From a virus, in IMG/VR virus record IMGVR_UViG_3300027733_000062, positions 1 to 60,139 of that record: a stretch of 60,139 bases of DNA, one strand, 5' to 3'. Position 1 is the first letter of the stretch. Each line of letters begins with the position of its first letter. Position numbers and translations under genes: made by a program. Of the stretch, positions 1 to 60,139 are shown piece after piece. The notes beneath the pieces were generated by a model. The model saw only the letters and a list, made by a program, of their open reading frames with translations. It did no database searches and was not told where the DNA came from.

Positions 1-325
1 GCGAGGGGACGTTGAATGTTGGCTTCGTATAATTGGATGTACCGGACTCACCAGCCTTGTATCTTTCCAATATGTATTCTTTGTATAGACTACCATCTAT
101 TTGCTCCAATAATTTACCGACACTTGTGCCGATGCCACAGTTTTTACAGGAATAGAAAAGGTTATTGCCTTTTTTATAGACATAACCTCTTGCTTTTAAA
201 ACATTCTTTTTTGAATCGCCACACAATGGGCAGGAGAAATTCCAAACATAATCCTGCTTACGCTTGAAATTGCGGAGACGGTGGGAAATCATACCCACAT
301 ACTTTTGGTCGATAACTAAACTCAT
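1..325 (-). CDS. gp61: DNA primase, T4 gp61-like, N-terminal zinc-finger part (runs off the window)
   Basis: This is a minus-strand reading frame opening at ATG 323-325 and still open at base 1, so only about 108 residues are visible. It begins MSLVIDQKYVG and holds two zinc-ligand pairs, CPLCGDS near residue 32 and CKNCG near residue 60. This is the DnaG/gp61-type zinc-binding domain that helps recognise priming sites. In T4-like phages gp61 works with the gp41 helicase, which lies at 30070-31467. No Shine-Dalgarno is visible. A TTGTTT-17-TACAAT promoter sits so close that the predicted mRNA begins ATTATG. The C-terminal catalytic part is outside the window. Confidence 0.88.
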   Translation of the reverse strand, partial: MSLVIDQKYVGMISHRLRNFKRKQDYVWNFSCPLCGDSKKNVLKARGYVYKKGNNLFYSCKNCGIGTSVGKLLEQIDGSLYKEYILERYKAGESGTSNYTKPTFNVPS

Positions 326-334
326 AATATACAC

Positions 335-363
335 ATTGTAACACAACCATCACAAAAAAACAA
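335..363 (-). promoter_or_regulatory. Sigma-70-like promoter of the primase gene
   Basis: On the minus strand, TTGTTT (358-363), a 17-nt spacer and TACAAT (335-340) preceded by TGT (extended -10). The predicted +1 is near 328, three bases before the ATG at 325, so the transcript would be nearly leaderless. The spacer contains GGTTGTGT, also found in the promoter at 46595. Confidence 0.6.
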
Positions 364-366
364 CTA

Positions 367-810
367 CTATCCGAAAACTTTACCTAATGATGCTAATATG
401 TTAACATGAGATAATAACCAGGCAAGAACAACTATACCACCTGCAGCTGCCCATTTCCATTCTAAAATCTTTTTCAATTCACTATCTTCTTTCTGATTAT
501 GCTCTGCGATATCGGTACGCAAAGACTTGATTTCATCCATAATTCGGCGCTCGGTCAATTCTATCTTATCGGATAGGTTTCTGTCAACCGTTGTGATTCG
601 TGAGTGAAGTTCTTTGATATCGGCCACCGTATCTTGTTTTTTCTTTTCCATGTCATCATAGATGTCATCAGACATTTTATTTTGGTTTTCCATCAATCTA
701 TCTATGACGGCATCCATTTTATTACAAAGTTGGGTCAGCATGGCAACCTGATTCTTTAATATGCCCACATCAACTTTGATTTCTATGCAATCTTGCTCAG
801 CAGAAGCCAT
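367..810 (-). CDS. Coiled-coil protein with C-terminal membrane anchor
   Basis: A 147-residue protein, not recognised by name. Residues about 5-115 are charged and helical with heptad-like spacing (NQNKMSDDIYDDMEKKKQD, ITTVDRNLSDKIELTERR), suggesting a long coiled coil. A hydrophobic stretch WAAAGGIVVLAWLLSHVNIL near residues 119-138 looks like one membrane span, with a short tail. Its start overlaps the stop of the small secreted protein upstream (TAATG), so the two are translationally coupled. It is the last gene of the membrane and lysis run. Role unknown; a membrane-tethered lysis or exclusion function is only a guess. Confidence 0.75.
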   Translation of the reverse strand: MASAEQDCIEIKVDVGILKNQVAMLTQLCNKMDAVIDRLMENQNKMSDDIYDDMEKKKQDTVADIKELHSRITTVDRNLSDKIELTERRIMDEIKSLRTDIAEHNQKEDSELKKILEWKWAAAGGIVVLAWLLSHVNILASLGKVFG

Positions 811-989
811 TATTTTTTCTTCTCTGGCACATTGGTACCTTCAAGTTTTTTATGAACTTTAATTTCTTTACACTTCTCAACTTCTTTACCCTTCACCATT
901 TCTTTATGGCAAACTTTTTTCTTTTCTGCTTCAGCATAGGATGCTAACGCAAATACAGCTAACATAGAGGCAATTAAAATCTTTTTCAT
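810..989 (-). CDS. Small secreted cationic protein with signal peptide
   Basis: A 59-residue gene. The product starts with a classic signal peptide (KK, then ILIASMLAVFALA, then a likely cleavage after ASYAEA). The mature part is short and lysine-rich with two cysteines (VCHKE and EKCKE) that could form a disulfide in the periplasm. AAGGA lies 7 nt before the ATG, a good ribosome-binding site. The stop overlaps the next ATG as TAATG. It sits among lysis and membrane genes, so a periplasmic role during lysis or superinfection is plausible but unproven. Confidence 0.72.
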   Translation of the reverse strand: MKKILIASMLAVFALASYAEAEKKKVCHKEMVKGKEVEKCKEIKVHKKLEGTNVPEKKK

Positions 990-999
990 ATATTAGTCC

Positions 1000-1416
1000 T
1001 TAGAGGGGAGGGAAGTCTTGGGGTGGTGGAGCAGTTTTTCCATTGACCATTGTGATGCCTGCTGGTGCTGGGGTCGGTACTGATAGTGTTGGTGCCGAAA
1101 AGCTAGGTGCTGAAGGCAGGCTTGATGGAATGGATGGCGGTGTTGCATTTGTAGCTGTTCCTGCAATTTTTTCTTGTGTTCTACCAAAAGCGGCAATACC
1201 TAATACGGCACCCATAGCAAGATGAAATAGTCCTGCACCTTGTAATGTCAATGGGTTCCATTGTGTGATTGGTTGTTTAGTGAATACTTGTGCCAAACTC
1301 CATACAACAGGAAATATAACCATGTCCATCATACAGACAACCATATACATCCAACCCATGGCAGGACGCCATTTCTTCTGCATCCAATCTTCGTCTTTTT
1401 TAACTTGTTCGGTCAT
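1000..1416 (-). CDS. Holin-like membrane protein
   Basis: A 138-residue protein with a charged N-terminus (DEDWMQKKWRPAMGW) leading into a hydrophobic segment YMVVCMMDMVIFPVVW (about 23-40). A second segment, GAGLFHLAMGAVLGIAAFG, lies near 61-79. The C-terminal 55 residues are Pro/Ser/Thr-rich and probably disordered. The WRPAMGWMYM-type N-terminus followed by two spans resembles phage holin families that accompany T4-like endolysins. It lies downstream of the GH19 endolysin in the same run. Holin function is inferred from topology and context, not from a decisive motif. Confidence 0.6.
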   Translation of the reverse strand: MTEQVKKDEDWMQKKWRPAMGWMYMVVCMMDMVIFPVVWSLAQVFTKQPITQWNPLTLQGAGLFHLAMGAVLGIAAFGRTQEKIAGTATNATPPSIPSSLPSAPSFSAPTLSVPTPAPAGITMVNGKTAPPPQDFPPL

Positions 1417-1417
1417 T

Positions 1418-1873
1418 TTATTTACCTGCTTTGTTCATACGCCATTCAAGGATAGCAATACGTTTATCTAATTCTGCTCTAGCTGCAGCTGAATCAGAAG
1501 CAACTTTAGCACGGCTTAATGAAGCTTCTTCTTTCATGGCCATCATATCTTTAGTTCTTTCTAAAGTCATGGCAGCTCGTGCAAGAGCAGCTTCTTCTTT
1601 AATTCTTTCCATTTCAATAGTAGTTCCTTGTGGAGGTATTGCTTTGTTTTCAGCATTTACCACCACATTGATTTTACTTTGAAGAATAGTGAGTTCATGG
1701 TTAGCGTTACTTAATGATGACATCAAATAAACAATACAACTAAACATGATAGGAATACCAGCAAAGGTCATTTTTTCAACCAACGCACCTTTACTACCTG
1801 ATGAAGTAGCTGTTTCTTCTAATTTACCAACTTTAGCATAAAGTTCATCTATATTTTGTTCTTGTGTTGACAT
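1418..1873 (-). CDS. Single-pass membrane protein with long coiled coil
   Basis: A 151-residue protein. A short N-terminal helix is followed by one hydrophobic segment near residues 37-53 (FAGIPIMFSCIVYLMSS). After this comes a long helical region rich in Ala, Glu, Arg and Lys (EAALARAAMTLERTKDMMAM). AAGGA lies 7 nt before the start, a good RBS. The stop is one base from the next start. No family recognised. It shares its layout of one span plus a coiled coil with the genes at 367 and 2633. Confidence 0.72.
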   Translation of the reverse strand: MSTQEQNIDELYAKVGKLEETATSSGSKGALVEKMTFAGIPIMFSCIVYLMSSLSNANHELTILQSKINVVVNAENKAIPPQGTTIEMERIKEEAALARAAMTLERTKDMMAMKEEASLSRAKVASDSAAARAELDKRIAILEWRMNKAGK

Positions 1874-1884
1874 TTTTTAATTCC

Positions 1885-2433
1885 TTATAATGTTATAGGC
1901 AACCATAACCAAAGGGCTTGGCTCATTAAGAGAGCACCAACAACACCAACACCAATACTTGCATTATACATTCTGTTGTTCACAGCCAAAATACTTGCAG
2001 TCAATAACACAATAGCAATCTGCAATAGACTACCAGCATATGTGTACCAAGGACTACGGGACTTAGCAACCGCACGGTCGGATTCTAACTTACGAGCTTT
2101 TGCCATTAATTCTTTTTTACCTTCGCCAGAAACCGGATCTGATTCATAGCGTTCAATCTTAGCCTTCAACTTTTCAATCTTTGCTTTATCATTACGAACA
2201 ATAGCATCATCAAGTGATTGCTCTGCTAATGTTTGTTTGATAGCTTTTGCTTGAAAGAAAGCCCATGTATTATTGGCATCAATAGTATTATTCAATACTT
2301 TTGAACTGTTACCACCACCCATAAGAGTGTTGATTGCCAACAATGCAGCTAACACGCAGATTACTAGACCTGCTTTGTCTTTAATTTGTGCTTCCCGTTC
2401 TGAACGGGATAGTGGTTTGTTTTCTGTTGCCAT
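1885..2433 (-). CDS. DUF4337-like membrane protein
   Basis: A 182-residue protein. It has an N-terminal span near residues 22-38 (AGLVICVLAALLAINTL), a central helical region with NNTWAFFQAKAIKQTLAEQ, and two C-terminal spans around 135-180. The N-span, NNTWAFFQAKxxK motif, helical linker and paired C-terminal spans match my memory of the DUF4337 family, found in proteobacteria and aquatic phages. Function is unknown in the family. It probably acts in the host inner membrane. Family assignment is from memory of the pattern, not from a search. Confidence 0.6.
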   Translation of the reverse strand: MATENKPLSRSEREAQIKDKAGLVICVLAALLAINTLMGGGNSSKVLNNTIDANNTWAFFQAKAIKQTLAEQSLDDAIVRNDKAKIEKLKAKIERYESDPVSGEGKKELMAKARKLESDRAVAKSRSPWYTYAGSLLQIAIVLLTASILAVNNRMYNASIGVGVVGALLMSQALWLWLPITL

Positions 2434-2438
2434 ATGTT

Positions 2439-2528
2439 TTAATTTATTTTTGCTATTGCTTCTAATACTACAATACCTAAAGAACCTATAATTACTAGTG
2501 TAAAAATTATTTGTGCTAATTTATTCAT
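2439..2528 (-). CDS. 29-residue single-span membrane peptide
   Basis: A very short gene with an excellent ribosome-binding site (GAGG, 5 nt before the ATG). It encodes MNKLAQIIFTLVIIGSLG followed by VVLEAIAKIN, essentially one transmembrane helix with a charged end. The good RBS, tight fit between neighbours and pure membrane-helix composition argue that it is real. Such mini-proteins occur near phage lysis genes. No specific role can be assigned. Confidence 0.6.
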   Translation of the reverse strand: MNKLAQIIFTLVIIGSLGIVVLEAIAKIN

Positions 2529-2546
2529 AACATCCTCACTTTCAGT

Positions 2547-2636
2547 TTATTTAAATACTGCTCCCGATTCTACTATCATTAATGTTAAACAAAGAATAAG
2601 AACGGCCACAAATATAAATGGTTGCGGTCCCTTCAT
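2547..2636 (-). CDS. 29-residue single-span membrane peptide, second copy type
   Basis: A short gene whose ATG overlaps the stop of the upstream gene as ATGA, implying translational coupling. It encodes MKGPQPFIFVAVLILCLTL followed by MIVESGAVFK, one membrane helix. It is not obviously homologous to its neighbour at 2439, but has the same length and design. The pair sits between two larger membrane proteins. Confidence 0.58.
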   Translation of the reverse strand: MKGPQPFIFVAVLILCLTLMIVESGAVFK

Positions 2637-3076
2637 ATCTTATACAATTTAAAAAAATATGTTACTAATGCTGCAGCAGTCATACACCACCAAAAAACTT
2701 GAATTTGTTTTTGGCGGTCATAATCTATTAATTTGTTTTCTGCTTCTGCTTCTTTTTGTAATTTAGACTTTACTGCTTCTACTTCGGCCCAAGCATTTTT
2801 TCCATGCTTGCGTATAGTATCTTGTTTGAGTTTTTCTAACTCTCGTTGATGTGCTTTCTCTTGTTCGTATTTTTCAACAGCACGGACTTCCAACATAGTG
2901 GCTCGTCTTTCTTCTGCCAATTTGGCCTGAATTCGTGCTTTGTGTTGTTGCTGAATGGCTTTTTCCATATCAGCTTGCTGATCCATAACAACTGAACCAA
3001 GTTGTTTACCAGCTTGTTGAGCACCCTTTAAGGTTGCTGCTGCACCTTGAGCGCCAGAGAGGATTGGATCAGCCAT
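2633..3076 (-). CDS. Coiled-coil protein with C-terminal membrane span
   Basis: A 147-residue protein. The N-terminus (MADPILSGAQGAAATLKGAQ) is Ala/Gly-rich. Residues about 35-120 are strongly charged and helical. The C-terminus has a hydrophobic segment VFWWCMTAAALVTYFF near 127-142 with a short basic tail. The layout mirrors the 256-residue protein at 3799, whose C-terminal span also starts with a WW pair. A CATAAATA late-promoter-like element lies about 60 nt upstream. Function unknown. Confidence 0.72.
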   Translation of the reverse strand: MADPILSGAQGAAATLKGAQQAGKQLGSVVMDQQADMEKAIQQQHKARIQAKLAEERRATMLEVRAVEKYEQEKAHQRELEKLKQDTIRKHGKNAWAEVEAVKSKLQKEAEAENKLIDYDRQKQIQVFWWCMTAAALVTYFFKLYKI

Positions 3077-3140
3077 TTATCTATACCATTTATTAACCAA
3101 ATACTAAACAATAATAAAGATAAATTCAAATCAGTTGATG

Positions 3141-3148
3141 TATTTATG
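3141..3148 (-). promoter_or_regulatory. Late-promoter-like element CATAAATA
   Basis: CATAAATA on the minus strand differs by one base from the T4 late consensus TATAAATA recognised through gp55, which this phage encodes. It lies just after the endolysin stop and about 65 nt before the gene starting at 3076. Confidence 0.4.
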
Positions 3149-3159
3149 CCAAAAGAGAG

Positions 3160-3774
3160 TTACGCTTGAAGAATATGCATGGCATGGTCATAATGTTTAA
3201 TTCTATCTTCAAGTCCAATGGTACCACCATTGATACGCTTAGTTAATGTTAAGATGTCGCCTTTGTCAGCCCATTGATTTAGATTGTTTGATTCCCAAAA
3301 CCAACAGGCAGATTGAGCTGCACCTTCAAATGTTGACAAGTAATCAGGCACATCTTCAACATTCATTTCTAAACTATCAGCAAATGCTTGATAGTTACTC
3401 TTACCTGTCAGTTGAATAAGTCCACGACCACAATAACGAAAACCGTCACCTGAAGCCTCATCGCCATTTCCCATGCGACTTGCATACACACGATTAGCAA
3501 TCATTTCTGGTTTACCAGCAAATGCATTGGCCAATTCATCAGTAGGAAAATACTTTGGAAATATCTTGCGTAGTGTTACTGCACGATAGTTTAAATTTTC
3601 TTTTAGTGCTACAAAACCACCACTTTCATGTGAGCATTGTGCAACAAAGGCAGCAATACGCTGAGGAGTATTAATGTCATAGTCCGGTAACAATTGTGAT
3701 AGTGCGTGATGCCAATGATCCACATATGGGTTCTTTGGTAATAGTTGTTTTAATTGGTCTAAAGTTAGTTCCAT
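3160..3774 (-). CDS. GH19 chitinase-like endolysin
   Basis: A 204-residue single-domain protein matching the glycoside hydrolase 19 (class I chitinase-like) lysozyme family used by many Gram-negative phages to cut peptidoglycan. The likely catalytic acids are E50 in HESGGF and E59 in LKENLNY. Other family hallmarks are YASRMGNGD, FRYCGRGLIQLTGKSNY and WFWESNNLN, followed by TKRINGG. There is no signal peptide, so export through a holin is expected. AAGGA precedes the ATG by 7 nt. A GATAAATA late-type element lies 22 nt upstream, as expected for a lysis gene. Confidence 0.92.
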   Translation of the reverse strand: MELTLDQLKQLLPKNPYVDHWHHALSQLLPDYDINTPQRIAAFVAQCSHESGGFVALKENLNYRAVTLRKIFPKYFPTDELANAFAGKPEMIANRVYASRMGNGDEASGDGFRYCGRGLIQLTGKSNYQAFADSLEMNVEDVPDYLSTFEGAAQSACWFWESNNLNQWADKGDILTLTKRINGGTIGLEDRIKHYDHAMHILQA

Positions 3775-3795
3775 GTTTTTTCCTTAATGATGCTT

Positions 3796-3803
3796 TATTT
3801 ATC
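3796..3803 (-). promoter_or_regulatory. Late-promoter-like element GATAAATA for the endolysin
   Basis: GATAAATA on the minus strand is one base from the T4 late consensus. The predicted start near 3790 would give a 16-nt leader containing the AAGGA ribosome-binding site of the endolysin. Confidence 0.45.
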
Positions 3804-4569
3804 TTCCAACATAGTGTTTAGGTTGTGCTTCCAGCCTTCTTTGTTTTTCAGTTTTAGGAAACCATTCAGTCCCTAACTGTGGATATTTTTCTATTCTATC
3901 TTGTACCACAAACCACATTATAATAAAAGTAAAAACAATTATTGACACAAAAATACCAAACCACCAAATAGCAGTTTTAACTTTTTTTACAAATTTAGCG
4001 TGCTCAATTTCATGTTTGTGGTTTATTTCAATTTGTTTCTTTAATGCAACAGATTGTCTTGCATTTAATATTTGAGAAGTTTGTTGAACTTCGGTCCACA
4101 AGGCACCTAATTCTTTAGGGCTTTGATATATCATCAACTCACGCAAATCAATTTCCATTTGCTCAAGTTTTTTCTTCATCAATACTCTTTGTAGAGCACG
4201 ATTACCTACTGAAGATTCACCAGTATATAATTGATAAGACCTTCTTTCTTCTGCCTCAAATACTGCTATGCATTTTGCTTGATTGTCAAAGAATGTACCA
4301 AGATGTTGACCCAATTCAAAGTAAACATCACCAGAATCTTTTTTGTTTAATTCTTTTACTCTGGCTTTTTCTTCATTTAGTTGTTTAACTGCTGCCGGTG
4401 TAGGTGTTTTACCTTTAGCTGCATATGCACCATGGAATTGCTCATCAAGGTCTTTGAGAACATCCTTAATATCACCAGCTGCACCCTTAATGTCCTTGTA
4501 TAGCTTACATCCTGCCTTGATAGCAGATACAGCACCATTAGCAAGAGCAAATAATGTTATTGGATCCAT
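3799..4569 (-). CDS. Helical protein with C-terminal membrane span
   Basis: A 256-residue protein. Residues 1-50 are mildly hydrophobic (MDPITLFALANGAVSAIKAG), and the centre is charged and helical. One clear membrane span, WWFGIFVSIIVFTFIIMWFVV, lies near residues 203-223, followed by a basic tail. The TTGACA at 4587-4592 with a poor -10 upstream is not convincing as a promoter. I do not recognise a family. Its position between a LamG-like protein and the endolysin suggests late expression. The role could be structural or membrane-associated. Confidence 0.72.
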   Translation of the reverse strand: MDPITLFALANGAVSAIKAGCKLYKDIKGAAGDIKDVLKDLDEQFHGAYAAKGKTPTPAAVKQLNEEKARVKELNKKDSGDVYFELGQHLGTFFDNQAKCIAVFEAEERRSYQLYTGESSVGNRALQRVLMKKKLEQMEIDLRELMIYQSPKELGALWTEVQQTSQILNARQSVALKKQIEINHKHEIEHAKFVKKVKTAIWWFGIFVSIIVFTFIIMWFVVQDRIEKYPQLGTEWFPKTEKQRRLEAQPKHYVGR

Positions 4570-4674
4570 TGTTGGTTAAATTTAGGTTACTGTCAAAAAA
4601 CCATAAATTAACCATAACAATGAAAAACACTTTGAACTACAAATTATTTAGAATGGATTTAATGTATTACTTGT

Positions 4675-5412
4675 TTATAAACCGTAAATAGATTTTGTAT
4701 TATTAAAGTTTGTTGTTATCTCATCAGAAATTAATGTTGTGCTGTATATTGCGGCCTGTGAAATATTACCTTTAAATGCTCTACCAGAAGTGCTAGATGG
4801 TTCAACACCAACATAAAAACTAAGTCCAGATAAAGTTGACGAGTGACTAGATGTATTTGTTGCTGTTGTTATTCCACTAGATTGACACAAGTAAGCAGTT
4901 GCAGTAGTAGAGTTAACAGTTATAGCAATCATTGACCAAGCATTATTTGGTGCAGATAAACCAGAGTTCCATCCATATGTTGCACCATTATCGTTCCAAT
5001 GATACCCAACAGAATTGCTTGTATAAAAATTCATACCAGTTGCATAAGCAGTTGCACCGCCGTAACCATTTCTATTAAAAATAACACCAGTATATTGTGA
5101 TTGCGTTTGTGTTGGATATACCCAAGCAATAAATGTTGCGGCCGTCAAAGCACTATTAATTACACCTGTTGATGCATATTTACCTACAGCAAAAGTAAAA
5201 TATCCTGGACTTGCTGTATATGTTGGACTACCAACTAATGTTCCATTATCTGCGTTACCACTTAAATCATTCCAAGCAGTACCGGAACCAGAATAACTGG
5301 AACTATTTGTTGCATTTAAATATAATAACAAATTGGTTGTGCTAAATCCAGAAACAGGAATTGGCACTATTCCAATACCTGAACCAATTGTGATGCCTGA
5401 ACCAATAATCAT
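4675..5412 (-). CDS. LamG/concanavalin-A-like domain protein, possible adhesin
   Basis: A 245-residue protein. A Gly/Ile-rich N-terminus (MIIGSGITIGSGIGIVPIPV) precedes a Ser/Thr/Asn/Gly-rich beta region. That region reads NLLLYLNATNSSSY, then WNDLSGNADNGTLVGSPTY, then TFIAWVYPTQ, then YVGVEPSSTSGRAFKGNIS and a final IYSTTLISDEI. This order is typical of LamG/concanavalin-like lectin sandwiches. Such domains in phage structural proteins often bind polysaccharide. Fibre or capsid decoration is likely but the exact role is not visible. The start lies two bases past the upstream stop. Confidence 0.7.
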   Translation of the reverse strand: MIIGSGITIGSGIGIVPIPVSGFSTTNLLLYLNATNSSSYSGSGTAWNDLSGNADNGTLVGSPTYTASPGYFTFAVGKYASTGVINSALTAATFIAWVYPTQTQSQYTGVIFNRNGYGGATAYATGMNFYTSNSVGYHWNDNGATYGWNSGLSAPNNAWSMIAITVNSTTATAYLCQSSGITTATNTSSHSSTLSGLSFYVGVEPSSTSGRAFKGNISQAAIYSTTLISDEITTNFNNTKSIYGL

Positions 5413-5413
5413 A

Positions 5414-5626
5414 TTATAGGGGAATGTTACTTGCTACTTGAAGAACAGCAAGAATGTAAGCACGATACTCTTGGTCTTTTTCAAAATCAGAAGCATCATC
5501 TGCAATTTGTTGAACAATTTTTAAATCTTCACAAAGTTCTTTAAATTCAGATGGTGATAATTCACCTGCAAGATACTGGTCATGCAAATCATTTGCTTGA
5601 GCTGCAATATTTACTAATGCGGTCAT
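5414..5626 (-). CDS. Small conserved-type phage protein
   Basis: A 70-residue acidic helical protein with no membrane segment (LSPSEFKELCEDLKIVQQ). Its start overlaps the stop of the lipoprotein gene by ATGA. I do not recognise a function. Small acidic proteins of this sort are common next to tail and lysis genes in T4-like phages. Confidence 0.65.
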   Translation of the reverse strand: MTALVNIAAQANDLHDQYLAGELSPSEFKELCEDLKIVQQIADDASDFEKDQEYRAYILAVLQVASNIPL

Positions 5627-5979
5627 CTTGGTTTGCTCCCAACAACTCGTTGAATTTCTTCAGCCGATTTGGCGATTGTGTTTAGTTTAGCCTTGCAATA
5701 TGCAGGACTTGGATTTTCTCTTTTATGTAGTTCATCAACAATGGTGTATAACTGATTTGTCAGACCAATCGTGGCATCGTTGCGTGGTATATACTGTGCA
5801 AAGTTCTTTAGTTCTAATGTAGTATTATACAGGCTTTTTACACTTTCACTAGAGCAATCACCTACAATCGCCTGTGTTCTTACTTTGTTTACTAATGAGT
5901 ATTCTGTGCTATCGTAACTTGCCATCCATAAGGCACAACCAGATAGTAATGTAACTGATAAGACTATTAATCTTTTCAT
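5623..5979 (-). CDS. Putative lipoprotein beside the spanins
   Basis: A 118-residue protein beginning with a lipoprotein signal (MKRLIVLSVTLLSGCALW). LSGC is the lipobox and C15 the predicted lipidated residue, followed by a mostly helical periplasmic domain with two more cysteines. It overlaps the o-spanin-like gene by ATGA. A second lipoprotein directly after a spanin pair is unusual. It could be an alternative o-spanin, a spanin regulator or a superinfection-exclusion lipoprotein. Confidence 0.7.
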   Translation of the reverse strand: MKRLIVLSVTLLSGCALWMASYDSTEYSLVNKVRTQAIVGDCSSESVKSLYNTTLELKNFAQYIPRNDATIGLTNQLYTIVDELHKRENPSPAYCKAKLNTIAKSAEEIQRVVGSKPR

Positions 5980-6275
5980 TTTACACCCTCATAGATTTTC
6001 TTTTGGGAATTATACCACTCTTGCCAAGCTTCATACTTACTCTTTATCTGATAGTATGTACCAAAATTCTCATTGGCATTTTCTATCAAATCAGTTAAAG
6101 TTTTTTTATCTTCTGGTAGTGGTTTGAGATTACTTGCCGGTTGCAGTAGAGTTGCTGGTGCTTCTGGCCAAGGCATTTTGACTGGCGCTGTTGTAGAGCA
6201 ACCAGGCAGTGTCAGACAACTTACACTCAGCGTTGATACTATCACGATTTTCTTCAATAATTTGTCGATTAGCAT
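5976..6275 (-). CDS. o-spanin-like outer-membrane lipoprotein (Rz1 type)
   Basis: A 99-residue protein with a hydrophobic leader and the lipobox LPGC (CLTLPGCSTT), giving a lipidated cysteine near residue 26. A proline-rich stretch follows (APVKMPWPEAPATLLQP), as in Rz1 proteins, then a helical C-terminus. The first 146 nt lie out of frame inside the 3' end of the upstream i-spanin-like gene, the classic overlapping Rz/Rz1 arrangement. Together the pair would bridge inner and outer membranes and fuse them at lysis. Topology and overlap, not sequence identity, support this. Confidence 0.72.
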   Translation of the reverse strand: MLIDKLLKKIVIVSTLSVSCLTLPGCSTTAPVKMPWPEAPATLLQPASNLKPLPEDKKTLTDLIENANENFGTYYQIKSKYEAWQEWYNSQKKIYEGVK

Positions 6276-6609
6276 TTACATTATCCTTAATAGTCTTAAC
6301 TTTCTCAACTACTTTCTGTTCAATTTTAACATTAGTTTCTTTTGATTGTTGTTGTGCAACTTCTATTTTAGCTTGCAATTCAGCAACTTTCTCACGCCAT
6401 GCTAACTCTGTTTGTAAACCGCCTTCAAGAAATAGACCGACAACAAATAAAATATTGGAGACAATCTTAATTAAAACACCATATTGATTAACAAATGGAA
6501 TTTTACTTAAAAATGCTCCTACAATAATACCAATTAAGCCCACACTAAAAATAATGTGAACAAAATAACTAACGAACCAATCAGGAATAAATGATAAAAG
6601 AAACCACAT
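6130..6609 (-). CDS. i-spanin-like inner-membrane protein (Rz type)
   Basis: A 159-residue protein with two hydrophobic N-terminal segments (about residues 1-32 and 40-66). A periplasmic-type coiled coil follows (LAWREKVAELQAKIEVAQQQ, then VVEKVKTIKDNVNANRQIIE). Membrane anchor plus coiled coil is the i-spanin plan, though classical Rz has one span rather than two. The o-spanin-like gene overlaps its 3' end in another frame. It starts in a TAATG overlap with the small gene upstream. Confidence 0.68.
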   Translation of the reverse strand: MWFLLSFIPDWFVSYFVHIIFSVGLIGIIVGAFLSKIPFVNQYGVLIKIVSNILFVVGLFLEGGLQTELAWREKVAELQAKIEVAQQQSKETNVKIEQKVVEKVKTIKDNVNANRQIIEENRDSINAECKLSDTAWLLYNSASQNALARSTSNSTATGK

Positions 6610-6788
6610 TAGTATGCAGGATCCTTTCTCTTAAAAAATGATTTGAACGGCATAGGCTTCTTACGCTTGCCAACACCTGGCTCGCCTTTTGGTCCCACAC
6701 CAATGCCTGCGACTTCACCGCCACCTGCATTATTGACTGGTGTACCACCAACCATTCCAACTCCATCTTCTTTCAACTTCTTTTTCAT
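6609..6788 (-). CDS. Small Gly-rich phage protein
   Basis: A 59-residue protein starting in an ATGA overlap with the upstream gene and ending in a TAATG overlap with the spanin gene. It reads MKKKLKEDGVGMVGGTPVNN, then a Gly-rich middle with GVGPKGEPG, then a basic end KKPMPFKSFFKRKDPAY. The VNNxGGG...KRKDP pattern resembles short conserved proteins of marine T4-like phages. Tight coupling on both sides supports a real gene. Function unknown. Confidence 0.72.
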   Translation of the reverse strand: MKKKLKEDGVGMVGGTPVNNAGGGEVAGIGVGPKGEPGVGKRKKPMPFKSFFKRKDPAY

Positions 6789-7177
6789 TTAAATTCTCTT
6801 AATGTGTTCGCTACTTTGGTATCAACGGGAATATCCGAAGATAATATATCTTGACCTCTGATACCCTTAACTCTCTCAGGCATACAACTTAAAAATACCA
6901 AATAAGTTTTCAAAGCAGGATAATCCTCTTTGGCAATCTTATAGAACAGTAGTCTGGTCGCAGCTTCAACACCAAATACATTATACAATACAACTAGGTG
7001 ATTTAATATCAATCGTTCTTTAACTTCATTTACCTTTCGGTATCTAAAGAAAAGTCTTTTTAGATAGTTAAATCTTTTCATGTCCTCTTTAAATTCAGAC
7101 ATAATGCAGTTTGGTTTATCGTAAACTTTAGCTGCGTATAACATTATATTCTCATTACTCAAATCATCGAAGGACAT
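6785..7177 (-). CDS. Conserved T4-like phage protein (FKEDMKRFxYLKRLF family)
   Basis: A 130-residue helical, basic protein. The central block EFKEDMKRFNYLKRLFFRYRK followed by LKxRLILNHLVVLYNVFGVEA is a pattern I recall as highly conserved in marine and freshwater T4-like phages, in the structural gene neighbourhood. No enzymatic motif and no membrane span are visible. It may be a virion or assembly component. It lies in a coupled run between the structural gene at 7550 and the lysis genes. Confidence 0.72.
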   Translation of the reverse strand: MSFDDLSNENIMLYAAKVYDKPNCIMSEFKEDMKRFNYLKRLFFRYRKVNEVKERLILNHLVVLYNVFGVEAATRLLFYKIAKEDYPALKTYLVFLSCMPERVKGIRGQDILSSDIPVDTKVANTLREFK

Positions 7178-7179
7178 TA

Positions 7180-7548
7180 TTATTCTTTTTCTAGTTCCTC
7201 ATCCTTAGAGATAATTTCTTCTATACCTTCTTCATCGTCAACACAGGCATAAAAATCATAATTACCATCATCAGTCTGATAATATAAAACATACAATAGT
7301 GAATCTGTATCACCCAACAAATCTAATACCACTTCATCACCTTCCTGTTCAACCGCATAAGATGTTGGTATGTCTAAATTGAACATACGCAACACCTTAC
7401 GGATTTTTAGGAAACCGATTTGTGGAGAAAGAATTATATCATTGAGCTCTTTACTTAGTTGAGCATTAACCGCTTCTTCAATAGCCACATCGTGAACTAT
7501 TGAATCCATAGGCATTGCTAACTCTGTTAAAAACTCTTTGAATTTCAT
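7180..7548 (-). CDS. Acidic phage protein of unknown function
   Basis: A 122-residue, strongly acidic protein. The N-terminus MKFKEFLTELAMPMDSI resembles the MKFxxFL start shared by several proteins of this phage (12057, 8174). The middle has LxDIILSPQIGFLKIRKVLRM and the C-terminus is a D/E cluster. No family function is known to me. Two bases separate it from the stop of the structural gene upstream. Confidence 0.68.
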   Translation of the reverse strand: MKFKEFLTELAMPMDSIVHDVAIEEAVNAQLSKELNDIILSPQIGFLKIRKVLRMFNLDIPTSYAVEQEGDEVVLDLLGDTDSLLYVLYYQTDDGNYDFYACVDDEEGIEEIISKDEELEKE

Positions 7549-7549
7549 A

Positions 7550-8134
7550 TTAGAATACGTTTTCGTTGTCGCCAGTCATTGAACCCATGGCAACTAAAGT
7601 TTCTGTTAAAACACGGTTTGCACGACCACCCATCGTTACGGTGAACACAGCATTACCTGTATTTGGACGCAATATTGGTGTGTTAGCATACATTCCTGGA
7701 TTTACAATTGTAATTGTATTAATGTAACCAGCAGTATTTGTTGTGATTGTTGCAACAACTGGAATAATGGTAGAACGGCCGTTTGAACCGGTGTTACCAA
7801 ATCCACTATTCGCAACAATAGTAATTGTGCTGTTTACACCAACTGCGCCTGCATTAGCAGTAATTGAAACAACAGGTCCCATACCAACACGGCGGGTTAC
7901 CCAACCAGCGTGTGATGGATGTCCGGTTGATTCTACTGTTGATGAATTAGCTTGTTCAGCAGCAGATACGCCAAAAATACCAATTGCTTGGTTGTCGCTA
8001 AACGAACCAAGTTTTGTATTAGCGTAATATACTTCTGCGTTTGCTGTTACTTGTGGTGTTGTTCCGCCATAACCAGCCATTGCACTTGATACAGGTGCAT
8101 TGTTGGCAGCGTCTAGGTTTCCCCATAAAGACAT
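7550..8134 (-). CDS. Virion structural or decoration protein
   Basis: A 194-residue protein starting MSLWGNLDAANNAP. It has a beta-rich, Gly/Asn/Thr-rich body (VSITANAGAVGVNSTITIV) and ends ETLVAMGSMTGDNENVF. A start MSLWGNxDxANN with GHxGWVxRxxG in the middle and ETLVAMGSM at the end is a pattern I recall in small structural proteins of T4-like aquatic phages. It has AGGAG 8 nt before the ATG and a CATAAATA late-type element upstream, suggesting high late expression. Confidence 0.75.
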   Translation of the reverse strand: MSLWGNLDAANNAPVSSAMAGYGGTTPQVTANAEVYYANTKLGSFSDNQAIGIFGVSAAEQANSSTVESTGHPSHAGWVTRRVGMGPVVSITANAGAVGVNSTITIVANSGFGNTGSNGRSTIIPVVATITTNTAGYINTITIVNPGMYANTPILRPNTGNAVFTVTMGGRANRVLTETLVAMGSMTGDNENVF

Positions 8135-8165
8135 TTTTATTCTCCTAAAAAATCGGTCTGTTTGT

Positions 8166-8173
8166 TATTTATG
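8166..8173 (-). promoter_or_regulatory. Late-promoter-like element CATAAATA
   Basis: CATAAATA on the minus strand is one mismatch from the T4 late consensus. Its predicted start near 8160 gives a 26-nt leader that contains the AGGAG RBS of the structural gene starting at 8134. Confidence 0.5.
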
Positions 8174-10087
8174 TTAAGGATTACTCTTGGTAATCTGACT
8201 TGTTAATTCTGGATCAGCGATAAATTTATCACTACCAGCTTCAGTTACTTCTTTTTTCTTTTTAGCAACTTTCATTGCCTCACGAACAATCTCTAATTGG
8301 CGTGATTCAAACATATGTGCATTAGAAGCACCAGCAGCTCTTGCTTGAGCGTTTTTGGTAGACGAACCAGCGTCACGAGCCTTCACATAATCTGATTTAG
8401 GTTTATCTGCTTTACCAATTGGTATTTCTGGAACTGTAAATGGATTTGGTTTTACATTTGATTGTTCTTCCATTTTCTTTGCCATAGCTTTGCGAGCCAA
8501 ATCACGAGCACGGGACATAGGTGTGTGTTTAGCACCAGACTTATCTGTTACTGTACCTGTACCTTTGACTTTTCTCCATGGTGTTTCTACTTTCCATGAA
8601 CCAGACTTCTTGTCTGCTTCTGCATCTTCTTGCACATAAGGAATCAATTTAGTTTGCCCAATAGTTTTGTTTAATTTTGGTTGTCCAGTTACAGTCAATG
8701 TTGCAGCTGCTTCAGTTGGGGGACCACCATCACTATCAACAGATTCTTTATTAACAACCAATCTATCTAAAGCACGACCAACACCTGCTTGACGCTTAGG
8801 TGGCAATTGACCGTATAGGTTGTGGTGCATTCCACTTTTCTTTAGTTGGTCATGTGTAACTTTTTCAAGGTATCTACCAGCTAAATCTTGTGAAATCTCA
8901 TCAACTTGTTCAACATCTTCTTTCTTCATTGCTTTGCGTTTAGTAAGTTCTTTTGCAACCATTTTTAACTTAGAAGCAAATGCAGGTGAAGGTCTTTGTT
9001 CGTCTTTATGACTGTCCCAATGTTTCTGCAACTTATCAGTAGGCATTTTGGAAACATCTTCTTTGACTTCTTTCATTTCTGAATACATATAGTCGGCCGC
9101 AGTTTGGATATAATCAGTAGCAAGAGTAATCTTGGACTGAACCCACTCAGGCATATCTGTATCTGGTTTCAACATATCTTTAATCATTTCAGCACAACGA
9201 GTTAATGTTGCTAATTGATTCAAAGCCATATCACCTTCATAGCCATATTCTTGTTCATCTTTTGCTTCATTAACTGGATGATAGTGATAACCTTGCATAC
9301 GATACTTAGCCGCAGCATTTGCAGAGATACGCAAAGTTTTACCAGAAGTCTTATGTTTAACTGTAATAATTTTTTCTTGAGCAGGAACGGCACCTTCGGT
9401 CATTTCAGTATCTTCTGAAACAGACTTCCAACCACCACCCATTTCTTTGTATTTCTTTGATGCCCAACCATTGGCGTATGCAGAAGGATAAACATCAAAT
9501 TTGGCTTTGGCTTGTGCCTTTGCTTGAGCCCATTTTTCAGGACTTGTTGGTACATTTTTTTCGTCTAATTTTTCCATATCTTCACTTATTTTTCCTTTTC
9601 CAAAATTGGAAACATTAATAGGTTTTCCTTGTCTTTCAGGATTTGGGTCGTGTTTGCGTTTAGAGGCAACAGCTGATGCTCTTTCTTTTTTAGAAAGTTT
9701 AGCTCTTTTCTCATTAGACATACATTTAGGTTTAGGTTCTCCTGGCTCTCTAGCACAAGGACCAATTGCTTCGCCTTTGCTATTGATTCTTTTCCAACCA
9801 CCTTCTGGTGCAGTTTTACTGAACCATTTACGCAAATCTTCTTTAAGTTCTGCTTCTCTTTCAGTATTAGATTTGCGATTTGGATGGTCTGGATTCTTAT
9901 AAGGAGTTTTTCTAAAACCTTCTTTATCATAGTTTCCTGATTTCTTTTTTGCAATAGCAGTTGCAGCCGCAATTGCTGCCGCAGCTGATTCTTTTACGCA
10001 AGAACCAGGCGAGTATGCTTTTTTGCCTGGTTTTGGTTTATAACCAGGCCAGCATCTACCTTCTAAGAAATCAGAAAACTTTTTCAC
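8174..10087 (-). CDS. Large multi-motif late protein of unknown function
   Basis: A 637-residue Lys/Glu/Ala-rich protein. The N-terminus has two cysteine motifs (RCWPGYKPKPGKKAYSPGSC). Residues about 85-150 carry LRKWFSKTAPEGGWKRINSKG with CAREPGEPKPKC, a small cysteine domain found in several phage proteins. The middle has VEQVDEISQDLAGRYLEKV, an LDE-S-type motif also found twice in the next protein downstream of its own start (10087-11739). Much of the rest looks disordered. Probably a late or structural accessory protein. Function not recognised. Confidence 0.7.
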   Translation of the reverse strand: MKKFSDFLEGRCWPGYKPKPGKKAYSPGSCVKESAAAAIAAATAIAKKKSGNYDKEGFRKTPYKNPDHPNRKSNTEREAELKEDLRKWFSKTAPEGGWKRINSKGEAIGPCAREPGEPKPKCMSNEKRAKLSKKERASAVASKRKHDPNPERQGKPINVSNFGKGKISEDMEKLDEKNVPTSPEKWAQAKAQAKAKFDVYPSAYANGWASKKYKEMGGGWKSVSEDTEMTEGAVPAQEKIITVKHKTSGKTLRISANAAAKYRMQGYHYHPVNEAKDEQEYGYEGDMALNQLATLTRCAEMIKDMLKPDTDMPEWVQSKITLATDYIQTAADYMYSEMKEVKEDVSKMPTDKLQKHWDSHKDEQRPSPAFASKLKMVAKELTKRKAMKKEDVEQVDEISQDLAGRYLEKVTHDQLKKSGMHHNLYGQLPPKRQAGVGRALDRLVVNKESVDSDGGPPTEAAATLTVTGQPKLNKTIGQTKLIPYVQEDAEADKKSGSWKVETPWRKVKGTGTVTDKSGAKHTPMSRARDLARKAMAKKMEEQSNVKPNPFTVPEIPIGKADKPKSDYVKARDAGSSTKNAQARAAGASNAHMFESRQLEIVREAMKVAKKKKEVTEAGSDKFIADPELTSQITKSNP

Positions 10088-11739
10088 TATTCGCCTTTGG
10101 CTCGAGCAGTAGCAGTTGCATACATTACAGACTTAGCATCTTTACCATAACGCTCTTTGAAACCAGAAATACCTTTCTTCATTGATTTAACAATTTCTTC
10201 TTTCTTCTTCATTTCTGGTTCTGATAATGAGCGCTCATCCAAATCAATCTCAGAAATTTTAACACCATTAACATCATTGTAATCAATGAACTCAACAGTT
10301 GTATGTGTTTCTTCATTCTGAACTGCTTGAACGGCAGGCTTAGATACTTCAGGCTGTTTCTTTGTACCAGCAGCACGTTGTTTAGCATCAGCTAATTGAG
10401 CATCAAATTCAGCACTAGTTGGTTCTTCAGAAATATGTTCAACTTCTTCGTGAACACCTACGCCAGCAGAGTGCCTAATTTGTTTAACAGCATCGTGGTG
10501 ACTATGAAAGTCATCAATCTGACCATAATCATCATCACCTTGAGGACTATGATATGCAGTATGTGTTCCAGATGGTTTGTGATGGACTACATAACCAATT
10601 TTTTTGTTGTTATGGTAAACACCATGTTCAGCTTCAGTTTTATCATTATATTCTTTTTTAACTTCAATGCCTTCATCAAGAACTTCAACATCTTCTGCCA
10701 TTTTTTTCTTTTTAGCCCACGCTTCAAACAAACCTTTGATACCGCCTTCTTTGTAAAGGTCTAAATCTTCAGAAAATCTTTTTGCAAAATAATCTTGTGT
10801 GTCTTTTCTCAAATAATTTTTTGAAGTACCGTGATATCCTTTTTTATACATTGAAGAATCTTTTTCAATATTTTTCAAATCTTTTTCTTTTGGACCAGAC
10901 ATTGTATCAACTGCGTGTCTTTCATCTTTAGTGCCGCCGTATGCGCCAGGTCTTGCACGATGAACAAACTTACCATCTTTAGATTCATACTCTAAAATGG
11001 TTGCAGCTGCAGCATCAACATCTTCTTTTTTAACCGATTGCATAATTTGTTTAACAAACGCTTTTCTTGGATTGTGAACAGGATCATTGAGTCCATACTT
11101 GTCATCAGCAGTTTTGGTTGCTCTAGCAACACCTCTTACTCCATGCTTATTTGCAATGTGATCCATGGTTTTTGTTGCTTTAGCAATACTAGATTTTTCA
11201 TTTGGACCATCATCACCCATTCTTTTTACATAAGCAGAAGTTGCAGTTTTTAATGATACTTCATCCAATTCTTCAACTTCTTCTTTTGTTAATTTTTTAA
11301 CAGCTTTACCAATACCAGAAAGACGCTTTTGTTTTGTTGCTTCATCTTCATTTGAGTATTTTTCTGCTGCAGCTTTTACACGAGGATTTTTTGCTCTTAA
11401 GCTTGTGTTTGCCATACCAACTGAACCAGCAGCATTCTTTGCAGCACTATCACTTGCTTTATTCACATAAGAACCAAGTGTTGTTTTTGACAATTCATCA
11501 AGTTGCTCAAATTCTTCTGATACCATAAATTCTTCAATTTCTTCCAATGAAAAATCTTCTAAATTTTCTTTTACTTTTTTCTTGTTACGAAGCATTTCAA
11601 AGTCTTTTGCAGTCAGCTCATCTTTCTCTGGCTCATGCACATCCAATTTCTGTTGATTTGGATGCAAGGCTTTTTCGCCCATCATGATGCGAGCAGCAAT
11701 ATCAGCTACATCTCTTAGTTTTTTATTTTCAAATTCCAT
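10087..11739 (-). CDS. Large repeat-containing late protein
   Basis: A 550-residue, charged, mostly helical or disordered protein. At least two copies of a short motif occur, LDELSKTTLGSYVNKA and LDEVSLKTATSAYVKRM, separated by about 75 residues. The same motif type recurs in the neighbouring 637-residue protein. A central segment (GYVVHHKPSGTHTAYHSPQG) is rich in His, Gly and Tyr. The C-terminus reads FKERYGKDAKSVMYATATA, a phage-conserved ending I recall from other proteins of this kind. AAGGA lies 8 nt before the start. Role unknown. Confidence 0.7.
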   Translation of the reverse strand: MEFENKKLRDVADIAARIMMGEKALHPNQQKLDVHEPEKDELTAKDFEMLRNKKKVKENLEDFSLEEIEEFMVSEEFEQLDELSKTTLGSYVNKASDSAAKNAAGSVGMANTSLRAKNPRVKAAAEKYSNEDEATKQKRLSGIGKAVKKLTKEEVEELDEVSLKTATSAYVKRMGDDGPNEKSSIAKATKTMDHIANKHGVRGVARATKTADDKYGLNDPVHNPRKAFVKQIMQSVKKEDVDAAAATILEYESKDGKFVHRARPGAYGGTKDERHAVDTMSGPKEKDLKNIEKDSSMYKKGYHGTSKNYLRKDTQDYFAKRFSEDLDLYKEGGIKGLFEAWAKKKKMAEDVEVLDEGIEVKKEYNDKTEAEHGVYHNNKKIGYVVHHKPSGTHTAYHSPQGDDDYGQIDDFHSHHDAVKQIRHSAGVGVHEEVEHISEEPTSAEFDAQLADAKQRAAGTKKQPEVSKPAVQAVQNEETHTTVEFIDYNDVNGVKISEIDLDERSLSEPEMKKKEEIVKSMKKGISGFKERYGKDAKSVMYATATARAKGE

Positions 11740-11757
11740 GGTTAGTTTCCTTTTGAA

Positions 11758-12060
11758 TTAACAATTCCATTTTCTTAGTGCTTTATTAATTCTGCTATCT
11801 GGATCCCTTGCGGTTTTAGCAGATGTAAGTTTTGCTTTCATTCCGGACATTCTGGAACAAAATGATTTTCTACGATTTGCAGATTTAGAACCTGGCTTCA
11901 ACTTAGATGGTTTAGTTGTAACTGCCATTGAAAGTTTAGAACCTGGATTCTCTCTGCGATATGATTCAATACCTTTACGGTTTAAACCACCGGCTTCGCT
12001 TTTGCCTTCTTTGCGAGTCCATGCTGGGGACTCTGCCATGAATTCTTTTAGTCTTTTCAT
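11758..12060 (-). CDS. DUF6321-like basic protein
   Basis: A 100-residue very basic protein. SPAWTRKEGKSEAGGLNRKG followed by SYRRENPGSKL, VTTKPSKLKPGSKSANRRKS and FCSRMSGMKAK matches the DUF6321 pattern common in aquatic phages. It is probably nucleic-acid-binding given its charge. Its start overlaps the stop of the nucleotidyltransferase-kinase gene by ATGA. Family name is from memory; molecular role unknown. Confidence 0.75.
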   Translation of the reverse strand: MKRLKEFMAESPAWTRKEGKSEAGGLNRKGIESYRRENPGSKLSMAVTTKPSKLKPGSKSANRRKSFCSRMSGMKAKLTSAKTARDPDSRINKALRKWNC

Positions 12061-14336
12061 AGTGCGTAATTTCTTTTTCTGAACGATAAAAGGTCTATGC
12101 CTTTCTTCTTTAATTCATCTTCTTTTTGGTCACCGATAGAAGCGGTAGTTTCGTCACCTTGCATTTCAGTAACAGAAATCTTCCGCTTCTTAATCTTCTC
12201 GCCCATATCACGACCAATGGATTCTCCGCCAGCTGCCATAGACATACCAGGTTCAATACCCTTATCAATCGACTCTTTTACTTTACTTTCTTTCTTGGTG
12301 CGGATTTGGTTGAGGGTGATTTTGGTTTTGACGGGACTGTTTTCGAGGTCACTACCGGTTTGGTATTGGTAGTCGGCTTCGGAGATACTACTGGTTCCGG
12401 TGCTACTACTGGTGTTGGTTCTTCCGCTTTCTTGAAAAAACTTTTGATTAACTTTAACATCTTCATTCTCCTTGATTTTAATTACATACCCCTTGCCTTG
12501 CTTATAGACTACACCACCATTTATGTGGGCTTCTTTAGCAGCAGAACGGCGAAGCATAAATGTTCTTACTTTGCCGTGTGTATCCTTCAATAAACTCTTA
12601 TGATTTATTTCATGTGATTCTTTATTTAAATGTTTCTCTAAACGGTCAATAGAGCCAGACATATTTTCTTTACCTTGTTTTTCAGCTTCTTTGCGTTTAG
12701 CCTCAATCTCATTGTGTTTCTTTTCTCTCTCAGCTGCAGCAGCACGGAACTTATCAAGTGCTGATTCTAACAAAGGATTAGCAAATTCGTTTTCAAATTC
12801 TTCGTTGACTTTCTTAGCAACTGGTTTTGTTTGCAATGGAGTTACCTTTGGTTCATCAGGTTTAACTTGTTGTAATTTATCATGGACAGAACGGAATGTA
12901 ACTTTACCATCTTTACCATAACGACCAAAACCATAATATTGTAATCCCATCTTACGAGCTTCATCAGCTGCACCACTATTAGGATGTGGCATAGAATCAA
13001 CTTTGGTGTTGACAGGCAATTTATCACTCTTTTCTAATTCTTGGCCAATCCATTCTTTTGCTTGTGGTGCTTTAGGTGGAGTTTTAATAAACTTCTGAAC
13101 ACCTTTATAGATATTCAACATTTCTTCTTTCTTAGCTTGCACAATTTCTGGTTTGGCACTTCTTAAATCTTCAGAGTTATCAAACTCAACATACTTGTCA
13201 CCAAATAGTTTTGCTAAGTCTGCTCTTGAATCTTGTACCGATTGCCATTTCTGTTTACGGATGGTTTCAGGTACACTTCTACCACCTCTTTGACCTCTTT
13301 CAACATTTCGTGAAGCAGATACTTCATCACGAGTATTAACCATAATCATGGCAGTATCGTAACCAAGTTCTTCTAAACGACTTTTAATTTTTTTAATCTT
13401 TTCAGCATCATCACCAGTACCGTTGATGATAACACCATTACGACCATGTAGTGCCAATCTTTGGCGTAACTCGGTCATGTTCTTGGCCTTACCACGCTCA
13501 ACATCTCTTGCAACTTTTTCAGAAGCAGGCATGGTCTTATTAAGGCCTTTTTTGTCCATCAAAAACTCTAATGCTTTATCAGAGTTAATCTCGGTCATGC
13601 CGTGGCCAGCAAGTGTGTTATCTAAAACATAATCTTTACCAGAACCAGGACCACCTGCTAAGAATACTGCCTTAAAAATGCCTTTGTCATGCACACCTTC
13701 AGTTAACAATTCTTCAAAGAGTTCATCTACACTTTCTTTAAGTCCCATACCTTTACGAACATCGTGCATTAATTCTTTTGCATGGTGTTCAGGTACATGG
13801 CCAGGAATACCTTTCTTAAATTCTTTAAAGTTACTTGTTGAAGCATGACCTCTCATTTTGGAGGCTGACATTCCTTCTGTGCCTTCAGCATCAGGATCTC
13901 TTTCACCAGAAGAATGAACAGTAATCTTTTTAAAATTGAATAATGCACCTTCGTGTTTTCCATTATACTGAGCCAACTTTTTCTTATATTCGTCTGTGCG
14001 GTCAGAACCAGCAACCATGTGCAAATGCGTTACACCTTGTTTGTGTAATTTAGCAGCATGATGTAGGAAAGTTGGATGTTCCGAATCTGAAGTGGACAGA
14101 TTGGTGTTTGGGAAGAAACGCTTTGCGTGTTTCAGTTTGTCTTTAGCGGAGAGAGGATTCTTTTTAGCATCCTGAGAATGAGATAATACCACATGATGTG
14201 AAGCTTTGTGTTCAGCAGCAACCTCTTTGACCTTATCGACCAATTTGGCATGACCAGTCGTTGGAGGGTTCATCCTTCCAAAGGCCATGACGGCGTGCTT
14301 CTCTGTTGCTTCTAGTATAAAATCTCTAAATTTCAT
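12057..14336 (-). CDS. Nucleotidylyltransferase and P-loop kinase fusion
   Basis: A 759-residue protein. Residues 1-200 form a nucleotidylyltransferase-like domain. GRMNPPTTGHAKLV gives the (H/T)xGH signature near 26-29, and GTEGMSASKMR near 152-162 is equivalent to the ISSTxxR motif. Residues about 219-420 are a P-loop kinase domain with GGPGSGKD at 228-235 and NxERGQRGGRSVPE. The C-terminal 330 residues are low-complexity and contain an out-of-frame ORF (12278-12460). The order resembles NadR (NMN adenylyltransferase plus ribosylnicotinamide kinase), but substrate is unknown. A perfect TATAAATA lies 40 nt upstream. Confidence 0.78.
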   Translation of the reverse strand: MKFRDFILEATEKHAVMAFGRMNPPTTGHAKLVDKVKEVAAEHKASHHVVLSHSQDAKKNPLSAKDKLKHAKRFFPNTNLSTSDSEHPTFLHHAAKLHKQGVTHLHMVAGSDRTDEYKKKLAQYNGKHEGALFNFKKITVHSSGERDPDAEGTEGMSASKMRGHASTSNFKEFKKGIPGHVPEHHAKELMHDVRKGMGLKESVDELFEELLTEGVHDKGIFKAVFLAGGPGSGKDYVLDNTLAGHGMTEINSDKALEFLMDKKGLNKTMPASEKVARDVERGKAKNMTELRQRLALHGRNGVIINGTGDDAEKIKKIKSRLEELGYDTAMIMVNTRDEVSASRNVERGQRGGRSVPETIRKQKWQSVQDSRADLAKLFGDKYVEFDNSEDLRSAKPEIVQAKKEEMLNIYKGVQKFIKTPPKAPQAKEWIGQELEKSDKLPVNTKVDSMPHPNSGAADEARKMGLQYYGFGRYGKDGKVTFRSVHDKLQQVKPDEPKVTPLQTKPVAKKVNEEFENEFANPLLESALDKFRAAAAEREKKHNEIEAKRKEAEKQGKENMSGSIDRLEKHLNKESHEINHKSLLKDTHGKVRTFMLRRSAAKEAHINGGVVYKQGKGYVIKIKENEDVKVNQKFFQESGRTNTSSSTGTSSISEADYQYQTGSDLENSPVKTKITLNQIRTKKESKVKESIDKGIEPGMSMAAGGESIGRDMGEKIKKRKISVTEMQGDETTASIGDQKEDELKKKGIDLLSFRKRNYAL
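12278..12460 (-). CDS. Candidate nested gene encoding a Pro/Lys-rich peptide
   Basis: A 60-residue frame lying entirely inside the nucleotidyltransferase-kinase gene in another frame. Its ATG at 12460 is preceded by AAGGAG (12468-12473) with ideal 7-nt spacing. The product begins MLKLIKSFFKKAEEP and continues with Pro/Val/Lys-rich sequence (PTPVVAPEPVVSPKP) ending KSAPRKKVK. The host protein is low-complexity here, so both frames could be tolerated. The RBS could also be a chance product of Lys-Glu codons. Real but unproven is my best reading. Confidence 0.35.
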   Translation of the reverse strand: MLKLIKSFFKKAEEPTPVVAPEPVVSPKPTTNTKPVVTSKTVPSKPKSPSTKSAPRKKVK

Positions 14337-14375
14337 CTCCGCCTCTACAGCGTTATAATTATTAAACTTACAGTC

Positions 14376-14383
14376 TATTTATA
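14376..14383 (-). promoter_or_regulatory. Perfect T4-type late promoter TATAAATA
   Basis: An exact TATAAATA on the minus strand sits in the 52-nt gap after the sugar operon and about 40 nt before the ATG at 14336. The phage encodes gp55, the sigma factor that recognises this element. The leader contains AGAGG upstream of the start. Confidence 0.65.
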
Positions 14384-14388
14384 TAAAT

Positions 14389-15168
14389 TTAGGTTCTATA
14401 TGTATCAGCAGATGTCTTGGAACTAGACCTTTTCTTAATAAGTTCAAGTATATCGGGATTGTTTGCTTGTTCTCCATAGGGGGCAAACATGGCTCTATCG
14501 TGTTTCTCTGCTTCTTGACGAGCTTCTGAAACATAGTAGATATTCAATGACTTGCGATAGACGCCATCAGGACATTGGAGTTCTGTTGGCAGACCATGCC
14601 ATGAATTGTCTGCGGTATCAAATAGAACCGCACTATTAAATTTATTGAATACTTTGGTTACACACTCTTTTGGAAGATTCTTTTCTTCATTATGTGACCA
14701 GAATTCTAAACCACCATTCCATTCTTCTTGCCATTCTGGTGTCATGTAGATGATGATATTGATTCGTCTTTCTTTACCTAGTTTTGGATGAATTGAATAG
14801 TCTTTATGCATATTCAATTTACCACCACGAGCAGTCATATGCCAACCGCCACCATGTAGTCCATAATCAGCTTCTAAATTATTAATACCAGTAATTTTAC
14901 GGACTTTGTCCACAAACTCTGGTGTATTCATCAACGAAAAGGCCTTGTATGTTTCTTTAGGAAACAAATCCCAATTAGGAGTCAATTTCTTGTTCTCAAT
15001 TGGACTCTTATATACAGACCAAATGATTGGGTCATTAAAATCAGGAAATTCAGAAGATAATTTCAATGCTGTTTCATCATCAAAGAAATTGTCAATCACC
15101 ACATGGCGAAACGGTTTGCCATCATTATACTCTTTATTCAGTTTTTCGTAATCAAATTCATTAATCAT
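14389..15168 (-). CDS. 2-oxoglutarate/Fe(II) oxygenase of the sugar operon
   Basis: A 259-residue double-stranded beta-helix oxygenase of the prolyl-hydroxylase type. The iron ligands are likely H140 and D142 in NMHKDYSIHP and the histidine in DNSWHGLP, with the 2OG-binding arginine in YRKSLNIYY. N-terminal PFRHVVIDNFFDDETA is typical of phage members. It is the last gene of the operon, overlapping the previous gene by ATGA. It could hydroxylate a sugar, a cyclitol or a protein. Homologues also occur in cyanophages and in capsule loci. Confidence 0.85.
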   Translation of the reverse strand: MINEFDYEKLNKEYNDGKPFRHVVIDNFFDDETALKLSSEFPDFNDPIIWSVYKSPIENKKLTPNWDLFPKETYKAFSLMNTPEFVDKVRKITGINNLEADYGLHGGGWHMTARGGKLNMHKDYSIHPKLGKERRINIIIYMTPEWQEEWNGGLEFWSHNEEKNLPKECVTKVFNKFNSAVLFDTADNSWHGLPTELQCPDGVYRKSLNIYYVSEARQEAEKHDRAMFAPYGEQANNPDILELIKKRSSSKTSADTYRT

Positions 15169-15812
15169 GGGTATCTTTTAACTGTAATATCACGGTTCAA
15201 TATGTTATGAATAGAAAACAATCTTTCTATTACAAATGAAAAATATGGAAGAAAATGGCCATTATATGTTTGACCTTCTTTGTATATGTAGTTGCTTAGA
15301 GCTACATCTTCTTCACAAGTTCTTAGACATAGGTCAAGAAAAGACAGGTAATTTTTCCAAAATTTACTATTACCAATGAAATAATTACAACTTCCAAAAT
15401 CTTCTGGTAGATATTTAAATTGCTCAACTGGTGTATCAATACCAATTTTTGGAAATAATCTGTTCGCAAAGTTAATCATGCCTGGATGCCATCTATCACC
15501 TTGCACCCATAAATTTGGATATTCATCAGCTAAATGTTTGAATGGGTCGAAATGATATACATCGTAGCCAGGATTTTCTTGTATCCAATCTCTGAACTGA
15601 TATGGCGGCAATCCTGTTTTATGTAACCATCTCCAAGATAATAAACCCCAATGAGCATCAGAATCTTTATGTTTCTCTAAGAGTTTTCGCCACATAGGCA
15701 ACTCACGCATTTCAGGAGCATCGTTTGCGGTATTATCGTAAGGTATGAATACGGGGTCTAAGTTAGGTAACTGTACCGAATCATAGTATGCTTGATAGAT
15801 TTTAAGATTCAT
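15165..15812 (-). CDS. Glycosyltransferase-like protein, family unclear
   Basis: A 215-residue soluble protein. WGLLSWRWLHKTGLPPYQF, then NPGYDVYHFDPFKHL and FKYLPEDFGSCNYFIGNSKFW are recognisable blocks that I associate with surface-polysaccharide loci. I cannot name a defined family. No clear DxD motif is present. It overlaps both neighbours by ATGA and so belongs to the sugar operon. A glycosyltransferase role is inferred from context. Confidence 0.6.
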   Translation of the reverse strand: MNLKIYQAYYDSVQLPNLDPVFIPYDNTANDAPEMRELPMWRKLLEKHKDSDAHWGLLSWRWLHKTGLPPYQFRDWIQENPGYDVYHFDPFKHLADEYPNLWVQGDRWHPGMINFANRLFPKIGIDTPVEQFKYLPEDFGSCNYFIGNSKFWKNYLSFLDLCLRTCEEDVALSNYIYKEGQTYNGHFLPYFSFVIERLFSIHNILNRDITVKRYP

Positions 15813-16636
15813 CGAACCATATCTTCAATGATAGCCTTCAAATCGTATTTTGGCTCGTACCCAAGCGATTTAAGTTTGTCGCTGAGCATCCACATACTAC
15901 GAACTTGTACCGTGCGATGGAACTGCGGAATTTCAATTGGATTTAATTTGCCTTCACCGCCAATTAACTCTTTGGCATACTCAATCATATCTTTAAACAA
16001 CATAGGTTTGCCATTGCCCACATTATAGATGGTATTAACTTCGCCTTTTTCCACGATGGTCTTAATTGCCGTAGCAACATCGTTAACATGGATGTAGTCA
16101 CGGAATAGATTCCCACCATCATACACATTCACATCACGGCCTGCCTTCAATTCATTAATCATATGTTGAAGTGCGTTCTTTTGTGGTGAGGCTTTCTTAT
16201 CACCACTACCTGCCACATTGGCAAGACGGAGAATACGATATTTGATGCCAAAGGTTTCACAATAAGAAATTAGTAGTTGCTCGGCACAGCGTTTAGTGAT
16301 TGAATAAAATCCATTTGGATAACAATTTGATTCTTCCGTTGCAGGCATTTCAGTTTCACCATAAACAAACCATGAACTAATAAAATTGAATGTCAAATTT
16401 CTATCTTTACATTGTCTTAACACCTGCATAAGAGTTGTTAAATTGGTGTCAATGTCAATAAGAGGGTCTGTTTTAACATTGTAGTTACTAACAGTTGAAA
16501 TCAAATAAATGATATCACAACCTTCTACTGTATAATCACGGCGTGGAGTTACAATACAGTTTTCAATTTGTTTAACCAATTCAGAACCAACAAAACCTGA
16601 ACCACCAAATATTTGAAATTTAGATGGACTTGGCAT
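15809..16636 (-). CDS. NAD(P)-dependent sugar epimerase or 4-ketoreductase (extended SDR)
   Basis: A 275-residue extended SDR. The nucleotide-binding loop is FGGSGFVGSEL near residues 10-20, a serine lies in FISSWFVYGE and the catalytic YxxxK is YSITKRCAE. FRDYIHVNDVA is a family hallmark. It lies directly after the RfbH-type 3-dehydrase, overlapping it by 17 nt. In enteric O-antigen loci that place is taken by CDP-abequose or paratose synthases, which reduce the 4-keto group. A 4-ketoreductase role in a dideoxysugar route is therefore plausible. Confidence 0.78.
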   Translation of the reverse strand: MPSPSKFQIFGGSGFVGSELVKQIENCIVTPRRDYTVEGCDIIYLISTVSNYNVKTDPLIDIDTNLTTLMQVLRQCKDRNLTFNFISSWFVYGETEMPATEESNCYPNGFYSITKRCAEQLLISYCETFGIKYRILRLANVAGSGDKKASPQKNALQHMINELKAGRDVNVYDGGNLFRDYIHVNDVATAIKTIVEKGEVNTIYNVGNGKPMLFKDMIEYAKELIGGEGKLNPIEIPQFHRTVQVRSMWMLSDKLKSLGYEPKYDLKAIIEDMVR

Positions 16637-17906
16637 CTTTAATCACCTTTTCAATATATTTAAACACAGCATCATTCCAAAATGGAGGGCAGCCCAAGAT
16701 AAAGACATGAGATAGTGCTTTGTTTGCTAATGGATATTTACTAGAATCATCTAAGTGATTGTAACCTGGATGTAACAAGATGTTACCAGCAAAATAGTTT
16801 CGTGTCTGAATTTTATTGGCTTCAAAGTGTGCAACCAACTTCTCTTTAATCTCTTGTGTTTCACAGATAATTGGAACACCGAACCAAGATGGGTCTGATT
16901 GCTCTAGTTTATCAGCAACACGGACATTTAGATTGTCCGTCAATAATTTAGCCAATCTTAGTTTATGTTCTCTGCGTTTCTGGTCAATGTAATCAACCTT
17001 TTCTAACTGAGCAATACCAATTGCACCTTGCATATCAAGTGGTTTCAAATTGTAACCCATGTTTGCAAAGATATATTTGTGGTCAATAATGCCATCATAG
17101 CCTGGCAACCATCTGTCGAATCGGTTACCGCAAGTGCCACATGGAAGTTGATTGTTAGAACCAATGCAGTAACAATCACGACCCCACCAACTGAATGACC
17201 TAACAGTATCAATCAACAAGCTATCATTAGATGATACCATGCCACCTTCGCCTGTTGAGATGTGGTGTGCGGGATAGAATGAAGTTGACCAGCAGTAATA
17301 CAAATCTGTCAACAGTTTACCATTCCATTTTGTACCTAGTGAATCACAATTATCACCAATCAATACTAAATTGTTTCTGTAACAGATATCATGGATTATA
17401 TCCATGTCAGGCGGATTGGCCATCACAGGAGATACAATAATTGCTTTAGTCTTTGAAGTAATCTTCGCTTCAATCTTATTAACATCAAAATTTAATGTAT
17501 CAAACTCAATATCAACAAATACTGGTTTAAGATTGTTCTGAACCAATGGTGCAATTGTGGTTGGAAAACCAACAGGTGATACGATGACTTCATCGCCATC
17601 TTCCCATTTCAAATGTTTCTTAACACCTGCAATCATCACCAAGTTGGCAGATGAACCAGAATTGACCATGTGTGAGGCTTTGACATTGTATTTCTTGGAG
17701 AATTTAATCTGAAACTTCTCAACATTCTCACCTGCTGAAACCCATTTGCCTGTAAGGAATGCTTTAAGAGAAAGTTCCATCTCTCTTTCGTCCCACAATT
17801 GGCCAGAATACATTACATAATCTTCGCCAGGTTTGAAGTTGTCGTAATTCTGTAAATATTTTGGTCTAGCAAGTTTAGCTAGTTCTTGTATTTTTTCGTC
17901 AATCAT
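16620..17906 (-). CDS. RfbH/E1-type 3-dehydrase (PMP and [2Fe-2S] dependent)
   Basis: A 428-residue DegT/DnrJ/EryC1/StrS fold protein. The PLP-lysine site reads SFYPAHHISTGEGG, so histidine (H214) replaces lysine. This is the hallmark of CDP-6-deoxy-4-hexulose-3-dehydrase E1/RfbH, which uses PMP and removes the C3 hydroxyl. Cysteines C187, C245, C247 and C256 give CX57CX1CX8C, nearly the unusual E1 [2Fe-2S] motif CX57CX1CX7C, and C259 is close by. It is thus a deoxygenase, not a transaminase. The partner reductase E3 is not in the window. TAATG overlap with the upstream gene. Confidence 0.88.
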   Translation of the reverse strand: MIDEKIQELAKLARPKYLQNYDNFKPGEDYVMYSGQLWDEREMELSLKAFLTGKWVSAGENVEKFQIKFSKKYNVKASHMVNSGSSANLVMIAGVKKHLKWEDGDEVIVSPVGFPTTIAPLVQNNLKPVFVDIEFDTLNFDVNKIEAKITSKTKAIIVSPVMANPPDMDIIHDICYRNNLVLIGDNCDSLGTKWNGKLLTDLYYCWSTSFYPAHHISTGEGGMVSSNDSLLIDTVRSFSWWGRDCYCIGSNNQLPCGTCGNRFDRWLPGYDGIIDHKYIFANMGYNLKPLDMQGAIGIAQLEKVDYIDQKRREHKLRLAKLLTDNLNVRVADKLEQSDPSWFGVPIICETQEIKEKLVAHFEANKIQTRNYFAGNILLHPGYNHLDDSSKYPLANKALSHVFILGCPPFWNDAVFKYIEKVIKDAKSI

Positions 17907-18619
17907 TAATATCTTTCTGTCTGGCCATTTCCTGCCAAAACTCCTTCACAATATAAATTTTCAAATTCAACAGTTAAATTTTTGTCTGTGTTACCAAAAT
18001 GTGCGTGTTCTGTATCTACACCAAATTCATTAACTGTTCGGTATATTTCTGGTAGAATATGCAAATAGTTATCAATCAATGATACACAGAATGAATACAT
18101 CCTAGTTATGTATAGATGGTTACAATCAGATTCCACTTGTTTATATGGTGGCAACCAAGATGGTATTCTTTTCTTAAACACATACTTACCATATAGATTA
18201 TCATATACCTTAGGGTCATAACCCTCAAGCATATTGGTTCTAGCAGATAGCTTAAACACTCTACGAACACCAGCCATCATCTTCTGTAATTCAGGATGTT
18301 GTTTAATAATACCTAGTGTCTTAAACAATAAAGTAACTTCTGCTTGTGATTTGAGGCCTGCATTTGCAAGCGTCATTAAATCTTCATCACCAAAGAAACT
18401 GATACTTCTATCACAATATTGACTTACTGTAACCATTGTTGCTTCATCAACCATTTTGGACGAAGCATCTACCCATAGGATAATGGCATCAGGTGCGGCC
18501 TTGCGTAATGATTGCAGGCCTTCTATTGTTTGTTTTAATCTCGTTTCATCATCAATAACACCAATGCTCGTTCTCAAAGCAGATGTTACAATGAATAAGT
18601 CGGTACTTGGTATAATCAT
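17906..18619 (-). CDS. Putative glycosyltransferase-like protein
   Basis: A 237-residue protein. It starts TDLFIVTSALRTSIGVI, which resembles GT-A type openings, and has IILWVDASSKM and VFKLSARTNMLEGYD. The VFKLSxR...YD block resembles phage and capsule-locus proteins with FKxSGRY motifs. No strict DxD is visible. ATGA overlap upstream and TAATG downstream place it firmly in the operon. Assigned as glycosyltransferase-like on pattern and context only. Confidence 0.55.
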   Translation of the reverse strand: MIIPSTDLFIVTSALRTSIGVIDDETRLKQTIEGLQSLRKAAPDAIILWVDASSKMVDEATMVTVSQYCDRSISFFGDEDLMTLANAGLKSQAEVTLLFKTLGIIKQHPELQKMMAGVRRVFKLSARTNMLEGYDPKVYDNLYGKYVFKKRIPSWLPPYKQVESDCNHLYITRMYSFCVSLIDNYLHILPEIYRTVNEFGVDTEHAHFGNTDKNLTVEFENLYCEGVLAGNGQTERY

Positions 18620-19293
18620 TTATGCCACTCTGTATCAGGAAACATTTTAATAGTCTTGTATTCAATATTGAATTGGCTATTATACACGAAATCAATTACT
18701 TTCACAAGTTCCATTGGTGATATTGCCTTACTCACATCACCACACGGGTAAGGTATATCTCTACTCCATAATGGCGTATCAATACCGCCTGGATGGATAC
18801 TTGTTACTTTAATGCCTCTTGGCCGTAACTCTTGACCAAGAACACCAGCAAATCCTGTAAGACCATGTTTAGAGGAACAATATGCTGATTGATTTTCTAG
18901 TTCTTCAAGGCCTGCCACCGAATTAATAAAGAATATACGACTACCTTTTTCCATATTCTGTAATGCAAACTTAGTTACATACATGGCACCTTTAAGATTA
19001 ATATCAATCATATCATCAATCTCATCAATACTGGTTTGTGAAAATGGTTTCATCTTAAACACAGCTGCATTATTAACTAGAATATCAATGTTCTTATTAC
19101 CAATCTGTTCAAACACTTCATTCAAGTGGTATGGATTGCCAACATCAACTTGAAAGTGTTTGTAGTTTGCATAATCAAATAAAGATTCACCACGAGCAAG
19201 ACCAATTACATTCCAACCTTTCTCAATGTAATCATATGCGATTGTTGCACCAACACCACTTGTGGTGCCAGTAATCAAAATGGTCTTATTCAT
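18616..19293 (-). CDS. Short-chain dehydrogenase/reductase
   Basis: A 225-residue classical SDR starting MNKTILITGTTSGVGATIA. The Rossmann TGxxxGxG is at residues 8-15, the NNAA motif is in DILVNNAAVF, the catalytic serine is in FINSVAG and the YxxxK is YCSSKHGLTGF. I chose the ATG at 19293 because the upstream alternative is TTG. The chosen start overlaps the cyclase gene by 8 nt. It directly follows the valiolone-synthase-like cyclase, so reduction of a cyclitol ketone is the obvious hypothesis. Confidence 0.86.
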   Translation of the reverse strand: MNKTILITGTTSGVGATIAYDYIEKGWNVIGLARGESLFDYANYKHFQVDVGNPYHLNEVFEQIGNKNIDILVNNAAVFKMKPFSQTSIDEIDDMIDINLKGAMYVTKFALQNMEKGSRIFFINSVAGLEELENQSAYCSSKHGLTGFAGVLGQELRPRGIKVTSIHPGGIDTPLWSRDIPYPCGDVSKAISPMELVKVIDFVYNSQFNIEYKTIKMFPDTEWHK

Positions 19294-20428
19294 ATTTAAC
19301 TTCTTCAAATATATCTGAAGCTTTCTTTATCTCATCATCAGTTACATCATTTAATATTTTATAGTTACCAATGCCAACAGGAACAGGTAAGTATTGATTA
19401 CCATTTCTATGTTTCATTGTATCAGATAATGACTTTTTAAGCAAATCAAAATTACAGAAATCTTTATGGAATACAGGCAATTTTAAACTGTGTGCTGTCT
19501 TAAATATTCTTTGTAGTGTTTCAGTATCAATATAACCACGGACATTAGCCAAGCAAGAACTCAACAGGCAATCTAATACAACCGCCTCACCATGTTGTAA
19601 TGTAGCAACATTCTGCATTTCAATAATAGGACTAAACGAATGGCCAAAGTCAACACATCGGTCTAGTTTTCTTTCCCATAGGTTTGGTGCCAATTCTTCA
19701 ATCATACCTGTAATGGCAGAATTGATTACACGAACTGGTACCGCACCAAATTGAAACTTTTCGGTGATTAATTGTTCTGCACTTGTTTCTAACAACTCAA
19801 ACAATTCTTTATCTTTGATTACTGCAAGTTTAAATATCTCTGCAATACCATTAACAATGTTTCTTTCATCTTGTGTAGCAATAAACTTCTTGTCTAGTAA
19901 TGTGGCAATTGGTGGATAATATGCACCGATACGATTTCTACGACCAAAGTGGTTAGCTGCAACTTTAACACCAACTGAAGCATCTACAATAGCCAACAAT
20001 GTAGTTGGCACTTTAATGTAAGGAATGCCTCTGCGATAAATTGAACAACAGAAACCAACCAAGTCTAGTAGAACACCACCACCAATAACAATGATTGCTT
20101 CTCTACGCAAAACACCAACTTCTTCAAAGAACCTTAAAATTTGGTCTGTGTGTGGCCAATCTTTCTTTTCTTCTGTGGCATCTATGATAAACAACTTCAA
20201 TTCTATTTGAAATGTTTTAAAGTAATCTTCTAATTGTTGACCATATAGTTTATATACAGTCTGGTCTATAACAACCACTCTACGATTGGACTCACTAAAA
20301 CTCAACAGGTCGTGATTACTCCAATTGAATACATCACTAGAATACTTTAGTGTAAACTCAATTGGTAGTTCTGCCTTGACAGACCATGTGCGTTTATAAT
20401 TGTCGAATTTAGTTAATACATTTTCCAT
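19286..20428 (-). CDS. Sugar phosphate cyclase, 2-epi-5-epi-valiolone synthase (EEVS)-like
   Basis: A 380-residue sugar phosphate cyclase of the AroB superfamily. It has the NAD loop GGGVLLDLVGF (116-126), YRRGIPYIKVPTTLLAIVDA (131-150) and NHFGRRNRIGAYYPP. The likely Zn ligands are E197, H263 and H279. Unlike AroB it has the EEVS-style blocks PNLWERKLDRCVDFGHSFSP and HRNGNQYLPVPVGIG. EEVS turns sedoheptulose 7-phosphate into a C7 cyclitol, the entry step to acarbose, validamycin and gadusol. Next to a kinase, a nucleotidyltransferase and an SDR, a host-independent cyclitol route is suggested. Subfamily call is from pattern memory. Confidence 0.8.
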   Translation of the reverse strand: MENVLTKFDNYKRTWSVKAELPIEFTLKYSSDVFNWSNHDLLSFSESNRRVVVIDQTVYKLYGQQLEDYFKTFQIELKLFIIDATEEKKDWPHTDQILRFFEEVGVLRREAIIVIGGGVLLDLVGFCCSIYRRGIPYIKVPTTLLAIVDASVGVKVAANHFGRRNRIGAYYPPIATLLDKKFIATQDERNIVNGIAEIFKLAVIKDKELFELLETSAEQLITEKFQFGAVPVRVINSAITGMIEELAPNLWERKLDRCVDFGHSFSPIIEMQNVATLQHGEAVVLDCLLSSCLANVRGYIDTETLQRIFKTAHSLKLPVFHKDFCNFDLLKKSLSDTMKHRNGNQYLPVPVGIGNYKILNDVTDDEIKKASDIFEEVKYE

Positions 20429-21390
20429 TATTTGAAAGCTCTACTTAATAGGTGGCAAGCATGAACATAGAAGAACATCGCCTTCTCCATCTCACCAGCT
20501 GCACACTTGAATGGTAACATACGAATGAATTGTGTTGCCTCTAATACATCAACAGTTTTTCTATCCGCTGGGTCAATTCTATCTTCAAATCGTTTATTGA
20601 ATACGATAAAATTATTTGGTATCTCACCATGATATCCAACAGATGGGCCATCTACTGTTACTTCATTATCATTTATGTGACCATAATAACTTCTTGAACA
20701 TTGTAACACTTGTGAATAATCTAAGAGGCGAGAATCAATACAACTTTCTTCATATGGGTCAATAAAAACTACTCTATCATCATCAAAAGAATACATCATA
20801 TTCTCAAGCGTTGGATTACCATGAATGGTTTCTTCTGTGGTGAAATTAAGTTCATCAAAGAAGTTTTTTAGTTCTGGTAAAAAGTTTTGAATGCCATGTG
20901 TGATACGACCATTGTATTCAAAAGAATCCAATAAACCAGATTCATAGAAATTGTAAAACTTCTGATATTTAAAGGCATCGGATAGTTTCTGTATAACTTC
21001 TTCTTTGAAATACAATGCACCTGCACCATTAACTGGCAAATACATTTTACGATGGTGATTATCAAAAGACCGCCAGACAGCCTCATTAATCTGTTCAATT
21101 TGTGGAACAGTTAAAGTATCTTCTGAAAGGATAGTTTTAATATCTCTATAACCTTTGAGATATTCAATATCAAAGTATGCACCATTATCTGTGGTGCCAA
21201 CTTTTAAAACTTTAGGGTATAAACCTGTTCCAGCAAATCGTTGTAGTTTCTTTAACTGAGAATACCAACGAACATAACCATACTCTCGGTTATCTTTTGT
21301 GCTAATAGCTTTACGAATGAATTTGTTATTACCATCTTCATACAAAGATGTGCTACTTAAAGAACCACCTTTTAACTTAGTAATCTTCAT
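20428..21390 (-). CDS. APH/choline-kinase-type small-molecule kinase
   Basis: A 320-residue kinase of the aminoglycoside phosphotransferase fold. The catalytic loop is HGNPTLENMM (D replaced by N after HG) and the metal-binding motif is VVFIDPYEES. The N-terminal lobe has FIRKAIST with the likely ATP lysine. Such kinases sit in capsule and LPS loci and phosphorylate sugars. Placed between the cyclase and the nucleotidyltransferase, it could phosphorylate a cyclitol or sugar before activation. The HGD to HGN change could affect catalysis or substrate. ATGA and TAATG overlaps on both sides. Confidence 0.78.
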   Translation of the reverse strand: MKITKLKGGSLSSTSLYEDGNNKFIRKAISTKDNREYGYVRWYSQLKKLQRFAGTGLYPKVLKVGTTDNGAYFDIEYLKGYRDIKTILSEDTLTVPQIEQINEAVWRSFDNHHRKMYLPVNGAGALYFKEEVIQKLSDAFKYQKFYNFYESGLLDSFEYNGRITHGIQNFLPELKNFFDELNFTTEETIHGNPTLENMMYSFDDDRVVFIDPYEESCIDSRLLDYSQVLQCSRSYYGHINDNEVTVDGPSVGYHGEIPNNFIVFNKRFEDRIDPADRKTVDVLEATQFIRMLPFKCAAGEMEKAMFFYVHACHLLSRAFK

Positions 21391-22109
21391 CTTAACTTTA
21401 AACTCTTTTTAGCCAATTCAAGTCCATATTCTTGTGGACTACCAAGAACTATTGTTTCATATTCATTGTTCAATTCATTTAGACCAACAAACTTATTATT
21501 CTTTATCATGTAATCTAACACATTAGCAATATACATTTCTTTACCAGTAAAGCCTTGTGATAGTGCCTCATACATTTGTTGATACAATTCAGCACTATAA
21601 AAACCATACAAACCAGAACTTGCGAATGGTGAGATAGCAGACTTTTCAACAATCTCAGTCACAATACCATCTTTTGACCTAACATAAGAGTATTTTGGAT
21701 TGTTGGCAACAAACACATCAACATAACCATCAGACATTACAGATTCAATATCTTTGAAATTTCTACCAACCAATAGTGTATCAGCATTATGAACAAAGAA
21801 TGGTTGAAATCTGTCTTTCAATAATGAAGCACCAATGTATGCGGTGTGTGCTTGACCACTTGTATCACCAATGTAATGAATGTTATCTTTAGTGAGACCA
21901 AGTGGTTCAATAGTCTTTACCAAATCAGGCATAAAATAAGCATCACGCTTATTAGCCAACAACAAGACCTCATCAAACTTACCTAATTGTTTAAGAATTT
22001 CATGGATGATTGTTTCTTCACCCCAAGGTAATAGATACTTTGGTATATCAAAACCCACATCATGGAATCTGGTGTTCAAACCAGCCATACAAACTATTAA
22101 CGCAGCCAT
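21387..22109 (-). CDS. Sugar-1-phosphate nucleotidylyltransferase
   Basis: A 240-residue GT-A-fold nucleotidyltransferase. The start MAALIVCMAGLNTRF and PKYLLPWGEETIIHE correspond to the GxGTRxxPxTxxxPK signature of the RmlA/GlmU/GCD1 type. FFVHNADTLL holds the metal aspartate. It would activate a sugar- or cyclitol-1-phosphate to its NDP form. It is shorter than RmlA and lacks a hexapeptide-repeat C-terminus. The nucleotide used is not evident. It overlaps the upstream gene by 13 nt and the kinase by ATGA. Confidence 0.84.
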   Translation of the reverse strand: MAALIVCMAGLNTRFHDVGFDIPKYLLPWGEETIIHEILKQLGKFDEVLLLANKRDAYFMPDLVKTIEPLGLTKDNIHYIGDTSGQAHTAYIGASLLKDRFQPFFVHNADTLLVGRNFKDIESVMSDGYVDVFVANNPKYSYVRSKDGIVTEIVEKSAISPFASSGLYGFYSAELYQQMYEALSQGFTGKEMYIANVLDYMIKNNKFVGLNELNNEYETIVLGSPQEYGLELAKKSLKLR

Positions 22110-22801
22110 TGCTCAAAGTCCTCACGAATTAAACTGTGCCATGTGCCATTGTAAGCACCAGGTGGAAATGGATGATTGATGTTACAATACACCAAGTTTT
22201 CACCAACAAGGCCTTTTTCTTTCCAATTAGCACTCATCATATCTTCACACATCATCTGTATGCCACTATCATAGAATCTATCTAAGTGTGTGTATGTGTC
22301 AGCATACTTGTCCATGTTTTCTGAAGATGAAAAGGCAAACTGGTCATTACCAAAATCACGATTAGGAACTTGCCTGCAATTTGGAATATACAGTTTACTA
22401 TTATCTAGTTCTGCAAATGGAATCTTAACATTGATTGCAAAGTCATAACGACTACGAATGACCCAATCAAATTTCATATTTTCATTCTGTTCATACACCG
22501 ATTTAAGTGTGTTTGCTACTTTAAGAGCATACAACTGATTCCAAGTGGAACGAGCTGGGTCTTTTACTTTCCAGTTTGGTTGCGGTGGCGGAACATTGGT
22601 GTATTTTGATAGGTCGGTGTTTAATGATTTCTCCATAAACACAACTTCTGGCTTATAAAGGTTTAAATCTTCTGCACCATCTGCTTCCCAAACTTGGCAA
22701 AAAACGGTAACATCGTTACCGTCCAAAATGTTCTTCTTAACAAACTCGTAGCCTTGTTTTACACTACGAGGTTGTCCTGATAAACAGAGTGCTATTTTCA
22801 T
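22097..22801 (-). CDS. Glycosyltransferase-like protein of polysaccharide loci
   Basis: A 234-residue protein starting MKIALCLSGQPRSVKQGYE, an opening I associate with GT-like proteins of capsule loci and marine phages. DWVIRSRYDFAINVKIP has the RxRxD-type core, and FGNDQFAFSSSENMDKYA follows. I chose the ATG at 22801, which makes an ATGA overlap with the dehydratase gene. Likely acts on nucleotide sugars. The exact GT family is unclear. Confidence 0.62.
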   Translation of the reverse strand: MKIALCLSGQPRSVKQGYEFVKKNILDGNDVTVFCQVWEADGAEDLNLYKPEVVFMEKSLNTDLSKYTNVPPPQPNWKVKDPARSTWNQLYALKVANTLKSVYEQNENMKFDWVIRSRYDFAINVKIPFAELDNSKLYIPNCRQVPNRDFGNDQFAFSSSENMDKYADTYTHLDRFYDSGIQMMCEDMMSANWKEKGLVGENLVYCNINHPFPPGAYNGTWHSLIREDFEQWLR

Positions 22802-23826
22802 TTTAGCCACTTATCATTTTCTAATGACCATTGAACCATACCTTTGATTCGTTCACGCAACGAAATCTTTGGTTTCCATCCTAGAGATGCCATATAATCA
22901 CCAGAAAGAGCGTAACGTAAATCGTGGCCAGGTCTGGATGAATGAAAGTCAACCATTTCATATTTGAGTTCCTTATTTTGTGCTTCTGCAATTAGTTTAG
23001 CCAACTCTAAGTTATCTACTTCATCGGGACCAACAATGTTAAACTTAGGAATCTTCGCACCACCAAAATCAGGAATGCGAGCATAATCTTCAGGCAGATT
23101 AAGAATAAACATCAAACCATCTGCAACATCTTTAGCATGAACATAGTGGCGTGAACCTGCCTTTGTTTTGTTTCTGTCTGAATGGATAGTAAGTGTTAAA
23201 CCATCACGAGCATACCGAATGGCCTTAGGAATAAACTTTTCAGGATGTTGGCGTTCACCAAACACATTCATTGTATGAGTAACGATGATTGGCATATTGT
23301 ATGTGTTTTCAAATGCAACACACATTTCTTCACCTGCCGCCTTAGATGCTGAATATGGATTCGTAGCATTGTAGCGGTCTCTTTCTTTGTAGTCAACACC
23401 TTCAGGTGCGGGACCAAATACTTCATCTGTTGAGAAGTAAACAAACTTTTCTAAGTTCTTTAGTGTGCGAGCAAACTGTAACAGATTAACTGTACCAATT
23501 ACATTGTCTTGCACAAACTCCATAGGGAATTCGATTGAGCGGTCAACATGAGAACCAGCTGCAAGGTGCAATACTAACTGACAATCACCAATTAGACCAG
23601 CAGTCTGTGGGTTTACTTCAGCTCGTAAATCATGGAATACAATCTCAACTCGCTTCTTCTGCTCAGGTGAATACTTCTTCATAATATCTTCAAGGCGATT
23701 TAGATTGCCTGAAAAGTCAAGTCGGTCAAGCGATACGATTGTCCAATCTGTATTATCAAGGATTGTTTCAATCAGGTGGTGGGCGATAAAACCTGCACCG
23801 CCTGTAATTAATACTCTTTTAGTCAT
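22798..23826 (-). CDS. NDP-glucose 4,6-dehydratase-like (RmlB type)
   Basis: A 342-residue extended SDR. It has TGGAGFIAHHL (NAD loop), HLAAGSHVDRSI, the dehydratase catalytic triplet in FSTDEVFGP and YSASKAAGEE (YxxxK). RPGHDLRYALSG near the C-terminus is characteristic of RmlB. It makes NDP-4-keto-6-deoxyglucose, the substrate class for the 3-dehydrase at 16620. A GAGG RBS lies 9 nt before the ATG. RmlB versus RfbG specificity (dTDP or CDP) cannot be settled by eye. Confidence 0.88.
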   Translation of the reverse strand: MTKRVLITGGAGFIAHHLIETILDNTDWTIVSLDRLDFSGNLNRLEDIMKKYSPEQKKRVEIVFHDLRAEVNPQTAGLIGDCQLVLHLAAGSHVDRSIEFPMEFVQDNVIGTVNLLQFARTLKNLEKFVYFSTDEVFGPAPEGVDYKERDRYNATNPYSASKAAGEEMCVAFENTYNMPIIVTHTMNVFGERQHPEKFIPKAIRYARDGLTLTIHSDRNKTKAGSRHYVHAKDVADGLMFILNLPEDYARIPDFGGAKIPKFNIVGPDEVDNLELAKLIAEAQNKELKYEMVDFHSSRPGHDLRYALSGDYMASLGWKPKISLRERIKGMVQWSLENDKWLK

Positions 23827-24664
23827 TATATTTTTCCTCTATAACCTTTTTCCATTCTGGTACTCTATCATATTGATGAACAATTGTAAAGGCTTTTCCT
23901 GCTGAAGTTGCAACTTCGCCGTCAACCATAATCGGTGAGGGTTCAAGCAAAAAAGGTTTAAACTGTTCAAGTTTACTTGGATCGGCAGTAGTGCCTAGTT
24001 GGCAAGCCCAACCTTCTTCAGAGGTCATATATCTTGCAACAGATTTATATGGCTCTTGTGAAATCATAAAGTTAAATGTGGACTGGTCTACGATTGGGAT
24101 AGGTCGATTAACAGACATAACGAATATCATCGCACATAAATCTCTCATCGCATCGCCACGACCTGCCAAAACGCCTACATTGTAGATGATATTGTCTTTG
24201 AATCTTTCATGGAAAAAGGGACCAAATGTTTCCATTAAGTTCTGATTGCCCCATGGCTCATCTTTATACTTCATAGATTCGGAAGCAAACATCAACTTAG
24301 CACCTGGCAATTCCATGCCAAGAAACTTAGTAGGGTCTTTTTGGAATACTACATCTTTAACATCGGTTGTAATAACAAACCGATAGTTGTCGTGTGATTG
24401 TAGGTAATTGTAGATGTGAACAAAGCGTTCTACATGGACAGGCAACGATGATTGATATTCATATCGCTGTGCTTGTTCGTTCGGTTTTCCAGGCAAAATA
24501 ACCTGAAAACCAGCTTGAGATAATTTTTCAATGGTTTCATAATCAATGTTAAAGGCGACCATAACTTTCTCGCCTTGAAAACCTGATTTATTGATGGAGT
24601 TAACCCAATACTTCAGTTTACTCCAATCATAATTTGTGGTACATCCAATCACTAAATCTTTCAT
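23819..24664 (-). CDS. Putative glycosyltransferase with DxD-like motif
   Basis: A 281-residue protein starting MKDLVIGCTTNYDWSKLKYW. FVITTDVKDVVFQKDP near residues 98-113 is a DxxD-type GT-A metal site with a following FxxDP, and APGAKLMFASES-like and QSTFNFMIS blocks follow. It resembles glycosyltransferases of cyanophages and capsule loci. It is the first gene of the sugar operon, with GGAA 7 nt before its ATG. It overlaps the dehydratase by 8 nt. Confidence 0.68.
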   Translation of the reverse strand: MKDLVIGCTTNYDWSKLKYWVNSINKSGFQGEKVMVAFNIDYETIEKLSQAGFQVILPGKPNEQAQRYEYQSSLPVHVERFVHIYNYLQSHDNYRFVITTDVKDVVFQKDPTKFLGMELPGAKLMFASESMKYKDEPWGNQNLMETFGPFFHERFKDNIIYNVGVLAGRGDAMRDLCAMIFVMSVNRPIPIVDQSTFNFMISQEPYKSVARYMTSEEGWACQLGTTADPSKLEQFKPFLLEPSPIMVDGEVATSAGKAFTIVHQYDRVPEWKKVIEEKYND

Positions 24665-24687
24665 AATATTTCCAATCAGTTAATATA

Positions 24688-25044
24688 TTACTTATGTCGC
24701 TTAAAGTCCTTAAACTTGGTAATGTTTTGACCTGGCGTATCATTCTTGTAAGTATTTGCCAAACCATCGGTACCCCATTGGCCTGCACCTGCTTTAGACA
24801 GAATATCAGGCTTAACTTCTTCACGCACACTCTTATGTAGTTTCACGCCAGTTACATCTTGGACTAACTTCCATGCTTCTTTATGTTTCTTATTCTTAAT
24901 ATGTGATTGTAACATACTTTTGTCTTTAGGAGAAGCCTTTGAATGAAACTTTACCAGTTCCATCATACCAATGTTGCCTGCATATGAGGCTTCATCTAAT
25001 TGTTCTAAAAGGTTTCTAACCCAAATCATTCTTTGGACTGACAT
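24688..25044 (-). CDS. Conserved-type phage protein, unknown function
   Basis: A 118-residue basic, helical protein. Its start is preceded by GAGG 6 nt upstream, formed by the end of the previous gene. KASPKDKSMLQSHIKNKKHK and the end NITKFKDFKRHK are very basic. No family recognised. It is separated by 23 nt from the sugar operon and may be co-transcribed. Confidence 0.68.
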   Translation of the reverse strand: MSVQRMIWVRNLLEQLDEASYAGNIGMMELVKFHSKASPKDKSMLQSHIKNKKHKEAWKLVQDVTGVKLHKSVREEVKPDILSKAGAGQWGTDGLANTYKNDTPGQNITKFKDFKRHK

Positions 25045-25045
25045 T

Positions 25046-25327
25046 TTATCCTCTTGTAAGATTTAAAATCTTTTGAATCTGTGCTTCGAGAATAGGTTTA
25101 CGATTAGGCCATTTGATGATTGGTTGGTCGGCTGTCTTTAATAGTTTGGTTAAAAACGGCAATACTAACTTCTCAACTTCTTCCAATCTTGCTCTGTATT
25201 CTTCTACTGTATCATCTTTTTCTGCAATAACAGCATTATATTCTTCTTCATCAGTAGCGGTGAATCCAAAATCATCATCACCATACTCTTTCATAATTGC
25301 GGTTAGGTCATATTTAATTTCGGCCAT
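25046..25327 (-). CDS. Conserved-type acidic phage protein
   Basis: A 93-residue protein starting MAEIKYDLTAIMKEYGDDDF. The C-terminal PIIKWPNRKPILEAQIQKIL is a block I recall from conserved hypothetical proteins of T4-like marine phages. I chose the start that gives a TAATG overlap with the ligase-fold gene. Acidic first half and basic end. Function unknown. Confidence 0.74.
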   Translation of the reverse strand: MAEIKYDLTAIMKEYGDDDFGFTATDEEEYNAVIAEKDDTVEEYRARLEEVEKLVLPFLTKLLKTADQPIIKWPNRKPILEAQIQKILNLTRG

Positions 25328-26556
25328 TATTTGTCCCAATTCTTTTGTGCGTTAAAGTTATCATGTGCGAATACAAATCGGTCAATCAATTTCATGGCAT
25401 TACCTTTCAATCTATCTACTGCCACAAATCCCTCTGGTGCAGTAATACGGAAACCATCTTCAGTTTTAATGAATGTTCCAGTAAGTTGTTTTAGATTTTG
25501 TAGTTTACCAACAATCATTAATTTGGCATCAACAATTAGATTCTGTAAATCAAATATCTTTTTCAATTCATTGGCATTACTACGATAGAACCGCATAATT
25601 TCATTCTTCTTTGCAATTCTTTCTTTTTTAGTCTTTTCTAATTTAGCTTCAAGAACTTCTTTGTTTAATTTGGCTTCAATAGTTCTAATCAATTCATTTG
25701 TATGTTGTAATGTATTCTTAATCTTTTCACCAGAACGGACTTTACTGTTATAGAAGGTTTTAATCTGTGTGAGAATGGTGTCATTGGCAGAAATACGATT
25801 CAATGCCATTGGATTAATCTGTTGAAACAATGAACCTGCTTGAGATAGAATACCAGTAAGTTCTTTGGTTTCTGCTTCTGTAAATGTGGCAGTACCAGAA
25901 GCATCAACAAATGAAGCATCACGGAACCAAACATCTTTGGTTGTAGATAACTTACCAATATCAATGTTGAATGAAGCCTTCATATCAGATATGGTTTTAC
26001 CTGTATATGATGTATGAAACACAATACCCATCTGTGCAGCTGTCATTGATTTAGCTAACTTTGAATCAGCAGGAACGGCATACACAATAGTATTTGGTTG
26101 AAAAGTAATATAATCTTCACCATCAATTGTTTGGTCTTTTATATCACCTTTTGCAAACATCATATCGCCTTGCAACACACCTTTGATACCAAGTTTTGGT
26201 AAATAGCGTAATGCAACTTTTAATTTGGCATTAAGACCTTCGCCAGGATGATTCTTGTCAATGTCAGCATCTGTGTAGTTTAACTTAGGTGTTGCATTGA
26301 ATACACCTTTAGTACCAACAAAGAATTTACCATTCTCTGGATTAATACCAGCAAACACCGCAGGTGCACCGTCCCATTTTGTTGTTACATTAACATGAGA
26401 TTGTGAATGACCAGCGAGCATATCTCTGAGTGAACGGAGAAAATTAATTGATTCACGAGCCCCCGCTACACCACGATTCAACATCTCATCTTCGATATGT
26501 TCTAGGTGAAGGTTCTTGCCTTCTTTACTTTCTGTTAAATATTGTGTGAAGTTCAT
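25327..26556 (-). CDS. DUF6267-like protein with nucleotidyltransferase (ligase) motifs
   Basis: A 409-residue protein that starts MNFTQYLTESKEG, four bases past the upstream stop. K60 in TTKWDGAPAVF looks like motif I (KxDG) of covalent nucleotidyltransferases (DNA/RNA ligases, capping enzymes). GKFFVGTKG, then GVLQGDMMF (126-134) and EGFVAVDRLKGNAMKL (375-390) fit motifs III, IIIa/IV and V. A helical coiled region lies between. It matches my memory of DUF6267 in aquatic myophages. An adenylating ligase is therefore predicted, with unknown substrate. Confidence 0.68.
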   Translation of the reverse strand: MNFTQYLTESKEGKNLHLEHIEDEMLNRGVAGARESINFLRSLRDMLAGHSQSHVNVTTKWDGAPAVFAGINPENGKFFVGTKGVFNATPKLNYTDADIDKNHPGEGLNAKLKVALRYLPKLGIKGVLQGDMMFAKGDIKDQTIDGEDYITFQPNTIVYAVPADSKLAKSMTAAQMGIVFHTSYTGKTISDMKASFNIDIGKLSTTKDVWFRDASFVDASGTATFTEAETKELTGILSQAGSLFQQINPMALNRISANDTILTQIKTFYNSKVRSGEKIKNTLQHTNELIRTIEAKLNKEVLEAKLEKTKKERIAKKNEIMRFYRSNANELKKIFDLQNLIVDAKLMIVGKLQNLKQLTGTFIKTEDGFRITAPEGFVAVDRLKGNAMKLIDRFVFAHDNFNAQKNWDK

Positions 26557-26557
26557 T

Positions 26558-27757
26558 TTAGTGTTTAAATTTGTAATCACACATTATGTGTGTAGGGTAT
26601 GTTACACCAGCAGCTTTACTTCTGATATTAAAATTTAATTCATACATTTTTGTTTCTAATTTTATATCAATTCTTTTTGCTGAACCGCCAACTGGATAAT
26701 AAATTGTTAAATCTGAGCTAGTAATTGTTGAAGCTTCAGTTAAAAACTTTTCGGTCATAACAAACAAATGAACATTTTTCCTATCGTCTAAATGGCACAA
26801 ATAATAATTGTGGCCAATAATAGTTTTTAAAAATCCTTGCAATTCTGTTTTTCTTTTACCTGAAATAGAAACAGTTTCAGTATGTTTAGGAGCGGCCGTT
26901 TTCTTAATGACACCAGATTTTTCTTTATATTTAACAAAAACATCTCTAAATCTTTTAGGATCTAAACCAAATAAATCTAAAATTGCTAATCCTGATTCTG
27001 TTGAAAAATTGCCACTTTTAAATTCTGAAGCTGGAAAAGCACCTTCTGGTGGAAAAGTTCCACTACCTAAACCAGAATTAAAAAAAGTAACTGTTGTTCC
27101 AAATTTTGCAGACAAGTCTAAAGTTTCTGCAACATTTCCTCGTTTAATTTTAACTTTCACATCAGCTAAACCTGCACCAATGTCAGTCGTTCTTGCACCA
27201 CCTTTCATTGAACAATAAATTCCTTTAGCATCAAACTTCAAAGGTCTTGGTGTGTTTTCTTTACCAGTAACATCAACAGAAATAACCTTAGCGCCTTTAA
27301 GAACAGTTTTTTCAAACTCTTTCATAAAATTTGGATATAAAAATTTATTGGTGCCTTTAATAAGTTGGTTAAAATCTTTTTCTAAATCATATTCAAAGGC
27401 AGCACCTTTACTAGCACCAGCACCTTTCATAGCAATTAATTTTGCTATGATGTATATTTGAGAACCTGTAAATGAAATCTGACCGGCTGTTGAATTTTTA
27501 GCAACAAATTCATATTTAGCACCATTAAATTTTGAAGATAGGTGTGGTAAAAGTTCATTTACAAGAAAATCTTTTCTTGTTTTTTTTGTATAAGTTTCAT
27601 TAACTCTATTTTTTTCTGGCAAAAATATAATAAATTCTTTACCAACTGCGGACTTTGGTGCAGTAAAGTAACCATTTTTATTTTCTTTTTCACTAATTCC
27701 CAAACTTTTTAAAACTTTCGTTAATGCTATCGCAGTAGCCGTAGTCTTTGTTGCCAT
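26558..27757 (-). CDS. Phage protein of unknown function, possible nuclease fold
   Basis: A 399-residue protein starting MATKTTATAIALTKVLKSLG. A central stretch RTTDIGAGLADVKVKI followed by ETLDLSAKFG could be a PD-(D/E)XK core (acid, then D-x-K and S-x-K), but this is weak. The C-terminus ends HIMCDYKFKH. It directly precedes the ligase-fold gene in a coupled pair, so the two may act together. AGGGG lies about 8 nt before the ATG and GATAAATA lies further upstream. Confidence 0.6.
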   Translation of the reverse strand: MATKTTATAIALTKVLKSLGISEKENKNGYFTAPKSAVGKEFIIFLPEKNRVNETYTKKTRKDFLVNELLPHLSSKFNGAKYEFVAKNSTAGQISFTGSQIYIIAKLIAMKGAGASKGAAFEYDLEKDFNQLIKGTNKFLYPNFMKEFEKTVLKGAKVISVDVTGKENTPRPLKFDAKGIYCSMKGGARTTDIGAGLADVKVKIKRGNVAETLDLSAKFGTTVTFFNSGLGSGTFPPEGAFPASEFKSGNFSTESGLAILDLFGLDPKRFRDVFVKYKEKSGVIKKTAAPKHTETVSISGKRKTELQGFLKTIIGHNYYLCHLDDRKNVHLFVMTEKFLTEASTITSSDLTIYYPVGGSAKRIDIKLETKMYELNFNIRSKAAGVTYPTHIMCDYKFKH

Positions 27758-27785
27758 CAAAACACCCCTTTCATTTATTAGGAGT

Positions 27786-27793
27786 ATTTATCC
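27786..27793 (-). promoter_or_regulatory. Late-promoter-like element GATAAATA
   Basis: GATAAATA on the minus strand is one mismatch from TATAAATA. It sits in the 44-nt gap after the DruA-like gene. The predicted start near 27780 gives a 23-nt leader with the AGGGG RBS. Confidence 0.42.
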
Positions 27794-27801
27794 TATCTTA
27801 A

Positions 27802-28914
27802 TCAACGGATTATGTCAAGGACTTTGCCACTTGTCCATACTTCCATCTCTGTCCTGACCTTGGCCTGTTGTTTTAATGATACGAAGCGAGCAGATGCTTT
27901 CTTCTTCCACCACTCTGTAATGTTAGCCAAATAGTGTTTATCATAGTTCTCATCTTTGACAATCTCAGAGGTTTTTCCAAGAACAATATCTTTATAGTTT
28001 GCAATACCATAGTTGGACACATAGTATCGCTTCTGTTCTGTTAGGGACTTGGCCTTGTTGATTGTAGCCATGAACCTATCATAATCTTCTTTATGTGGTT
28101 TCAATGCAGCCTTGGTCATAGCAATGATTGTGGTACTAATCTTTAACTTACGGCTAGAGGCATCAGGCGGAACAAACTCACCAACAATACCTTCAACATA
28201 ATTTTTGAGGTCATCATATGGTTTACCGTGCATCATTGGTAGAAAATCTGATTCAGTTACACCTTTGAATCGTAAATATGGTTTCATACCATCATATTGT
28301 GAGATAGCCTTTGATGTGCCATACAAAGATGTGGTTTCAAACAAGCACATATTCATATTATACTTCTTATTGAGAATTTCACGGACTTCATGTGAACAAC
28401 AGATAGCAGCAAGTAACTTACCACCAAGATAGTTGTAACCAAATGGTTGTGCAGGTACGATAACGAAACCCATTGCAGAAGCATTATTGAATGATTTGGT
28501 CGTTGCAGTTTCATTAGTGATAACACAATCAAGTAACTGATTGCGAGGCTTCATCATAATAGTTGGAGAACCGATACGAATAAAACCAACCCACTTCTGA
28601 GTCGTCTTTTCTAATACTGCTAGTCTAACATTACGGCCAGGTGATGTAAGGTTATTGTGCGAAGAAATGATATCTAAGTATTGTTGCCACCTCTGTGATT
28701 CGAGGTCAACGATATCAAACTCCATGTTTTGTGGATCCATATTGAAATCTGAAAACAAATCTTCTTCAGGTCCACATCCTGGTAATGCCACTGGCCAATC
28801 TTTCAATGAGTTAAGTTTCTGCTCACGCATATACTCATCAATTCGATTGAAGTTACCAAAGTAATCTTCAAACACCGAGGCAACATAGTTTGCCTGTTCT
28901 CTACTCAAATTCAT
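27802..28914 (-). CDS. DruA/DUF4338-like protein, copy A
   Basis: A 370-residue protein. WVGFIRIGSPTIMMKPRNQLL, then MGFVIVPAQPFGYNYLGGKL, LAAICCSHEV and FETTSLYGTSK form a core shared with the 443-residue protein at 49507. The pattern resembles DUF4338, the family of DruA from the Druantia defence system, with a GNAT/Mom-like fold. Similar proteins are widespread in T4-like aquatic phages. The role is unknown; DNA modification or counter-defence are ideas only. ATGA overlap with the metallopeptidase-like gene. Confidence 0.66.
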   Translation of the reverse strand: MNLSREQANYVASVFEDYFGNFNRIDEYMREQKLNSLKDWPVALPGCGPEEDLFSDFNMDPQNMEFDIVDLESQRWQQYLDIISSHNNLTSPGRNVRLAVLEKTTQKWVGFIRIGSPTIMMKPRNQLLDCVITNETATTKSFNNASAMGFVIVPAQPFGYNYLGGKLLAAICCSHEVREILNKKYNMNMCLFETTSLYGTSKAISQYDGMKPYLRFKGVTESDFLPMMHGKPYDDLKNYVEGIVGEFVPPDASSRKLKISTTIIAMTKAALKPHKEDYDRFMATINKAKSLTEQKRYYVSNYGIANYKDIVLGKTSEIVKDENYDKHYLANITEWWKKKASARFVSLKQQAKVRTEMEVWTSGKVLDIIR

Positions 28915-29510
28915 AGGGTAACTTTTCTATCGTATGTGTAATATTTCTTTAAGAAGCTATTATACACCTTTTTATCATGGATGTCAAATAGTTCCTTATA
29001 TTTAGCCTTAGTATCCGAGTGTCCATATAGTCGTTCTTCAATGATTGCCTCTTGAGCATAGGCATCTATCTCATCGGCGTCACCATAATATTTTAATTCG
29101 TTTGCCAAATTTTCATCTTCTATCTTCTTACACAATCGGTAAACTGGCCCATAGGCAAGTCCTCTTTGTTTGAATTGGTAACGATGGCGTTTTTCATGGA
29201 CTAATGTTTTAAATATTTCATTAATCATTACTTCAATATCCAAATAATCAAACCAAATACAACTATGTTCTTCACGGAACATTAAATAGATTTCAATGTC
29301 CTTCTCATCATAATCGGCTGATGGGTCATAGAACCCACCAATAGTTAAACCACTAACACATTGATTTGTTTTATCAATCAATCTACTGACTTTAACATTA
29401 TAAGGCAATAACATCTTACGAACCCACCACATTATTTGGCCTCTAGTTTTTACTCCTTCAAACTTAGGGGCAAATGAATGTAGCTTGTTGTAAAGCGTTC
29501 TATGTTTCAT
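28911..29510 (-). CDS. Zinc-metallopeptidase-like phage protein
   Basis: A 199-residue protein with HEKRH (HExxH) in TLVHEKRHRYQFKQRG. About 30 residues later comes YYGDADEIDAYAQEA, which could give the third ligand, as in SprT/IrrE-like zincins. It is soluble and lacks a signal peptide. It sits between a 2OG oxygenase and the DruA-like gene with ATGA overlaps. A protease that clips a host protein or a protein-DNA crosslink is possible. Substrate unknown. Confidence 0.66.
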   Translation of the reverse strand: MKHRTLYNKLHSFAPKFEGVKTRGQIMWWVRKMLLPYNVKVSRLIDKTNQCVSGLTIGGFYDPSADYDEKDIEIYLMFREEHSCIWFDYLDIEVMINEIFKTLVHEKRHRYQFKQRGLAYGPVYRLCKKIEDENLANELKYYGDADEIDAYAQEAIIEERLYGHSDTKAKYKELFDIHDKKVYNSFLKKYYTYDRKVTL

Positions 29511-30070
29511 AGATAGTGTAAATAGCCACCAATGATATATTTTGGTCCTGAAATTGGTTTATTTCCTGTGTGTGGGTGTGTCCACATTGGTGGAAAAACA
29601 AGCATACGACCAGCAGTTGGTTTAACCGACATTTCAATTCGTGCTGTGGGACTATGTTGAAAGGTTGTTTCACCACCTTCTGTTACATCATTAAGATACC
29701 AAAAGAATACCAAAAATCTACGAGCAGAAGCATAGTCACCTACATCCACATGAAAAGCAAATTCGTCTTTATCATTTGGTTCATATTTCTTTATTCTAAA
29801 ATGTTCAAAGCCTAGATTATCTGGCCAAACTTTTTCGTTAATACCAAAAACATTTTTGTATTTTGCCAAGTAAGTTTGCATTTTATCTAATAAAAGATTT
29901 TGTGTATCACCCCATGATTCAAGGTTCTTTGTAATATTGAGTTCTGTAAAGTGTCGGTGACCTTCAAGTAAGGTATCTTCTTGTTGGTCTTTGGCTTCTT
30001 CAAATCTACGAATGATATCATCACATTGGTCTTTTGTAAGAACATTATCCCAATAACTAATATAGTCCAT
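29507..30070 (-). CDS. 2-oxoglutarate/Fe(II) oxygenase of the replication operon
   Basis: A 187-residue prolyl-4-hydroxylase-type oxygenase. The iron ligands are HVD in FAFHVDVGDYA and the histidine in MWTHPHTG. GGETTFQHS and AGRMLVFPP are family motifs. It starts in a TAATG overlap with the gp41 stop. Such P4H-like genes are typical of cyanophages and pelagiphages. The target is unknown. It is a distinct subfamily from the oxygenase at 14389. Confidence 0.86.
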   Translation of the reverse strand: MDYISYWDNVLTKDQCDDIIRRFEEAKDQQEDTLLEGHRHFTELNITKNLESWGDTQNLLLDKMQTYLAKYKNVFGINEKVWPDNLGFEHFRIKKYEPNDKDEFAFHVDVGDYASARRFLVFFWYLNDVTEGGETTFQHSPTARIEMSVKPTAGRMLVFPPMWTHPHTGNKPISGPKYIIGGYLHYL

Positions 30071-31467
30071 TATATTTTAATTCCTTCAAATTTATTATTG
30101 AATTTTCTTTCTCTATTACCAAAAGTATTCAATGGTTTATCATCTTCTTGACCACTATCAACAATATCATTCTGAGCCGATTGTTCAGCATCATACAATC
30201 TCATCTTAGAACGGTCAACACCAATCACAAATCGTTTATATAGATTAGGGTCGCCATAACGATTCTTCAATTGTTTAACCATAATCTGATTCAACTGTTC
30301 AAGTTCTTCAGTAGAAATCAAAGCAAACATAAAGTCGGCAGTTGCAGGCAGACCAAACGATTCAGAAGTATCTTCAAGTCCCACATCGGTGTTACTGAAA
30401 CCACTTCTTGTTGTTTGTGTCGCAGTTACAACTGGCACACCAAACTCTACAGCCAAACCACGGAGTTCTTCAGCAATAGACTTGATGTAGGCATATGAAT
30501 TGATACTTGCACCCATTTTAATTCTACTTGAGCAACAGATATTCAGATAGTCAATAAAGATAATATCTGGTGTAAAGTTCTTCTTCAATTTCAACTCATT
30601 CAACAAGGCACGGAAATGGCCTGCGTGTGCAGCTGCCGTTGGATATTCTTTGATGATTAACTTGCCTTGTGTCTTGTTCTTCAACACATCAAACTTGCGA
30701 GCATAATCATCTTTACTAATTGTTTGTAATTCATTCAAGTCAATGTTCAATAGATTGGCATCAATACGCTCAGCAATCTTTTCTTCTGCCATCTCCATTG
30801 TGATATACAATACATTATGACCTTGAGCAATAGAACTAGCAGAACAATGGCACATAAACAAAGATTTACCAACACCAGTTCCAGCCAAAGCGACATTCAA
30901 TGTCTTTATTGGAAAACCACCTTTAGTAATCTTATTGAATAGGTCAAGGTCAAAACGAACCCTAGATTCAACACGGTGATAGAAGTCATACCGTGAATCA
31001 CTATCTTGCATATAATCATGGCCAACAGAGTTGTCGAATGATACAGAAAGAGCATCACTTAAAATCTTAGGGATTTCGCCTTTGCCTTTTGTGTGTGTTT
31101 TGTCATCAAGGATAGAAACTGCTTCCATGATACCGTTATAGATGGCTTTATCTTGGCAGAACTTCTCAGTTTGCTCAATCAGCCATTGTGCTTCACTTGG
31201 GTCTTTGTCATCATGTATCTCATCCAAAATGGCAATCGCCGACCTAACTTCTGGTTCGGTCAGCGATTTGCTTTCGGTGAAATTGATTACAAGAGCTTCG
31301 TGTGTAGGTAAAGTCTTATATTTGTTTGCGAAGTCTTGGACTTCTTTAAAAATATTCTTTTCGTTTACATCTGAGAAATAATCTGGTCGAATGAATGGAA
31401 TAACCTTACGAGCATATTCTTCATTGTATATCAAATTCTTCAGTATCGTCTTTTCTAATCGTTTCAT
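30070..31467 (-). CDS. gp41: Replicative DNA helicase, gp41/DnaB type
   Basis: A 465-residue RecA-fold hexameric helicase. The Walker A is ALAGTGVGKSLFMCH, the Walker B region is PDIIFIDYLNICCS and VVTATQTTRSG is the sensor. N-terminal residues 1-150 form the DnaB-like helical domain. It unwinds DNA on the lagging strand and pairs with the gp61 primase at 1-325. It overlaps the preceding small gene by 47 nt. Confidence 0.93.
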   Translation of the reverse strand: MKRLEKTILKNLIYNEEYARKVIPFIRPDYFSDVNEKNIFKEVQDFANKYKTLPTHEALVINFTESKSLTEPEVRSAIAILDEIHDDKDPSEAQWLIEQTEKFCQDKAIYNGIMEAVSILDDKTHTKGKGEIPKILSDALSVSFDNSVGHDYMQDSDSRYDFYHRVESRVRFDLDLFNKITKGGFPIKTLNVALAGTGVGKSLFMCHCSASSIAQGHNVLYITMEMAEEKIAERIDANLLNIDLNELQTISKDDYARKFDVLKNKTQGKLIIKEYPTAAAHAGHFRALLNELKLKKNFTPDIIFIDYLNICCSSRIKMGASINSYAYIKSIAEELRGLAVEFGVPVVTATQTTRSGFSNTDVGLEDTSESFGLPATADFMFALISTEELEQLNQIMVKQLKNRYGDPNLYKRFVIGVDRSKMRLYDAEQSAQNDIVDSGQEDDKPLNTFGNRERKFNNKFEGIKI

Positions 31468-31732
31468 TTGCCTGTCTTGTTAATATTTCAGTAAGGATAT
31501 CACCCATGATTGTAACAAATTCATCATCATTTTGCAAGGCGTCTATGTTGTGTTTACCAGGATTAACAGTAGTATAACCGAATTCTAACACTCCCATTTC
31601 ACCTTGCTCTTTGACACGGACTTTACCATAATGGTAAACTACACCAGCATACTCACCTTTAATGATTTGTATGCCGGTTAATTCTGAATCAGTAAAGTCT
31701 ATAAATCTGTAATCTTCACCTTCAAGCGGCAT
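31421..31732 (-). CDS. Conserved T4-like phage protein of the replication operon
   Basis: A 103-residue protein if it starts at the ATG giving MPLEGEDYRFIDFTDSELTG. That start lies just inside the uvsX 3' end, behind an AAGAAGAAG purine run. The longer frame starts at 31783 and would overlap uvsX by 62 nt. The body is beta-rich (IQIIKGEYAGVVYHYGKVRV). It ends overlapping gp41. I recall a conserved protein in this place in marine T4-like phages. Function unknown. Confidence 0.72.
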   Translation of the reverse strand: MPLEGEDYRFIDFTDSELTGIQIIKGEYAGVVYHYGKVRVKEQGEMGVLEFGYTTVNPGKHNIDALQNDDEFVTIMGDILTEILTRQANETIRKDDTEEFDIQ

Positions 31733-32786
31733 CTTCTTCTTCTTGTAAAAGAATTGGGTTACTTTCTCCCATAATGTTTCCATAAGCTATTCCATATTTT
31801 TGATTTACATATTCTTTGAACTTTGCAGACTTCAATAGAGGTAACATAAACTCATCTGTCTGTGTAGCATCAAAGCGAACTTTGTCAAGGACTTCACCAG
31901 TATCCAAATCAATCTTTGCATACCAGCCTGGACTTGGTTTAGATACAAAGCCACCTTCAATGGCAATATCAACGATACCAGAATACTTTTGAATACCACC
32001 ATCAAATGATACTGCAATTGGAATCTTTGATTTCTCTTTAGTGTAACGAGATTTCTCCACATTGATGATGAAGTTGTAACCAGTAACTTCTGTGCCAGTC
32101 TTTTCTTGTTGACGGCCAAGAATAAAGATGTTGTCAGCTGAGTAATAAGAACCTGTGCCACCACCAACAATATCTTTAGGGAACATACCAATTTCTTTGT
32201 AAGTATGATTCACAACTACCATTGAAATATCTTTAAGGTTTAAGTGTGGTGTTACCATACGGAACAAACTCTTAACTTGTTTAGCACGGCTCATATCGGC
32301 AACTGATTTGCCGTCAAGAGCATCATCAACTTCTTTCTTACTTGCCAAGTTACCGATTGAATCAAGGATAATCATTAGCTTATCACCACGATTTACATCT
32401 TGTAACTGTTGCATAATGTCAAACTTCAACTGTTCAATATCAGTCAATGGCGTATGCAGGACTCTCTCCATGTCGATGCCAAAAGTTTCGAAATACTTGA
32501 TAGGTGTTCCGAATTCTGAATCATAGAACAACAATACGGCCTCTGGATATTTGTCCATGTAAGCTTTTGCCATCAATAATGAGAAGGCAGTCTTAAAGTG
32601 TTTAGACGGACCAGCCCACATTGTTAGACCAGGAATAATTCCGCCGTCTAACTTACCACTAAGTGCCACATTAATCATGGGCACATCAGTTGGTACCATA
32701 TCTTTATCTGTAAAGAATTTAGATTTGGATAGAATCGCACTATCTTTAATCGTTGAATTCTTTTTAATTTTATCCATTAAACTCAT
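31722..32786 (-). CDS. uvsX: UvsX recombinase (RecA homologue)
   Basis: A 354-residue RecA-family strand-exchange protein. The Walker A-like motif is WAGPSKHFKTAF and the Walker B is DKLMIILDSIG. VVVNHTYKE and GGGTGSYYSADNIFILGR are strong UvsX matches. It drives recombination-dependent replication with UvsY and gp46/47, all in the window. I chose ATG 32786 (MSLMDKIKKNS), preceded by GGAGG about 11 nt away. Confidence 0.93.
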   Translation of the reverse strand: MSLMDKIKKNSTIKDSAILSKSKFFTDKDMVPTDVPMINVALSGKLDGGIIPGLTMWAGPSKHFKTAFSLLMAKAYMDKYPEAVLLFYDSEFGTPIKYFETFGIDMERVLHTPLTDIEQLKFDIMQQLQDVNRGDKLMIILDSIGNLASKKEVDDALDGKSVADMSRAKQVKSLFRMVTPHLNLKDISMVVVNHTYKEIGMFPKDIVGGGTGSYYSADNIFILGRQQEKTGTEVTGYNFIINVEKSRYTKEKSKIPIAVSFDGGIQKYSGIVDIAIEGGFVSKPSPGWYAKIDLDTGEVLDKVRFDATQTDEFMLPLLKSAKFKEYVNQKYGIAYGNIMGESNPILLQEEEDAA

Positions 32787-32787
32787 A

Positions 32788-33621
32788 TTAAAAGGAGCCT
32801 CCGTCAAGGGTTGTTATTTTGTTTTTCGGTATCATTTCATGCATTTCGCCATCTACATAAAAGGATTCTAAACTATTAGTGGTGTCATTGTCAACCACTT
32901 TTTTCTTCTTTGCCTTTTTCTTAAAAGGTTCAATTGGTACCAGTTCTGCCGCTTTTATTCTTTTGTAGGTTTGATTAGAGGCAATCAATAGAAGCACAGC
33001 AAGTGGGTCGAATACTATAATGATGGTGAAGATAACTAATCTTACAGCTTTATCTATGAAGCCGGTATCTTCTCTGTCATAGAAAATCTCGGCGATATAC
33101 TTAATTGGACCAATCTCTGCCGTCAACTTATTTTCTTCTGCCATTAAAGGCAACTTTTCTTTGGTTAACCTAGTTAAATCCGCCTGCGTTTCTTGGATTT
33201 GTTTGTCTAGTTTATTACTAGCAGTAGATGGGTCTTTTGCTCTTGCTAGTAGATAATCTAATCTTTCTTTAGCAATCTTCTCTTGTGTTTCAATGGTCTT
33301 TAGTTGAACTGTATTAGCACCAACAACCACATTAGATTCAATATGAGCTCTTGATAGGTAACCAAAAATACCCATACTTGTAATTGCCATTAAAAGAATA
33401 ATTGCTATTGAAAAATAATATTTCATCAAGCGATTGGTTTCTTCCCAATTGTTATATAGCCAAGATACTGTTACTAACTTTGCAAGCTCAAGAATTGAAC
33501 CCATTAGTATGATTGGCCAAAATGAGCCAGGAAATATTTGTGCAAGTCCTATCACCGAATAAAACGCTGCTATCGCTGATAAGGCTATTGCGGTAATAAA
33601 CGGAAATAATGCTTGTATCAT
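32788..33621 (-). CDS. Multi-span membrane protein with coiled coil
   Basis: A 277-residue protein. Three hydrophobic segments lie in residues 1-95 (for example FFSIAIILLMAITSMGIF-like), then a coiled coil (TIETQEKIAKERLDYLLARA onward). A fourth span near 193-213 (LVIFTIIIVFDPLAVLLLIA) and a basic tail follow (KKKAKKKKVV). It sits between the polymerase and uvsX with an ATGA overlap. It resembles membrane proteins found next to replication genes in marine T4-like phages. It may anchor replisomes or alter the membrane. Confidence 0.72.
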   Translation of the reverse strand: MIQALFPFITAIALSAIAAFYSVIGLAQIFPGSFWPIILMGSILELAKLVTVSWLYNNWEETNRLMKYYFSIAIILLMAITSMGIFGYLSRAHIESNVVVGANTVQLKTIETQEKIAKERLDYLLARAKDPSTASNKLDKQIQETQADLTRLTKEKLPLMAEENKLTAEIGPIKYIAEIFYDREDTGFIDKAVRLVIFTIIIVFDPLAVLLLIASNQTYKRIKAAELVPIEPFKKKAKKKKVVDNDTTNSLESFYVDGEMHEMIPKNKITTLDGGSF

Positions 33622-36152
33622 CCGAAAAAGTCCTCTAGTGAAGAAGATTTCTCAGTAGTCCAACCCATACAATCTAAAATCACTTTGATTGGTTCTAAGA
33701 AAGCTTTGTTGAATTGCATATCGTAATCAATGAACTCATGGATGCCGAACTCTTTTGGCAACCGAACTGGATACGATATGACCATATCTTTAAATGGATT
33801 TGGTTGTTTTAAATAAGTAAACTTCAACTTCTCGCCATTTTGAATCAATGGGTATTGTTTAGTTAAACCTAATTGTTGCAGGTAATGATTATATAGGATA
33901 GCACCTTTGACATGAATCGGTGTGCCTTTTTTATACATGGTAACTCTATCAGAATATTCTTTCAGACCATTTAGACCACGAGGGAAACTAATTTCTTCTG
34001 GCGGTAATGAGTTGAACTCAGCCTTGAACTCAGCAATAAAGTTGTGAATATCATCTTCTGTGCCTTGCAACATAATCTTAATTGATTCTTTCATCTTCTG
34101 CCGAATAGCACTCGGTGTAGATGACTTGACCATTTCAAGACCCATCACTTTCATTTGTGGTTGTTTATACTGCACACCTTCGTTGTTATACACATTAAGA
34201 ATGTATCGTTTCTTGGCAGTCCAAATACCTTTGTCAGAAAGACCTTCACGCTTCATTACCATCTTCTGAGCATAGGCATGAACATATTGTGCCAACTCAT
34301 CATACGATTCATCGATGAATGGTTGAAGCTTTTCTTCACAGATTTTATCCATGAGTGAGATTACTTTTTGTTTGTCTGATTGGTCTTTAATAAACTTATC
34401 AACCAACTCACCCATACGGAGATAAATCGAATCTGTATCAGAAGCAATAACATAGTCTTTGCCTGTTGTATTCAGAATCTTATTCATCCAAGAATTAATC
34501 TTTGCTTCAATCCAACGAATAGATAATTGACCAGCAGTAGTAACTGCAAGTGCCTGTCGCAGGTCATAGAAACGGAAGTATTGTGAACCAAGAGCGCCGT
34601 AAGCGGAGTTTAGAGAAACTTTCTTTGCTAGTTGTAGATTGTCATAACGAGAAACAAGGTTCTTAATCTCTTTGCGTTTAATTGGGTCAGATTCATTTTC
34701 ATAGTCTTGTTTGGCCTTCAACATCAACTTCTTAAACTTACTTCGGTCAATATACATATCTTCCAACATTTGAGGGAAGAAGCCTTTCTTATCTGTTCGG
34801 AAGAATTGGCCATTAGGTGTGATAGTTGCACCTTGCAGATTAGATAAGTCAACACCTCTATCTAGCATCTTCTCAACAGAAACACCTTTCATAATAATGT
34901 TACGCATTTCATCGGTGTAATCTTCTGTTTGAACCAATGTTTCAGGTGAAATATTGTATTGCATCATCAAATGCGGATACAGACTGTTTAAGTCAAACGA
35001 AGCAACCCATTTATGTTGGCCAACTTGTGGGTCTTTAACATAGGCGCCTTCGAATGCCGATGTTTTGTTCTGCACAACTTTAGGTGGAACAACAATGCCT
35101 TTCTCTAACAGATAAGCATATGTCATTGAATCCCACATACGAGTTTGTGCAAAGATATCTTCAAAGTTGGTCTTTGTATCAAATGCCAAAGTCAAACCAA
35201 GTTCGATTAGTTTTAACTTTTCTTCCATTCGCACAATGAGGTCAACGTCTTTGATGTTATACTCAATAAACTTTTGGAAGTTTTCACGGTACAATGCGTG
35301 TAAGTTATCAAACTCATCATACGATAATTTACTGTCACCGAGTTCCACATTGGCGATGTTATCTAGTTTATATGATTCTTGTGATTTGCCACCTGGCGCA
35401 TACCATCTGTATAGTTCGATGTAGTCTAGTGATGATACACCGACCATATCATATGCAATCAACTCACGGTTGTTTACAACAGCCTTGCGTTCACCAATCA
35501 TATTCCATGGAGATAACTTCTTAGTTTCTTCTTCGCCAAGAATTCTACGAAAACGATTTACAAGATATGGTATATCAAAGAACTTTGTATTCCAACCAGA
35601 CAACACATCAGGATAATTTTCTTGCCAGAAGGCCAAGAATCTTTTACACAATTCTGTTTCATCAGAACACTTGATGTATGTTTCATCACCTTGAACAACA
35701 TAGTCACCACAACCAAATACAGTTGTTGCACCTTTTAAAAAGGTGACACAGATTGCGGTGATTGGTTCGTTTGCTTGATATGGGTCAGGAAAACCATTCT
35801 CTGAACCAACTTCGATATCACAAATGGCAACAGAGATATCATCCATGTTCCAGTCAACCATGCCTTTGTTCTCATCAGCGATGAAGGCATATTCATAACG
35901 AGTTTGACCATAGATTTTGAAATTGGATACTTCTTCATATCTCTTAACGAAATCACGAGCCTCACGGATGTTTTCGAACTTCATTGGTTCAAGATATTCA
36001 CCTTCAAGCGATTTGAATTGAGTTGGTTTCTTTGAAGGCAAAAACAAAGTAGGCGAGTAACCGATTTTCAGTTTAACTCGCCTGCCGTTCTTAATACCAC
36101 GATAGAGAATGTTGTTGCCTACTGAGGCAACATTAGTGTAGTAATTAGTCAT
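33618..36152 (-). CDS. gp43: Family B DNA polymerase (T4 gp43 type)
   Basis: An 844-residue family B polymerase with 3'-5' exonuclease. Exo I is ICDIEVGSENGFP, Exo II is LSGWNTKFFDIPYL and motif A is FDLNSLYPHLMMQYN. Motif B is KKVSLNSAYGALGS and motif C is ASDTDSIYLRMG. The C-terminus ends SLEDFFG, fitting a clamp-binding peptide for gp45. The ATG is 7 nt after a perfect extended -10 (TGATATAAT) and has no Shine-Dalgarno, so the mRNA is probably leaderless. Confidence 0.96.
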   Translation of the reverse strand: MTNYYTNVASVGNNILYRGIKNGRRVKLKIGYSPTLFLPSKKPTQFKSLEGEYLEPMKFENIREARDFVKRYEEVSNFKIYGQTRYEYAFIADENKGMVDWNMDDISVAICDIEVGSENGFPDPYQANEPITAICVTFLKGATTVFGCGDYVVQGDETYIKCSDETELCKRFLAFWQENYPDVLSGWNTKFFDIPYLVNRFRRILGEEETKKLSPWNMIGERKAVVNNRELIAYDMVGVSSLDYIELYRWYAPGGKSQESYKLDNIANVELGDSKLSYDEFDNLHALYRENFQKFIEYNIKDVDLIVRMEEKLKLIELGLTLAFDTKTNFEDIFAQTRMWDSMTYAYLLEKGIVVPPKVVQNKTSAFEGAYVKDPQVGQHKWVASFDLNSLYPHLMMQYNISPETLVQTEDYTDEMRNIIMKGVSVEKMLDRGVDLSNLQGATITPNGQFFRTDKKGFFPQMLEDMYIDRSKFKKLMLKAKQDYENESDPIKRKEIKNLVSRYDNLQLAKKVSLNSAYGALGSQYFRFYDLRQALAVTTAGQLSIRWIEAKINSWMNKILNTTGKDYVIASDTDSIYLRMGELVDKFIKDQSDKQKVISLMDKICEEKLQPFIDESYDELAQYVHAYAQKMVMKREGLSDKGIWTAKKRYILNVYNNEGVQYKQPQMKVMGLEMVKSSTPSAIRQKMKESIKIMLQGTEDDIHNFIAEFKAEFNSLPPEEISFPRGLNGLKEYSDRVTMYKKGTPIHVKGAILYNHYLQQLGLTKQYPLIQNGEKLKFTYLKQPNPFKDMVISYPVRLPKEFGIHEFIDYDMQFNKAFLEPIKVILDCMGWTTEKSSSLEDFFG

Positions 36153-36158
36153 TCATAC

Positions 36159-36167
36159 ATTATATCA
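36159..36167 (-). promoter_or_regulatory. Extended -10 promoter of the DNA polymerase operon
   Basis: TGATATAAT on the minus strand is a perfect TGn plus TATAAT extended -10. No good -35 is seen at 17 nt; TTGCCT lies 20 nt away. The hexamer ends at 36159, so +1 falls exactly on the A of the polymerase ATG (36152). Confidence 0.6.
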
Positions 36168-36476
36168 GATTTTAGGAATGGCTGAGGCAATTTGAATACC
36201 ACTACCGAAAATTTGATTGTATTGATTCTCTAATTCTCTTACAGGTGTTGAAATAATTAAAATGTCAGAACTATGGATTTTGAATCCTGTTTTGAATTCG
36301 TCCGCATATTCTAAGAATGGTGAAAACGCAACACTACCTGGATCCGTTGCTGACCGAGGTGGCACAGATACAACTTGTACCGGTTGTTTTACCATAATAT
36401 TAGAATCTACTGGTGATTCTGTAACATCACCCATAATGGTGTGGTTAGTCTTGAAGGTCACTAGTTTTATCGGCAT
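36165..36476 (-). CDS. Sm-like small phage protein, copy A
   Basis: A 103-residue protein (MPIKLVTFKTNHTIMGDVTE). Its order of short beta strands, a TxxTIMGDV turn, then a KQPVQVVSVPP strand and late DILIISTPVRELENQYNQ, resembles the protein at 55448. That protein has a clearer SGEDVIADY motif. I read both as small Sm/LSm-like barrels. The start lies inside the previous small gene. The polymerase promoter lies in its last codons. Confidence 0.62.
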   Translation of the reverse strand: MPIKLVTFKTNHTIMGDVTESPVDSNIMVKQPVQVVSVPPRSATDPGSVAFSPFLEYADEFKTGFKIHSSDILIISTPVRELENQYNQIFGSGIQIASAIPKI

Positions 36477-36603
36477 AATGTTTAATTTCTAAAATTGAAT
36501 TAATTGGTTGGTTATTGGCAAATTCAGTAGCTTCTTTGAGCTCGGGAAACTCCCTAGCAGCAACAGCTGAACTACCATTGAGGTAAAAAAATACTCTATA
36601 CAT
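36445..36603 (-). CDS. Small 52-residue protein
   Basis: A short frame encoding MYRVFFYLNGSSAVAAREFP and then ELKEATEFANNQPINSILEI with a polar end. It begins 8 nt inside the previous gene and overlaps the next by 32 nt, fitting this compressed operon. The pattern of a beta strand, a helix and a beta strand looks protein-like. No function recognised. No start upstream is better placed. Confidence 0.6.
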   Translation of the reverse strand: MYRVFFYLNGSSAVAAREFPELKEATEFANNQPINSILEIKHYADKTSDLQD

Positions 36604-36820
36604 TTACTTTCTCACTTGGATGAAATACTGCTAGTGTTACCCAGCGTTTTGGAAATAACATCTCACGACCACGATAGTCGTTCATGTCAGCGGTTGGGTC
36701 TTGAATAAAACCAACAAGCTCAACCATATTGTCGAACTCACGGAGAAACAAGTCATACTTGTCTGCACGGGGCAATTTGTTGTCAATTGCCAATTTCTTC
36801 GCTACCTCACGAATATTCAT
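36596..36820 (-). CDS. Small conserved-type phage protein
   Basis: A 74-residue protein (MNIREVAKKLAIDNKLPRAD). FDNMVELVGFIQDPTADMND and REMLFPKRWVTLAVFHP follow. It starts in an ATGA overlap with the cytidylyltransferase-like gene. No known function. It is part of the nucleotide-metabolism operon. Confidence 0.68.
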   Translation of the reverse strand: MNIREVAKKLAIDNKLPRADKYDLFLREFDNMVELVGFIQDPTADMNDYRGREMLFPKRWVTLAVFHPSEKVNV

Positions 36821-37278
36821 TTTGTTACCTTACTTAATTCAGATTGATAAGTTCTTTGTCTTAACTCGGAAGAACTAAACCGATGAGTGCGAGAGTTGTA
36901 GTATGTTTTAATACCACGACTATCACAGATATCACGACCTGTCAAATGCCTTTCTTTATATTCTTCACCACATATACGCATAGTAATAGGCAAGAACATA
37001 AGCAAATCTTCTAGGTCTTTTTCTGTATCATAGACAATGATTTCATCTACGAATTTTACAGCTGTTAATTGAACATAGCGTTCAACAATGGATTGGACTG
37101 GTTTGTTTTTGACTTCTGGTCGGTCAATTGTTGGGTCTGTTTGTATACCAACAATTAAATAATCCACTAATTGCTTACACTCTGCAAGCATAAGAATATG
37201 CCCAGCGTGTAACAAGTCAAAAGTCGAACAAGTAAATCCTATTGGACGACCAACCATTTCATCAGGTAATACTAACAT
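36817..37278 (-). CDS. Cytidylyltransferase-like nucleotidyltransferase
   Basis: A 153-residue HxGH-type nucleotidyltransferase. CSTFDLLHAGHILML has HAGH at 24-27, and RTHRFSSSELRQR is the ISSTxxR-like motif. It is close to glycerol-3-phosphate cytidylyltransferase (TagD) and RfaE C-terminal domains. It could make a CDP-alcohol or a sugar-nucleotide. It lies beside dCMP deaminase, so a link to pyrimidine nucleotides is possible. Confidence 0.84.
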   Translation of the reverse strand: MLVLPDEMVGRPIGFTCSTFDLLHAGHILMLAECKQLVDYLIVGIQTDPTIDRPEVKNKPVQSIVERYVQLTAVKFVDEIIVYDTEKDLEDLLMFLPITMRICGEEYKERHLTGRDICDSRGIKTYYNSRTHRFSSSELRQRTYQSELSKVTK

Positions 37279-37280
37279 AA

Positions 37281-37400
37281 TTACTGTCCTATTTTCAATC
37301 GTTCTATCAATGCTTCAATCTCAGCTCTTAGCTGAGTATTTGTATAAGGTAATCTAACCTTAATCCTGTTTAGGAACCGAATCAGTTCCTTGTTGTCCAT
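37281..37400 (-). CDS. Candidate 39-residue small protein
   Basis: A short frame that fills the gap between two genes. It encodes MDNKELIRFLNRIKVRLPYT and a helical end NTQLRAEIEALIERLKIGQ. It overlaps the AbrB-like gene by 41 nt and ends two bases before the next ATG. The helical, amphipathic product and lack of other use of this gap support it. The RBS is weak. Confidence 0.5.
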   Translation of the reverse strand: MDNKELIRFLNRIKVRLPYTNTQLRAEIEALIERLKIGQ

Positions 37401-37575
37401 GTTTATCTGTATCATTTATACTTATGTTCTTAATAAAGACTTTTTCATCTTTTAGTTCATATCTTAAAACATCGCCTACTTTCCAACCCATTTCTTCCAT
37501 AAGGTCATCAGGCAATTCGATGATAGCATCACCATTCTCACAAATCTCCAAAACTTTGCTTGTATGGGTTTTCAT
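37360..37575 (-). CDS. AbrB/MazE-like (SpoVT-AbrB) DNA-binding protein
   Basis: A 71-residue protein. GDAIIELPDDLMEEMGWKVG followed by DVLRYELKDEKVFIKNI is the swapped-hairpin AbrB fold signature. These occur widely in marine T4-like phages and are probable transcription regulators. It starts in an ATGA overlap with dCMP deaminase. Confidence 0.84.
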   Translation of the reverse strand: MKTHTSKVLEICENGDAIIELPDDLMEEMGWKVGDVLRYELKDEKVFIKNISINDTDKHGQQGTDSVPKQD

Positions 37576-38033
37576 ATCTGTTCTACTTCAATGTTACATT
37601 CTTTTAAAAAATCCACACCAGAATTATCTCGGTATGAATTGCGATAATATACACTATTGATGCCAGCTTGATACATCAACTTAGCACAATCAAGGCAAGG
37701 TGCGTGAGTTACAAACAACGAGGCACCTTCACTAGAATTGGTACTACGAGCAATCTTTGCTAAAGAGTTACTTTCAGCATGAAGCACTTCTGGCCTTGTT
37801 ACTAATGAATAGGTAGAGCCATCTTCATCTAAGTATTGCCATTTAGGATCAATATTGATGTAAGACCTTTTCTCACAATCATTATCCCAACCACTTGGCA
37901 TACCATTGTAACCAATACCAATGATTGTATTATCTTTTACAACAACACAACCAACTTGTAATCTTTTTGCAGAGGACAGCTGAGAGTAAACCTCAGCCGC
38001 CTTCATATGAGCATTAAGAAACTTTGGCTTCAT
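37572..38033 (-). CDS. dCMP deaminase
   Basis: A 153-residue zinc-dependent deaminase. The Zn site is H85-A-E87 (VLHAESN) and C113 and C116 (HAPCLDCAK). GYNGMPSGWDNDCE is typical of T4 Cd-type enzymes. It makes dUMP from dCMP for dTTP synthesis. It is coupled to the AbrB-like gene. Confidence 0.93.
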   Translation of the reverse strand: MKPKFLNAHMKAAEVYSQLSSAKRLQVGCVVVKDNTIIGIGYNGMPSGWDNDCEKRSYINIDPKWQYLDEDGSTYSLVTRPEVLHAESNSLAKIARSTNSSEGASLFVTHAPCLDCAKLMYQAGINSVYYRNSYRDNSGVDFLKECNIEVEQI

Positions 38034-38193
38034 TCTTATTGGTTTTAATCTTTGCTAACTTAGCTTTGATTTCGGCTACTTCAGCATCAATCATCATACG
38101 CCTGTATTGGTTTCTATCGTCAGCATTGACCATAGTTGCCATTCTGCGTTTAGTTGTTTTGCTCAACTTAAAAGTTCCGTTTGTTTTTACCAT
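38014..38193 (-). CDS. Small basic phage protein
   Basis: A 59-residue basic helical protein (MVKTNGTFKLSKTTKRRMAT). I chose ATG 38193 because it overlaps the upstream stop as TAATG and has GGGAG 5 nt before it. A late coil AEVAEIKAKLAKIKTNKNEA follows. Function unknown. Confidence 0.7.
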   Translation of the reverse strand: MVKTNGTFKLSKTTKRRMATMVNADDRNQYRRMMIDAEVAEIKAKLAKIKTNKNEAKVS

Positions 38194-39143
38194 TATATCT
38201 CCCAATACTTCAGTTTAAAATTATCAGCAATCGTTTCGTAGTCAGCATAACCACGAGGGTTGCAAACTACTCTGGTACTGCCAACCATGTAATCAAATTC
38301 TTCATGTGTATGTCCATGAGTCCAGAGTTTAATCTGTGGCCTATCTAAAATAAAGTCCATCAAATCTGAATGATATGCACCATTCATCAAAGTATCATGT
38401 GCATATTTTGGATGCACACTAAAAGGACTTGGTGTATGATGGCCAACCACAACAAACTTCCTGCTATGTTGACCCTCTGTTACAGTTTTAATGTAATCTA
38501 ACATCTTACGATGGTCTACAACCGCATCTTCAGGACAAAAACGAGAAGGGCTTTCTTTGTGTTTGAAACCAATTTGCTTATGAAAACCTTTTTCATCTTG
38601 TGTGTATTTTGGTCCGTTTTTACCATCTTCTGTGTATAACGGATTTTCTTCGTAGATTGGAACTTTGCGAGATACCATACGATTAGAATTATCTACACAA
38701 CGGAAGTCATTCATTCTTTGTTGAACATGGAACAATGTCAAAGGATCTTCCTTATTCATATCAGTCCACAATGTACCACCAATGAATGTAACTTCATCGT
38801 GTAATGTCCACACTTCTTTATCCAAGATTTGCAAGTTAGGCAAATACTTTAACATTTTCTTCAAATGAGAAATTGTATATTTAAAATCGTAATGATAATG
38901 CTCGTGGTTACCAGCAATATAAATTACATGAGGAAAGTTGTTGCAACAATTATAAAAGAAATCATGGATACGGCGGCTCTTTTCCGAACCTCTACTATCT
39001 TTCAAGTCAGGACTATCCACTTCTAATAAATCTTTAGCAACGCAAATGTCACCTGAAAGAATAAGAACATCCGCACCTTCATCATTAGTGAGGGCAATAG
39101 TTTTAAATTCAAGGTGAAGGTCGGAACAAACAGCTATTTTCAT
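38193..39143 (-). CDS. Metallophosphoesterase
   Basis: A 316-residue calcineurin-like phosphoesterase. DLHLE near residue 8 is the DxH motif, ILSGDICVA the GDxx motif, YIAGNHEHYHY the GNHE motif and LWTHGHTHEEFDY the GHTH motif. VVGHHTPSPFSV holds another metal histidine. Substrate unknown. I chose ATG 39143 (MKIAVCSDLHLEF). It has no RBS and lies 3 nt from the predicted transcript start. Confidence 0.88.
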   Translation of the reverse strand: MKIAVCSDLHLEFKTIALTNDEGADVLILSGDICVAKDLLEVDSPDLKDSRGSEKSRRIHDFFYNCCNNFPHVIYIAGNHEHYHYDFKYTISHLKKMLKYLPNLQILDKEVWTLHDEVTFIGGTLWTDMNKEDPLTLFHVQQRMNDFRCVDNSNRMVSRKVPIYEENPLYTEDGKNGPKYTQDEKGFHKQIGFKHKESPSRFCPEDAVVDHRKMLDYIKTVTEGQHSRKFVVVGHHTPSPFSVHPKYAHDTLMNGAYHSDLMDFILDRPQIKLWTHGHTHEEFDYMVGSTRVVCNPRGYADYETIADNFKLKYWEI

Positions 39144-39152
39144 AATACAACC

Positions 39153-39161
39153 ATTATAACA
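39153..39161 (-). promoter_or_regulatory. Extended -10 promoter TGTTATAAT with GGTTGT downstream
   Basis: TGT then TATAAT (39153-39158) on the minus strand, followed by GGTTGTATTATG. +1 is predicted at 39146, giving a 3-nt leader ATT before the ATG. No good -35. It shares TATAATGGTTGT with the promoters at 46595 and 49055. Confidence 0.62.
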
Positions 39162-39171
39162 TAGGGAGTGG

Positions 39172-39187
39172 CAAAATGTGGCAATCA
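39172..39187 (-). terminator. Weak hairpin, possible terminator after regA
   Basis: On the minus strand GTGGCA, a TGAT loop and TGCCAC, followed by ATTTTG. The 6-bp perfect stem lies about 105 nt after the regA stop and just before the next promoter. The U tract is short, so termination may be weak. Confidence 0.35.
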
Positions 39188-39188
39188 T

Positions 39189-39290
39189 GCCACAATGTTA
39201 CCGTGATTTGCTGGTTACGGGATCCAGCGATTTCGTAACGTCAAGTCCGCTTTAAAACGCTTCGTACCATAAGTCGGTCCTAAGGTGAAG
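39189..39290 (-). other. Non-coding gap after regA with alternative hairpins
   Basis: This 102-nt gap has no ORF. On the minus strand GTTACG pairs with CGTAAC across 14 nt, and GCTGG pairs with CCAGC across 9 nt. The two stems interlock and share a base, so they are alternatives. It could be a regulatory 3' region of the regA transcript or simply spacer. Confidence 0.3.
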
Positions 39291-39698
39291 TCAATACAAT
39301 GAATCTGGCTTCTTACCAATATTATATTTGGTTACTAATTCCCATTCATGTTTCTCTTTGAATGATATAATTTTAATCTGGTGTAATGGTGCAATATTGT
39401 CAATCATAATCTGTGGATTAATAATTGTAATTAAACCCCATTCTTCCAGTAACTTAGCAATTGCATTTCGTCTTTGAATATCATTCTCTGATATATTGGC
39501 CGGTTTGCCGTCAAGAGCAAACAGTTCCTTAAAATGCACGATATAATAATGGCCTTGCTTATGTAAAATATGGCAAGACTGGTATAGAATTCGTTCCTTG
39601 CGTGATGACACACCGATCCGTGTTAGTGTTTCACGAACCTTCAAAAAATCATCCTGCTCGTTGAGAGTTACTTCAACGAACTTGCTTAAATCTACCAT
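39291..39698 (-). CDS. regA: RegA translational repressor
   Basis: A 135-residue RegA homologue. VEVTLNEQDDFLKVRETLTR, then GVSSRKERILYQSCHILHKQ and NDIQRRNAIAKLLEEWGLI align with the T4 protein I know. RegA binds start regions of early mRNAs to repress them. It follows gp62 as in T4. With some targets here possibly leaderless, its target choice may differ. Confidence 0.92.
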   Translation of the reverse strand: MVDLSKFVEVTLNEQDDFLKVRETLTRIGVSSRKERILYQSCHILHKQGHYYIVHFKELFALDGKPANISENDIQRRNAIAKLLEEWGLITIINPQIMIDNIAPLHQIKIISFKEKHEWELVTKYNIGKKPDSLY

Positions 39699-39703
39699 GA
39701 TGT

Positions 39704-40081
39704 TTATCCACCCGTTTCGGTTTTTTCTTTTAGTTGTTGGATTTGTTCATCACTAAGTAGGCGTAGAGCTTCACGAGCTTTAGAATCTGACAGTCCATAG
39801 ACCATCTTCACACATTCTATATCTTCACTTTTCTCAGACTTAACCCACTTTGCGAAAGGTCGTTTTGCAGACCTTACGGTATTTAGTAAAAAGTCGTTTT
39901 GAAGCTTCTTGTCGAGAAAGTGCCTTTGATTCATCTCATTGGCGTAGATTATACAGTCTTTATGGTAAGACAGAGACCGATTAGTCATAAATGGTACATA
40001 ATCTTTCTCTGTAATTTCATCAACTATAATCTGTTTTTTGTTCTGAAGGATTGCATTTACATAGTCAAATGGATTACTCAT
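39704..40081 (-). CDS. gp62: Clamp loader small subunit gp62
   Basis: A 125-residue protein (MSNPFDYVNAILQNKKQIIV). DYVPFMTNRSLSYHKDCI with MNQRHFLDKKLQNDFLLN is a typical gp62 N-terminal region. It is shorter than T4 gp62 (187). It works with gp44 to load gp45. ATGA overlap with the small membrane protein upstream. Confidence 0.88.
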   Translation of the reverse strand: MSNPFDYVNAILQNKKQIIVDEITEKDYVPFMTNRSLSYHKDCIIYANEMNQRHFLDKKLQNDFLLNTVRSAKRPFAKWVKSEKSEDIECVKMVYGLSDSKAREALRLLSDEQIQQLKEKTETGG

Positions 40082-40362
40082 AACATTCTCACTAAGCCAA
40101 CTGTATCAATAGCAGTAAGTAGCAAGTAATTAATAACCATCCCAAAAGATTTACGAGTGTAAGCAGCCCAACAATACATAGCACAACCAGAAATCCATAC
40201 CGGATAAAGGGCAAGTAGGGGCGGATTCGGAACTGTGAGAGCCATTGTGAGAGAGCATCCGATACTGACAGCCCAAGCCAATAGTTCAATTGTAAAGCGT
40301 AGAGGGTAAGATTTCCAATCATCATGTATCCATTTCAATATATTAAGTGAGATATCGTTCAT
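40078..40362 (-). CDS. Small membrane protein between gp44 and gp62
   Basis: A 94-residue protein with about three hydrophobic segments (FTIELLAWAVSIGCSLTMAL, then LLALYPVWISGCAMYCWAAY, then MVINYLLLTAIDTVGLV). ATGA overlaps tie it to gp44 and gp62. I recall similar membrane proteins in this position in marine T4-like phages. T4 itself has none here. Function unknown. Confidence 0.78.
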   Translation of the reverse strand: MNDISLNILKWIHDDWKSYPLRFTIELLAWAVSIGCSLTMALTVPNPPLLALYPVWISGCAMYCWAAYTRKSFGMVINYLLLTAIDTVGLVRML

Positions 40363-41291
40363 TTGAATTCACAATTTACCATCAACTCTGTTAAACAAGC
40401 AACCGTATTAATTTCTTGGTCAGCAACAAACGCTTGTTTGTATTGATAGTCAGCGAGAATCAAAACGGCCTGTGGTATAGATTGTGGTTTTAAAGCTTCA
40501 TACAAGTTATCATACAACTTGCGGAAAAATGTCGTAGCATCCACATCGTTACTTGCAACCCATTTACGAATTGAACCAAAGTCTTTCTCTCTAATAAACT
40601 TAATGATATCATTGATTGATACATCAACGATTTGTGCCAAAATGCCAGTATCAATCTTACCAAACTGGCTGTATCTTTGCAACTCATTAATCACACGGCG
40701 AAAATCTGGAAAGTGTTTCTTCACCAACTCAACAATTACCTTGTCATCATACTCTACATTTTCACTTTGCAAAACCGATTGAATTCTCTTAAAGAACTGT
40801 GAGGCCATCTGGCTCTTTTCGTTGCTCTTTAGTTGAAAGTCAATAACTGCACATCGACTATGAAGTGGGTCGATGATACGATTCTTAAAGTTACAGGTGA
40901 ATATGAACGAGCAGTTGCTTGCAAATTCTTCAATCGCATTACGCAAAGCAGGTTGTGTTGAGTTTGGGTTTAGATAATCTGCCTCATCAATGATGATGAC
41001 CTTACGACCACCAGCAAGCGACATAGACGAAGCAAAATTTTTGATTTTAACACGGAAGGTATCAATACCAGATTCATCTGAACCATTGATAACCATTACA
41101 TCACATCCAATTTCTTCACACATGGCTTTTGCAACTGTGGTCTTACCAACACCAGCACCACCACTTAGAAGAAGATTTGGAATCTTACCTTGATTAACAT
41201 ACTCCTGAAACGGTGTTTTCAACCGTTCAGGCAGTATGCAATCTTGGATTTTTTTAGGACGATACTTCTCTGTCCACAATAATTGTTCCAT
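40359..41291 (-). CDS. gp44: Clamp loader ATPase gp44
   Basis: A 310-residue AAA+ clamp loader. LLWTEKYRPKKIQDCILP opens the protein, GGAGVGKTTVAKAM is Walker A, KVIIIDEADYLN is Walker B and LHSRCAVIDF contains the SRC motif. I chose ATG 41291, preceded by GAGG 7 nt away. ATGA overlap at its end. Confidence 0.95.
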   Translation of the reverse strand: MEQLLWTEKYRPKKIQDCILPERLKTPFQEYVNQGKIPNLLLSGGAGVGKTTVAKAMCEEIGCDVMVINGSDESGIDTFRVKIKNFASSMSLAGGRKVIIIDEADYLNPNSTQPALRNAIEEFASNCSFIFTCNFKNRIIDPLHSRCAVIDFQLKSNEKSQMASQFFKRIQSVLQSENVEYDDKVIVELVKKHFPDFRRVINELQRYSQFGKIDTGILAQIVDVSINDIIKFIREKDFGSIRKWVASNDVDATTFFRKLYDNLYEALKPQSIPQAVLILADYQYKQAFVADQEINTVACLTELMVNCEFK

Positions 41292-41320
41292 CACAATACC
41301 TCATAATATAATATAAAAAA

Positions 41321-41503
41321 TCAAATTTGAGATTTAATCTCATCAATACGCATTTGTAAAACAGAAGCAGCTGTGTTGAAATGGCCTGTGCCTTCTTCTT
41401 GCGGTTTATAATAGAAGTGCAATAGCTTTGACTTTTCCATTTCTAACACCGCAAGATACTGCTCATCTGTAATATCGAAACTTTGGTAATCAAAGTCTGT
41501 CAT
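41321..41503 (-). CDS. Small protein between the clamp and clamp loader
   Basis: A 60-residue acidic helical protein (MTDFDYQSFDITDEQYLAVL, then MEKSKLLHFYYKPQEEGTGH). It starts one base after the gp45 stop. No family function known. The conserved placement suggests a replication accessory role. Confidence 0.65.
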   Translation of the reverse strand: MTDFDYQSFDITDEQYLAVLEMEKSKLLHFYYKPQEEGTGHFNTAASVLQMRIDEIKSQI

Positions 41504-41504
41504 A

Positions 41505-42188
41505 TTAGGCCTTTGTGAATGTAGAACCAGTTTCAGTAGAAATCCAATATTGTAACTCTACTGTCTTGTGTTTGAAGTTAGAGATACCCTTAGATGAGAT
41601 TTGCACATCATAGGCACCATCAAACAACTTAGCAAGATGCTCTGTCTTAAAGATGAAACGGAACTTATCACCATTACCATCAGCAACTTCAAGTGCATCG
41701 GTGTGAGCAGAACTATCAGATGAATCAAAAGCAAGAACTGTTACTTTAGAACCATCAGATTCAACCGCAATCTGTGGTGAACCAAGAACACCAGACGCCT
41801 TCATAACCCACGCAAAATCTTCAGCAGATAGTGTGAATGATACTTCAGGTGATGGCATGGCCAACTGTTTCTCAGGTGGTGTATTAATCATAGATGGTTC
41901 GCAGAAGCGATACTTGATTTTACTACGACCTTTGTTACCAACAATCTTAACTTCTTTTTCACTAAACTCAAAAGTTGGATTATCACTATGTAAAGAAACC
42001 ACAGACAGGAACTTGTTCAAGTCATAGATGCCAAAGTTGGTTGGAATTTCTTCTTTGATTGTTACTTCAGCAAGAATGTTCTTGCCAGAGGACATGGTCT
42101 TTAGAACCTTGCCTTGTTTGAAAAAGATGCCTTGGTTAATCACACCAAAGTTCTTTAATACCTTAATTGTATCACTTGATAATTGCAT
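41505..42188 (-). CDS. gp45: Sliding clamp gp45
   Basis: A 227-residue processivity clamp. It starts MQLSSDTIKVLKNFGVINQG, matching T4 gp45 MKLSKDTTALLKNF. I chose ATG 42188 rather than 42200 because GGAG lies 6 nt before it and homology starts there. The clamp binds gp43 and, in T4, activates late transcription with gp55. It has its own promoter at 42218. Confidence 0.93.
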   Translation of the reverse strand: MQLSSDTIKVLKNFGVINQGIFFKQGKVLKTMSSGKNILAEVTIKEEIPTNFGIYDLNKFLSVVSLHSDNPTFEFSEKEVKIVGNKGRSKIKYRFCEPSMINTPPEKQLAMPSPEVSFTLSAEDFAWVMKASGVLGSPQIAVESDGSKVTVLAFDSSDSSAHTDALEVADGNGDKFRFIFKTEHLAKLFDGAYDVQISSKGISNFKHKTVELQYWISTETGSTFTKA

Positions 42189-42217
42189 AACATACTCCAT
42201 ATTGTAATTGAAACTTC

Positions 42218-42246
42218 ATTATACTACACTTAAACTTATTTGTCAG
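42218..42246 (-). promoter_or_regulatory. Sigma-70-like promoter of gp45
   Basis: CTGACA (42241-42246), 17-nt spacer and a perfect TATAAT (42218-42223) on the minus strand. +1 is near 42211, with a 23-nt leader that contains the GGAG RBS. The -35 overlaps the end of the preceding gene. Confidence 0.72.
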
Positions 42247-42589
42247 GCGAATATTTGACATCGTGTTCATAAAGAAACATAAGGCAACACATAGCATGAG
42301 CTAAGTGGTGTTTACCTGATTCAAGGTCATTCACTTCACCTTCTTTCCATGCCCACAAGTGTCGTTGCATGGCATCAAAATACCTTCTCTTGGAATCTGG
42401 TACATATTTCCAATTGTCAGGTTCATACTTCTCAGCACCAAATGTAAGAATGTCAACTGTAGCTTTTAGTGCAAGTGGTGGTAACAAACCATATTGCGGT
42501 TTGCCACCATCAAACTTGCGACCACCAGTCGTAGCATTTTGGGACGCTTTGATAGCATCTTCAATCGCTTCAACTCTGGTTGTTGTCAT
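42236..42589 (-). CDS. dATP/dGTP diphosphohydrolase-type domain protein
   Basis: A 117-residue helical protein. GGRKFDGGKPQYGLLPPLAL, then FGAEKYEPDNWKYVPDSKRR and SGKHHLAHAMCCLMFLYEHD fit PF18909 (dATP/dGTP diphosphohydrolase N-terminal; formerly DUF5664). A MazG-like dNTP pyrophosphohydrolase activity is predicted from the family. It might shape the dNTP pool. ATGA overlap with the glycosyltransferase gene. Confidence 0.8.
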   Translation of the reverse strand: MTTTRVEAIEDAIKASQNATTGGRKFDGGKPQYGLLPPLALKATVDILTFGAEKYEPDNWKYVPDSKRRYFDAMQRHLWAWKEGEVNDLESGKHHLAHAMCCLMFLYEHDVKYSPDK

Positions 42590-43401
42590 AACTTACCGGT
42601 ATACTGAGCAACAGCTGGCATATTACCAGTAAACGCATATGTACCGATATGCTGAGTTCTCATCCAAGGACACAGATAGATTTTACCACCCATCTTACGC
42701 CACATCTGACAAAACATATAATCTTCACTTAGATATCTTTCTGAACCGCCACCAGTAATTGATTCACTTGTGTCAATAACAGTATCAAAGTAAGCATGAA
42801 TGTATCGTGAACCATCAAAGTTAGCTTGACCAACATGGTCAGGTTTATAACGAATCAATGGATATTCAGCGGCCATCTTTTCAAATACATGGCGTTTAAT
42901 CATCATATGACCAGTACCAATTTCTAATACTTCAAGTGGTTCTGAAACTTGAAATTGATTTGTACCTTTAACCACATTGAACACATAATCGCCAACTAGG
43001 TTCTCAAGTTCTTTTGGATCCATGTCAGGATGATTTCTTGCTGCTTGAGCAATATTATTCCAGTTCATAGATTTCTTAGGATAGGGACCACCAATAACAT
43101 CTTTATCCAATGCCATCAATGCGATAATATCCTGAGGTGAGTAGTGAATGTCCGAATCAATAAACAGCATATGCGTGTGGTCGCTTCGGAGAAATTCATC
43201 GACCAGATAGTTACGAGCTCTGGTGATTAGTGATTCGTTAAACAGGAAAGAAAACTTTGTTTCAATTCCATATTTTGAAAATGTTGTTTGTAAATCGAGG
43301 CAAGACTTCACATATAAACCGTGAGCCATACCACCATACATGGGCGTGGCAATAAACAGTTTATTTTTCTTTAATTCTTCAATGTTGACTTTGATTTCCA
43401 T
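42586..43401 (-). CDS. GT-A glycosyltransferase-like protein
   Basis: A 271-residue protein. LFIATPMYGGMAHGLYVKSC opens it, MLFIDSDIHYSPQDIIALMA holds the DxD motif and VIGGPYPKKSMNW follows. EIGTGHMMIKRHVFEKM and LSEDYMFCQMWRKMGG are typical of phage GT-A proteins. It could modify DNA, virion or host glycans. It lies directly after a strong terminator and has only a weak RBS. Confidence 0.8.
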   Translation of the reverse strand: MEIKVNIEELKKNKLFIATPMYGGMAHGLYVKSCLDLQTTFSKYGIETKFSFLFNESLITRARNYLVDEFLRSDHTHMLFIDSDIHYSPQDIIALMALDKDVIGGPYPKKSMNWNNIAQAARNHPDMDPKELENLVGDYVFNVVKGTNQFQVSEPLEVLEIGTGHMMIKRHVFEKMAAEYPLIRYKPDHVGQANFDGSRYIHAYFDTVIDTSESITGGGSERYLSEDYMFCQMWRKMGGKIYLCPWMRTQHIGTYAFTGNMPAVAQYTGKL

Positions 43402-43410
43402 TATATACCC

Positions 43411-43454
43411 ATAAAATAAAAAGAGGAGAGATACTATTATATATATCTCTCCTC
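43411..43454 (-). terminator. Rho-independent terminator after the winged-helix gene
   Basis: On the minus strand a perfect 10-bp stem GAGGAGAGAT/ATCTCTCCTC (445-454 with 423-432 of this kilobase) with a 12-nt AT loop, followed by TTTTTATTTTAT. It ends the transcript of the winged-helix gene. Confidence 0.88.
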
Positions 43455-43476
43455 ATCTAGTGAAACCTAATTTATA

Positions 43477-43749
43477 TTAGGCAAATGCACGTTCACCTTG
43501 CTTGCGTAGAGCAGCAATACCAGCGGCAACGATACGCTTGGTAGGTGAGCCTAAGCGATAGAAAGAAACCTTATCGCCATTAGCATTAACACGGCTATTC
43601 AAGTAGATAGCGTGACCTTCATTACGCAACTCATTGATTGTTGCTGAAGGGTTTGCAATTCCGAAAACAGATTGCATCTTAGCAGCTGTCAATGTGTTGT
43701 AGGAACTATCTTTTGCCAAATATGACAATACTTTTTGCTTTGCAGACAT
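43477..43749 (-). CDS. Winged-helix DNA-binding protein
   Basis: A 90-residue protein starting MSAKQKVLSYLAKDSSYNTL. TAAKMQSVFGIANPSATINE followed by LRNEGHAIYLN and VSFYRLGSPTKR fit a winged helix-turn-helix. GGAG lies 9 nt before the chosen ATG. It has its own promoter and terminator. Its leader holds a perfect 10-bp palindrome that could be its operator. Confidence 0.8.
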   Translation of the reverse strand: MSAKQKVLSYLAKDSSYNTLTAAKMQSVFGIANPSATINELRNEGHAIYLNSRVNANGDKVSFYRLGSPTKRIVAAGIAALRKQGERAFA

Positions 43750-43804
43750 TATTAAAAACTCCATTATTTAATTGAACCACTTTCAAGATAAGAATCTAAG
43801 GTGT

Positions 43805-43814
43805 GGTTCGAACC
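43805..43814. promoter_or_regulatory. Candidate operator palindrome GGTTCGAACC
   Basis: A perfect 10-bp palindrome lies between the predicted transcript start (about 43821) and the winged-helix gene start. Its place fits autoregulation by that DNA-binding protein. This is inferred from position only. Confidence 0.35.
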
Positions 43815-43827
43815 TCAGATATGTATA

Positions 43828-43856
43828 ATAATAACAGATAATGATGAACAAGTCAA
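43828..43856 (-). promoter_or_regulatory. Sigma-70-like promoter of the winged-helix gene
   Basis: TTGACT (43851-43856), 17-nt spacer, TATTAT (43828-43833) on the minus strand. +1 is near 43821, giving a 72-nt leader. It starts only 5 nt after the stop of the HNH gene. Confidence 0.62.
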
Positions 43857-43860
43857 GCAT

Positions 43861-45249
43861 TTAAGCGGCAATCAACTCTTTTTTCTTCATCTCTGCCTGA
43901 GATTTTTTACCTTTTGATTTGTTGTAACTAGCACAAACAAGTTGCCCATTCTCAACAGTTGTTTCACCGCCTAGAACCCAAGCAACGATATGGTCGGCAT
44001 TCCACAATTCATGGTTGTTAATCTCATCTTGTGAGATTGTTTTACCTGTGGCAGGACAAATGCCGTTTTGTTTTTTCCACATTTGGAATCTTTGTTGTGG
44101 TGTAAACAGTCGGTCAGGATCCAATTCAGTAACAATGTTATTGCCTAGTTTTGCCATATCTTTACGAATCAAATTCAAACGAGCAGGCAAAGTATATTCA
44201 CTTGTAACATCGCAACAACTGGCATAGTTACGCAACTCGCCGTTTTTCTTTTCAACAAGAATTTCTGGATTTGCTAATCGCTCTGCTTCAGTAGCCAAAA
44301 ACCAAGACATTAATTTCTCTTTGTCTTTAATGGTTCGTTTCTGTTTAGACAACTCAACCATAACCATAAAGAAATTTAATAGTGTTGAAGATTGTTTAAA
44401 GGCCTTCGTAGTATATTTGTCAATAATTTTTAATGTTTCCAAAATGCGTTTCTCACCGCCTTGTGTAGAATAATTTATCCATACACCAGAATTATCTTCG
44501 TAGGCTTCATCTTTATCTTTCTTTGAAACACCGTGGTCTGCACCAAAGGTTGAATAGACTGCCATCAATACAATTTGTTCATCAATTTTTAAACGACCAT
44601 TATCTTTGAAGATGGTTCTAAATGCCGACATATTGTCATTTACAATATTACGAACCGCATCAGCAAATGGAACTAAAATAGCATTACGCAATTCTTGTGG
44701 ATTTAATGTCATGCCATCATTGATATTAGTAAACAAACGAGATAAACCCATTCGAGTAGCTACAACATACTCACAAATAGTAATCATAATGTTCTCTGTT
44801 ATATAATCTTTAAGAACCTTAGGCATTGTTTTGTAGGTATCACAACTAGCGTGGATATTAACAGAACCTGTAGGCAAAATATAGATGCCGTGTTCAAGTT
44901 TAACTTTACCTTTTAAAAACAATTCAATTGTTTGAGTTCGGTTGTTTCCATCAATTGCAATGTATTTGAATCCTAAATCGTGCCAGTGTTTAAAGTATTC
45001 ATAATCTAGTGTGCCTTCTAAACACAAAGCAAGACATTCTTCAACATTCGCCACAATTATTTTGGATGGCGCTTGTCCTAAAATTAAAGAAGTTACAAAT
45101 TTAGTTCTTTGTTTTTCTTCCCAACAACCAAGTCGATTAAAAGATAAGTCAAGTCCAACTTTATCTTTAAATGTGGTCATAAAATCACTTATCAAAGGAT
45201 ACTCTTTGTTAAGTCCAACGGTAATAGCATTTTGTTTTGTAGCAAGTTT
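43861..45249 (-). CDS. DUF262 (ParB-like) plus HNH endonuclease protein
   Basis: A 462-residue protein from ATG 45249 (MKLATKQNAITVGLNKEYPL), with AGGAA 8 nt upstream. DGNNRTQTIELF (101-112) is the DGxxR motif of DUF262/ParB-nuclease folds. The C-terminus has an HNH-like motif, CPATGKTIS then WNADHIVAW (D419/H420) and VENGQLV with N434. DUF262 plus HNH is the plan of GmrSD-type restriction enzymes that cut modified DNA. In a phage it may attack competitors or act as a homing-like gene. It stands alone between two control regions. Confidence 0.78.
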   Translation of the reverse strand, partial: KLATKQNAITVGLNKEYPLISDFMTTFKDKVGLDLSFNRLGCWEEKQRTKFVTSLILGQAPSKIIVANVEECLALCLEGTLDYEYFKHWHDLGFKYIAIDGNNRTQTIELFLKGKVKLEHGIYILPTGSVNIHASCDTYKTMPKVLKDYITENIMITICEYVVATRMGLSRLFTNINDGMTLNPQELRNAILVPFADAVRNIVNDNMSAFRTIFKDNGRLKIDEQIVLMAVYSTFGADHGVSKKDKDEAYEDNSGVWINYSTQGGEKRILETLKIIDKYTTKAFKQSSTLLNFFMVMVELSKQKRTIKDKEKLMSWFLATEAERLANPEILVEKKNGELRNYASCCDVTSEYTLPARLNLIRKDMAKLGNNIVTELDPDRLFTPQQRFQMWKKQNGICPATGKTISQDEINNHELWNADHIVAWVLGGETTVENGQLVCASYNKSKGKKSQAEMKKKELIAA

Positions 45250-45303
45250 CATAATAAATTTCCTATAAAAAAGGATTAAAAATAATTCCCATATAACGAG
45301 AAT

Positions 45304-45329
45304 CAAAAAAAGACCAGACCTAAGTCTGG
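45304..45329 (-). terminator. Rho-independent terminator after the AAA ATPase
   Basis: On the minus strand CCAGAC, loop TTAG and GTCTGG (45314-45329), followed by TCTTTTTTT. The 6-bp stem and U7 run are canonical. It separates the ATPase transcript from the HNH gene. Confidence 0.82.
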
Positions 45330-45347
45330 CCACTACCAATCAGAAGA

Positions 45348-46562
45348 TTAAAACGGTGGTTGTTCTTCTGATTTAGGTTCTTCAGGCACTTCGGTAGGTT
45401 CGAGTGTCTGTGCCATCAAGGTTTCTGTATTTGCACCAGCATCCACTTTAGTGTAGAGGTCAAGAAAAGACATCTTGGTGTCATCATCAAAACGATTCAA
45501 ACACAACTCAATAGCCTTCATACGATTACCAAATACACCATAAGTCTTACTGATATGCACCAAACGGCGAGTAGAAATCACTTCGTCAACTCCGCCTTCT
45601 ACAAAGGTTTTACGAATCACATCAGCCCAAGTTACCAATTTCTCAGCAAACTCATCATCGGCTTTACCGTGATAAGATAATTCTTTTTTGATAATCTTAC
45701 GCTCAACGGTAACTGGTGGCCAATCTTGTTCGTAGGTGTTTAAGAATCTTTCCAAGAAAGCTTCGTTAAGGACATTGGTGAACATATAACGACCATCATC
45801 TGAGCCTTTGCCTTTAGTATTGGCAGTAGCGATGATAGTGAAACCTTCAGCAGGTGCAACCATTTCATTTTTCTTTTTGAGCAAGAATGGTTTGCCTTCA
45901 AGCACACGCTGTAAACAGGAAAGGTTCTGAGCGCCGTAATCAATTTCATCAACGCAAAGTACCGCACCTTGACGAGCAGCTACAGTAACGGGGCCATCTC
46001 GCCATTCCATTTGACCGTTGATAAGCACAAAGTTACCAAGTAAATCTGATTCATCGGTTTCTGGTGTCATTGATACGCAAACGAATTTACGACCTAGTTT
46101 AGCACAAGCCTGTTCAGCAGACATTGTTTTACCATTACCTGAATGACCAGTAATAAAGATAGGATAGAATTTCTTACTTGCAATAATAGAAAGCAAGTCA
46201 TCAAAGTTACCAAACGGAACATAATTTTTATAAACGGCAGGAACCAAATTCTCGGTTTCAAGGTCGGTAATTACATTAGTAATACGATGGCCGCCATTCG
46301 GCACAATATTTTTTTCTGGCATTTTCATAACCTGTGCTGACATATTAATTGTTTCAGCAACTGGTGCTGATGATGCCAGACTTGGCACTTTATAAAGACC
46401 ACGACCAATACGGTTCGATTCGTCTTTAGTAAACCATTGAGCACCTGAAATGCCTAATGTATTACAAATTTGTTTAATCTCTGATTTTGAGATTGTGCTC
46501 TTGCCTGTAGCAAGTAGCATAGCATTAAATTTTTCTTTGATTTCCACACGATTACTACGCAT
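45348..46562 (-). CDS. MoxR/CobS-like AAA+ ATPase
   Basis: A 404-residue AAA+ protein from ATG 46562 (GGAG 8 nt upstream). Residues 1-60 carry a small helical domain (ISKSEIKQICNTLGISGAQW). Walker A is GHSGNGKT (139-146) and Walker B is VLCVDEID (201-208). TIIATANTKGKG and STRRLVHIS (sensor-arginine region) follow. The pattern is of MoxR/CobS ATPases. Its partner is probably the VWA protein at 46648. The C-terminus is acidic and Pro-rich. Confidence 0.86.
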   Translation of the reverse strand: MRSNRVEIKEKFNAMLLATGKSTISKSEIKQICNTLGISGAQWFTKDESNRIGRGLYKVPSLASSAPVAETINMSAQVMKMPEKNIVPNGGHRITNVITDLETENLVPAVYKNYVPFGNFDDLLSIIASKKFYPIFITGHSGNGKTMSAEQACAKLGRKFVCVSMTPETDESDLLGNFVLINGQMEWRDGPVTVAARQGAVLCVDEIDYGAQNLSCLQRVLEGKPFLLKKKNEMVAPAEGFTIIATANTKGKGSDDGRYMFTNVLNEAFLERFLNTYEQDWPPVTVERKIIKKELSYHGKADDEFAEKLVTWADVIRKTFVEGGVDEVISTRRLVHISKTYGVFGNRMKAIELCLNRFDDDTKMSFLDLYTKVDAGANTETLMAQTLEPTEVPEEPKSEEQPPF

Positions 46563-46594
46563 AATATAAACTCCATTTTTCACTAGATACAACC

Positions 46595-46622
46595 ATTATA
46601 ACACAACCACAGGCCTTGTCAA
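46595..46622 (-). promoter_or_regulatory. Sigma-70 consensus promoter of the AAA ATPase
   Basis: TTGACA (46617-46622), 16-nt spacer and TATAAT (46595-46600) with TGT before it on the minus strand. Both hexamers are perfect. +1 is near 46588, with a 26-nt leader. GGTTGT occurs both in the spacer and after the -10. Confidence 0.85.
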
Positions 46623-46647
46623 GCCCGCTGTTGTTTCTATACAACAC

Positions 46648-49026
46648 TTAGGCAGCAATGCCATCAATGAACCGAGAGACCATCACACGGCTAACTGCCT
46701 TCTTTTTATTCATTTTCATAAATGCCGTTTTCAACTTACTTGCCGTAACCACACCAGTTACAACCAACTCATCATCTTCAATTTGCAATTCATTACCACC
46801 AGGCATAATAAAGAATGAATCGTAACCTTTATTGTAGGATTGCAAGAATTTTTCACTTGTCAATTTCTTGACCATAGTCTTAACATATTCAGATTTGTCT
46901 AATTGATAATAGCGAGCATTCACATCACCTGAATAAACTTGCTCACGAATTGTTTTGCCATTCTTGTCAATATATTTGTTTGTAATACCGCCACGCATTT
47001 CACGAGCAGTACCACCTGCAATAAAGAAACCAAAAATCTTTGCACCAGTTTTTGCTTTGTACCAGTCAAAAATACCGATACGCAAGCCTTCTTCTACTGT
47101 ATAATAAGAATCATTAATACAAGATTCTACTTTAACTTGTAATTTAGAATCACGGTCTTTAATATAAACATTCTCAGATTTAGGATTGAATGAACTTGGA
47201 CGAACCGTTTTTTGGCCAGGTTTATTTTCCCAACCATAACAATCACGCTCTTGCATTACTGAATTACTATTATCAGCATCACCATCATGAACAATTACCA
47301 GATTAACCAAGTCAAGGTTATTCACTTTGCGGAATTGTTGTGTAATTGGTTCAAGAGCAACAATCGCCTGAATTAATGGTGTATTACCAAGATGTTCATT
47401 TGAAGGACGACCGATGCCATAACGACCACGAGCTTCGACACTATACGAATCACGCAAAGCAATCATGTTACGGATTGAATTGTTGAAATCCATATTACTC
47501 ATTTTTGAATTAAGATATTCACGGAGAAATACTGTTTCAAATGCAAACTCATTAGCTTCTGGTGTAAAACCTTTTTTATATTGTTCTTGTGGATAATCAG
47601 CAAAACGACCATCAGTAGAATCACCAAAGCCATACACAACGAATGGAATATTCACTTTACGGCAGAACATGGTAAGAACCAAAATCTGTTCAATAGAACC
47701 TGCCATATTACGGGACATGGAACCTGAGCGGTCAAGTAACAAGACCAGACCGTGAGATTTGCCCTTAGGGATTCTCATCATCTTTTTAAAGATGTTATCT
47801 TCTACCTGATATTTGTATAAACGATTGATATCAATATCACCAGTATTGGACACTTTAGCCTTCGCATAAGCACGAGCAGCTTTCTTCATTTCAAATTCTT
47901 TTGCCAACAAACCGATGTAACGGTCATTCTTCGATTTGAATTCTTTTACTTTTTCTGTATATTGCTTTTCAAAGCTTTCAGCACGATAATCGCTATTGAA
48001 ATAATATTCACTTAATGCTTGTTGAACCCGTTTAGCAGGTGTTACGATAGCATCAAGGTTAGGCTTAGGCACTTTGCCATAAACATAGTTTTTGGATTCT
48101 GCTGACAATAATTCAGTTTCATTCTTACGGAAATTCTCATCAGTTTCACAACTAGGTTGGAACTGGTCAAAGTTGGATGCTTTAGAATCTTTATTACGAT
48201 TCAATTCATTACCAACTTCATCGCCATAATCACCTTCAAAATCATCTAGGTCTTTTTCTGAATTACCTTTAGCTTCAGCTTTGTCGCCTTCAGCATCGCC
48301 GTCAGAATCGGTATCGGCATCTTCTGAAGAATCACCATCATCACCATCAATATCAGATTCGCCATCATAATCAGAATCGGCAGAATCGTAATCTTCATCA
48401 CCATCTTCACCATCACCAAATTGGTCAACTTGCATAGAAGCCAAAGACTGTAACATGGTTTCAAATTGCTCATGCTTTGAATAATCAAAAACAGATTTAG
48501 TTACCCGTAAAACATCTTCCCATGTTTCACAAGCTTCTACTTGCTTAACAAGCATTGTTTCTTCATGGTTAAAAAGAATTTGAATAGCACCTGCCGATTT
48601 TGTATAAATGTTTAATCGGTCAATAAATGACATTCCGTTAACATCACGCTCTTTAATACCAAAGAAATCACGCTCTAAAAGGTTTTGATAACCTTTAACA
48701 AATGAGGTACGAATACCAGGAAATTTGCGTTTAACTTTTTTCTCAATACGAGCATCTTCAACAACATTCAAGAAGCCTTTGTATTTTCTACCAAGAGAGG
48801 AAACGGCATCATGCCAACCATCGGCAGGAGTATAAAGTGCATGGCCAACTTCGTGACCCATAAGCAAATCATATAAAGCGCCAGACATATCTTTCCAGAT
48901 AGGACAATACAAAACACGATTCATAGGATCAAATTTTGCCGTGCTAAGCTTCTGGTGCTCAACTGTTAAATTTTCTGTGGCAAGTAATTTTGCCAATTGG
49001 GATTTTGATTCGACTGTAAATGCCAT
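46648..49026 (-). CDS. HExxH metallopeptidase-like and VWA domain protein
   Basis: A 792-residue protein. Residues 50-95 hold HEVGH (58-62) and NVVEDARIE with E90, a gluzincin-like zinc site. Residues about 204-268 are an Asp/Glu/Ser-rich linker. A VWA domain follows with the MIDAS motif DRSGSMS (D431, S433, S435) and a CobT-like layout. It lies upstream of the MoxR/CobS-like ATPase. The pair resembles MoxR-VWA chaperone systems, with a protease-like domain added. Function in the phage unknown. Confidence 0.82.
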   Translation of the reverse strand: MAFTVESKSQLAKLLATENLTVEHQKLSTAKFDPMNRVLYCPIWKDMSGALYDLLMGHEVGHALYTPADGWHDAVSSLGRKYKGFLNVVEDARIEKKVKRKFPGIRTSFVKGYQNLLERDFFGIKERDVNGMSFIDRLNIYTKSAGAIQILFNHEETMLVKQVEACETWEDVLRVTKSVFDYSKHEQFETMLQSLASMQVDQFGDGEDGDEDYDSADSDYDGESDIDGDDGDSSEDADTDSDGDAEGDKAEAKGNSEKDLDDFEGDYGDEVGNELNRNKDSKASNFDQFQPSCETDENFRKNETELLSAESKNYVYGKVPKPNLDAIVTPAKRVQQALSEYYFNSDYRAESFEKQYTEKVKEFKSKNDRYIGLLAKEFEMKKAARAYAKAKVSNTGDIDINRLYKYQVEDNIFKKMMRIPKGKSHGLVLLLDRSGSMSRNMAGSIEQILVLTMFCRKVNIPFVVYGFGDSTDGRFADYPQEQYKKGFTPEANEFAFETVFLREYLNSKMSNMDFNNSIRNMIALRDSYSVEARGRYGIGRPSNEHLGNTPLIQAIVALEPITQQFRKVNNLDLVNLVIVHDGDADNSNSVMQERDCYGWENKPGQKTVRPSSFNPKSENVYIKDRDSKLQVKVESCINDSYYTVEEGLRIGIFDWYKAKTGAKIFGFFIAGGTAREMRGGITNKYIDKNGKTIREQVYSGDVNARYYQLDKSEYVKTMVKKLTSEKFLQSYNKGYDSFFIMPGGNELQIEDDELVVTGVVTASKLKTAFMKMNKKKAVSRVMVSRFIDGIAA

Positions 49027-49054
49027 AGTATCTTTCTACTTAATTTATACAACC

Positions 49055-49082
49055 ATTATACACGAACCACGAGGAATGTCAA
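49055..49082 (-). promoter_or_regulatory. Sigma-70 consensus promoter of the VWA gene
   Basis: TTGACA (49077-49082), 16-nt spacer and TATAAT (49055-49060), followed by GGTTGTAT on the minus strand. +1 is near 49048, 22 nt before the ATG. The -35 lies in the last codons of the gene upstream. Confidence 0.85.
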
Positions 49083-49261
49083 GGCTTGGTGTTGCGTGGA
49101 AACAACACGCTAAGCTCTTGATTTAATTGAGGATTTTTCATAACCTCATGTAGGATATGACTTGCACCGTGGCATTGAAAGGCACGGAGAACATCGGCAA
49201 CACAGGAATAAAAGTGCATTTCTTCCTGTTCTAGTAGGGTGTGTGAGTAATCTTCTATCAT
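49079..49261 (-). CDS. Small 60-residue protein, predicted leaderless
   Basis: Encodes MIEDYSHTLLEQEEMHFYSC then VADVLRAFQCHGASHILHEV and a polar end. I chose ATG 49261 because the upstream GTG alternative lies within the -10 element. The predicted +1 is the A of this ATG. Function unknown. Confidence 0.6.
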   Translation of the reverse strand: MIEDYSHTLLEQEEMHFYSCVADVLRAFQCHGASHILHEVMKNPQLNQELSVLFPRNTKP

Positions 49262-49267
49262 GCAGCC

Positions 49268-49273
49268 ATTATA
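49268..49273 (-). promoter_or_regulatory. -10 element for the 60-residue gene
   Basis: Perfect TATAAT on the minus strand, then GGCTGC and ATG. The promoter resembles the TATAATGGTTGT family with two changes. No good -35 is seen. +1 would fall on the start codon. Confidence 0.5.
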
Positions 49274-49297
49274 CACTACCCAAAATAGATTTGAGGC

Positions 49298-49332
49298 AAT
49301 AAAAAGACCCTTACTTTTTACGGTAAGGGTCT
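49298..49332 (-). terminator. Rho-independent terminator of the tRNA-like RNA unit
   Basis: On the minus strand a perfect 10-bp stem AGACCCTTAC/GTAAGGGTCT (323-332 with 305-314 of this kilobase), 8-nt loop and a TTTTATT tract. It lies 39 nt after the tRNA-like element. Confidence 0.88.
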
Positions 49333-49336
49333 AGTC

Positions 49337-49368
49337 TTTTCAACGATAAATGGAGATTTATTTGAAAA
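49337..49368 (-). ncRNA. Hairpin with CTCC loop after the tRNA-like element
   Basis: On the minus strand TTTTCAA pairs with TTGAAAA and ATAAAT with ATTTAT, a 13-bp stem with a 2-nt bulge. It closes a four-base loop CTCC. CTCC complements the GGAG ribosome-binding sites seen in this genome. It lies between the tRNA-like RNA and its terminator, so both would be on one transcript. Confidence 0.5.
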
Positions 49369-49370
49369 AT

Positions 49371-49437
49371 TGGAGCGGTGTCTATGATTCGCACATAGCG
49401 CCTGAGTTGGACACCCAAACTGTTCTACAACCACCGC
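49371..49437 (-). tRNA. Compact tRNA-like cloverleaf (UCC in anticodon position), possibly degenerate
   Basis: A 67-nt minus-strand element. Acceptor GCGGTGG/ACACCGC has 6 of 7 pairs, followed by T and an encoded CCA. The T-arm is CTATG/CATAG with loop TGCGAAT (consensus TTCGAAT). The anticodon arm TTGGG/CTCAG has loop TGTCCAA with TCC at 34-36. The D-arm is reduced to TTGT-AGA-ACAG. GCGG...CCGCTCCA fits tRNA-Gly, but U33 and T55 are both G and the D-loop GG is missing. Its own promoter and terminator support a real RNA. Confidence 0.5.
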
Positions 49438-49453
49438 ATATTCTGTGTATATA

Positions 49454-49482
49454 ATTATATATGCTTTTTATTTGAAAATCAA
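49454..49482 (-). promoter_or_regulatory. Sigma-70-like promoter of the tRNA-like RNA
   Basis: TTGATT (49477-49482), 17-nt spacer, TATAAT (49454-49459) on the minus strand. +1 is near 49447, ten bases before the tRNA-like 5' end. Confidence 0.72.
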
Positions 49483-49506
49483 GCGCTTTTTTAAAGCATT
49501 GCCTAA

Positions 49507-50838
49507 TTATCTACCAACTTGTGCCAGATATTTGGCTTTTGTTTCTTCCCATGTAAGATAGATTAGGTCATCATAGAATAATGTTTCATATGATACTCTG
49601 TCTTTCTTCATCAACTGTTTGATACGACCTTTAGCGTGTTTGATTTTCCAAATGTCAACTAAGGCCTTGTAACTGGTATCAAATGATTTTACCAACTGTT
49701 CTTCTTTGATTTCACCACGGAGAAACTCATAAGAGTTATCATACAATGGTGAAAAGTAAATGCCTCGAGCATGGTCAGTTCTAATCAACTCTTTAGGAAT
49801 ACCTAGTTTACTATAAGTGAAACCTAGTGAGCGATTCTTATGGTCACGCTTGTATGGTTGACCTGATGGTTTCTTTGCAACATACCATTCAAAGTATTTA
49901 CGAGTATGATTCTTCTTTAACCAATTAATGATATTGCCACGGACTTCTCTACTTGGTTCAAATGATACTGAACCTGCCGTGAAGCCCATCTTCTGCCAAT
50001 GGTCAAGGTTATCATACTGTGATAGACCATCAACCTTTGTTCTACCATACAATGATGTTGTTGTTACACCAACTAATACATCACCATATTGTTTCTTCCA
50101 AAGTCTTTGCACTTCGTCAGATAAACAAAGTAAAGCAAGTAACTTGCCACCAACATAATTAAAACCTAGTGGTTGGAATGGCACAATAGTAGAACCGATT
50201 GCCGTGTGATTAATCATACTGCCTTGTGTCTTTAGTTCACGAGGCCAACCAATCACTTCATCACGAGGAGTAAGGTCTAAGAAGTCAGATGATATGCAGA
50301 TGACACCTAGATACTTATTAGTGACCTGGTCACGAACCAAGAAGTTTAGGTTGCGACCAATGTTACTGTTGTTCTTCATTGTTGAAATGAAATTACGAAC
50401 AGTATTCCATCTTTCAGGTAAGTCTTTGCTTCTTTTCTTCTCAACTTCAAATGAAGAACCATCAATACCAATCTGCATATCTTTACCAGAATCATCTGTG
50501 TATTCTAACACAGGTTCAAGGTTAAGATAATCTTCGGCTGTTTGTGGGATCCAAATAGAATCTTTTACTTCATCAACAACTTTCTGTTGGTTAGGGTCAA
50601 CTAATTGTGTTTCTTCACCGAACAATGTATGATTAACAACCGTGGGATACTTCTCTTTTACTTCACACCACTTCTGATACAGAGTATATTCTTTTACATC
50701 CATCTTTGAAACATAGGAGAGGTCGTTGATAACCTGTTCTTTGAGAACATTCTCATCAACATCAACCCACGATTCAGCAGGATTTTCTTCCTGCCATTGG
50801 CGGTACTGTTCTTCTATATCTGCTTTTGCATCAATCAT
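49507..50838 (-). CDS. DruA/DUF4338-like protein, copy B
   Basis: A 443-residue protein. LGVICISSDFLDLTPRDEVI followed by GW, then STIVPFQPLGFNYVGGKLLA, LLCLSDEVQRLWKKQYG and TTTSLYGRTKVDGLSQYD parallel the protein at 27802. RDxxIGW is a DruA/DUF4338 hallmark as I recall it. The two share a core but differ at both ends. It overlaps def by ATGA. Function unknown. Confidence 0.68.
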   Translation of the reverse strand: MIDAKADIEEQYRQWQEENPAESWVDVDENVLKEQVINDLSYVSKMDVKEYTLYQKWCEVKEKYPTVVNHTLFGEETQLVDPNQQKVVDEVKDSIWIPQTAEDYLNLEPVLEYTDDSGKDMQIGIDGSSFEVEKKRSKDLPERWNTVRNFISTMKNNSNIGRNLNFLVRDQVTNKYLGVICISSDFLDLTPRDEVIGWPRELKTQGSMINHTAIGSTIVPFQPLGFNYVGGKLLALLCLSDEVQRLWKKQYGDVLVGVTTTSLYGRTKVDGLSQYDNLDHWQKMGFTAGSVSFEPSREVRGNIINWLKKNHTRKYFEWYVAKKPSGQPYKRDHKNRSLGFTYSKLGIPKELIRTDHARGIYFSPLYDNSYEFLRGEIKEEQLVKSFDTSYKALVDIWKIKHAKGRIKQLMKKDRVSYETLFYDDLIYLTWEETKAKYLAQVGR

Positions 50839-51410
50839 TGTTTATGTAATCTCATAAATTTCTTAATTAGTTTCTTTTGTCTATCTCTTGCCATTTGTAA
50901 TGCAAGTGGTTTAACTTTATCAATCATACGAATGCCATTCATATGGTCTAGTTCATGTTGAAAACATCTTGCCGTTAAGCCTTCAAAACGCTTCTGAACT
51001 TGTTTTCCATTTTCTTCAAAGTATTGAACTTCAATCCAACTTGGTCTGTCTATTATAACAGATAAACCTGGAAAAGAGAGGCAACCTTCTTTGTCTTTAA
51101 CAATATCATCCGAAGTTGCAAGAATTTCTGGATTAATACAAGCCCAAACATCGTCACCACTACCAATAACAAAAAGTCTTTCAAATACACCACATTGATT
51201 TGCCGATAGACCAAGACCATTGTGTAATTTCATAGTCATCTTTAGTCGTTTAATAAGTTTAGTTGTTAAAGGACTTGGCAATTTATAAACATCAAATACT
51301 GGAATAGGTTGTTTTAACATTGGATGATTCTCATCAAACAATGGCAATGGTGTAATATTTTCGGCTTCAGCTACGGCTGCGCCTGTGTCAATAATAAATT
51401 CTTCACTCAT
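50835..51410 (-). CDS. def: Peptide deformylase
   Basis: A 191-residue deformylase. GLGLSANQCGV is motif 1 (GxGLAAxQ), EGCLSFPG is motif 2 (EGCLS) with the metal cysteine and QHELDHMNGI is motif 3 (HExDH). It removes formyl from nascent proteins. I chose ATG 51410 (MSEEFIIDTGAAV) because it makes an ATGA overlap. The phage enzyme has an N-terminal extension of about 40 residues. Confidence 0.93.
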   Translation of the reverse strand: MSEEFIIDTGAAVAEAENITPLPLFDENHPMLKQPIPVFDVYKLPSPLTTKLIKRLKMTMKLHNGLGLSANQCGVFERLFVIGSGDDVWACINPEILATSDDIVKDKEGCLSFPGLSVIIDRPSWIEVQYFEENGKQVQKRFEGLTARCFQHELDHMNGIRMIDKVKPLALQMARDRQKKLIKKFMRLHKQ

Positions 51411-51598
51411 TTGTTCATCACCCAATTTTCTGCACAATCTTCGGCATCTTGTTCTGTTATAAAATACTGAGCATCATTATAATCTAAATCAGCCTGATAA
51501 AGCAAGGCCATAAACCTATGATTGCCAATATTTGTAAAGAACACTTGTCCCGTTTTGTTGCCATCGGTAAACTCATGCAACTTTTTAAACTCACTCAT
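51407..51598 (-). CDS. Small phage protein between gp46 and def
   Basis: A 63-residue protein (MSEFKKLHEFTDGNKTGQVF). FMALLYQADLDYNDAQYFIT and EQDAEDCAENWVMNK follow. ATGA overlaps on both sides. A small alpha/beta fold is likely. Function unknown. Confidence 0.7.
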   Translation of the reverse strand: MSEFKKLHEFTDGNKTGQVFFTNIGNHRFMALLYQADLDYNDAQYFITEQDAEDCAENWVMNK

Positions 51599-53307
51599 TT
51601 TACAATCCTCGAAAAATTCTTTACCTTCTCAAAACGAATTACACTACGGAATTTATCTTGTAGTATATCACCCTTATGAGAAATAACAAATACATTTGTG
51701 CCTTCTAGCATATGGAGAATGTTCATTAAGTATTCTGTACCATTGGTATCCAAACTAGAATCAAACACTTCATCCAAAATTAACAGATTAGTATTGGCAG
51801 AGTTCTTTAATTTGGCAACAGCACGCCAACTAAACAATAATGCCAAGTCAATCTTTTGTTTCTCACCCTCACTAAAAGAAGCATAGGTAAAATCATCACG
51901 GTGTCTGGACTTAATGGTCTCTTTGAATGATTCATCAAGATTAAAGTTCACAAAGAAGTCAAATGAAGCCAGATACTTGTTTACTAATTTGTTAATGATT
52001 GGTAAATATTGTTTAATAATCTTTGTTTTGATACCAGTATCTTTTAATAGACCTGCAGCCACTTCATAATATGTTTTCTCATCTATAAGAGCATTCAAAT
52101 CAATTTTTAACTGTTTCAATGTTTCATTTATAGATGCTAACTCTTGTTCTTCTTTTTCAGTAGAGGTTGTATTTGTTTTAAGTTCTTCTAACTGTTTCTC
52201 TAAGCGCTTAATGTATTTGTTTGTTTCGGTAATAGAAGTGTTATTGGTAGCAATTTTAATCTGTAATGCCTGAATCTTCTTTTGAGTTTCGTTGATAGAA
52301 TTTAACTTTGCTTGTTCTTCCAATAATTTCTGTTCTAGTTGTGTTAAACCATGGTCACATTCTGTAACCTTGGTGGTAAGCACGCCAAGTTCTTTCTCTT
52401 TGAACTCCAAGGCAATGGCCTGCCGACACGTTGGACAATCGTCATTGTGTTGAAAGAAACTGATATCTTTTCGAAATTTAGATAAGTTGCTTTCAATCTG
52501 CGATTCAAGTTTTGTAATCTTCTTGACCTTAGCCTCTGTTTCACTCTTGGCATCAACCAATAACTGTAACTCGGCGACAGCGATTGAGTATTCTTCAATC
52601 TGTTCAGCCAAGGTGGAAATGGTAGTCGTATTAGTCTGTATCTCACTATCATATTCTTTTACCTTTTCATCATTGTTTTGTTTCAGACCATCAAGATGTT
52701 TCTTTTGTAGGTCATACTTTTGCTGACCTAAATCAATATCATATTTCTTATTTGTAGTAAGGTCTTTATTATTGATTACCTTATCTTTAAGAATGTTATT
52801 CATGGCAGAGAAGATTTGGATATCAAGTAAGTCCTCAATAATCTCTCTACGATGAGCAGGTGGCAACTGCATGAATGGTGTAAACGAAGCACTACCCAAA
52901 ATAACAATCTGAGTAAATGACTTATAGTTTAATTTTAGAATAAATTTTTCAAGGTGTTCTTGGTAGTCTTTGACTGCCGCTTCTTGATTAATCATTTCAC
53001 CATCACACCAGATTTCAAAGATGTTTGGCTTAATACCACGAACAATCTTATAGTGTTTGTTACCTGTATCAAACTCAACTTCAACCACACAATCTTTATT
53101 ATTAATTGAGTTCAACAACAATGGTTTATTCACGGCACGAAACGGCTTGCCGAACAGGACAAAACACAACGCATCAAGCATTGTGGATTTACCTGCACCA
53201 TTACTGCCTACAATTAATGTGTTTGGTGATTTATCAAATTGTAATTCTGTAAAATGGTTGCCGGTACTTAACAGGTTTTTCCATTTAATTTTACGAAATA
53301 ATATCAT
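51595..53307 (-). CDS. gp46: Recombination endonuclease subunit gp46 (Rad50/SbcC type)
   Basis: A 570-residue SMC-like ATPase. GSNGAGKSTMLDALCFVLFG is the Walker A region, CPTCRQ lies at the zinc-hook position in a long coiled coil, FSEGEKQKIDLALLFSW is the signature and LLILDEVFDSSLD is Walker B. It pairs with gp47 to resect DNA ends. ATGA overlaps with gp47 and the next gene. Confidence 0.95.
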   Translation of the reverse strand: MILFRKIKWKNLLSTGNHFTELQFDKSPNTLIVGSNGAGKSTMLDALCFVLFGKPFRAVNKPLLLNSINNKDCVVEVEFDTGNKHYKIVRGIKPNIFEIWCDGEMINQEAAVKDYQEHLEKFILKLNYKSFTQIVILGSASFTPFMQLPPAHRREIIEDLLDIQIFSAMNNILKDKVINNKDLTTNKKYDIDLGQQKYDLQKKHLDGLKQNNDEKVKEYDSEIQTNTTTISTLAEQIEEYSIAVAELQLLVDAKSETEAKVKKITKLESQIESNLSKFRKDISFFQHNDDCPTCRQAIALEFKEKELGVLTTKVTECDHGLTQLEQKLLEEQAKLNSINETQKKIQALQIKIATNNTSITETNKYIKRLEKQLEELKTNTTSTEKEEQELASINETLKQLKIDLNALIDEKTYYEVAAGLLKDTGIKTKIIKQYLPIINKLVNKYLASFDFFVNFNLDESFKETIKSRHRDDFTYASFSEGEKQKIDLALLFSWRAVAKLKNSANTNLLILDEVFDSSLDTNGTEYLMNILHMLEGTNVFVISHKGDILQDKFRSVIRFEKVKNFSRIVK

Positions 53308-54371
53308 TCAGTTTCGGTAGTGAGAGCTTCAACATAAAGCTCTTTCATTAAAGTTTTAAGTTTATCATTATCCACAGCTAAAGTGAGGTTATCAATATAC
53401 TTGGATAGGATAGTCATCGTATCTTCTGCCTGGTCAATTAAATCTTGGTCGTTCTCTACAATAGTTTCGGTAAAGTCCTCAACGATTGAGATATCACCAA
53501 CTCCTGCCTTGTAAAGATTATCTACCATGTTATCAAACAGGTAAGGATTCTGTTTATTCAATACAACAACTTTGACATAGGCATCTTTTAATGAGGCATA
53601 GTCATATGATTTCCAATATTCAAAGTCTGTTGCACCATCATCATAACTAATTTTATGGAACATTTTGTTCAAATTTTGAACAAAAGTAATTTCTCTTGTT
53701 TCGGTATCAAACACATGAAAACCACGAGGGTCATTATAATCAGCCCAAGTGATTTCATATTGATTACCAAGATATGTGATGTTGCCACTTGTTGACTTGT
53801 GATGAAAGTGTCCTGATAACACGGTATCAAATCTATCAAACAAAGATTTGTCCATACCTGTATGACAGATGTTGCCTCTGTCCATTTCAAAACCCGCAAT
53901 CTCAAAGTGGCCAAATACAACTTGTGCTTTAGTATCTTTCAAATATTGTAATGTCTGTTCATAGTTACCAGAATTAATCCATGGTACCATAGCTACATTA
54001 CAACCATCATATTCAATGTCTAGTGCTTCTGTATAAACATTAATGTTATTATAATGGTCAAACAACTCATGCATGGCATTAATCTCATTGGTGTTTTTGT
54101 AAGTAACATCATGGTTACCAACAATCACATCCATTTGAATACCCTTATCTCTGATAACATCAAAGAATCGTTTACGCCATGAATTAAGAGTTACAAAGTT
54201 AATAAACTTTCTGCGGTCAACAACATCACCTAAATGGCAAATATGTTTAATGTTATGTTCTTCAAGGTAAGGAAAGAATGTGCCTTCCCAAAACTTAAAG
54301 AAGTATTCATTAAATCGTGGGTCATCACCACGAGCACCTGCATGAGTATCATTTATCAAAGCAATCTTCAT
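53304..54371 (-). CDS. gp47: Recombination endonuclease subunit gp47 (Mre11/SbcD type)
   Basis: A 355-residue Mre11-like nuclease. LINDTHAGARGD is motif I, HICHLGDVVDRR motif II, VIVGNHDVTYKN motif III, VFGHFEIAG motif IV and LSGHFHHKST motif V. It forms a complex with gp46. It overlaps gp55 by ATGA. Confidence 0.95.
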   Translation of the reverse strand: MKIALINDTHAGARGDDPRFNEYFFKFWEGTFFPYLEEHNIKHICHLGDVVDRRKFINFVTLNSWRKRFFDVIRDKGIQMDVIVGNHDVTYKNTNEINAMHELFDHYNNINVYTEALDIEYDGCNVAMVPWINSGNYEQTLQYLKDTKAQVVFGHFEIAGFEMDRGNICHTGMDKSLFDRFDTVLSGHFHHKSTSGNITYLGNQYEITWADYNDPRGFHVFDTETREITFVQNLNKMFHKISYDDGATDFEYWKSYDYASLKDAYVKVVVLNKQNPYLFDNMVDNLYKAGVGDISIVEDFTETIVENDQDLIDQAEDTMTILSKYIDNLTLAVDNDKLKTLMKELYVEALTTETE

Positions 54372-54928
54372 TCCTTCAAATCATCCTCTGAAATGATTTC
54401 TTCGGCATCAAGGAACTTTTCTAGGCCTTTAGTTTTTGCTTTCTTTTTCTTTTCTTTGGCATCTTCAAAGGTTTCAATGAACTCTGCGATGTTATCATAC
54501 AGGACAAACTGTTGCATATTGCCTTCAGCGTCCTCATACATTTCACCTTCGCCTAGTAAACCAAACTGTTGTGTTGCCTTATACTTGACATACAACTGTT
54601 TTTTTTCTTTGGTAATCCTACGCAAGAAAGCAAAGTAAATAATCTGTGTGAAGTAAGCAAATGGGTTCTTTGATTTCGTTTCGTCAAAGTTACGGAAGTA
54701 TTGAATACAGTTCTCAATACCATCTGCAATCATTTCATCACGGAATGAATACGATACAAAGTTAGGCTTACGGGATAGATGTTCTGCAATTTTAAGGAAA
54801 CATTCACCAACATAATTTGGGATTGGTGGATCTTCTTTATCATTCTGTGCTGCCTCTTTACATCTCTTTTTATAATCAATCAGAGATGCTAGAAAGTCAG
54901 CATTGTTGACATAGTGTTTTTTACTCAT
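54368..54928 (-). CDS. gp55: Late transcription sigma factor gp55
   Basis: A 186-residue sigma-70-related factor. YRDEMIADGIENCIQYFRNF-type sequence (FRDEMIADGIENCIQYF) followed by SKNPFAYFTQIIYFAFLRRI is the region 2-like core of T4 gp55. It directs RNA polymerase to TATAAATA late promoters, found here at 58345 and 14376. It lies just before gp47 in the coupled operon. Confidence 0.92.
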   Translation of the reverse strand: MSKKHYVNNADFLASLIDYKKRCKEAAQNDKEDPPIPNYVGECFLKIAEHLSRKPNFVSYSFRDEMIADGIENCIQYFRNFDETKSKNPFAYFTQIIYFAFLRRITKEKKQLYVKYKATQQFGLLGEGEMYEDAEGNMQQFVLYDNIAEFIETFEDAKEKKKKAKTKGLEKFLDAEEIISEDDLKE

Positions 54929-55334
54929 AATATTCTAATAGTCCTAATTTTTTACCACTCAATTCGATGGTAACTCTACGAAACAACTCAAGCACTCTTT
55001 TTTTGTATTCAAAGCCAAGCAAACCTGCTTTCTCAGCCTTGTCATACGGAGGAACTCTACCTTTGGAATAATACTGGTCAGCAGTTAAATCAATTATCTT
55101 ACCTGCCTTGTCTTGAACCCACCAATGATATATTTCACCATCAAATCCTCGGTACATATTAAGTGCTTTGGATCCAAATACCTTATACAAACAACCTGCT
55201 GCATTGTGGCAATGTCCGAATGTAAGATTGATTTCATTCTTATCCAACCAAGACCTAGGAAGCAAATCAGAGCTGAGATTCTTTAAAATCAGCTCTGATA
55301 CTTTCTTTAAGTTGTCATCATTATATTCTAACAT
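54921..55334 (-). CDS. Protein with Cys-His-Asp triad pattern
   Basis: A 137-residue protein. FGHCHNAAGCLYKVF, IYHWWVQDKAG and KIIDLTADQYYSKG give Cys, His and Asp in the order of papain/transglutaminase-like folds. It may be a small hydrolase or a peptidase. Two starts are possible, at 55343 and 55334. The second (MLEYNDDNLKKV) is one base after the predicted +1. Confidence 0.66.
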   Translation of the reverse strand: MLEYNDDNLKKVSELILKNLSSDLLPRSWLDKNEINLTFGHCHNAAGCLYKVFGSKALNMYRGFDGEIYHWWVQDKAGKIIDLTADQYYSKGRVPPYDKAEKAGLLGFEYKKRVLELFRRVTIELSGKKLGLLEYYE

Positions 55335-55341
55335 ATCAATC

Positions 55342-55350
55342 ATTATATCA
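55342..55350 (-). promoter_or_regulatory. Extended -10 promoter TGATATAAT before gp55 operon
   Basis: TGATATAAT on the minus strand is identical to the polymerase extended -10. +1 is near 55335, next to ATG 55334. No strong -35 (TTGCTT lies 20 nt upstream). Confidence 0.55.
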
Positions 55351-55447
55351 CAAATTTCTTATAAAGCAAGCAATTAAGGATATATTGCTTACTATTGCCT
55401 CATTTACTACTTGACAAGTGTTACATTAGCGGTGTTCCGTTTTCAGA

Positions 55448-55876
55448 TTAATGTAATAACTTCTTCTTTACATCCTTCCTAAGTTCTTCTAATTCTTCCA
55501 TTGCCTGCAGTTCTTCTTCTTCGGACATCTCATCATCATACTCATCAGATATATCTGTTAGAGATTCTCCGTGCATTTCTTCTTGTAACATATCCTCTTG
55601 CACTTCTTTCACAGAGGTAGTATAGTATTCAATAATCTGTGCCTTAGGTTGAAAGACTGAAAGTATATCTGCTTCAAACAACCAAGCTTCATTCTTTTCT
55701 ACCAGTTCTAATGGCAACCAAGGACTCATCAACATGACTGCTCTGCCAGTAGGCATTCTTTTAAAGATTAAACACATTGGATTGGTTAGCAATACCGATG
55801 CATCACCTTCAACCTGTGTATAATCTGCAATAACATCTTCGCCACTTTGTAATCTTAGTATTTTAATATTATCCAT
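55448..55876 (-). CDS. Sm-like phage protein, copy B
   Basis: A 142-residue protein. IKILRLQSGEDVIADYTQVE, then SVLLTNPMCLIFKRMP, then LFEADILSVFQPKAQIIEYY resembles an Sm/LSm-type barrel. A strongly acidic tail follows (SDEYDDEMSEEEELQAMEEL). The pattern parallels 36165-36476. RNA binding is possible. It overlaps uvsW by 8 nt. Confidence 0.64.
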   Translation of the reverse strand: MDNIKILRLQSGEDVIADYTQVEGDASVLLTNPMCLIFKRMPTGRAVMLMSPWLPLELVEKNEAWLFEADILSVFQPKAQIIEYYTTSVKEVQEDMLQEEMHGESLTDISDEYDDEMSEEEELQAMEELEELRKDVKKKLLH

Positions 55877-57335
55877 TTTTTAGCTCTATGTTATAAAATT
55901 TATAGTTGAACTTTTCTTCATCGTATATTTTAACACGCTCAATAAAATGTTTCAAGGTGTAATTGGCAAATTTGCCTATACGGAAGTCATCAGATATATC
56001 AAATAGTGTTGCTTCTTCTTTATCATCTCCTAAACGAAGCCCACGACCAATCGACTGAAGATTTCTAACACGGGACTTTGACGGGGAAGCAAAGATGATA
56101 TTGTGAAGATTTCGTATGTTAACGCCAGTAGAAAAAGTGCCGTAAGAAGCAACGATGATAGCATCTTTCTCTTTCTCCGTAATTGCACGGATTGATTCTC
56201 TGACATCGACGTCGGTGCCTCCATAGACAAAGAAAACTTGGCGACCTTTCGCCTGTTCTTGGATTATATTGTGTAAATCTTTACCATGCTTCTCAACAAA
56301 TTGGAATAGCACTAGAGAATTACCTTTTAAAGATAAGACTAGGTTTTTGATAAACTCATTTCTAGCCTTGTTCATAACTATATATTCAACTTCAGTATTG
56401 TAGTCCCAATCACGAGCAATCTTACAGACTGCTTCAGGATATTTAAGAATCAAACACTTAATCTTAAATGCAGCCAATTGGCCTTTATCAATCAGTTCTG
56501 AAGTTGATGTTGCTTTGTAAACTGGACCAAACAAACCTTCTAATACTAGTTTGTGTGTTTGTGTACCATCTAATGTGCCTGTGCAACCAATACGATACTT
56601 GGCATTGGTGCAACCTGATAGAATAGTTGTTAATGATTTGGCTTTAAACTGATGTGCTTCGTCACCCAACACAAAGTCAAACTGTTCAAAGTATTCTGGT
56701 GGGTTCTTGTAGATAGATTGCCATGTAGTAATGGTCAAAAACTTATCTGTCACCTTGTCTTTACCTGCATACTGTCGGTGACAATACTTTTCAGAATCAT
56801 ACCCATATGATACAAAGTCTGAATACATCTGTTCTACCAATGAAGTAGTTGGAACAATCAACAGACCTTTTTTGTGGTCCATGTCCTGTATCATTCTAAG
56901 AATAAGATATTGTATTAATGATTTACCTGAAGCTGTAGGTGATAGTAATAGAATTCTTTTATTACGAATTGCATGAACAAAAGAATTGATTTGATAATCT
57001 CTTGGCTCATGTGGTAAACCAAGTGTCTTAATAAACTCATTAGCCTCTGCAATTGAGAAGTTTTCTGTGAGTGATACTTCAGAATCTACTTCTACTTGAT
57101 ATTGTCTTTCATCACAAAACTTTTGAATGTATGGAACCAAACCATGGTAAATTCCCATGGTTCGTAAATCCAATAATCTTATTTTGCCATCCCAATATCT
57201 TGCTTTAAATGCAGGAGTGAATTGATGACCAGGCACATAAAATGTGAAGTAATCGGAAAGTTCTTGAGCTATGTTGCGTTCACAATGAACACGAATATAA
57301 GCCTCATTAACTTTCTCTAATCTAATATCAGACAC
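55869..57335 (-). CDS. uvsW: UvsW helicase
   Basis: A 488-residue superfamily 2 helicase. LLSPTASGKSLIQYL is Walker A, LGDEAHQFKAKS is the DEAH-type box, GCTGTLDGT is motif III and QSIGRGLRLGDDK is motif VI. The N-terminal domain has FTPAFKARYWDGKIRLLD, typical of UvsW. It rewinds and branch-migrates DNA and clears R-loops. Overlaps uvsY by 8 nt. Confidence 0.95.
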   Translation of the reverse strand: MSDIRLEKVNEAYIRVHCERNIAQELSDYFTFYVPGHQFTPAFKARYWDGKIRLLDLRTMGIYHGLVPYIQKFCDERQYQVEVDSEVSLTENFSIAEANEFIKTLGLPHEPRDYQINSFVHAIRNKRILLLSPTASGKSLIQYLILRMIQDMDHKKGLLIVPTTSLVEQMYSDFVSYGYDSEKYCHRQYAGKDKVTDKFLTITTWQSIYKNPPEYFEQFDFVLGDEAHQFKAKSLTTILSGCTNAKYRIGCTGTLDGTQTHKLVLEGLFGPVYKATSTSELIDKGQLAAFKIKCLILKYPEAVCKIARDWDYNTEVEYIVMNKARNEFIKNLVLSLKGNSLVLFQFVEKHGKDLHNIIQEQAKGRQVFFVYGGTDVDVRESIRAITEKEKDAIIVASYGTFSTGVNIRNLHNIIFASPSKSRVRNLQSIGRGLRLGDDKEEATLFDISDDFRIGKFANYTLKHFIERVKIYDEEKFNYKFYNIELKNG

Positions 57336-57762
57336 CTTGTATGAATCTTTCCCATGCTATAAAATCACGAAGTTGGAATGTGCGTGAGTTTAGTTCTTTA
57401 AGAATACTTTGGCACACATCTACGATTTCATCGTGTAACATCTTACTTGCTATTAAACGATTTAAATCTTCATCACTATCAAAGTATGTAGTAATTTCGG
57501 ATTTCAATACAAATGGAAATGGTTCCCATCCATGTTGTCTAAGAGATTCATCATCCATTTTACCTGTATAGTATTCCCACTTTACTTTCTTCATTCTGTT
57601 ATACTTGAACTCGGCTTCTTTTGCCAGTAGGCGATGCCTTGAAAGTATGTTCAAGTATTTACTATGCAGTTGTGGAATATTGGTAAGTTCTTTACCTGGC
57701 TCAGTTCTATCAATGACAGAATCTTTTGCCCACATTTCTAATAATTCATCAAGTTTATTCAT
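57328..57762 (-). CDS. uvsY: UvsY recombination mediator
   Basis: A 144-residue helical protein. LDELLEMWAKDSVIDRTEPG, LHSKYLNILSRHRLLAKEAE, WEYYTGKMDDE and SILKELNSRTFQLRDFIAWE follow the layout of T4 UvsY. It loads UvsX on gp32-coated ssDNA. It has AAGGAGG, a near-perfect RBS. Confidence 0.86.
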   Translation of the reverse strand: MNKLDELLEMWAKDSVIDRTEPGKELTNIPQLHSKYLNILSRHRLLAKEAEFKYNRMKKVKWEYYTGKMDDESLRQHGWEPFPFVLKSEITTYFDSDEDLNRLIASKMLHDEIVDVCQSILKELNSRTFQLRDFIAWERFIQGV

Positions 57763-57781
57763 TACAAATCCTCCTTATAGG

Positions 57782-57810
57782 AGTGTATCACAGTTAATCT
57801 AGTTTGTCAA
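57782..57810 (-). promoter_or_regulatory. Sigma-70-like promoter of uvsY operon
   Basis: TTGACA (57805-57810), 17-nt spacer, TACACT (57782-57787) with TGA before it on the minus strand. +1 near 57775. It overlaps the end of the tail-tube-like gene. Confidence 0.55.
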
Positions 57811-58339
57811 CATTAAAATAGGAATATCTGAATGTGGCATCGGCAGTCATTATGGTATCTGGTGTATCAGATGCCGACATAACAAAAGTCGATAGTGTGG
57901 TAGGGAAAACTTCATAGAAAGTAAATCTATATGTTGGATTATTTGCCGATGAAAGTATGGTAATACTAGCGTCAGAATATTGAGGTTGTAAGCCAACAGA
58001 TTGACGAATGCCGGCAGTCTTACTTAACAACCCTAGATTTTGATATTCTTTGAAGTCGGTTGGAAAAGTCATGCCACGAATCCAATCATGTATGCCTAAC
58101 CAAGCCTTTAGTTCTTCATCAATCATAAAAGTTACATTTAATAGGTCATAGATGGCCTTTTCGCCTGGTCTATACAAATCTACAAATGGTGTATTTTGTG
58201 GAACTTCAGACATTGAAATACCAGGAACACTTACTGCTTGGCAGAAGTATTGCATATCTGGCAACCTACTAAAGCTCAATTGGAACTTATTTGGATGTAA
58301 AAAGTTTGGATTAGCTGGTTTTGAATTGATTGCTGTCAT
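57794..58339 (-). CDS. gp19: Tail tube-like structural protein (T4 gp19 type)
   Basis: A 181-residue protein from ATG 58339 (MTAINSKPANPNFLHPNKFQ). DMQYFCQAVSVPGISMSEVP and FMIDEELKAWLGIHDWIRGM fit the tube-type beta-barrel of T4-like phages. IYDLLNVTF and TYRFTFYEVFPTTLS are later strands. It could be the tube monomer or a related baseplate-tube protein. It has no RBS. The late promoter places +1 on its ATG. Confidence 0.75.
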   Translation of the reverse strand: MTAINSKPANPNFLHPNKFQLSFSRLPDMQYFCQAVSVPGISMSEVPQNTPFVDLYRPGEKAIYDLLNVTFMIDEELKAWLGIHDWIRGMTFPTDFKEYQNLGLLSKTAGIRQSVGLQPQYSDASITILSSANNPTYRFTFYEVFPTTLSTFVMSASDTPDTIMTADATFRYSYFNVDKLD

Positions 58340-58344
58340 ATCTG

Positions 58345-58352
58345 TATTTATA
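58345..58352 (-). promoter_or_regulatory. Perfect T4-type late promoter TATAAATA (leaderless)
   Basis: TATAAATA on the minus strand, directly after the gp23 terminator. With the T4 spacing (element from -13 to -6), +1 falls at 58339, the A of the tail-tube-like start codon. Confidence 0.75.
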
Positions 58353-58357
58353 AAGCC

Positions 58358-58384
58358 AAAAAAAAGAGGCACCGAAGTGCCTCT
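58358..58384 (-). terminator. Strong terminator after gp23
   Basis: On the minus strand AGAGGCAC, loop TTCG and GTGCCTCT (58365-58384), followed by a run of T. The 8-bp stem with a UUCG tetraloop is very stable. Confidence 0.93.
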
Positions 58385-58412
58385 CTAATAACTCTCTTAA
58401 CGGAGTTTTTAA

Positions 58413-59753
58413 TTACATAATGTTCGCAACTACGAATGAACGATAGTAGTTGTTTGATTGAACAGTCAAAGCGCCAAGACCTTGACTTGTACCTTCTGCG
58501 AATGGGTTAGCAACTAGACCGTAACGGGTCTTGAAACCAATCTTAGGTTGGAAAGTACCTGTATCAACTGCACGAACCATTTGTAACGGAACGTATGGGC
58601 AATAGAACAGACCAGCATCATAAGCATTAGTGCCTTTGAAACCAACAACTGCAAACTCATTAGTTGAAGATGTTTGTGCATATGGGTCAATATAAACCTT
58701 GATACGACCAAACATTGTACCAGCGAATGTGTTACCTGTATCGTCAACTGTCAAGTTAATTTGGCTATTCAACGCAGAGTTGTAGTCAAGTAAACCAGCC
58801 ATTGCGAAAGCAGAAGCTACATCAGAAGAAACGATGAGGATGTTACCTTTGCCACGACGTGTTGTTTTAGCAATAGTATTAGCTTCACGTTCGATTTGGA
58901 ATGCCAAACCTTTAATCTTCTCAACCATCCAACGACCATTAGAATCGGTGTCAAGGTCAAACTTACCACGAGTTGTTGTACCAACTTGAGCACCCAACTT
59001 AGCAGTACCGTAGATTGTGCGGATAACTTCACGGTTAATTTCAGCAAGAATCTCAGTAGAGAGAATGTTTGCTAATTCTGTTTCAGCGTCAAGACCGTGA
59101 ACAGCTTTCAAGTCTTGTGCCAATTCGATAGAGTATTCTGCCTTCAAAGCACGGGTCTTTGCAGTTACAGTTACTTTCTCGATTGAGAATGCCATTTCTT
59201 GGAATGTGTTACCAGAAGCGCCATCACCCAAAGCTTCAGCAGAACCGGTTGTCATAGCAGCGATTGCAGCAGCGTTAGATGTGAATGTTTCTGTTGGAGG
59301 AGTACCGGTTGACAATGCTGTTTGAGCACCTTGACCGTTTGCACCAGCAAAACCTGTGTTAGCTTCGTTATAGAAAGCTTCTGTACCAGCTTGACCAGCA
59401 TACTTGGTACGCATCGCAAAAATCAGACCTGTAGGTCCAGTCATTGGCTGAACACCGCAGATGTCATAAGCGATTAAGTTAGGTAAAGAACGGCGAACCA
59501 AGCTGATTAAGATTGGATCAAAACCGGCAACAGGACCTGCAGCAGCAGCACCGCCACCAAAACCGCCTGTACCAGCAAAGTTTGTAGGTGAACCAGTTTC
59601 TGTCAACATACCAGCAGATTTCGCCATTTCAACGGCTTGATTCTCAAGCACAACAGCAGTTACGGCTTTACGGTATGGGTCTTTGATAGCAGGCATATCT
59701 GGATGATCCAGAACGCCAGCCCATTTAGTTTGTAGTTGTTCGGACAAATACAT
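58413..59753 (-). CDS. gp23: Major capsid protein gp23
   Basis: A 446-residue T4-type major capsid protein. The N-terminus MYLSEQLQTKWAGVLDHPDM, IAYDICGVQPMTGPTGLIFA and AEYSIELAQDLKAVHGLDAE are typical. LTE at 50-52 could be the prohead-protease cleavage site (consensus LxE), giving a propeptide of about 52 residues. AGGAG lies 9 nt before the ATG. Confidence 0.96.
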   Translation of the reverse strand: MYLSEQLQTKWAGVLDHPDMPAIKDPYRKAVTAVVLENQAVEMAKSAGMLTETGSPTNFAGTGGFGGGAAAAGPVAGFDPILISLVRRSLPNLIAYDICGVQPMTGPTGLIFAMRTKYAGQAGTEAFYNEANTGFAGANGQGAQTALSTGTPPTETFTSNAAAIAAMTTGSAEALGDGASGNTFQEMAFSIEKVTVTAKTRALKAEYSIELAQDLKAVHGLDAETELANILSTEILAEINREVIRTIYGTAKLGAQVGTTTRGKFDLDTDSNGRWMVEKIKGLAFQIEREANTIAKTTRRGKGNILIVSSDVASAFAMAGLLDYNSALNSQINLTVDDTGNTFAGTMFGRIKVYIDPYAQTSSTNEFAVVGFKGTNAYDAGLFYCPYVPLQMVRAVDTGTFQPKIGFKTRYGLVANPFAEGTSQGLGALTVQSNNYYRSFVVANIM

Positions 59754-59772
59754 TTAGTTATCTCCTAAGGGA

Positions 59773-60139
59773 TTAGAGTTTTGTTTTAGAAATTGCGTTT
59801 GCAACTGCGGCAACTAGCGGGTCGTTAGAAACGATTTGCTTTTCTGAGCCATCAGTTACTTCTTCTTGGAGTTGTGATTCACTCGCCTTGACAATGCCAG
59901 ACGGGAAATAGTTTTCACGGATAGTTTCAAGTTTCTCTTTGTATTCGTCCTCTGTGGAGAATTCAACACTCTCTGCGAGTGATTTGATTTTTTCAACTTG
60001 TGTATCTGTTAAACCTTCACATACTTCACGAGTAAGTTCGGATTTGCGTGATTCTACCAATGCTTTAGCATATGATACACCACGGTCGATTTCTTCATTG
60101 AGTTTGCCTTCAAGTTCTTCAACTTTAGCGGCAAGTTCT
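59773..60139 (-). CDS. gp22: Prohead core scaffold gp22 (partial)
   Basis: The C-terminal 121 residues of a reading frame that continues past the window's right edge. It is acidic and helical (VEELEGKLNEEIDRGVSYAK), followed by LTREVCEGLTDTQVEKIKSL and ENYFPSGIV. This matches T4-like gp22 scaffold C-termini. It lies immediately before gp23, as in T4. Confidence 0.85.
   Translation of the reverse strand, partial: ELAAKVEELEGKLNEEIDRGVSYAKALVESRKSELTREVCEGLTDTQVEKIKSLAESVEFSTEDEYKEKLETIRENYFPSGIVKASESQLQEEVTDGSEKQIVSNDPLVAAVANAISKTKL

Follow-up and report, generated by a model that had tools for sequence, protein, structure and literature searches.

In the 60,139-nucleotide stretch of viral DNA analyzed here (the window), twelve minus-strand ORFs at positions 14389-24664 form one operon, in which neighboring genes overlap by 1-23 bases according to the ORF list (Table 1). 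The twelve coupled genes and the motifs quoted in the preliminary description are confirmed. The same window encodes T4-like gp43, gp41, UvsX and gp23, SbcC/D-like proteins, a clamp, a late sigma factor, and a dCMP deaminase. Because T4-like replication, capsid, and late genes are present, the window is regarded as a fragment of a real phage, a T4-like myovirus; judged by gp23 and gp43, its nearest isolates are marine picocyanobacterial phages (64% and 50%, respectively). No tRNA genes were found in the window, and a promoter scan gave results at chance level, a terminator scan little above it. dN/dS is 0.04-0.29, i.e., purifying selection, and this range together with a gene order kept in dozens of contigs argues that the operon is not a chance arrangement.

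Table 1. Genes of the operon, with coordinates in the window, strand, and main evidence
Feature	Coordinates	Strand	Evidence
2OG-Fe(II) oxygenase-like, optional	14389..15168	-	PF13640 E=4e-14
Conserved protein, no family match, optional	15165..15812	-	travels with E1 and epimerase
Short NDP-sugar epimerase/reductase, optional	15809..16636	-	Epimerase E=9e-34; 4zrm E=6e-19
E1/RfbH-like PMP-[2Fe-2S] 3-dehydratase, optional	16620..17906	-	PDB 3bcx E=2e-69
Conserved GT-A fold putative glycosyltransferase, glycogenin-like	17906..18619	-	AF2 pLDDT 90.3; Foldseek glycogenin E=9e-8
Short-chain dehydrogenase/reductase (SDR), putative cyclitol ketone reductase, 230 aa from TTG	18616..19308	-	adh_short E=5e-41
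Sedoheptulose 7-phosphate (S7P) cyclase, EEVS type, 380 aa	19286..20428	-	ValA best PDB match, residues, tree
APH-fold small-molecule kinase, putative cyclitol 1-kinase, 320 aa	20428..21390	-	AlphaFold and Foldseek
Sugar-1-phosphate nucleotidyltransferase-like, putative NDP-cyclitol synthase	21387..22109	-	NTP_transferase E=2.8e-7; PDB 4evw E=9e-16
Conserved putative glycosyltransferase of the cassette, VIRSRYD motif	22097..22810	-	phrog_13607
NDP-hexose 4,6-dehydratase-like, optional	22798..23826	-	dTDP-glucose 4,6-dehydratase PDB matches E=1e-47
Putative glycosyltransferase, TTDVKD motif	23819..24664	-	phrog_1579 E=4e-8

The cyclase carries the motifs PNLWE, DFGHSFSP, and HRNGNQYLPVPVGIG and matches the Pfam families DHQ_synthase and DHQS_C. 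Its best solved relative is the EEVS ValA (PDB 4P53; 300 bits), followed by DDGS (5TPR; 221 bits) and DHQS (at most 135 bits). Asp260 and His340 are located at the discriminating Asp/His sites of ValA, a fingerprint comparison that covers the two sites stated in PMC4426668 out of a list of 14. Both residues, as well as Pro267, which is also shared with ValA, are present in the window cyclase and in all aligned phage rows. Residues of the DDGS type (Ala/Thr) are absent, and at the KN site of ValA the phage cyclase differs in having Arg for Lys. In the tree, it groups with S7P cyclases apart from AroB/DHQS (split support 100/99), while the phage cyclases constitute a clade of their own (99/100), with no resolved order among this clade, EEVS, and DDGS. 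Annotated bacterial S7P cyclases are about 37-39% identical to the phage cyclase. Judged by its sequence, the protein is an S7P cyclase of the EEVS type and not AroB, as the preliminary description had proposed, and the phylogeny that it named as a check gives no grouping with AroB.

The window copy of the kinase scores below the Pfam cut-off, but its proposed APH type is borne out by structure prediction. The AF2 model (pLDDT 92.7) has the protein-kinase-like fold of the APH/fructosamine-kinase-like family, and Foldseek places methylthioribose kinase, the hexosamine 1-kinase NahK, and APHs as its nearest folds. In the motif HGNPTLEN, Asn192 occupies the position of the usual catalytic Asp, in place of the H-G-D of APH/fructosamine-kinase-like kinases. 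The motif is found in 75 of the 77 kinase copies, the other two giving no motif match (contig ends truncate some copies). Bacterial relatives read HGD, whereas the phage copies with the motif all read HGN; kinase activity is therefore not assured. These bacterial relatives share a gene cluster with a relative of the phage nucleotidyltransferase.

The calls of an SDR and a nucleotidyltransferase also hold, given the adh_short and NTP_transferase matches. The probable start of the SDR is the ATG at 19293, and its Y143xxxK147 is kept in all 15 copies compared. The nucleotidyltransferase was found in 74 loci and directly adjoins the kinase in 65 of them, and its identity drops to 25-30% in a second phage group. 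For both reasons, it may act on another sugar. Among the putative glycosyltransferases, the VIRSRYD protein has distant relatives in cyanophage polysaccharide regions and the TTDVKD gene is kept in most relatives of the window lineage, while for the glycogenin-like protein we found neither a sequence family nor a homologue in phage isolate records.

Relatives of the cyclase occur in at least 95 IMG/VR stretches, 80 of which were kept as loci (54-100% identity). Where the contig leaves room, the kinase adjoins the cyclase on one side (75/75 loci) and the SDR on the other (78/78). As a trio, these genes are constant across three phage backgrounds, including phages with almost no other genes in common with the window, and usually lie near a nucleotidyltransferase; correlated divergence was also observed (Mantel r 0.74-0.83, best shuffle 0.26). 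The search for the operon in other phages, suggested in the preliminary description, hence finds the unit in many related and unrelated phages. Nevertheless, only kinase-cyclase-SDR is strictly invariant, and the conserved unit comprises about 4-6 of the 12 genes. Phage isolate records hold no believable relative of the cyclase or the kinase; the only cyclase matches in such records, at 25-31%, were dropped as precedents, several being in bacterial-looking records annotated aroB/3-dehydroquinate synthase. In search of a bacterial donor, one genome collection was scanned and yielded only distant matches of the AroB-like kind. The kinase profile, applied to two phyla (396 and 291 genomes), picked up two distant kinases, and the short stretches seen around them contained no cyclase.

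The preliminary description had treated the twelve genes as one cyclitol and deoxysugar operon. The cyclase-kinase-nucleotidyltransferase-SDR unit stands, but the deoxysugar genes are separable. The 4,6-dehydratase-like gene is missing from loci L017-L021, L035, L037, L043, and others, and a single pathway for all 12 genes was rejected because the E1, epimerase, and oxygenase genes are missing from many relatives. Judging from its residues, the DegT/aminotransferase-family gene is a relative of E1/RfbH-type 3-dehydratases: it conserves SFYPAHH, with His for the PLP Lys, and the four Fe-S cysteines (CYC...CGTC). It matches the CDP-4-keto-6-deoxyglucose 3-dehydrase 3bcx with 238 bits, while its 361 bits are below the curated NCBIfam RfbH cut-off of 423, and no E3 reductase was seen in the operon. 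The oxygenase-like gene mostly accompanies the E1 module. The dehydratase, E1, epimerase, and oxygenase genes thus form a deoxysugar module that can be exchanged while the scaffold stays the same.

Like the acarbose and validamycin clusters (acb, val), the phage operon combines cyclase, C1-kinase-like protein, nucleotidyltransferase, reductase, and glycosyltransferase genes (PMC9200736). In this respect, the logic of these clusters is recovered in the phage, but the layout differs. The acarbose and validamycin layout employs ROK-type 7-kinases. The phage operon is without a ROK-type 7-kinase (present beside the cyclase in the bacterial loci L090, L091, and L093) or 7-phosphatase and has the APH-fold kinase instead; no pseudoglycosyltransferase was recognized in it; and the setting of the cassette is a phage genome that also carries glycan genes. 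In the AmgK/MurU salvage route, an anomeric sugar kinase is paired with a nucleotidyltransferase. The phage operon resembles this and NahK-type routes in pairing an APH-fold kinase with a nucleotidyltransferase, yet here the kinase is coupled to a cyclase and an SDR and has Asn for the catalytic-loop Asp. T4-like cyanophages carry LPS-like gene clusters (24 genes in P-SSM2; PMC2984593), which also contain sugar-nucleotide and glycosyltransferase genes. Distant homologues of the operon's nucleotidyltransferase and of one of its glycosyltransferases occur in cyanophages; a believable relative of the cyclase, the kinase, or the glycogenin-like gene is present in no phage isolate record.

These results suggest that the operon core is a compact route from host S7P to a nucleotide-activated C7-cyclitol (carbasugar) that is then transferred to a glycan or other acceptor, a reading to which we assign a probability of roughly 0.58. 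The cyclase would convert S7P to 2-epi-5-epi-valiolone or a close epimer, a step well supported by sequence. Neither psbA nor transaldolase was found in the large relatives searched, and, with no transaldolase in these phage records, S7P must come from the host. The SDR may then reduce the ketone to give a cyclitol, the APH-fold kinase would phosphorylate its C1 hydroxyl, and the nucleotidyltransferase would generate the NDP-cyclitol, for which the formation of an NDP-cyclitol by a C1-kinase (AcbU) and a nucleotidyltransferase (AcbR) is a chemical precedent (PMC9200736). Finally, soluble GT-A-type glycosyltransferases could pass the cyclitol, alone or with a phage-made deoxyhexose, to the acceptor. 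The pathway is argued for by the cyclase class, the invariant trio in three backgrounds, correlated divergence, and purifying selection, as well as by the kinase fold near the 1-kinase NahK, the bacterial kinase-nucleotidyltransferase linkage, the GT-A fold gene, and the soluble nature of the operon. Among its products, no flippase, polymerase, other multi-pass membrane protein, or membrane export protein was found, so a cytoplasmic acceptor, e.g., a virion protein, is slightly favored over host LPS. More tentatively, the kinase-cyclase-SDR cassette may be self-contained and supply several phage lineages with an activated carbasugar along a path shorter than that of acarbose or validamycin synthesis, its kinase working without the standard catalytic aspartate; the phages would place this non-hydrolysable "false sugar" on virion proteins or the host surface.

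Among the alternatives, it is unlikely, but deserves weight, that a C7-cyclitol is made while some other sugar is the substrate of the nucleotidyltransferase; in that case, the cyclitol would be used free or phosphorylated (e.g., as a small molecule in the infected cell), with the glycan genes serving ordinary sugars. The restriction of strict invariance to the trio and the uncertainty that HGN brings to the kinase step are in keeping with this scenario, as are loci L078-L089, where the nucleotidyltransferase is very different and cupin-like and RuBisCO-like proteins intervene. However, the nucleotidyltransferase is directly adjacent in the window lineage as well as in L040/L041, the bacterial kinase relatives are likewise linked to such an enzyme, and putative glycosyltransferases surround the trio. 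Phage DNA, which the preliminary description had listed among the possible targets, is a very improbable acceptor. T4 relatives glucosylate their DNA and the present phage encodes glycosyltransferase-like proteins, so a hypermodified base is conceivable, but the thymidylate-synthase/dCMP-hydroxymethylase family is absent from the seven large window-lineage records searched, a review notes no evidence of such modification in cyanomyoviruses, the nearest isolates (PMC2984593), and the dCMP deaminase in the window also speaks against it.

A role of the cyclase as a divergent 3-dehydroquinate synthase that raises host aromatic amino acid synthesis has next to no likelihood. Generic profiles do name it aroB (TIGR01357; 217 bits, below its cut-off of 305), and 3-dehydroquinate synthase genes have been reported in algal viruses (PMC6851583; PMC13431477). 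The role was rejected on the tree and scores given above and on the residues: Arg264, Asn268, and His275 of DHQS correspond to Asp256 (a variable site), Asp260, and Pro267; moreover, the operon has no other shikimate gene. A gadusol/mycosporine-type route to a sunscreen or protectant, which EEVS and DDGS cyclases can begin (PMC4426668) and which the UV exposure of phages in sunlit water might favor, is just as implausible given the missing DDGS-type residues, surroundings rich in glycosyltransferase-like genes, and, unlike the Nostoc DDGS-like locus, no adjacent MT-Ox, O-methyltransferase, or ATP-grasp gene.

Our preferred reading is therefore still that the operon probably serves to convert a common sugar phosphate to an activated "false sugar", the kind of building block that underlies acarbose and validamycin, with an NDP-cyclitol as the presumed product, and to link this sugar to a glycan, which may be part of the virion. 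Our literature search, which covered open-access papers, turned up neither an EEVS nor a cyclitol pathway in a phage; within that coverage, nucleotide-linked cyclitol chemistry has no earlier description in viruses of bacteria. C7-cyclitol chemistry has so far been associated with crop-protection agents, an antidiabetic drug, and vertebrate gadusol. If the reading is right, it would also be a widespread phage trait, probably within a glycan, and the cassette would offer a short, testable NDP-cyclitol route with an unusual kinase active site. A pseudo-sugar has no ring oxygen and would withstand normal glycosidases; for a phage, this is a concrete reason to decorate its particle or its host with it.

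The window represents a T4-like myovirus (record of 60139 bases) with a DNA polymerase, replicative helicase, UvsX-like recombinase, SbcC/D-like nuclease subunits, sliding clamp, late sigma factor, and major head protein. The closest isolates infect marine Synechococcus and Prochlorococcus, but their head protein is just 64% identical to that of the window and their polymerase 50%. All twelve operon genes listed in the preliminary description were found, every one on the minus strand, and neighboring genes overlap by 1 to 23 bases throughout, a strong sign that they form one translationally coupled operon. Start positions of SDR relatives indicate that the SDR probably begins further inside the listed frame, with the ATG at 19293 and not with the TTG. 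Four operon-flanking proteins have N-termini such as MKFRDFILEA, MKRLKEFMAES, and MNFTQYLTES, which resemble T4 capsid-targeting sequences; this suggests that they are internal head proteins.

Features in the window and in one further phage locus (L079)
Feature	Position	Strand	Remarks
Flanking protein	8174-10087		
Flanking protein	11758-12060		
Flanking protein	12057-14336		CTP_transf-like nucleotidyltransferase domain fused to Zeta-toxin/AAA-type kinase domain; adjoins operon in most relatives
E1/RfbH-like dehydratase	16620-17906	minus	His for Lys, four-cysteine cluster; missing from many loci
Gene after SDR	17906-18619	minus	Putative glycosyltransferase; no sequence family; predicted GT-A fold, confident, glycogenin closest
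SDR	18616-19308	minus	
Cyclase	19286-20428	minus	Both DHQ-synthase superfamily domains
Kinase	20428-21390	minus	
4,6-dehydratase	22798-23826	minus	Missing from many loci
Flanking protein	25327-26580		
Druantia DruA match	27802-28914		PF14236, E=1.1e-9; kept in several relatives, replaced in others
2OG-Fe(II) oxygenase-like gene	29507-30070		Second such gene, outside operon
Heptose-1-phosphate adenylyltransferase-like gene	36817-37278		Homologue at L009:88-573, inside cyclitol cassette (L009-L012)
RuBisCO large-chain-like gene	L079:7763-9037		Between cupin-like gene and kinase; likewise in L078, L081, L083, L084, L087, L088, L089

In the PDB ranking, the cyclase is closest to the EEVS ValA (300 bits), followed by a cyanobacterial DDGS (221 bits) and true DHQS (at most 135 bits), and it is up to 39% identical to annotated bacterial "sedoheptulose 7-phosphate cyclases." The EEVS set Asp260, Pro267, and His340 is present in the window cyclase and in all phage relatives examined; at the same discriminating sites, DDGS has Ala/Pro/Thr and DHQS Asn/His/other. 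We equate the Asp and His sites with ValA Asp281 and His360. Two active-site positions tell EEVS from DDGS (PMC4426668). In a maximum-likelihood tree, the phage cyclases form a single clade (support 99/100) that sits with the S7P (sedoheptulose 7-phosphate) cyclases, with AroB split off at 100/99. The earlier EEVS-like call is supported. This tree does not order EEVS, DDGS, and the phage clade relative to one another, and some of its reference branches are long; the cautious name for the protein is therefore "EEVS-type S7P cyclase."

IMG/VR scans gave at least 95 candidate stretches with cyclase relatives, 80 of which (54–100% identity) were retained as loci, and gene neighbors were mapped in each of these loci. 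The kinase is present in all 75 loci with upstream room (77 in total) and the SDR in all 78 with downstream room (81 in total), every copy lying at most 60 bases from the cyclase. A nucleotidyltransferase occurs in 74 loci and directly adjoins the kinase in 65. Many contigs are near duplicates, and merging cyclases within 3% reduced 71 complete trios to 42 distinct representatives. Among these, sequence distances in the kinase, the cyclase, and the SDR correlate strongly with one another (Mantel r 0.74–0.83 versus at most 0.26 in 999 shuffles), a value to which phage kinship contributes; dN/dS of the core genes is 0.04–0.29. The trio is kept across loci, but the other sugar genes vary: the epimerase, the unknown protein, and the 2OG-Fe(II) oxygenase-like protein are, like both dehydratases, missing from many. 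In four loci (L009-L012), a heptose-nucleotidyltransferase-like gene stands in place of the 4,6-dehydratase. It looks as if sugar modules are swapped around a fixed cyclitol core.

Phages with different gene backgrounds have the trio as well. In two loci (L040/L041), the gene context is unlike that of the window and includes a DnaB-like helicase and a PhoH-like gene. Another group (L078-L089) resembles the window beyond the trio only weakly, in glycosyltransferase-, dehydratase-, and nucleotidyltransferase-like genes. The L079 contig encodes a baseplate wedge, a tail lysozyme, and virion structural genes, so this contig is also phage. In the group, nucleotidyltransferase and kinase are separated by two proteins, one cupin-like and one RuBisCO-like (PF00016, E=2.5e-43). 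The L079 copy of the latter retains the KPK-motif Lys and the KEDE motif; by eye, other catalytic positions look altered, and it is therefore probably a RuBisCO-like protein and not a carboxylase.

The window kinase gives weak sequence-family signals; its relatives match APH and fructosamine kinase, and the L079 copy exceeds Pfam cut-offs. AlphaFold models the window kinase with confidence (pLDDT 92.7), and the Foldseek neighbors of this model include methylthioribose kinase, N-acetylhexosamine 1-kinase, and aminoglycoside kinases (TM-scores about 0.4–0.6). Unexpectedly, Asn replaces the usual catalytic Asp (HGNPTLEN) in each of the 75 motif-bearing copies. HGD is found instead in two distant bacterial relatives, which lie close to a relative of the operon's nucleotidyltransferase; this argues that the pairing is old. 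As sampled, the Asp-to-Asn change of the putative kinase belongs to the phage lineage. The HGN loop also resembles a JAK2 kinase-domain loop (weak profile match). The putative glycosyltransferase gene before the nucleotidyltransferase carries the motif (V/I)(I/V)(R/K)(S/T)R(F/Y)D and has distant relatives in cyanophage polysaccharide regions.

Beside the observed cyclase class, gene order, co-inheritance, and folds, the pathway chemistry that we infer is as follows. The cyclase would convert S7P to 2-epi-5-epi-valiolone, its likely product; the SDR would reduce the ketone, the kinase would phosphorylate C1, and nucleotidylation of the cyclitol phosphate and glycosyl transfer would follow. Comparable steps are known: AcbU phosphorylates a C7-cyclitol at C1, and AcbR forms GDP-valienol (PMC9200736). 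In three bacterial cyclase loci (L090, L091, L093), a ROK-family kinase adjoins the cyclase, whereas the phage operon has none; the phage route would thus be shorter, without a C7 phosphate. No multi-pass membrane protein was found among the operon proteins (a lone hydrophobic stretch in the cyclase was counted as part of the dinucleotide-binding core), and hence nothing points to lipid-linked export, which mildly favors a cytoplasmic acceptor, e.g., a virion protein. The acceptor might also be a host surface glycan, as has been suggested for the LPS clusters of cyanophage P-SSM2 (PMC2984593).

The phage-isolate collection yielded no believable cyclase relative and no match to the kinase or to the gene after the SDR. 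The preliminary description knew of no phage C7-cyclitol pathway, and none was found in the open-access literature searched; algal viruses are reported to carry genes annotated "3-dehydroquinate synthase" (PMC6851583, PMC13431477). The operon is akin to two known kinds of system, the phage sugar-nucleotide cassette and the EEVS-initiated cyclitol pathway.
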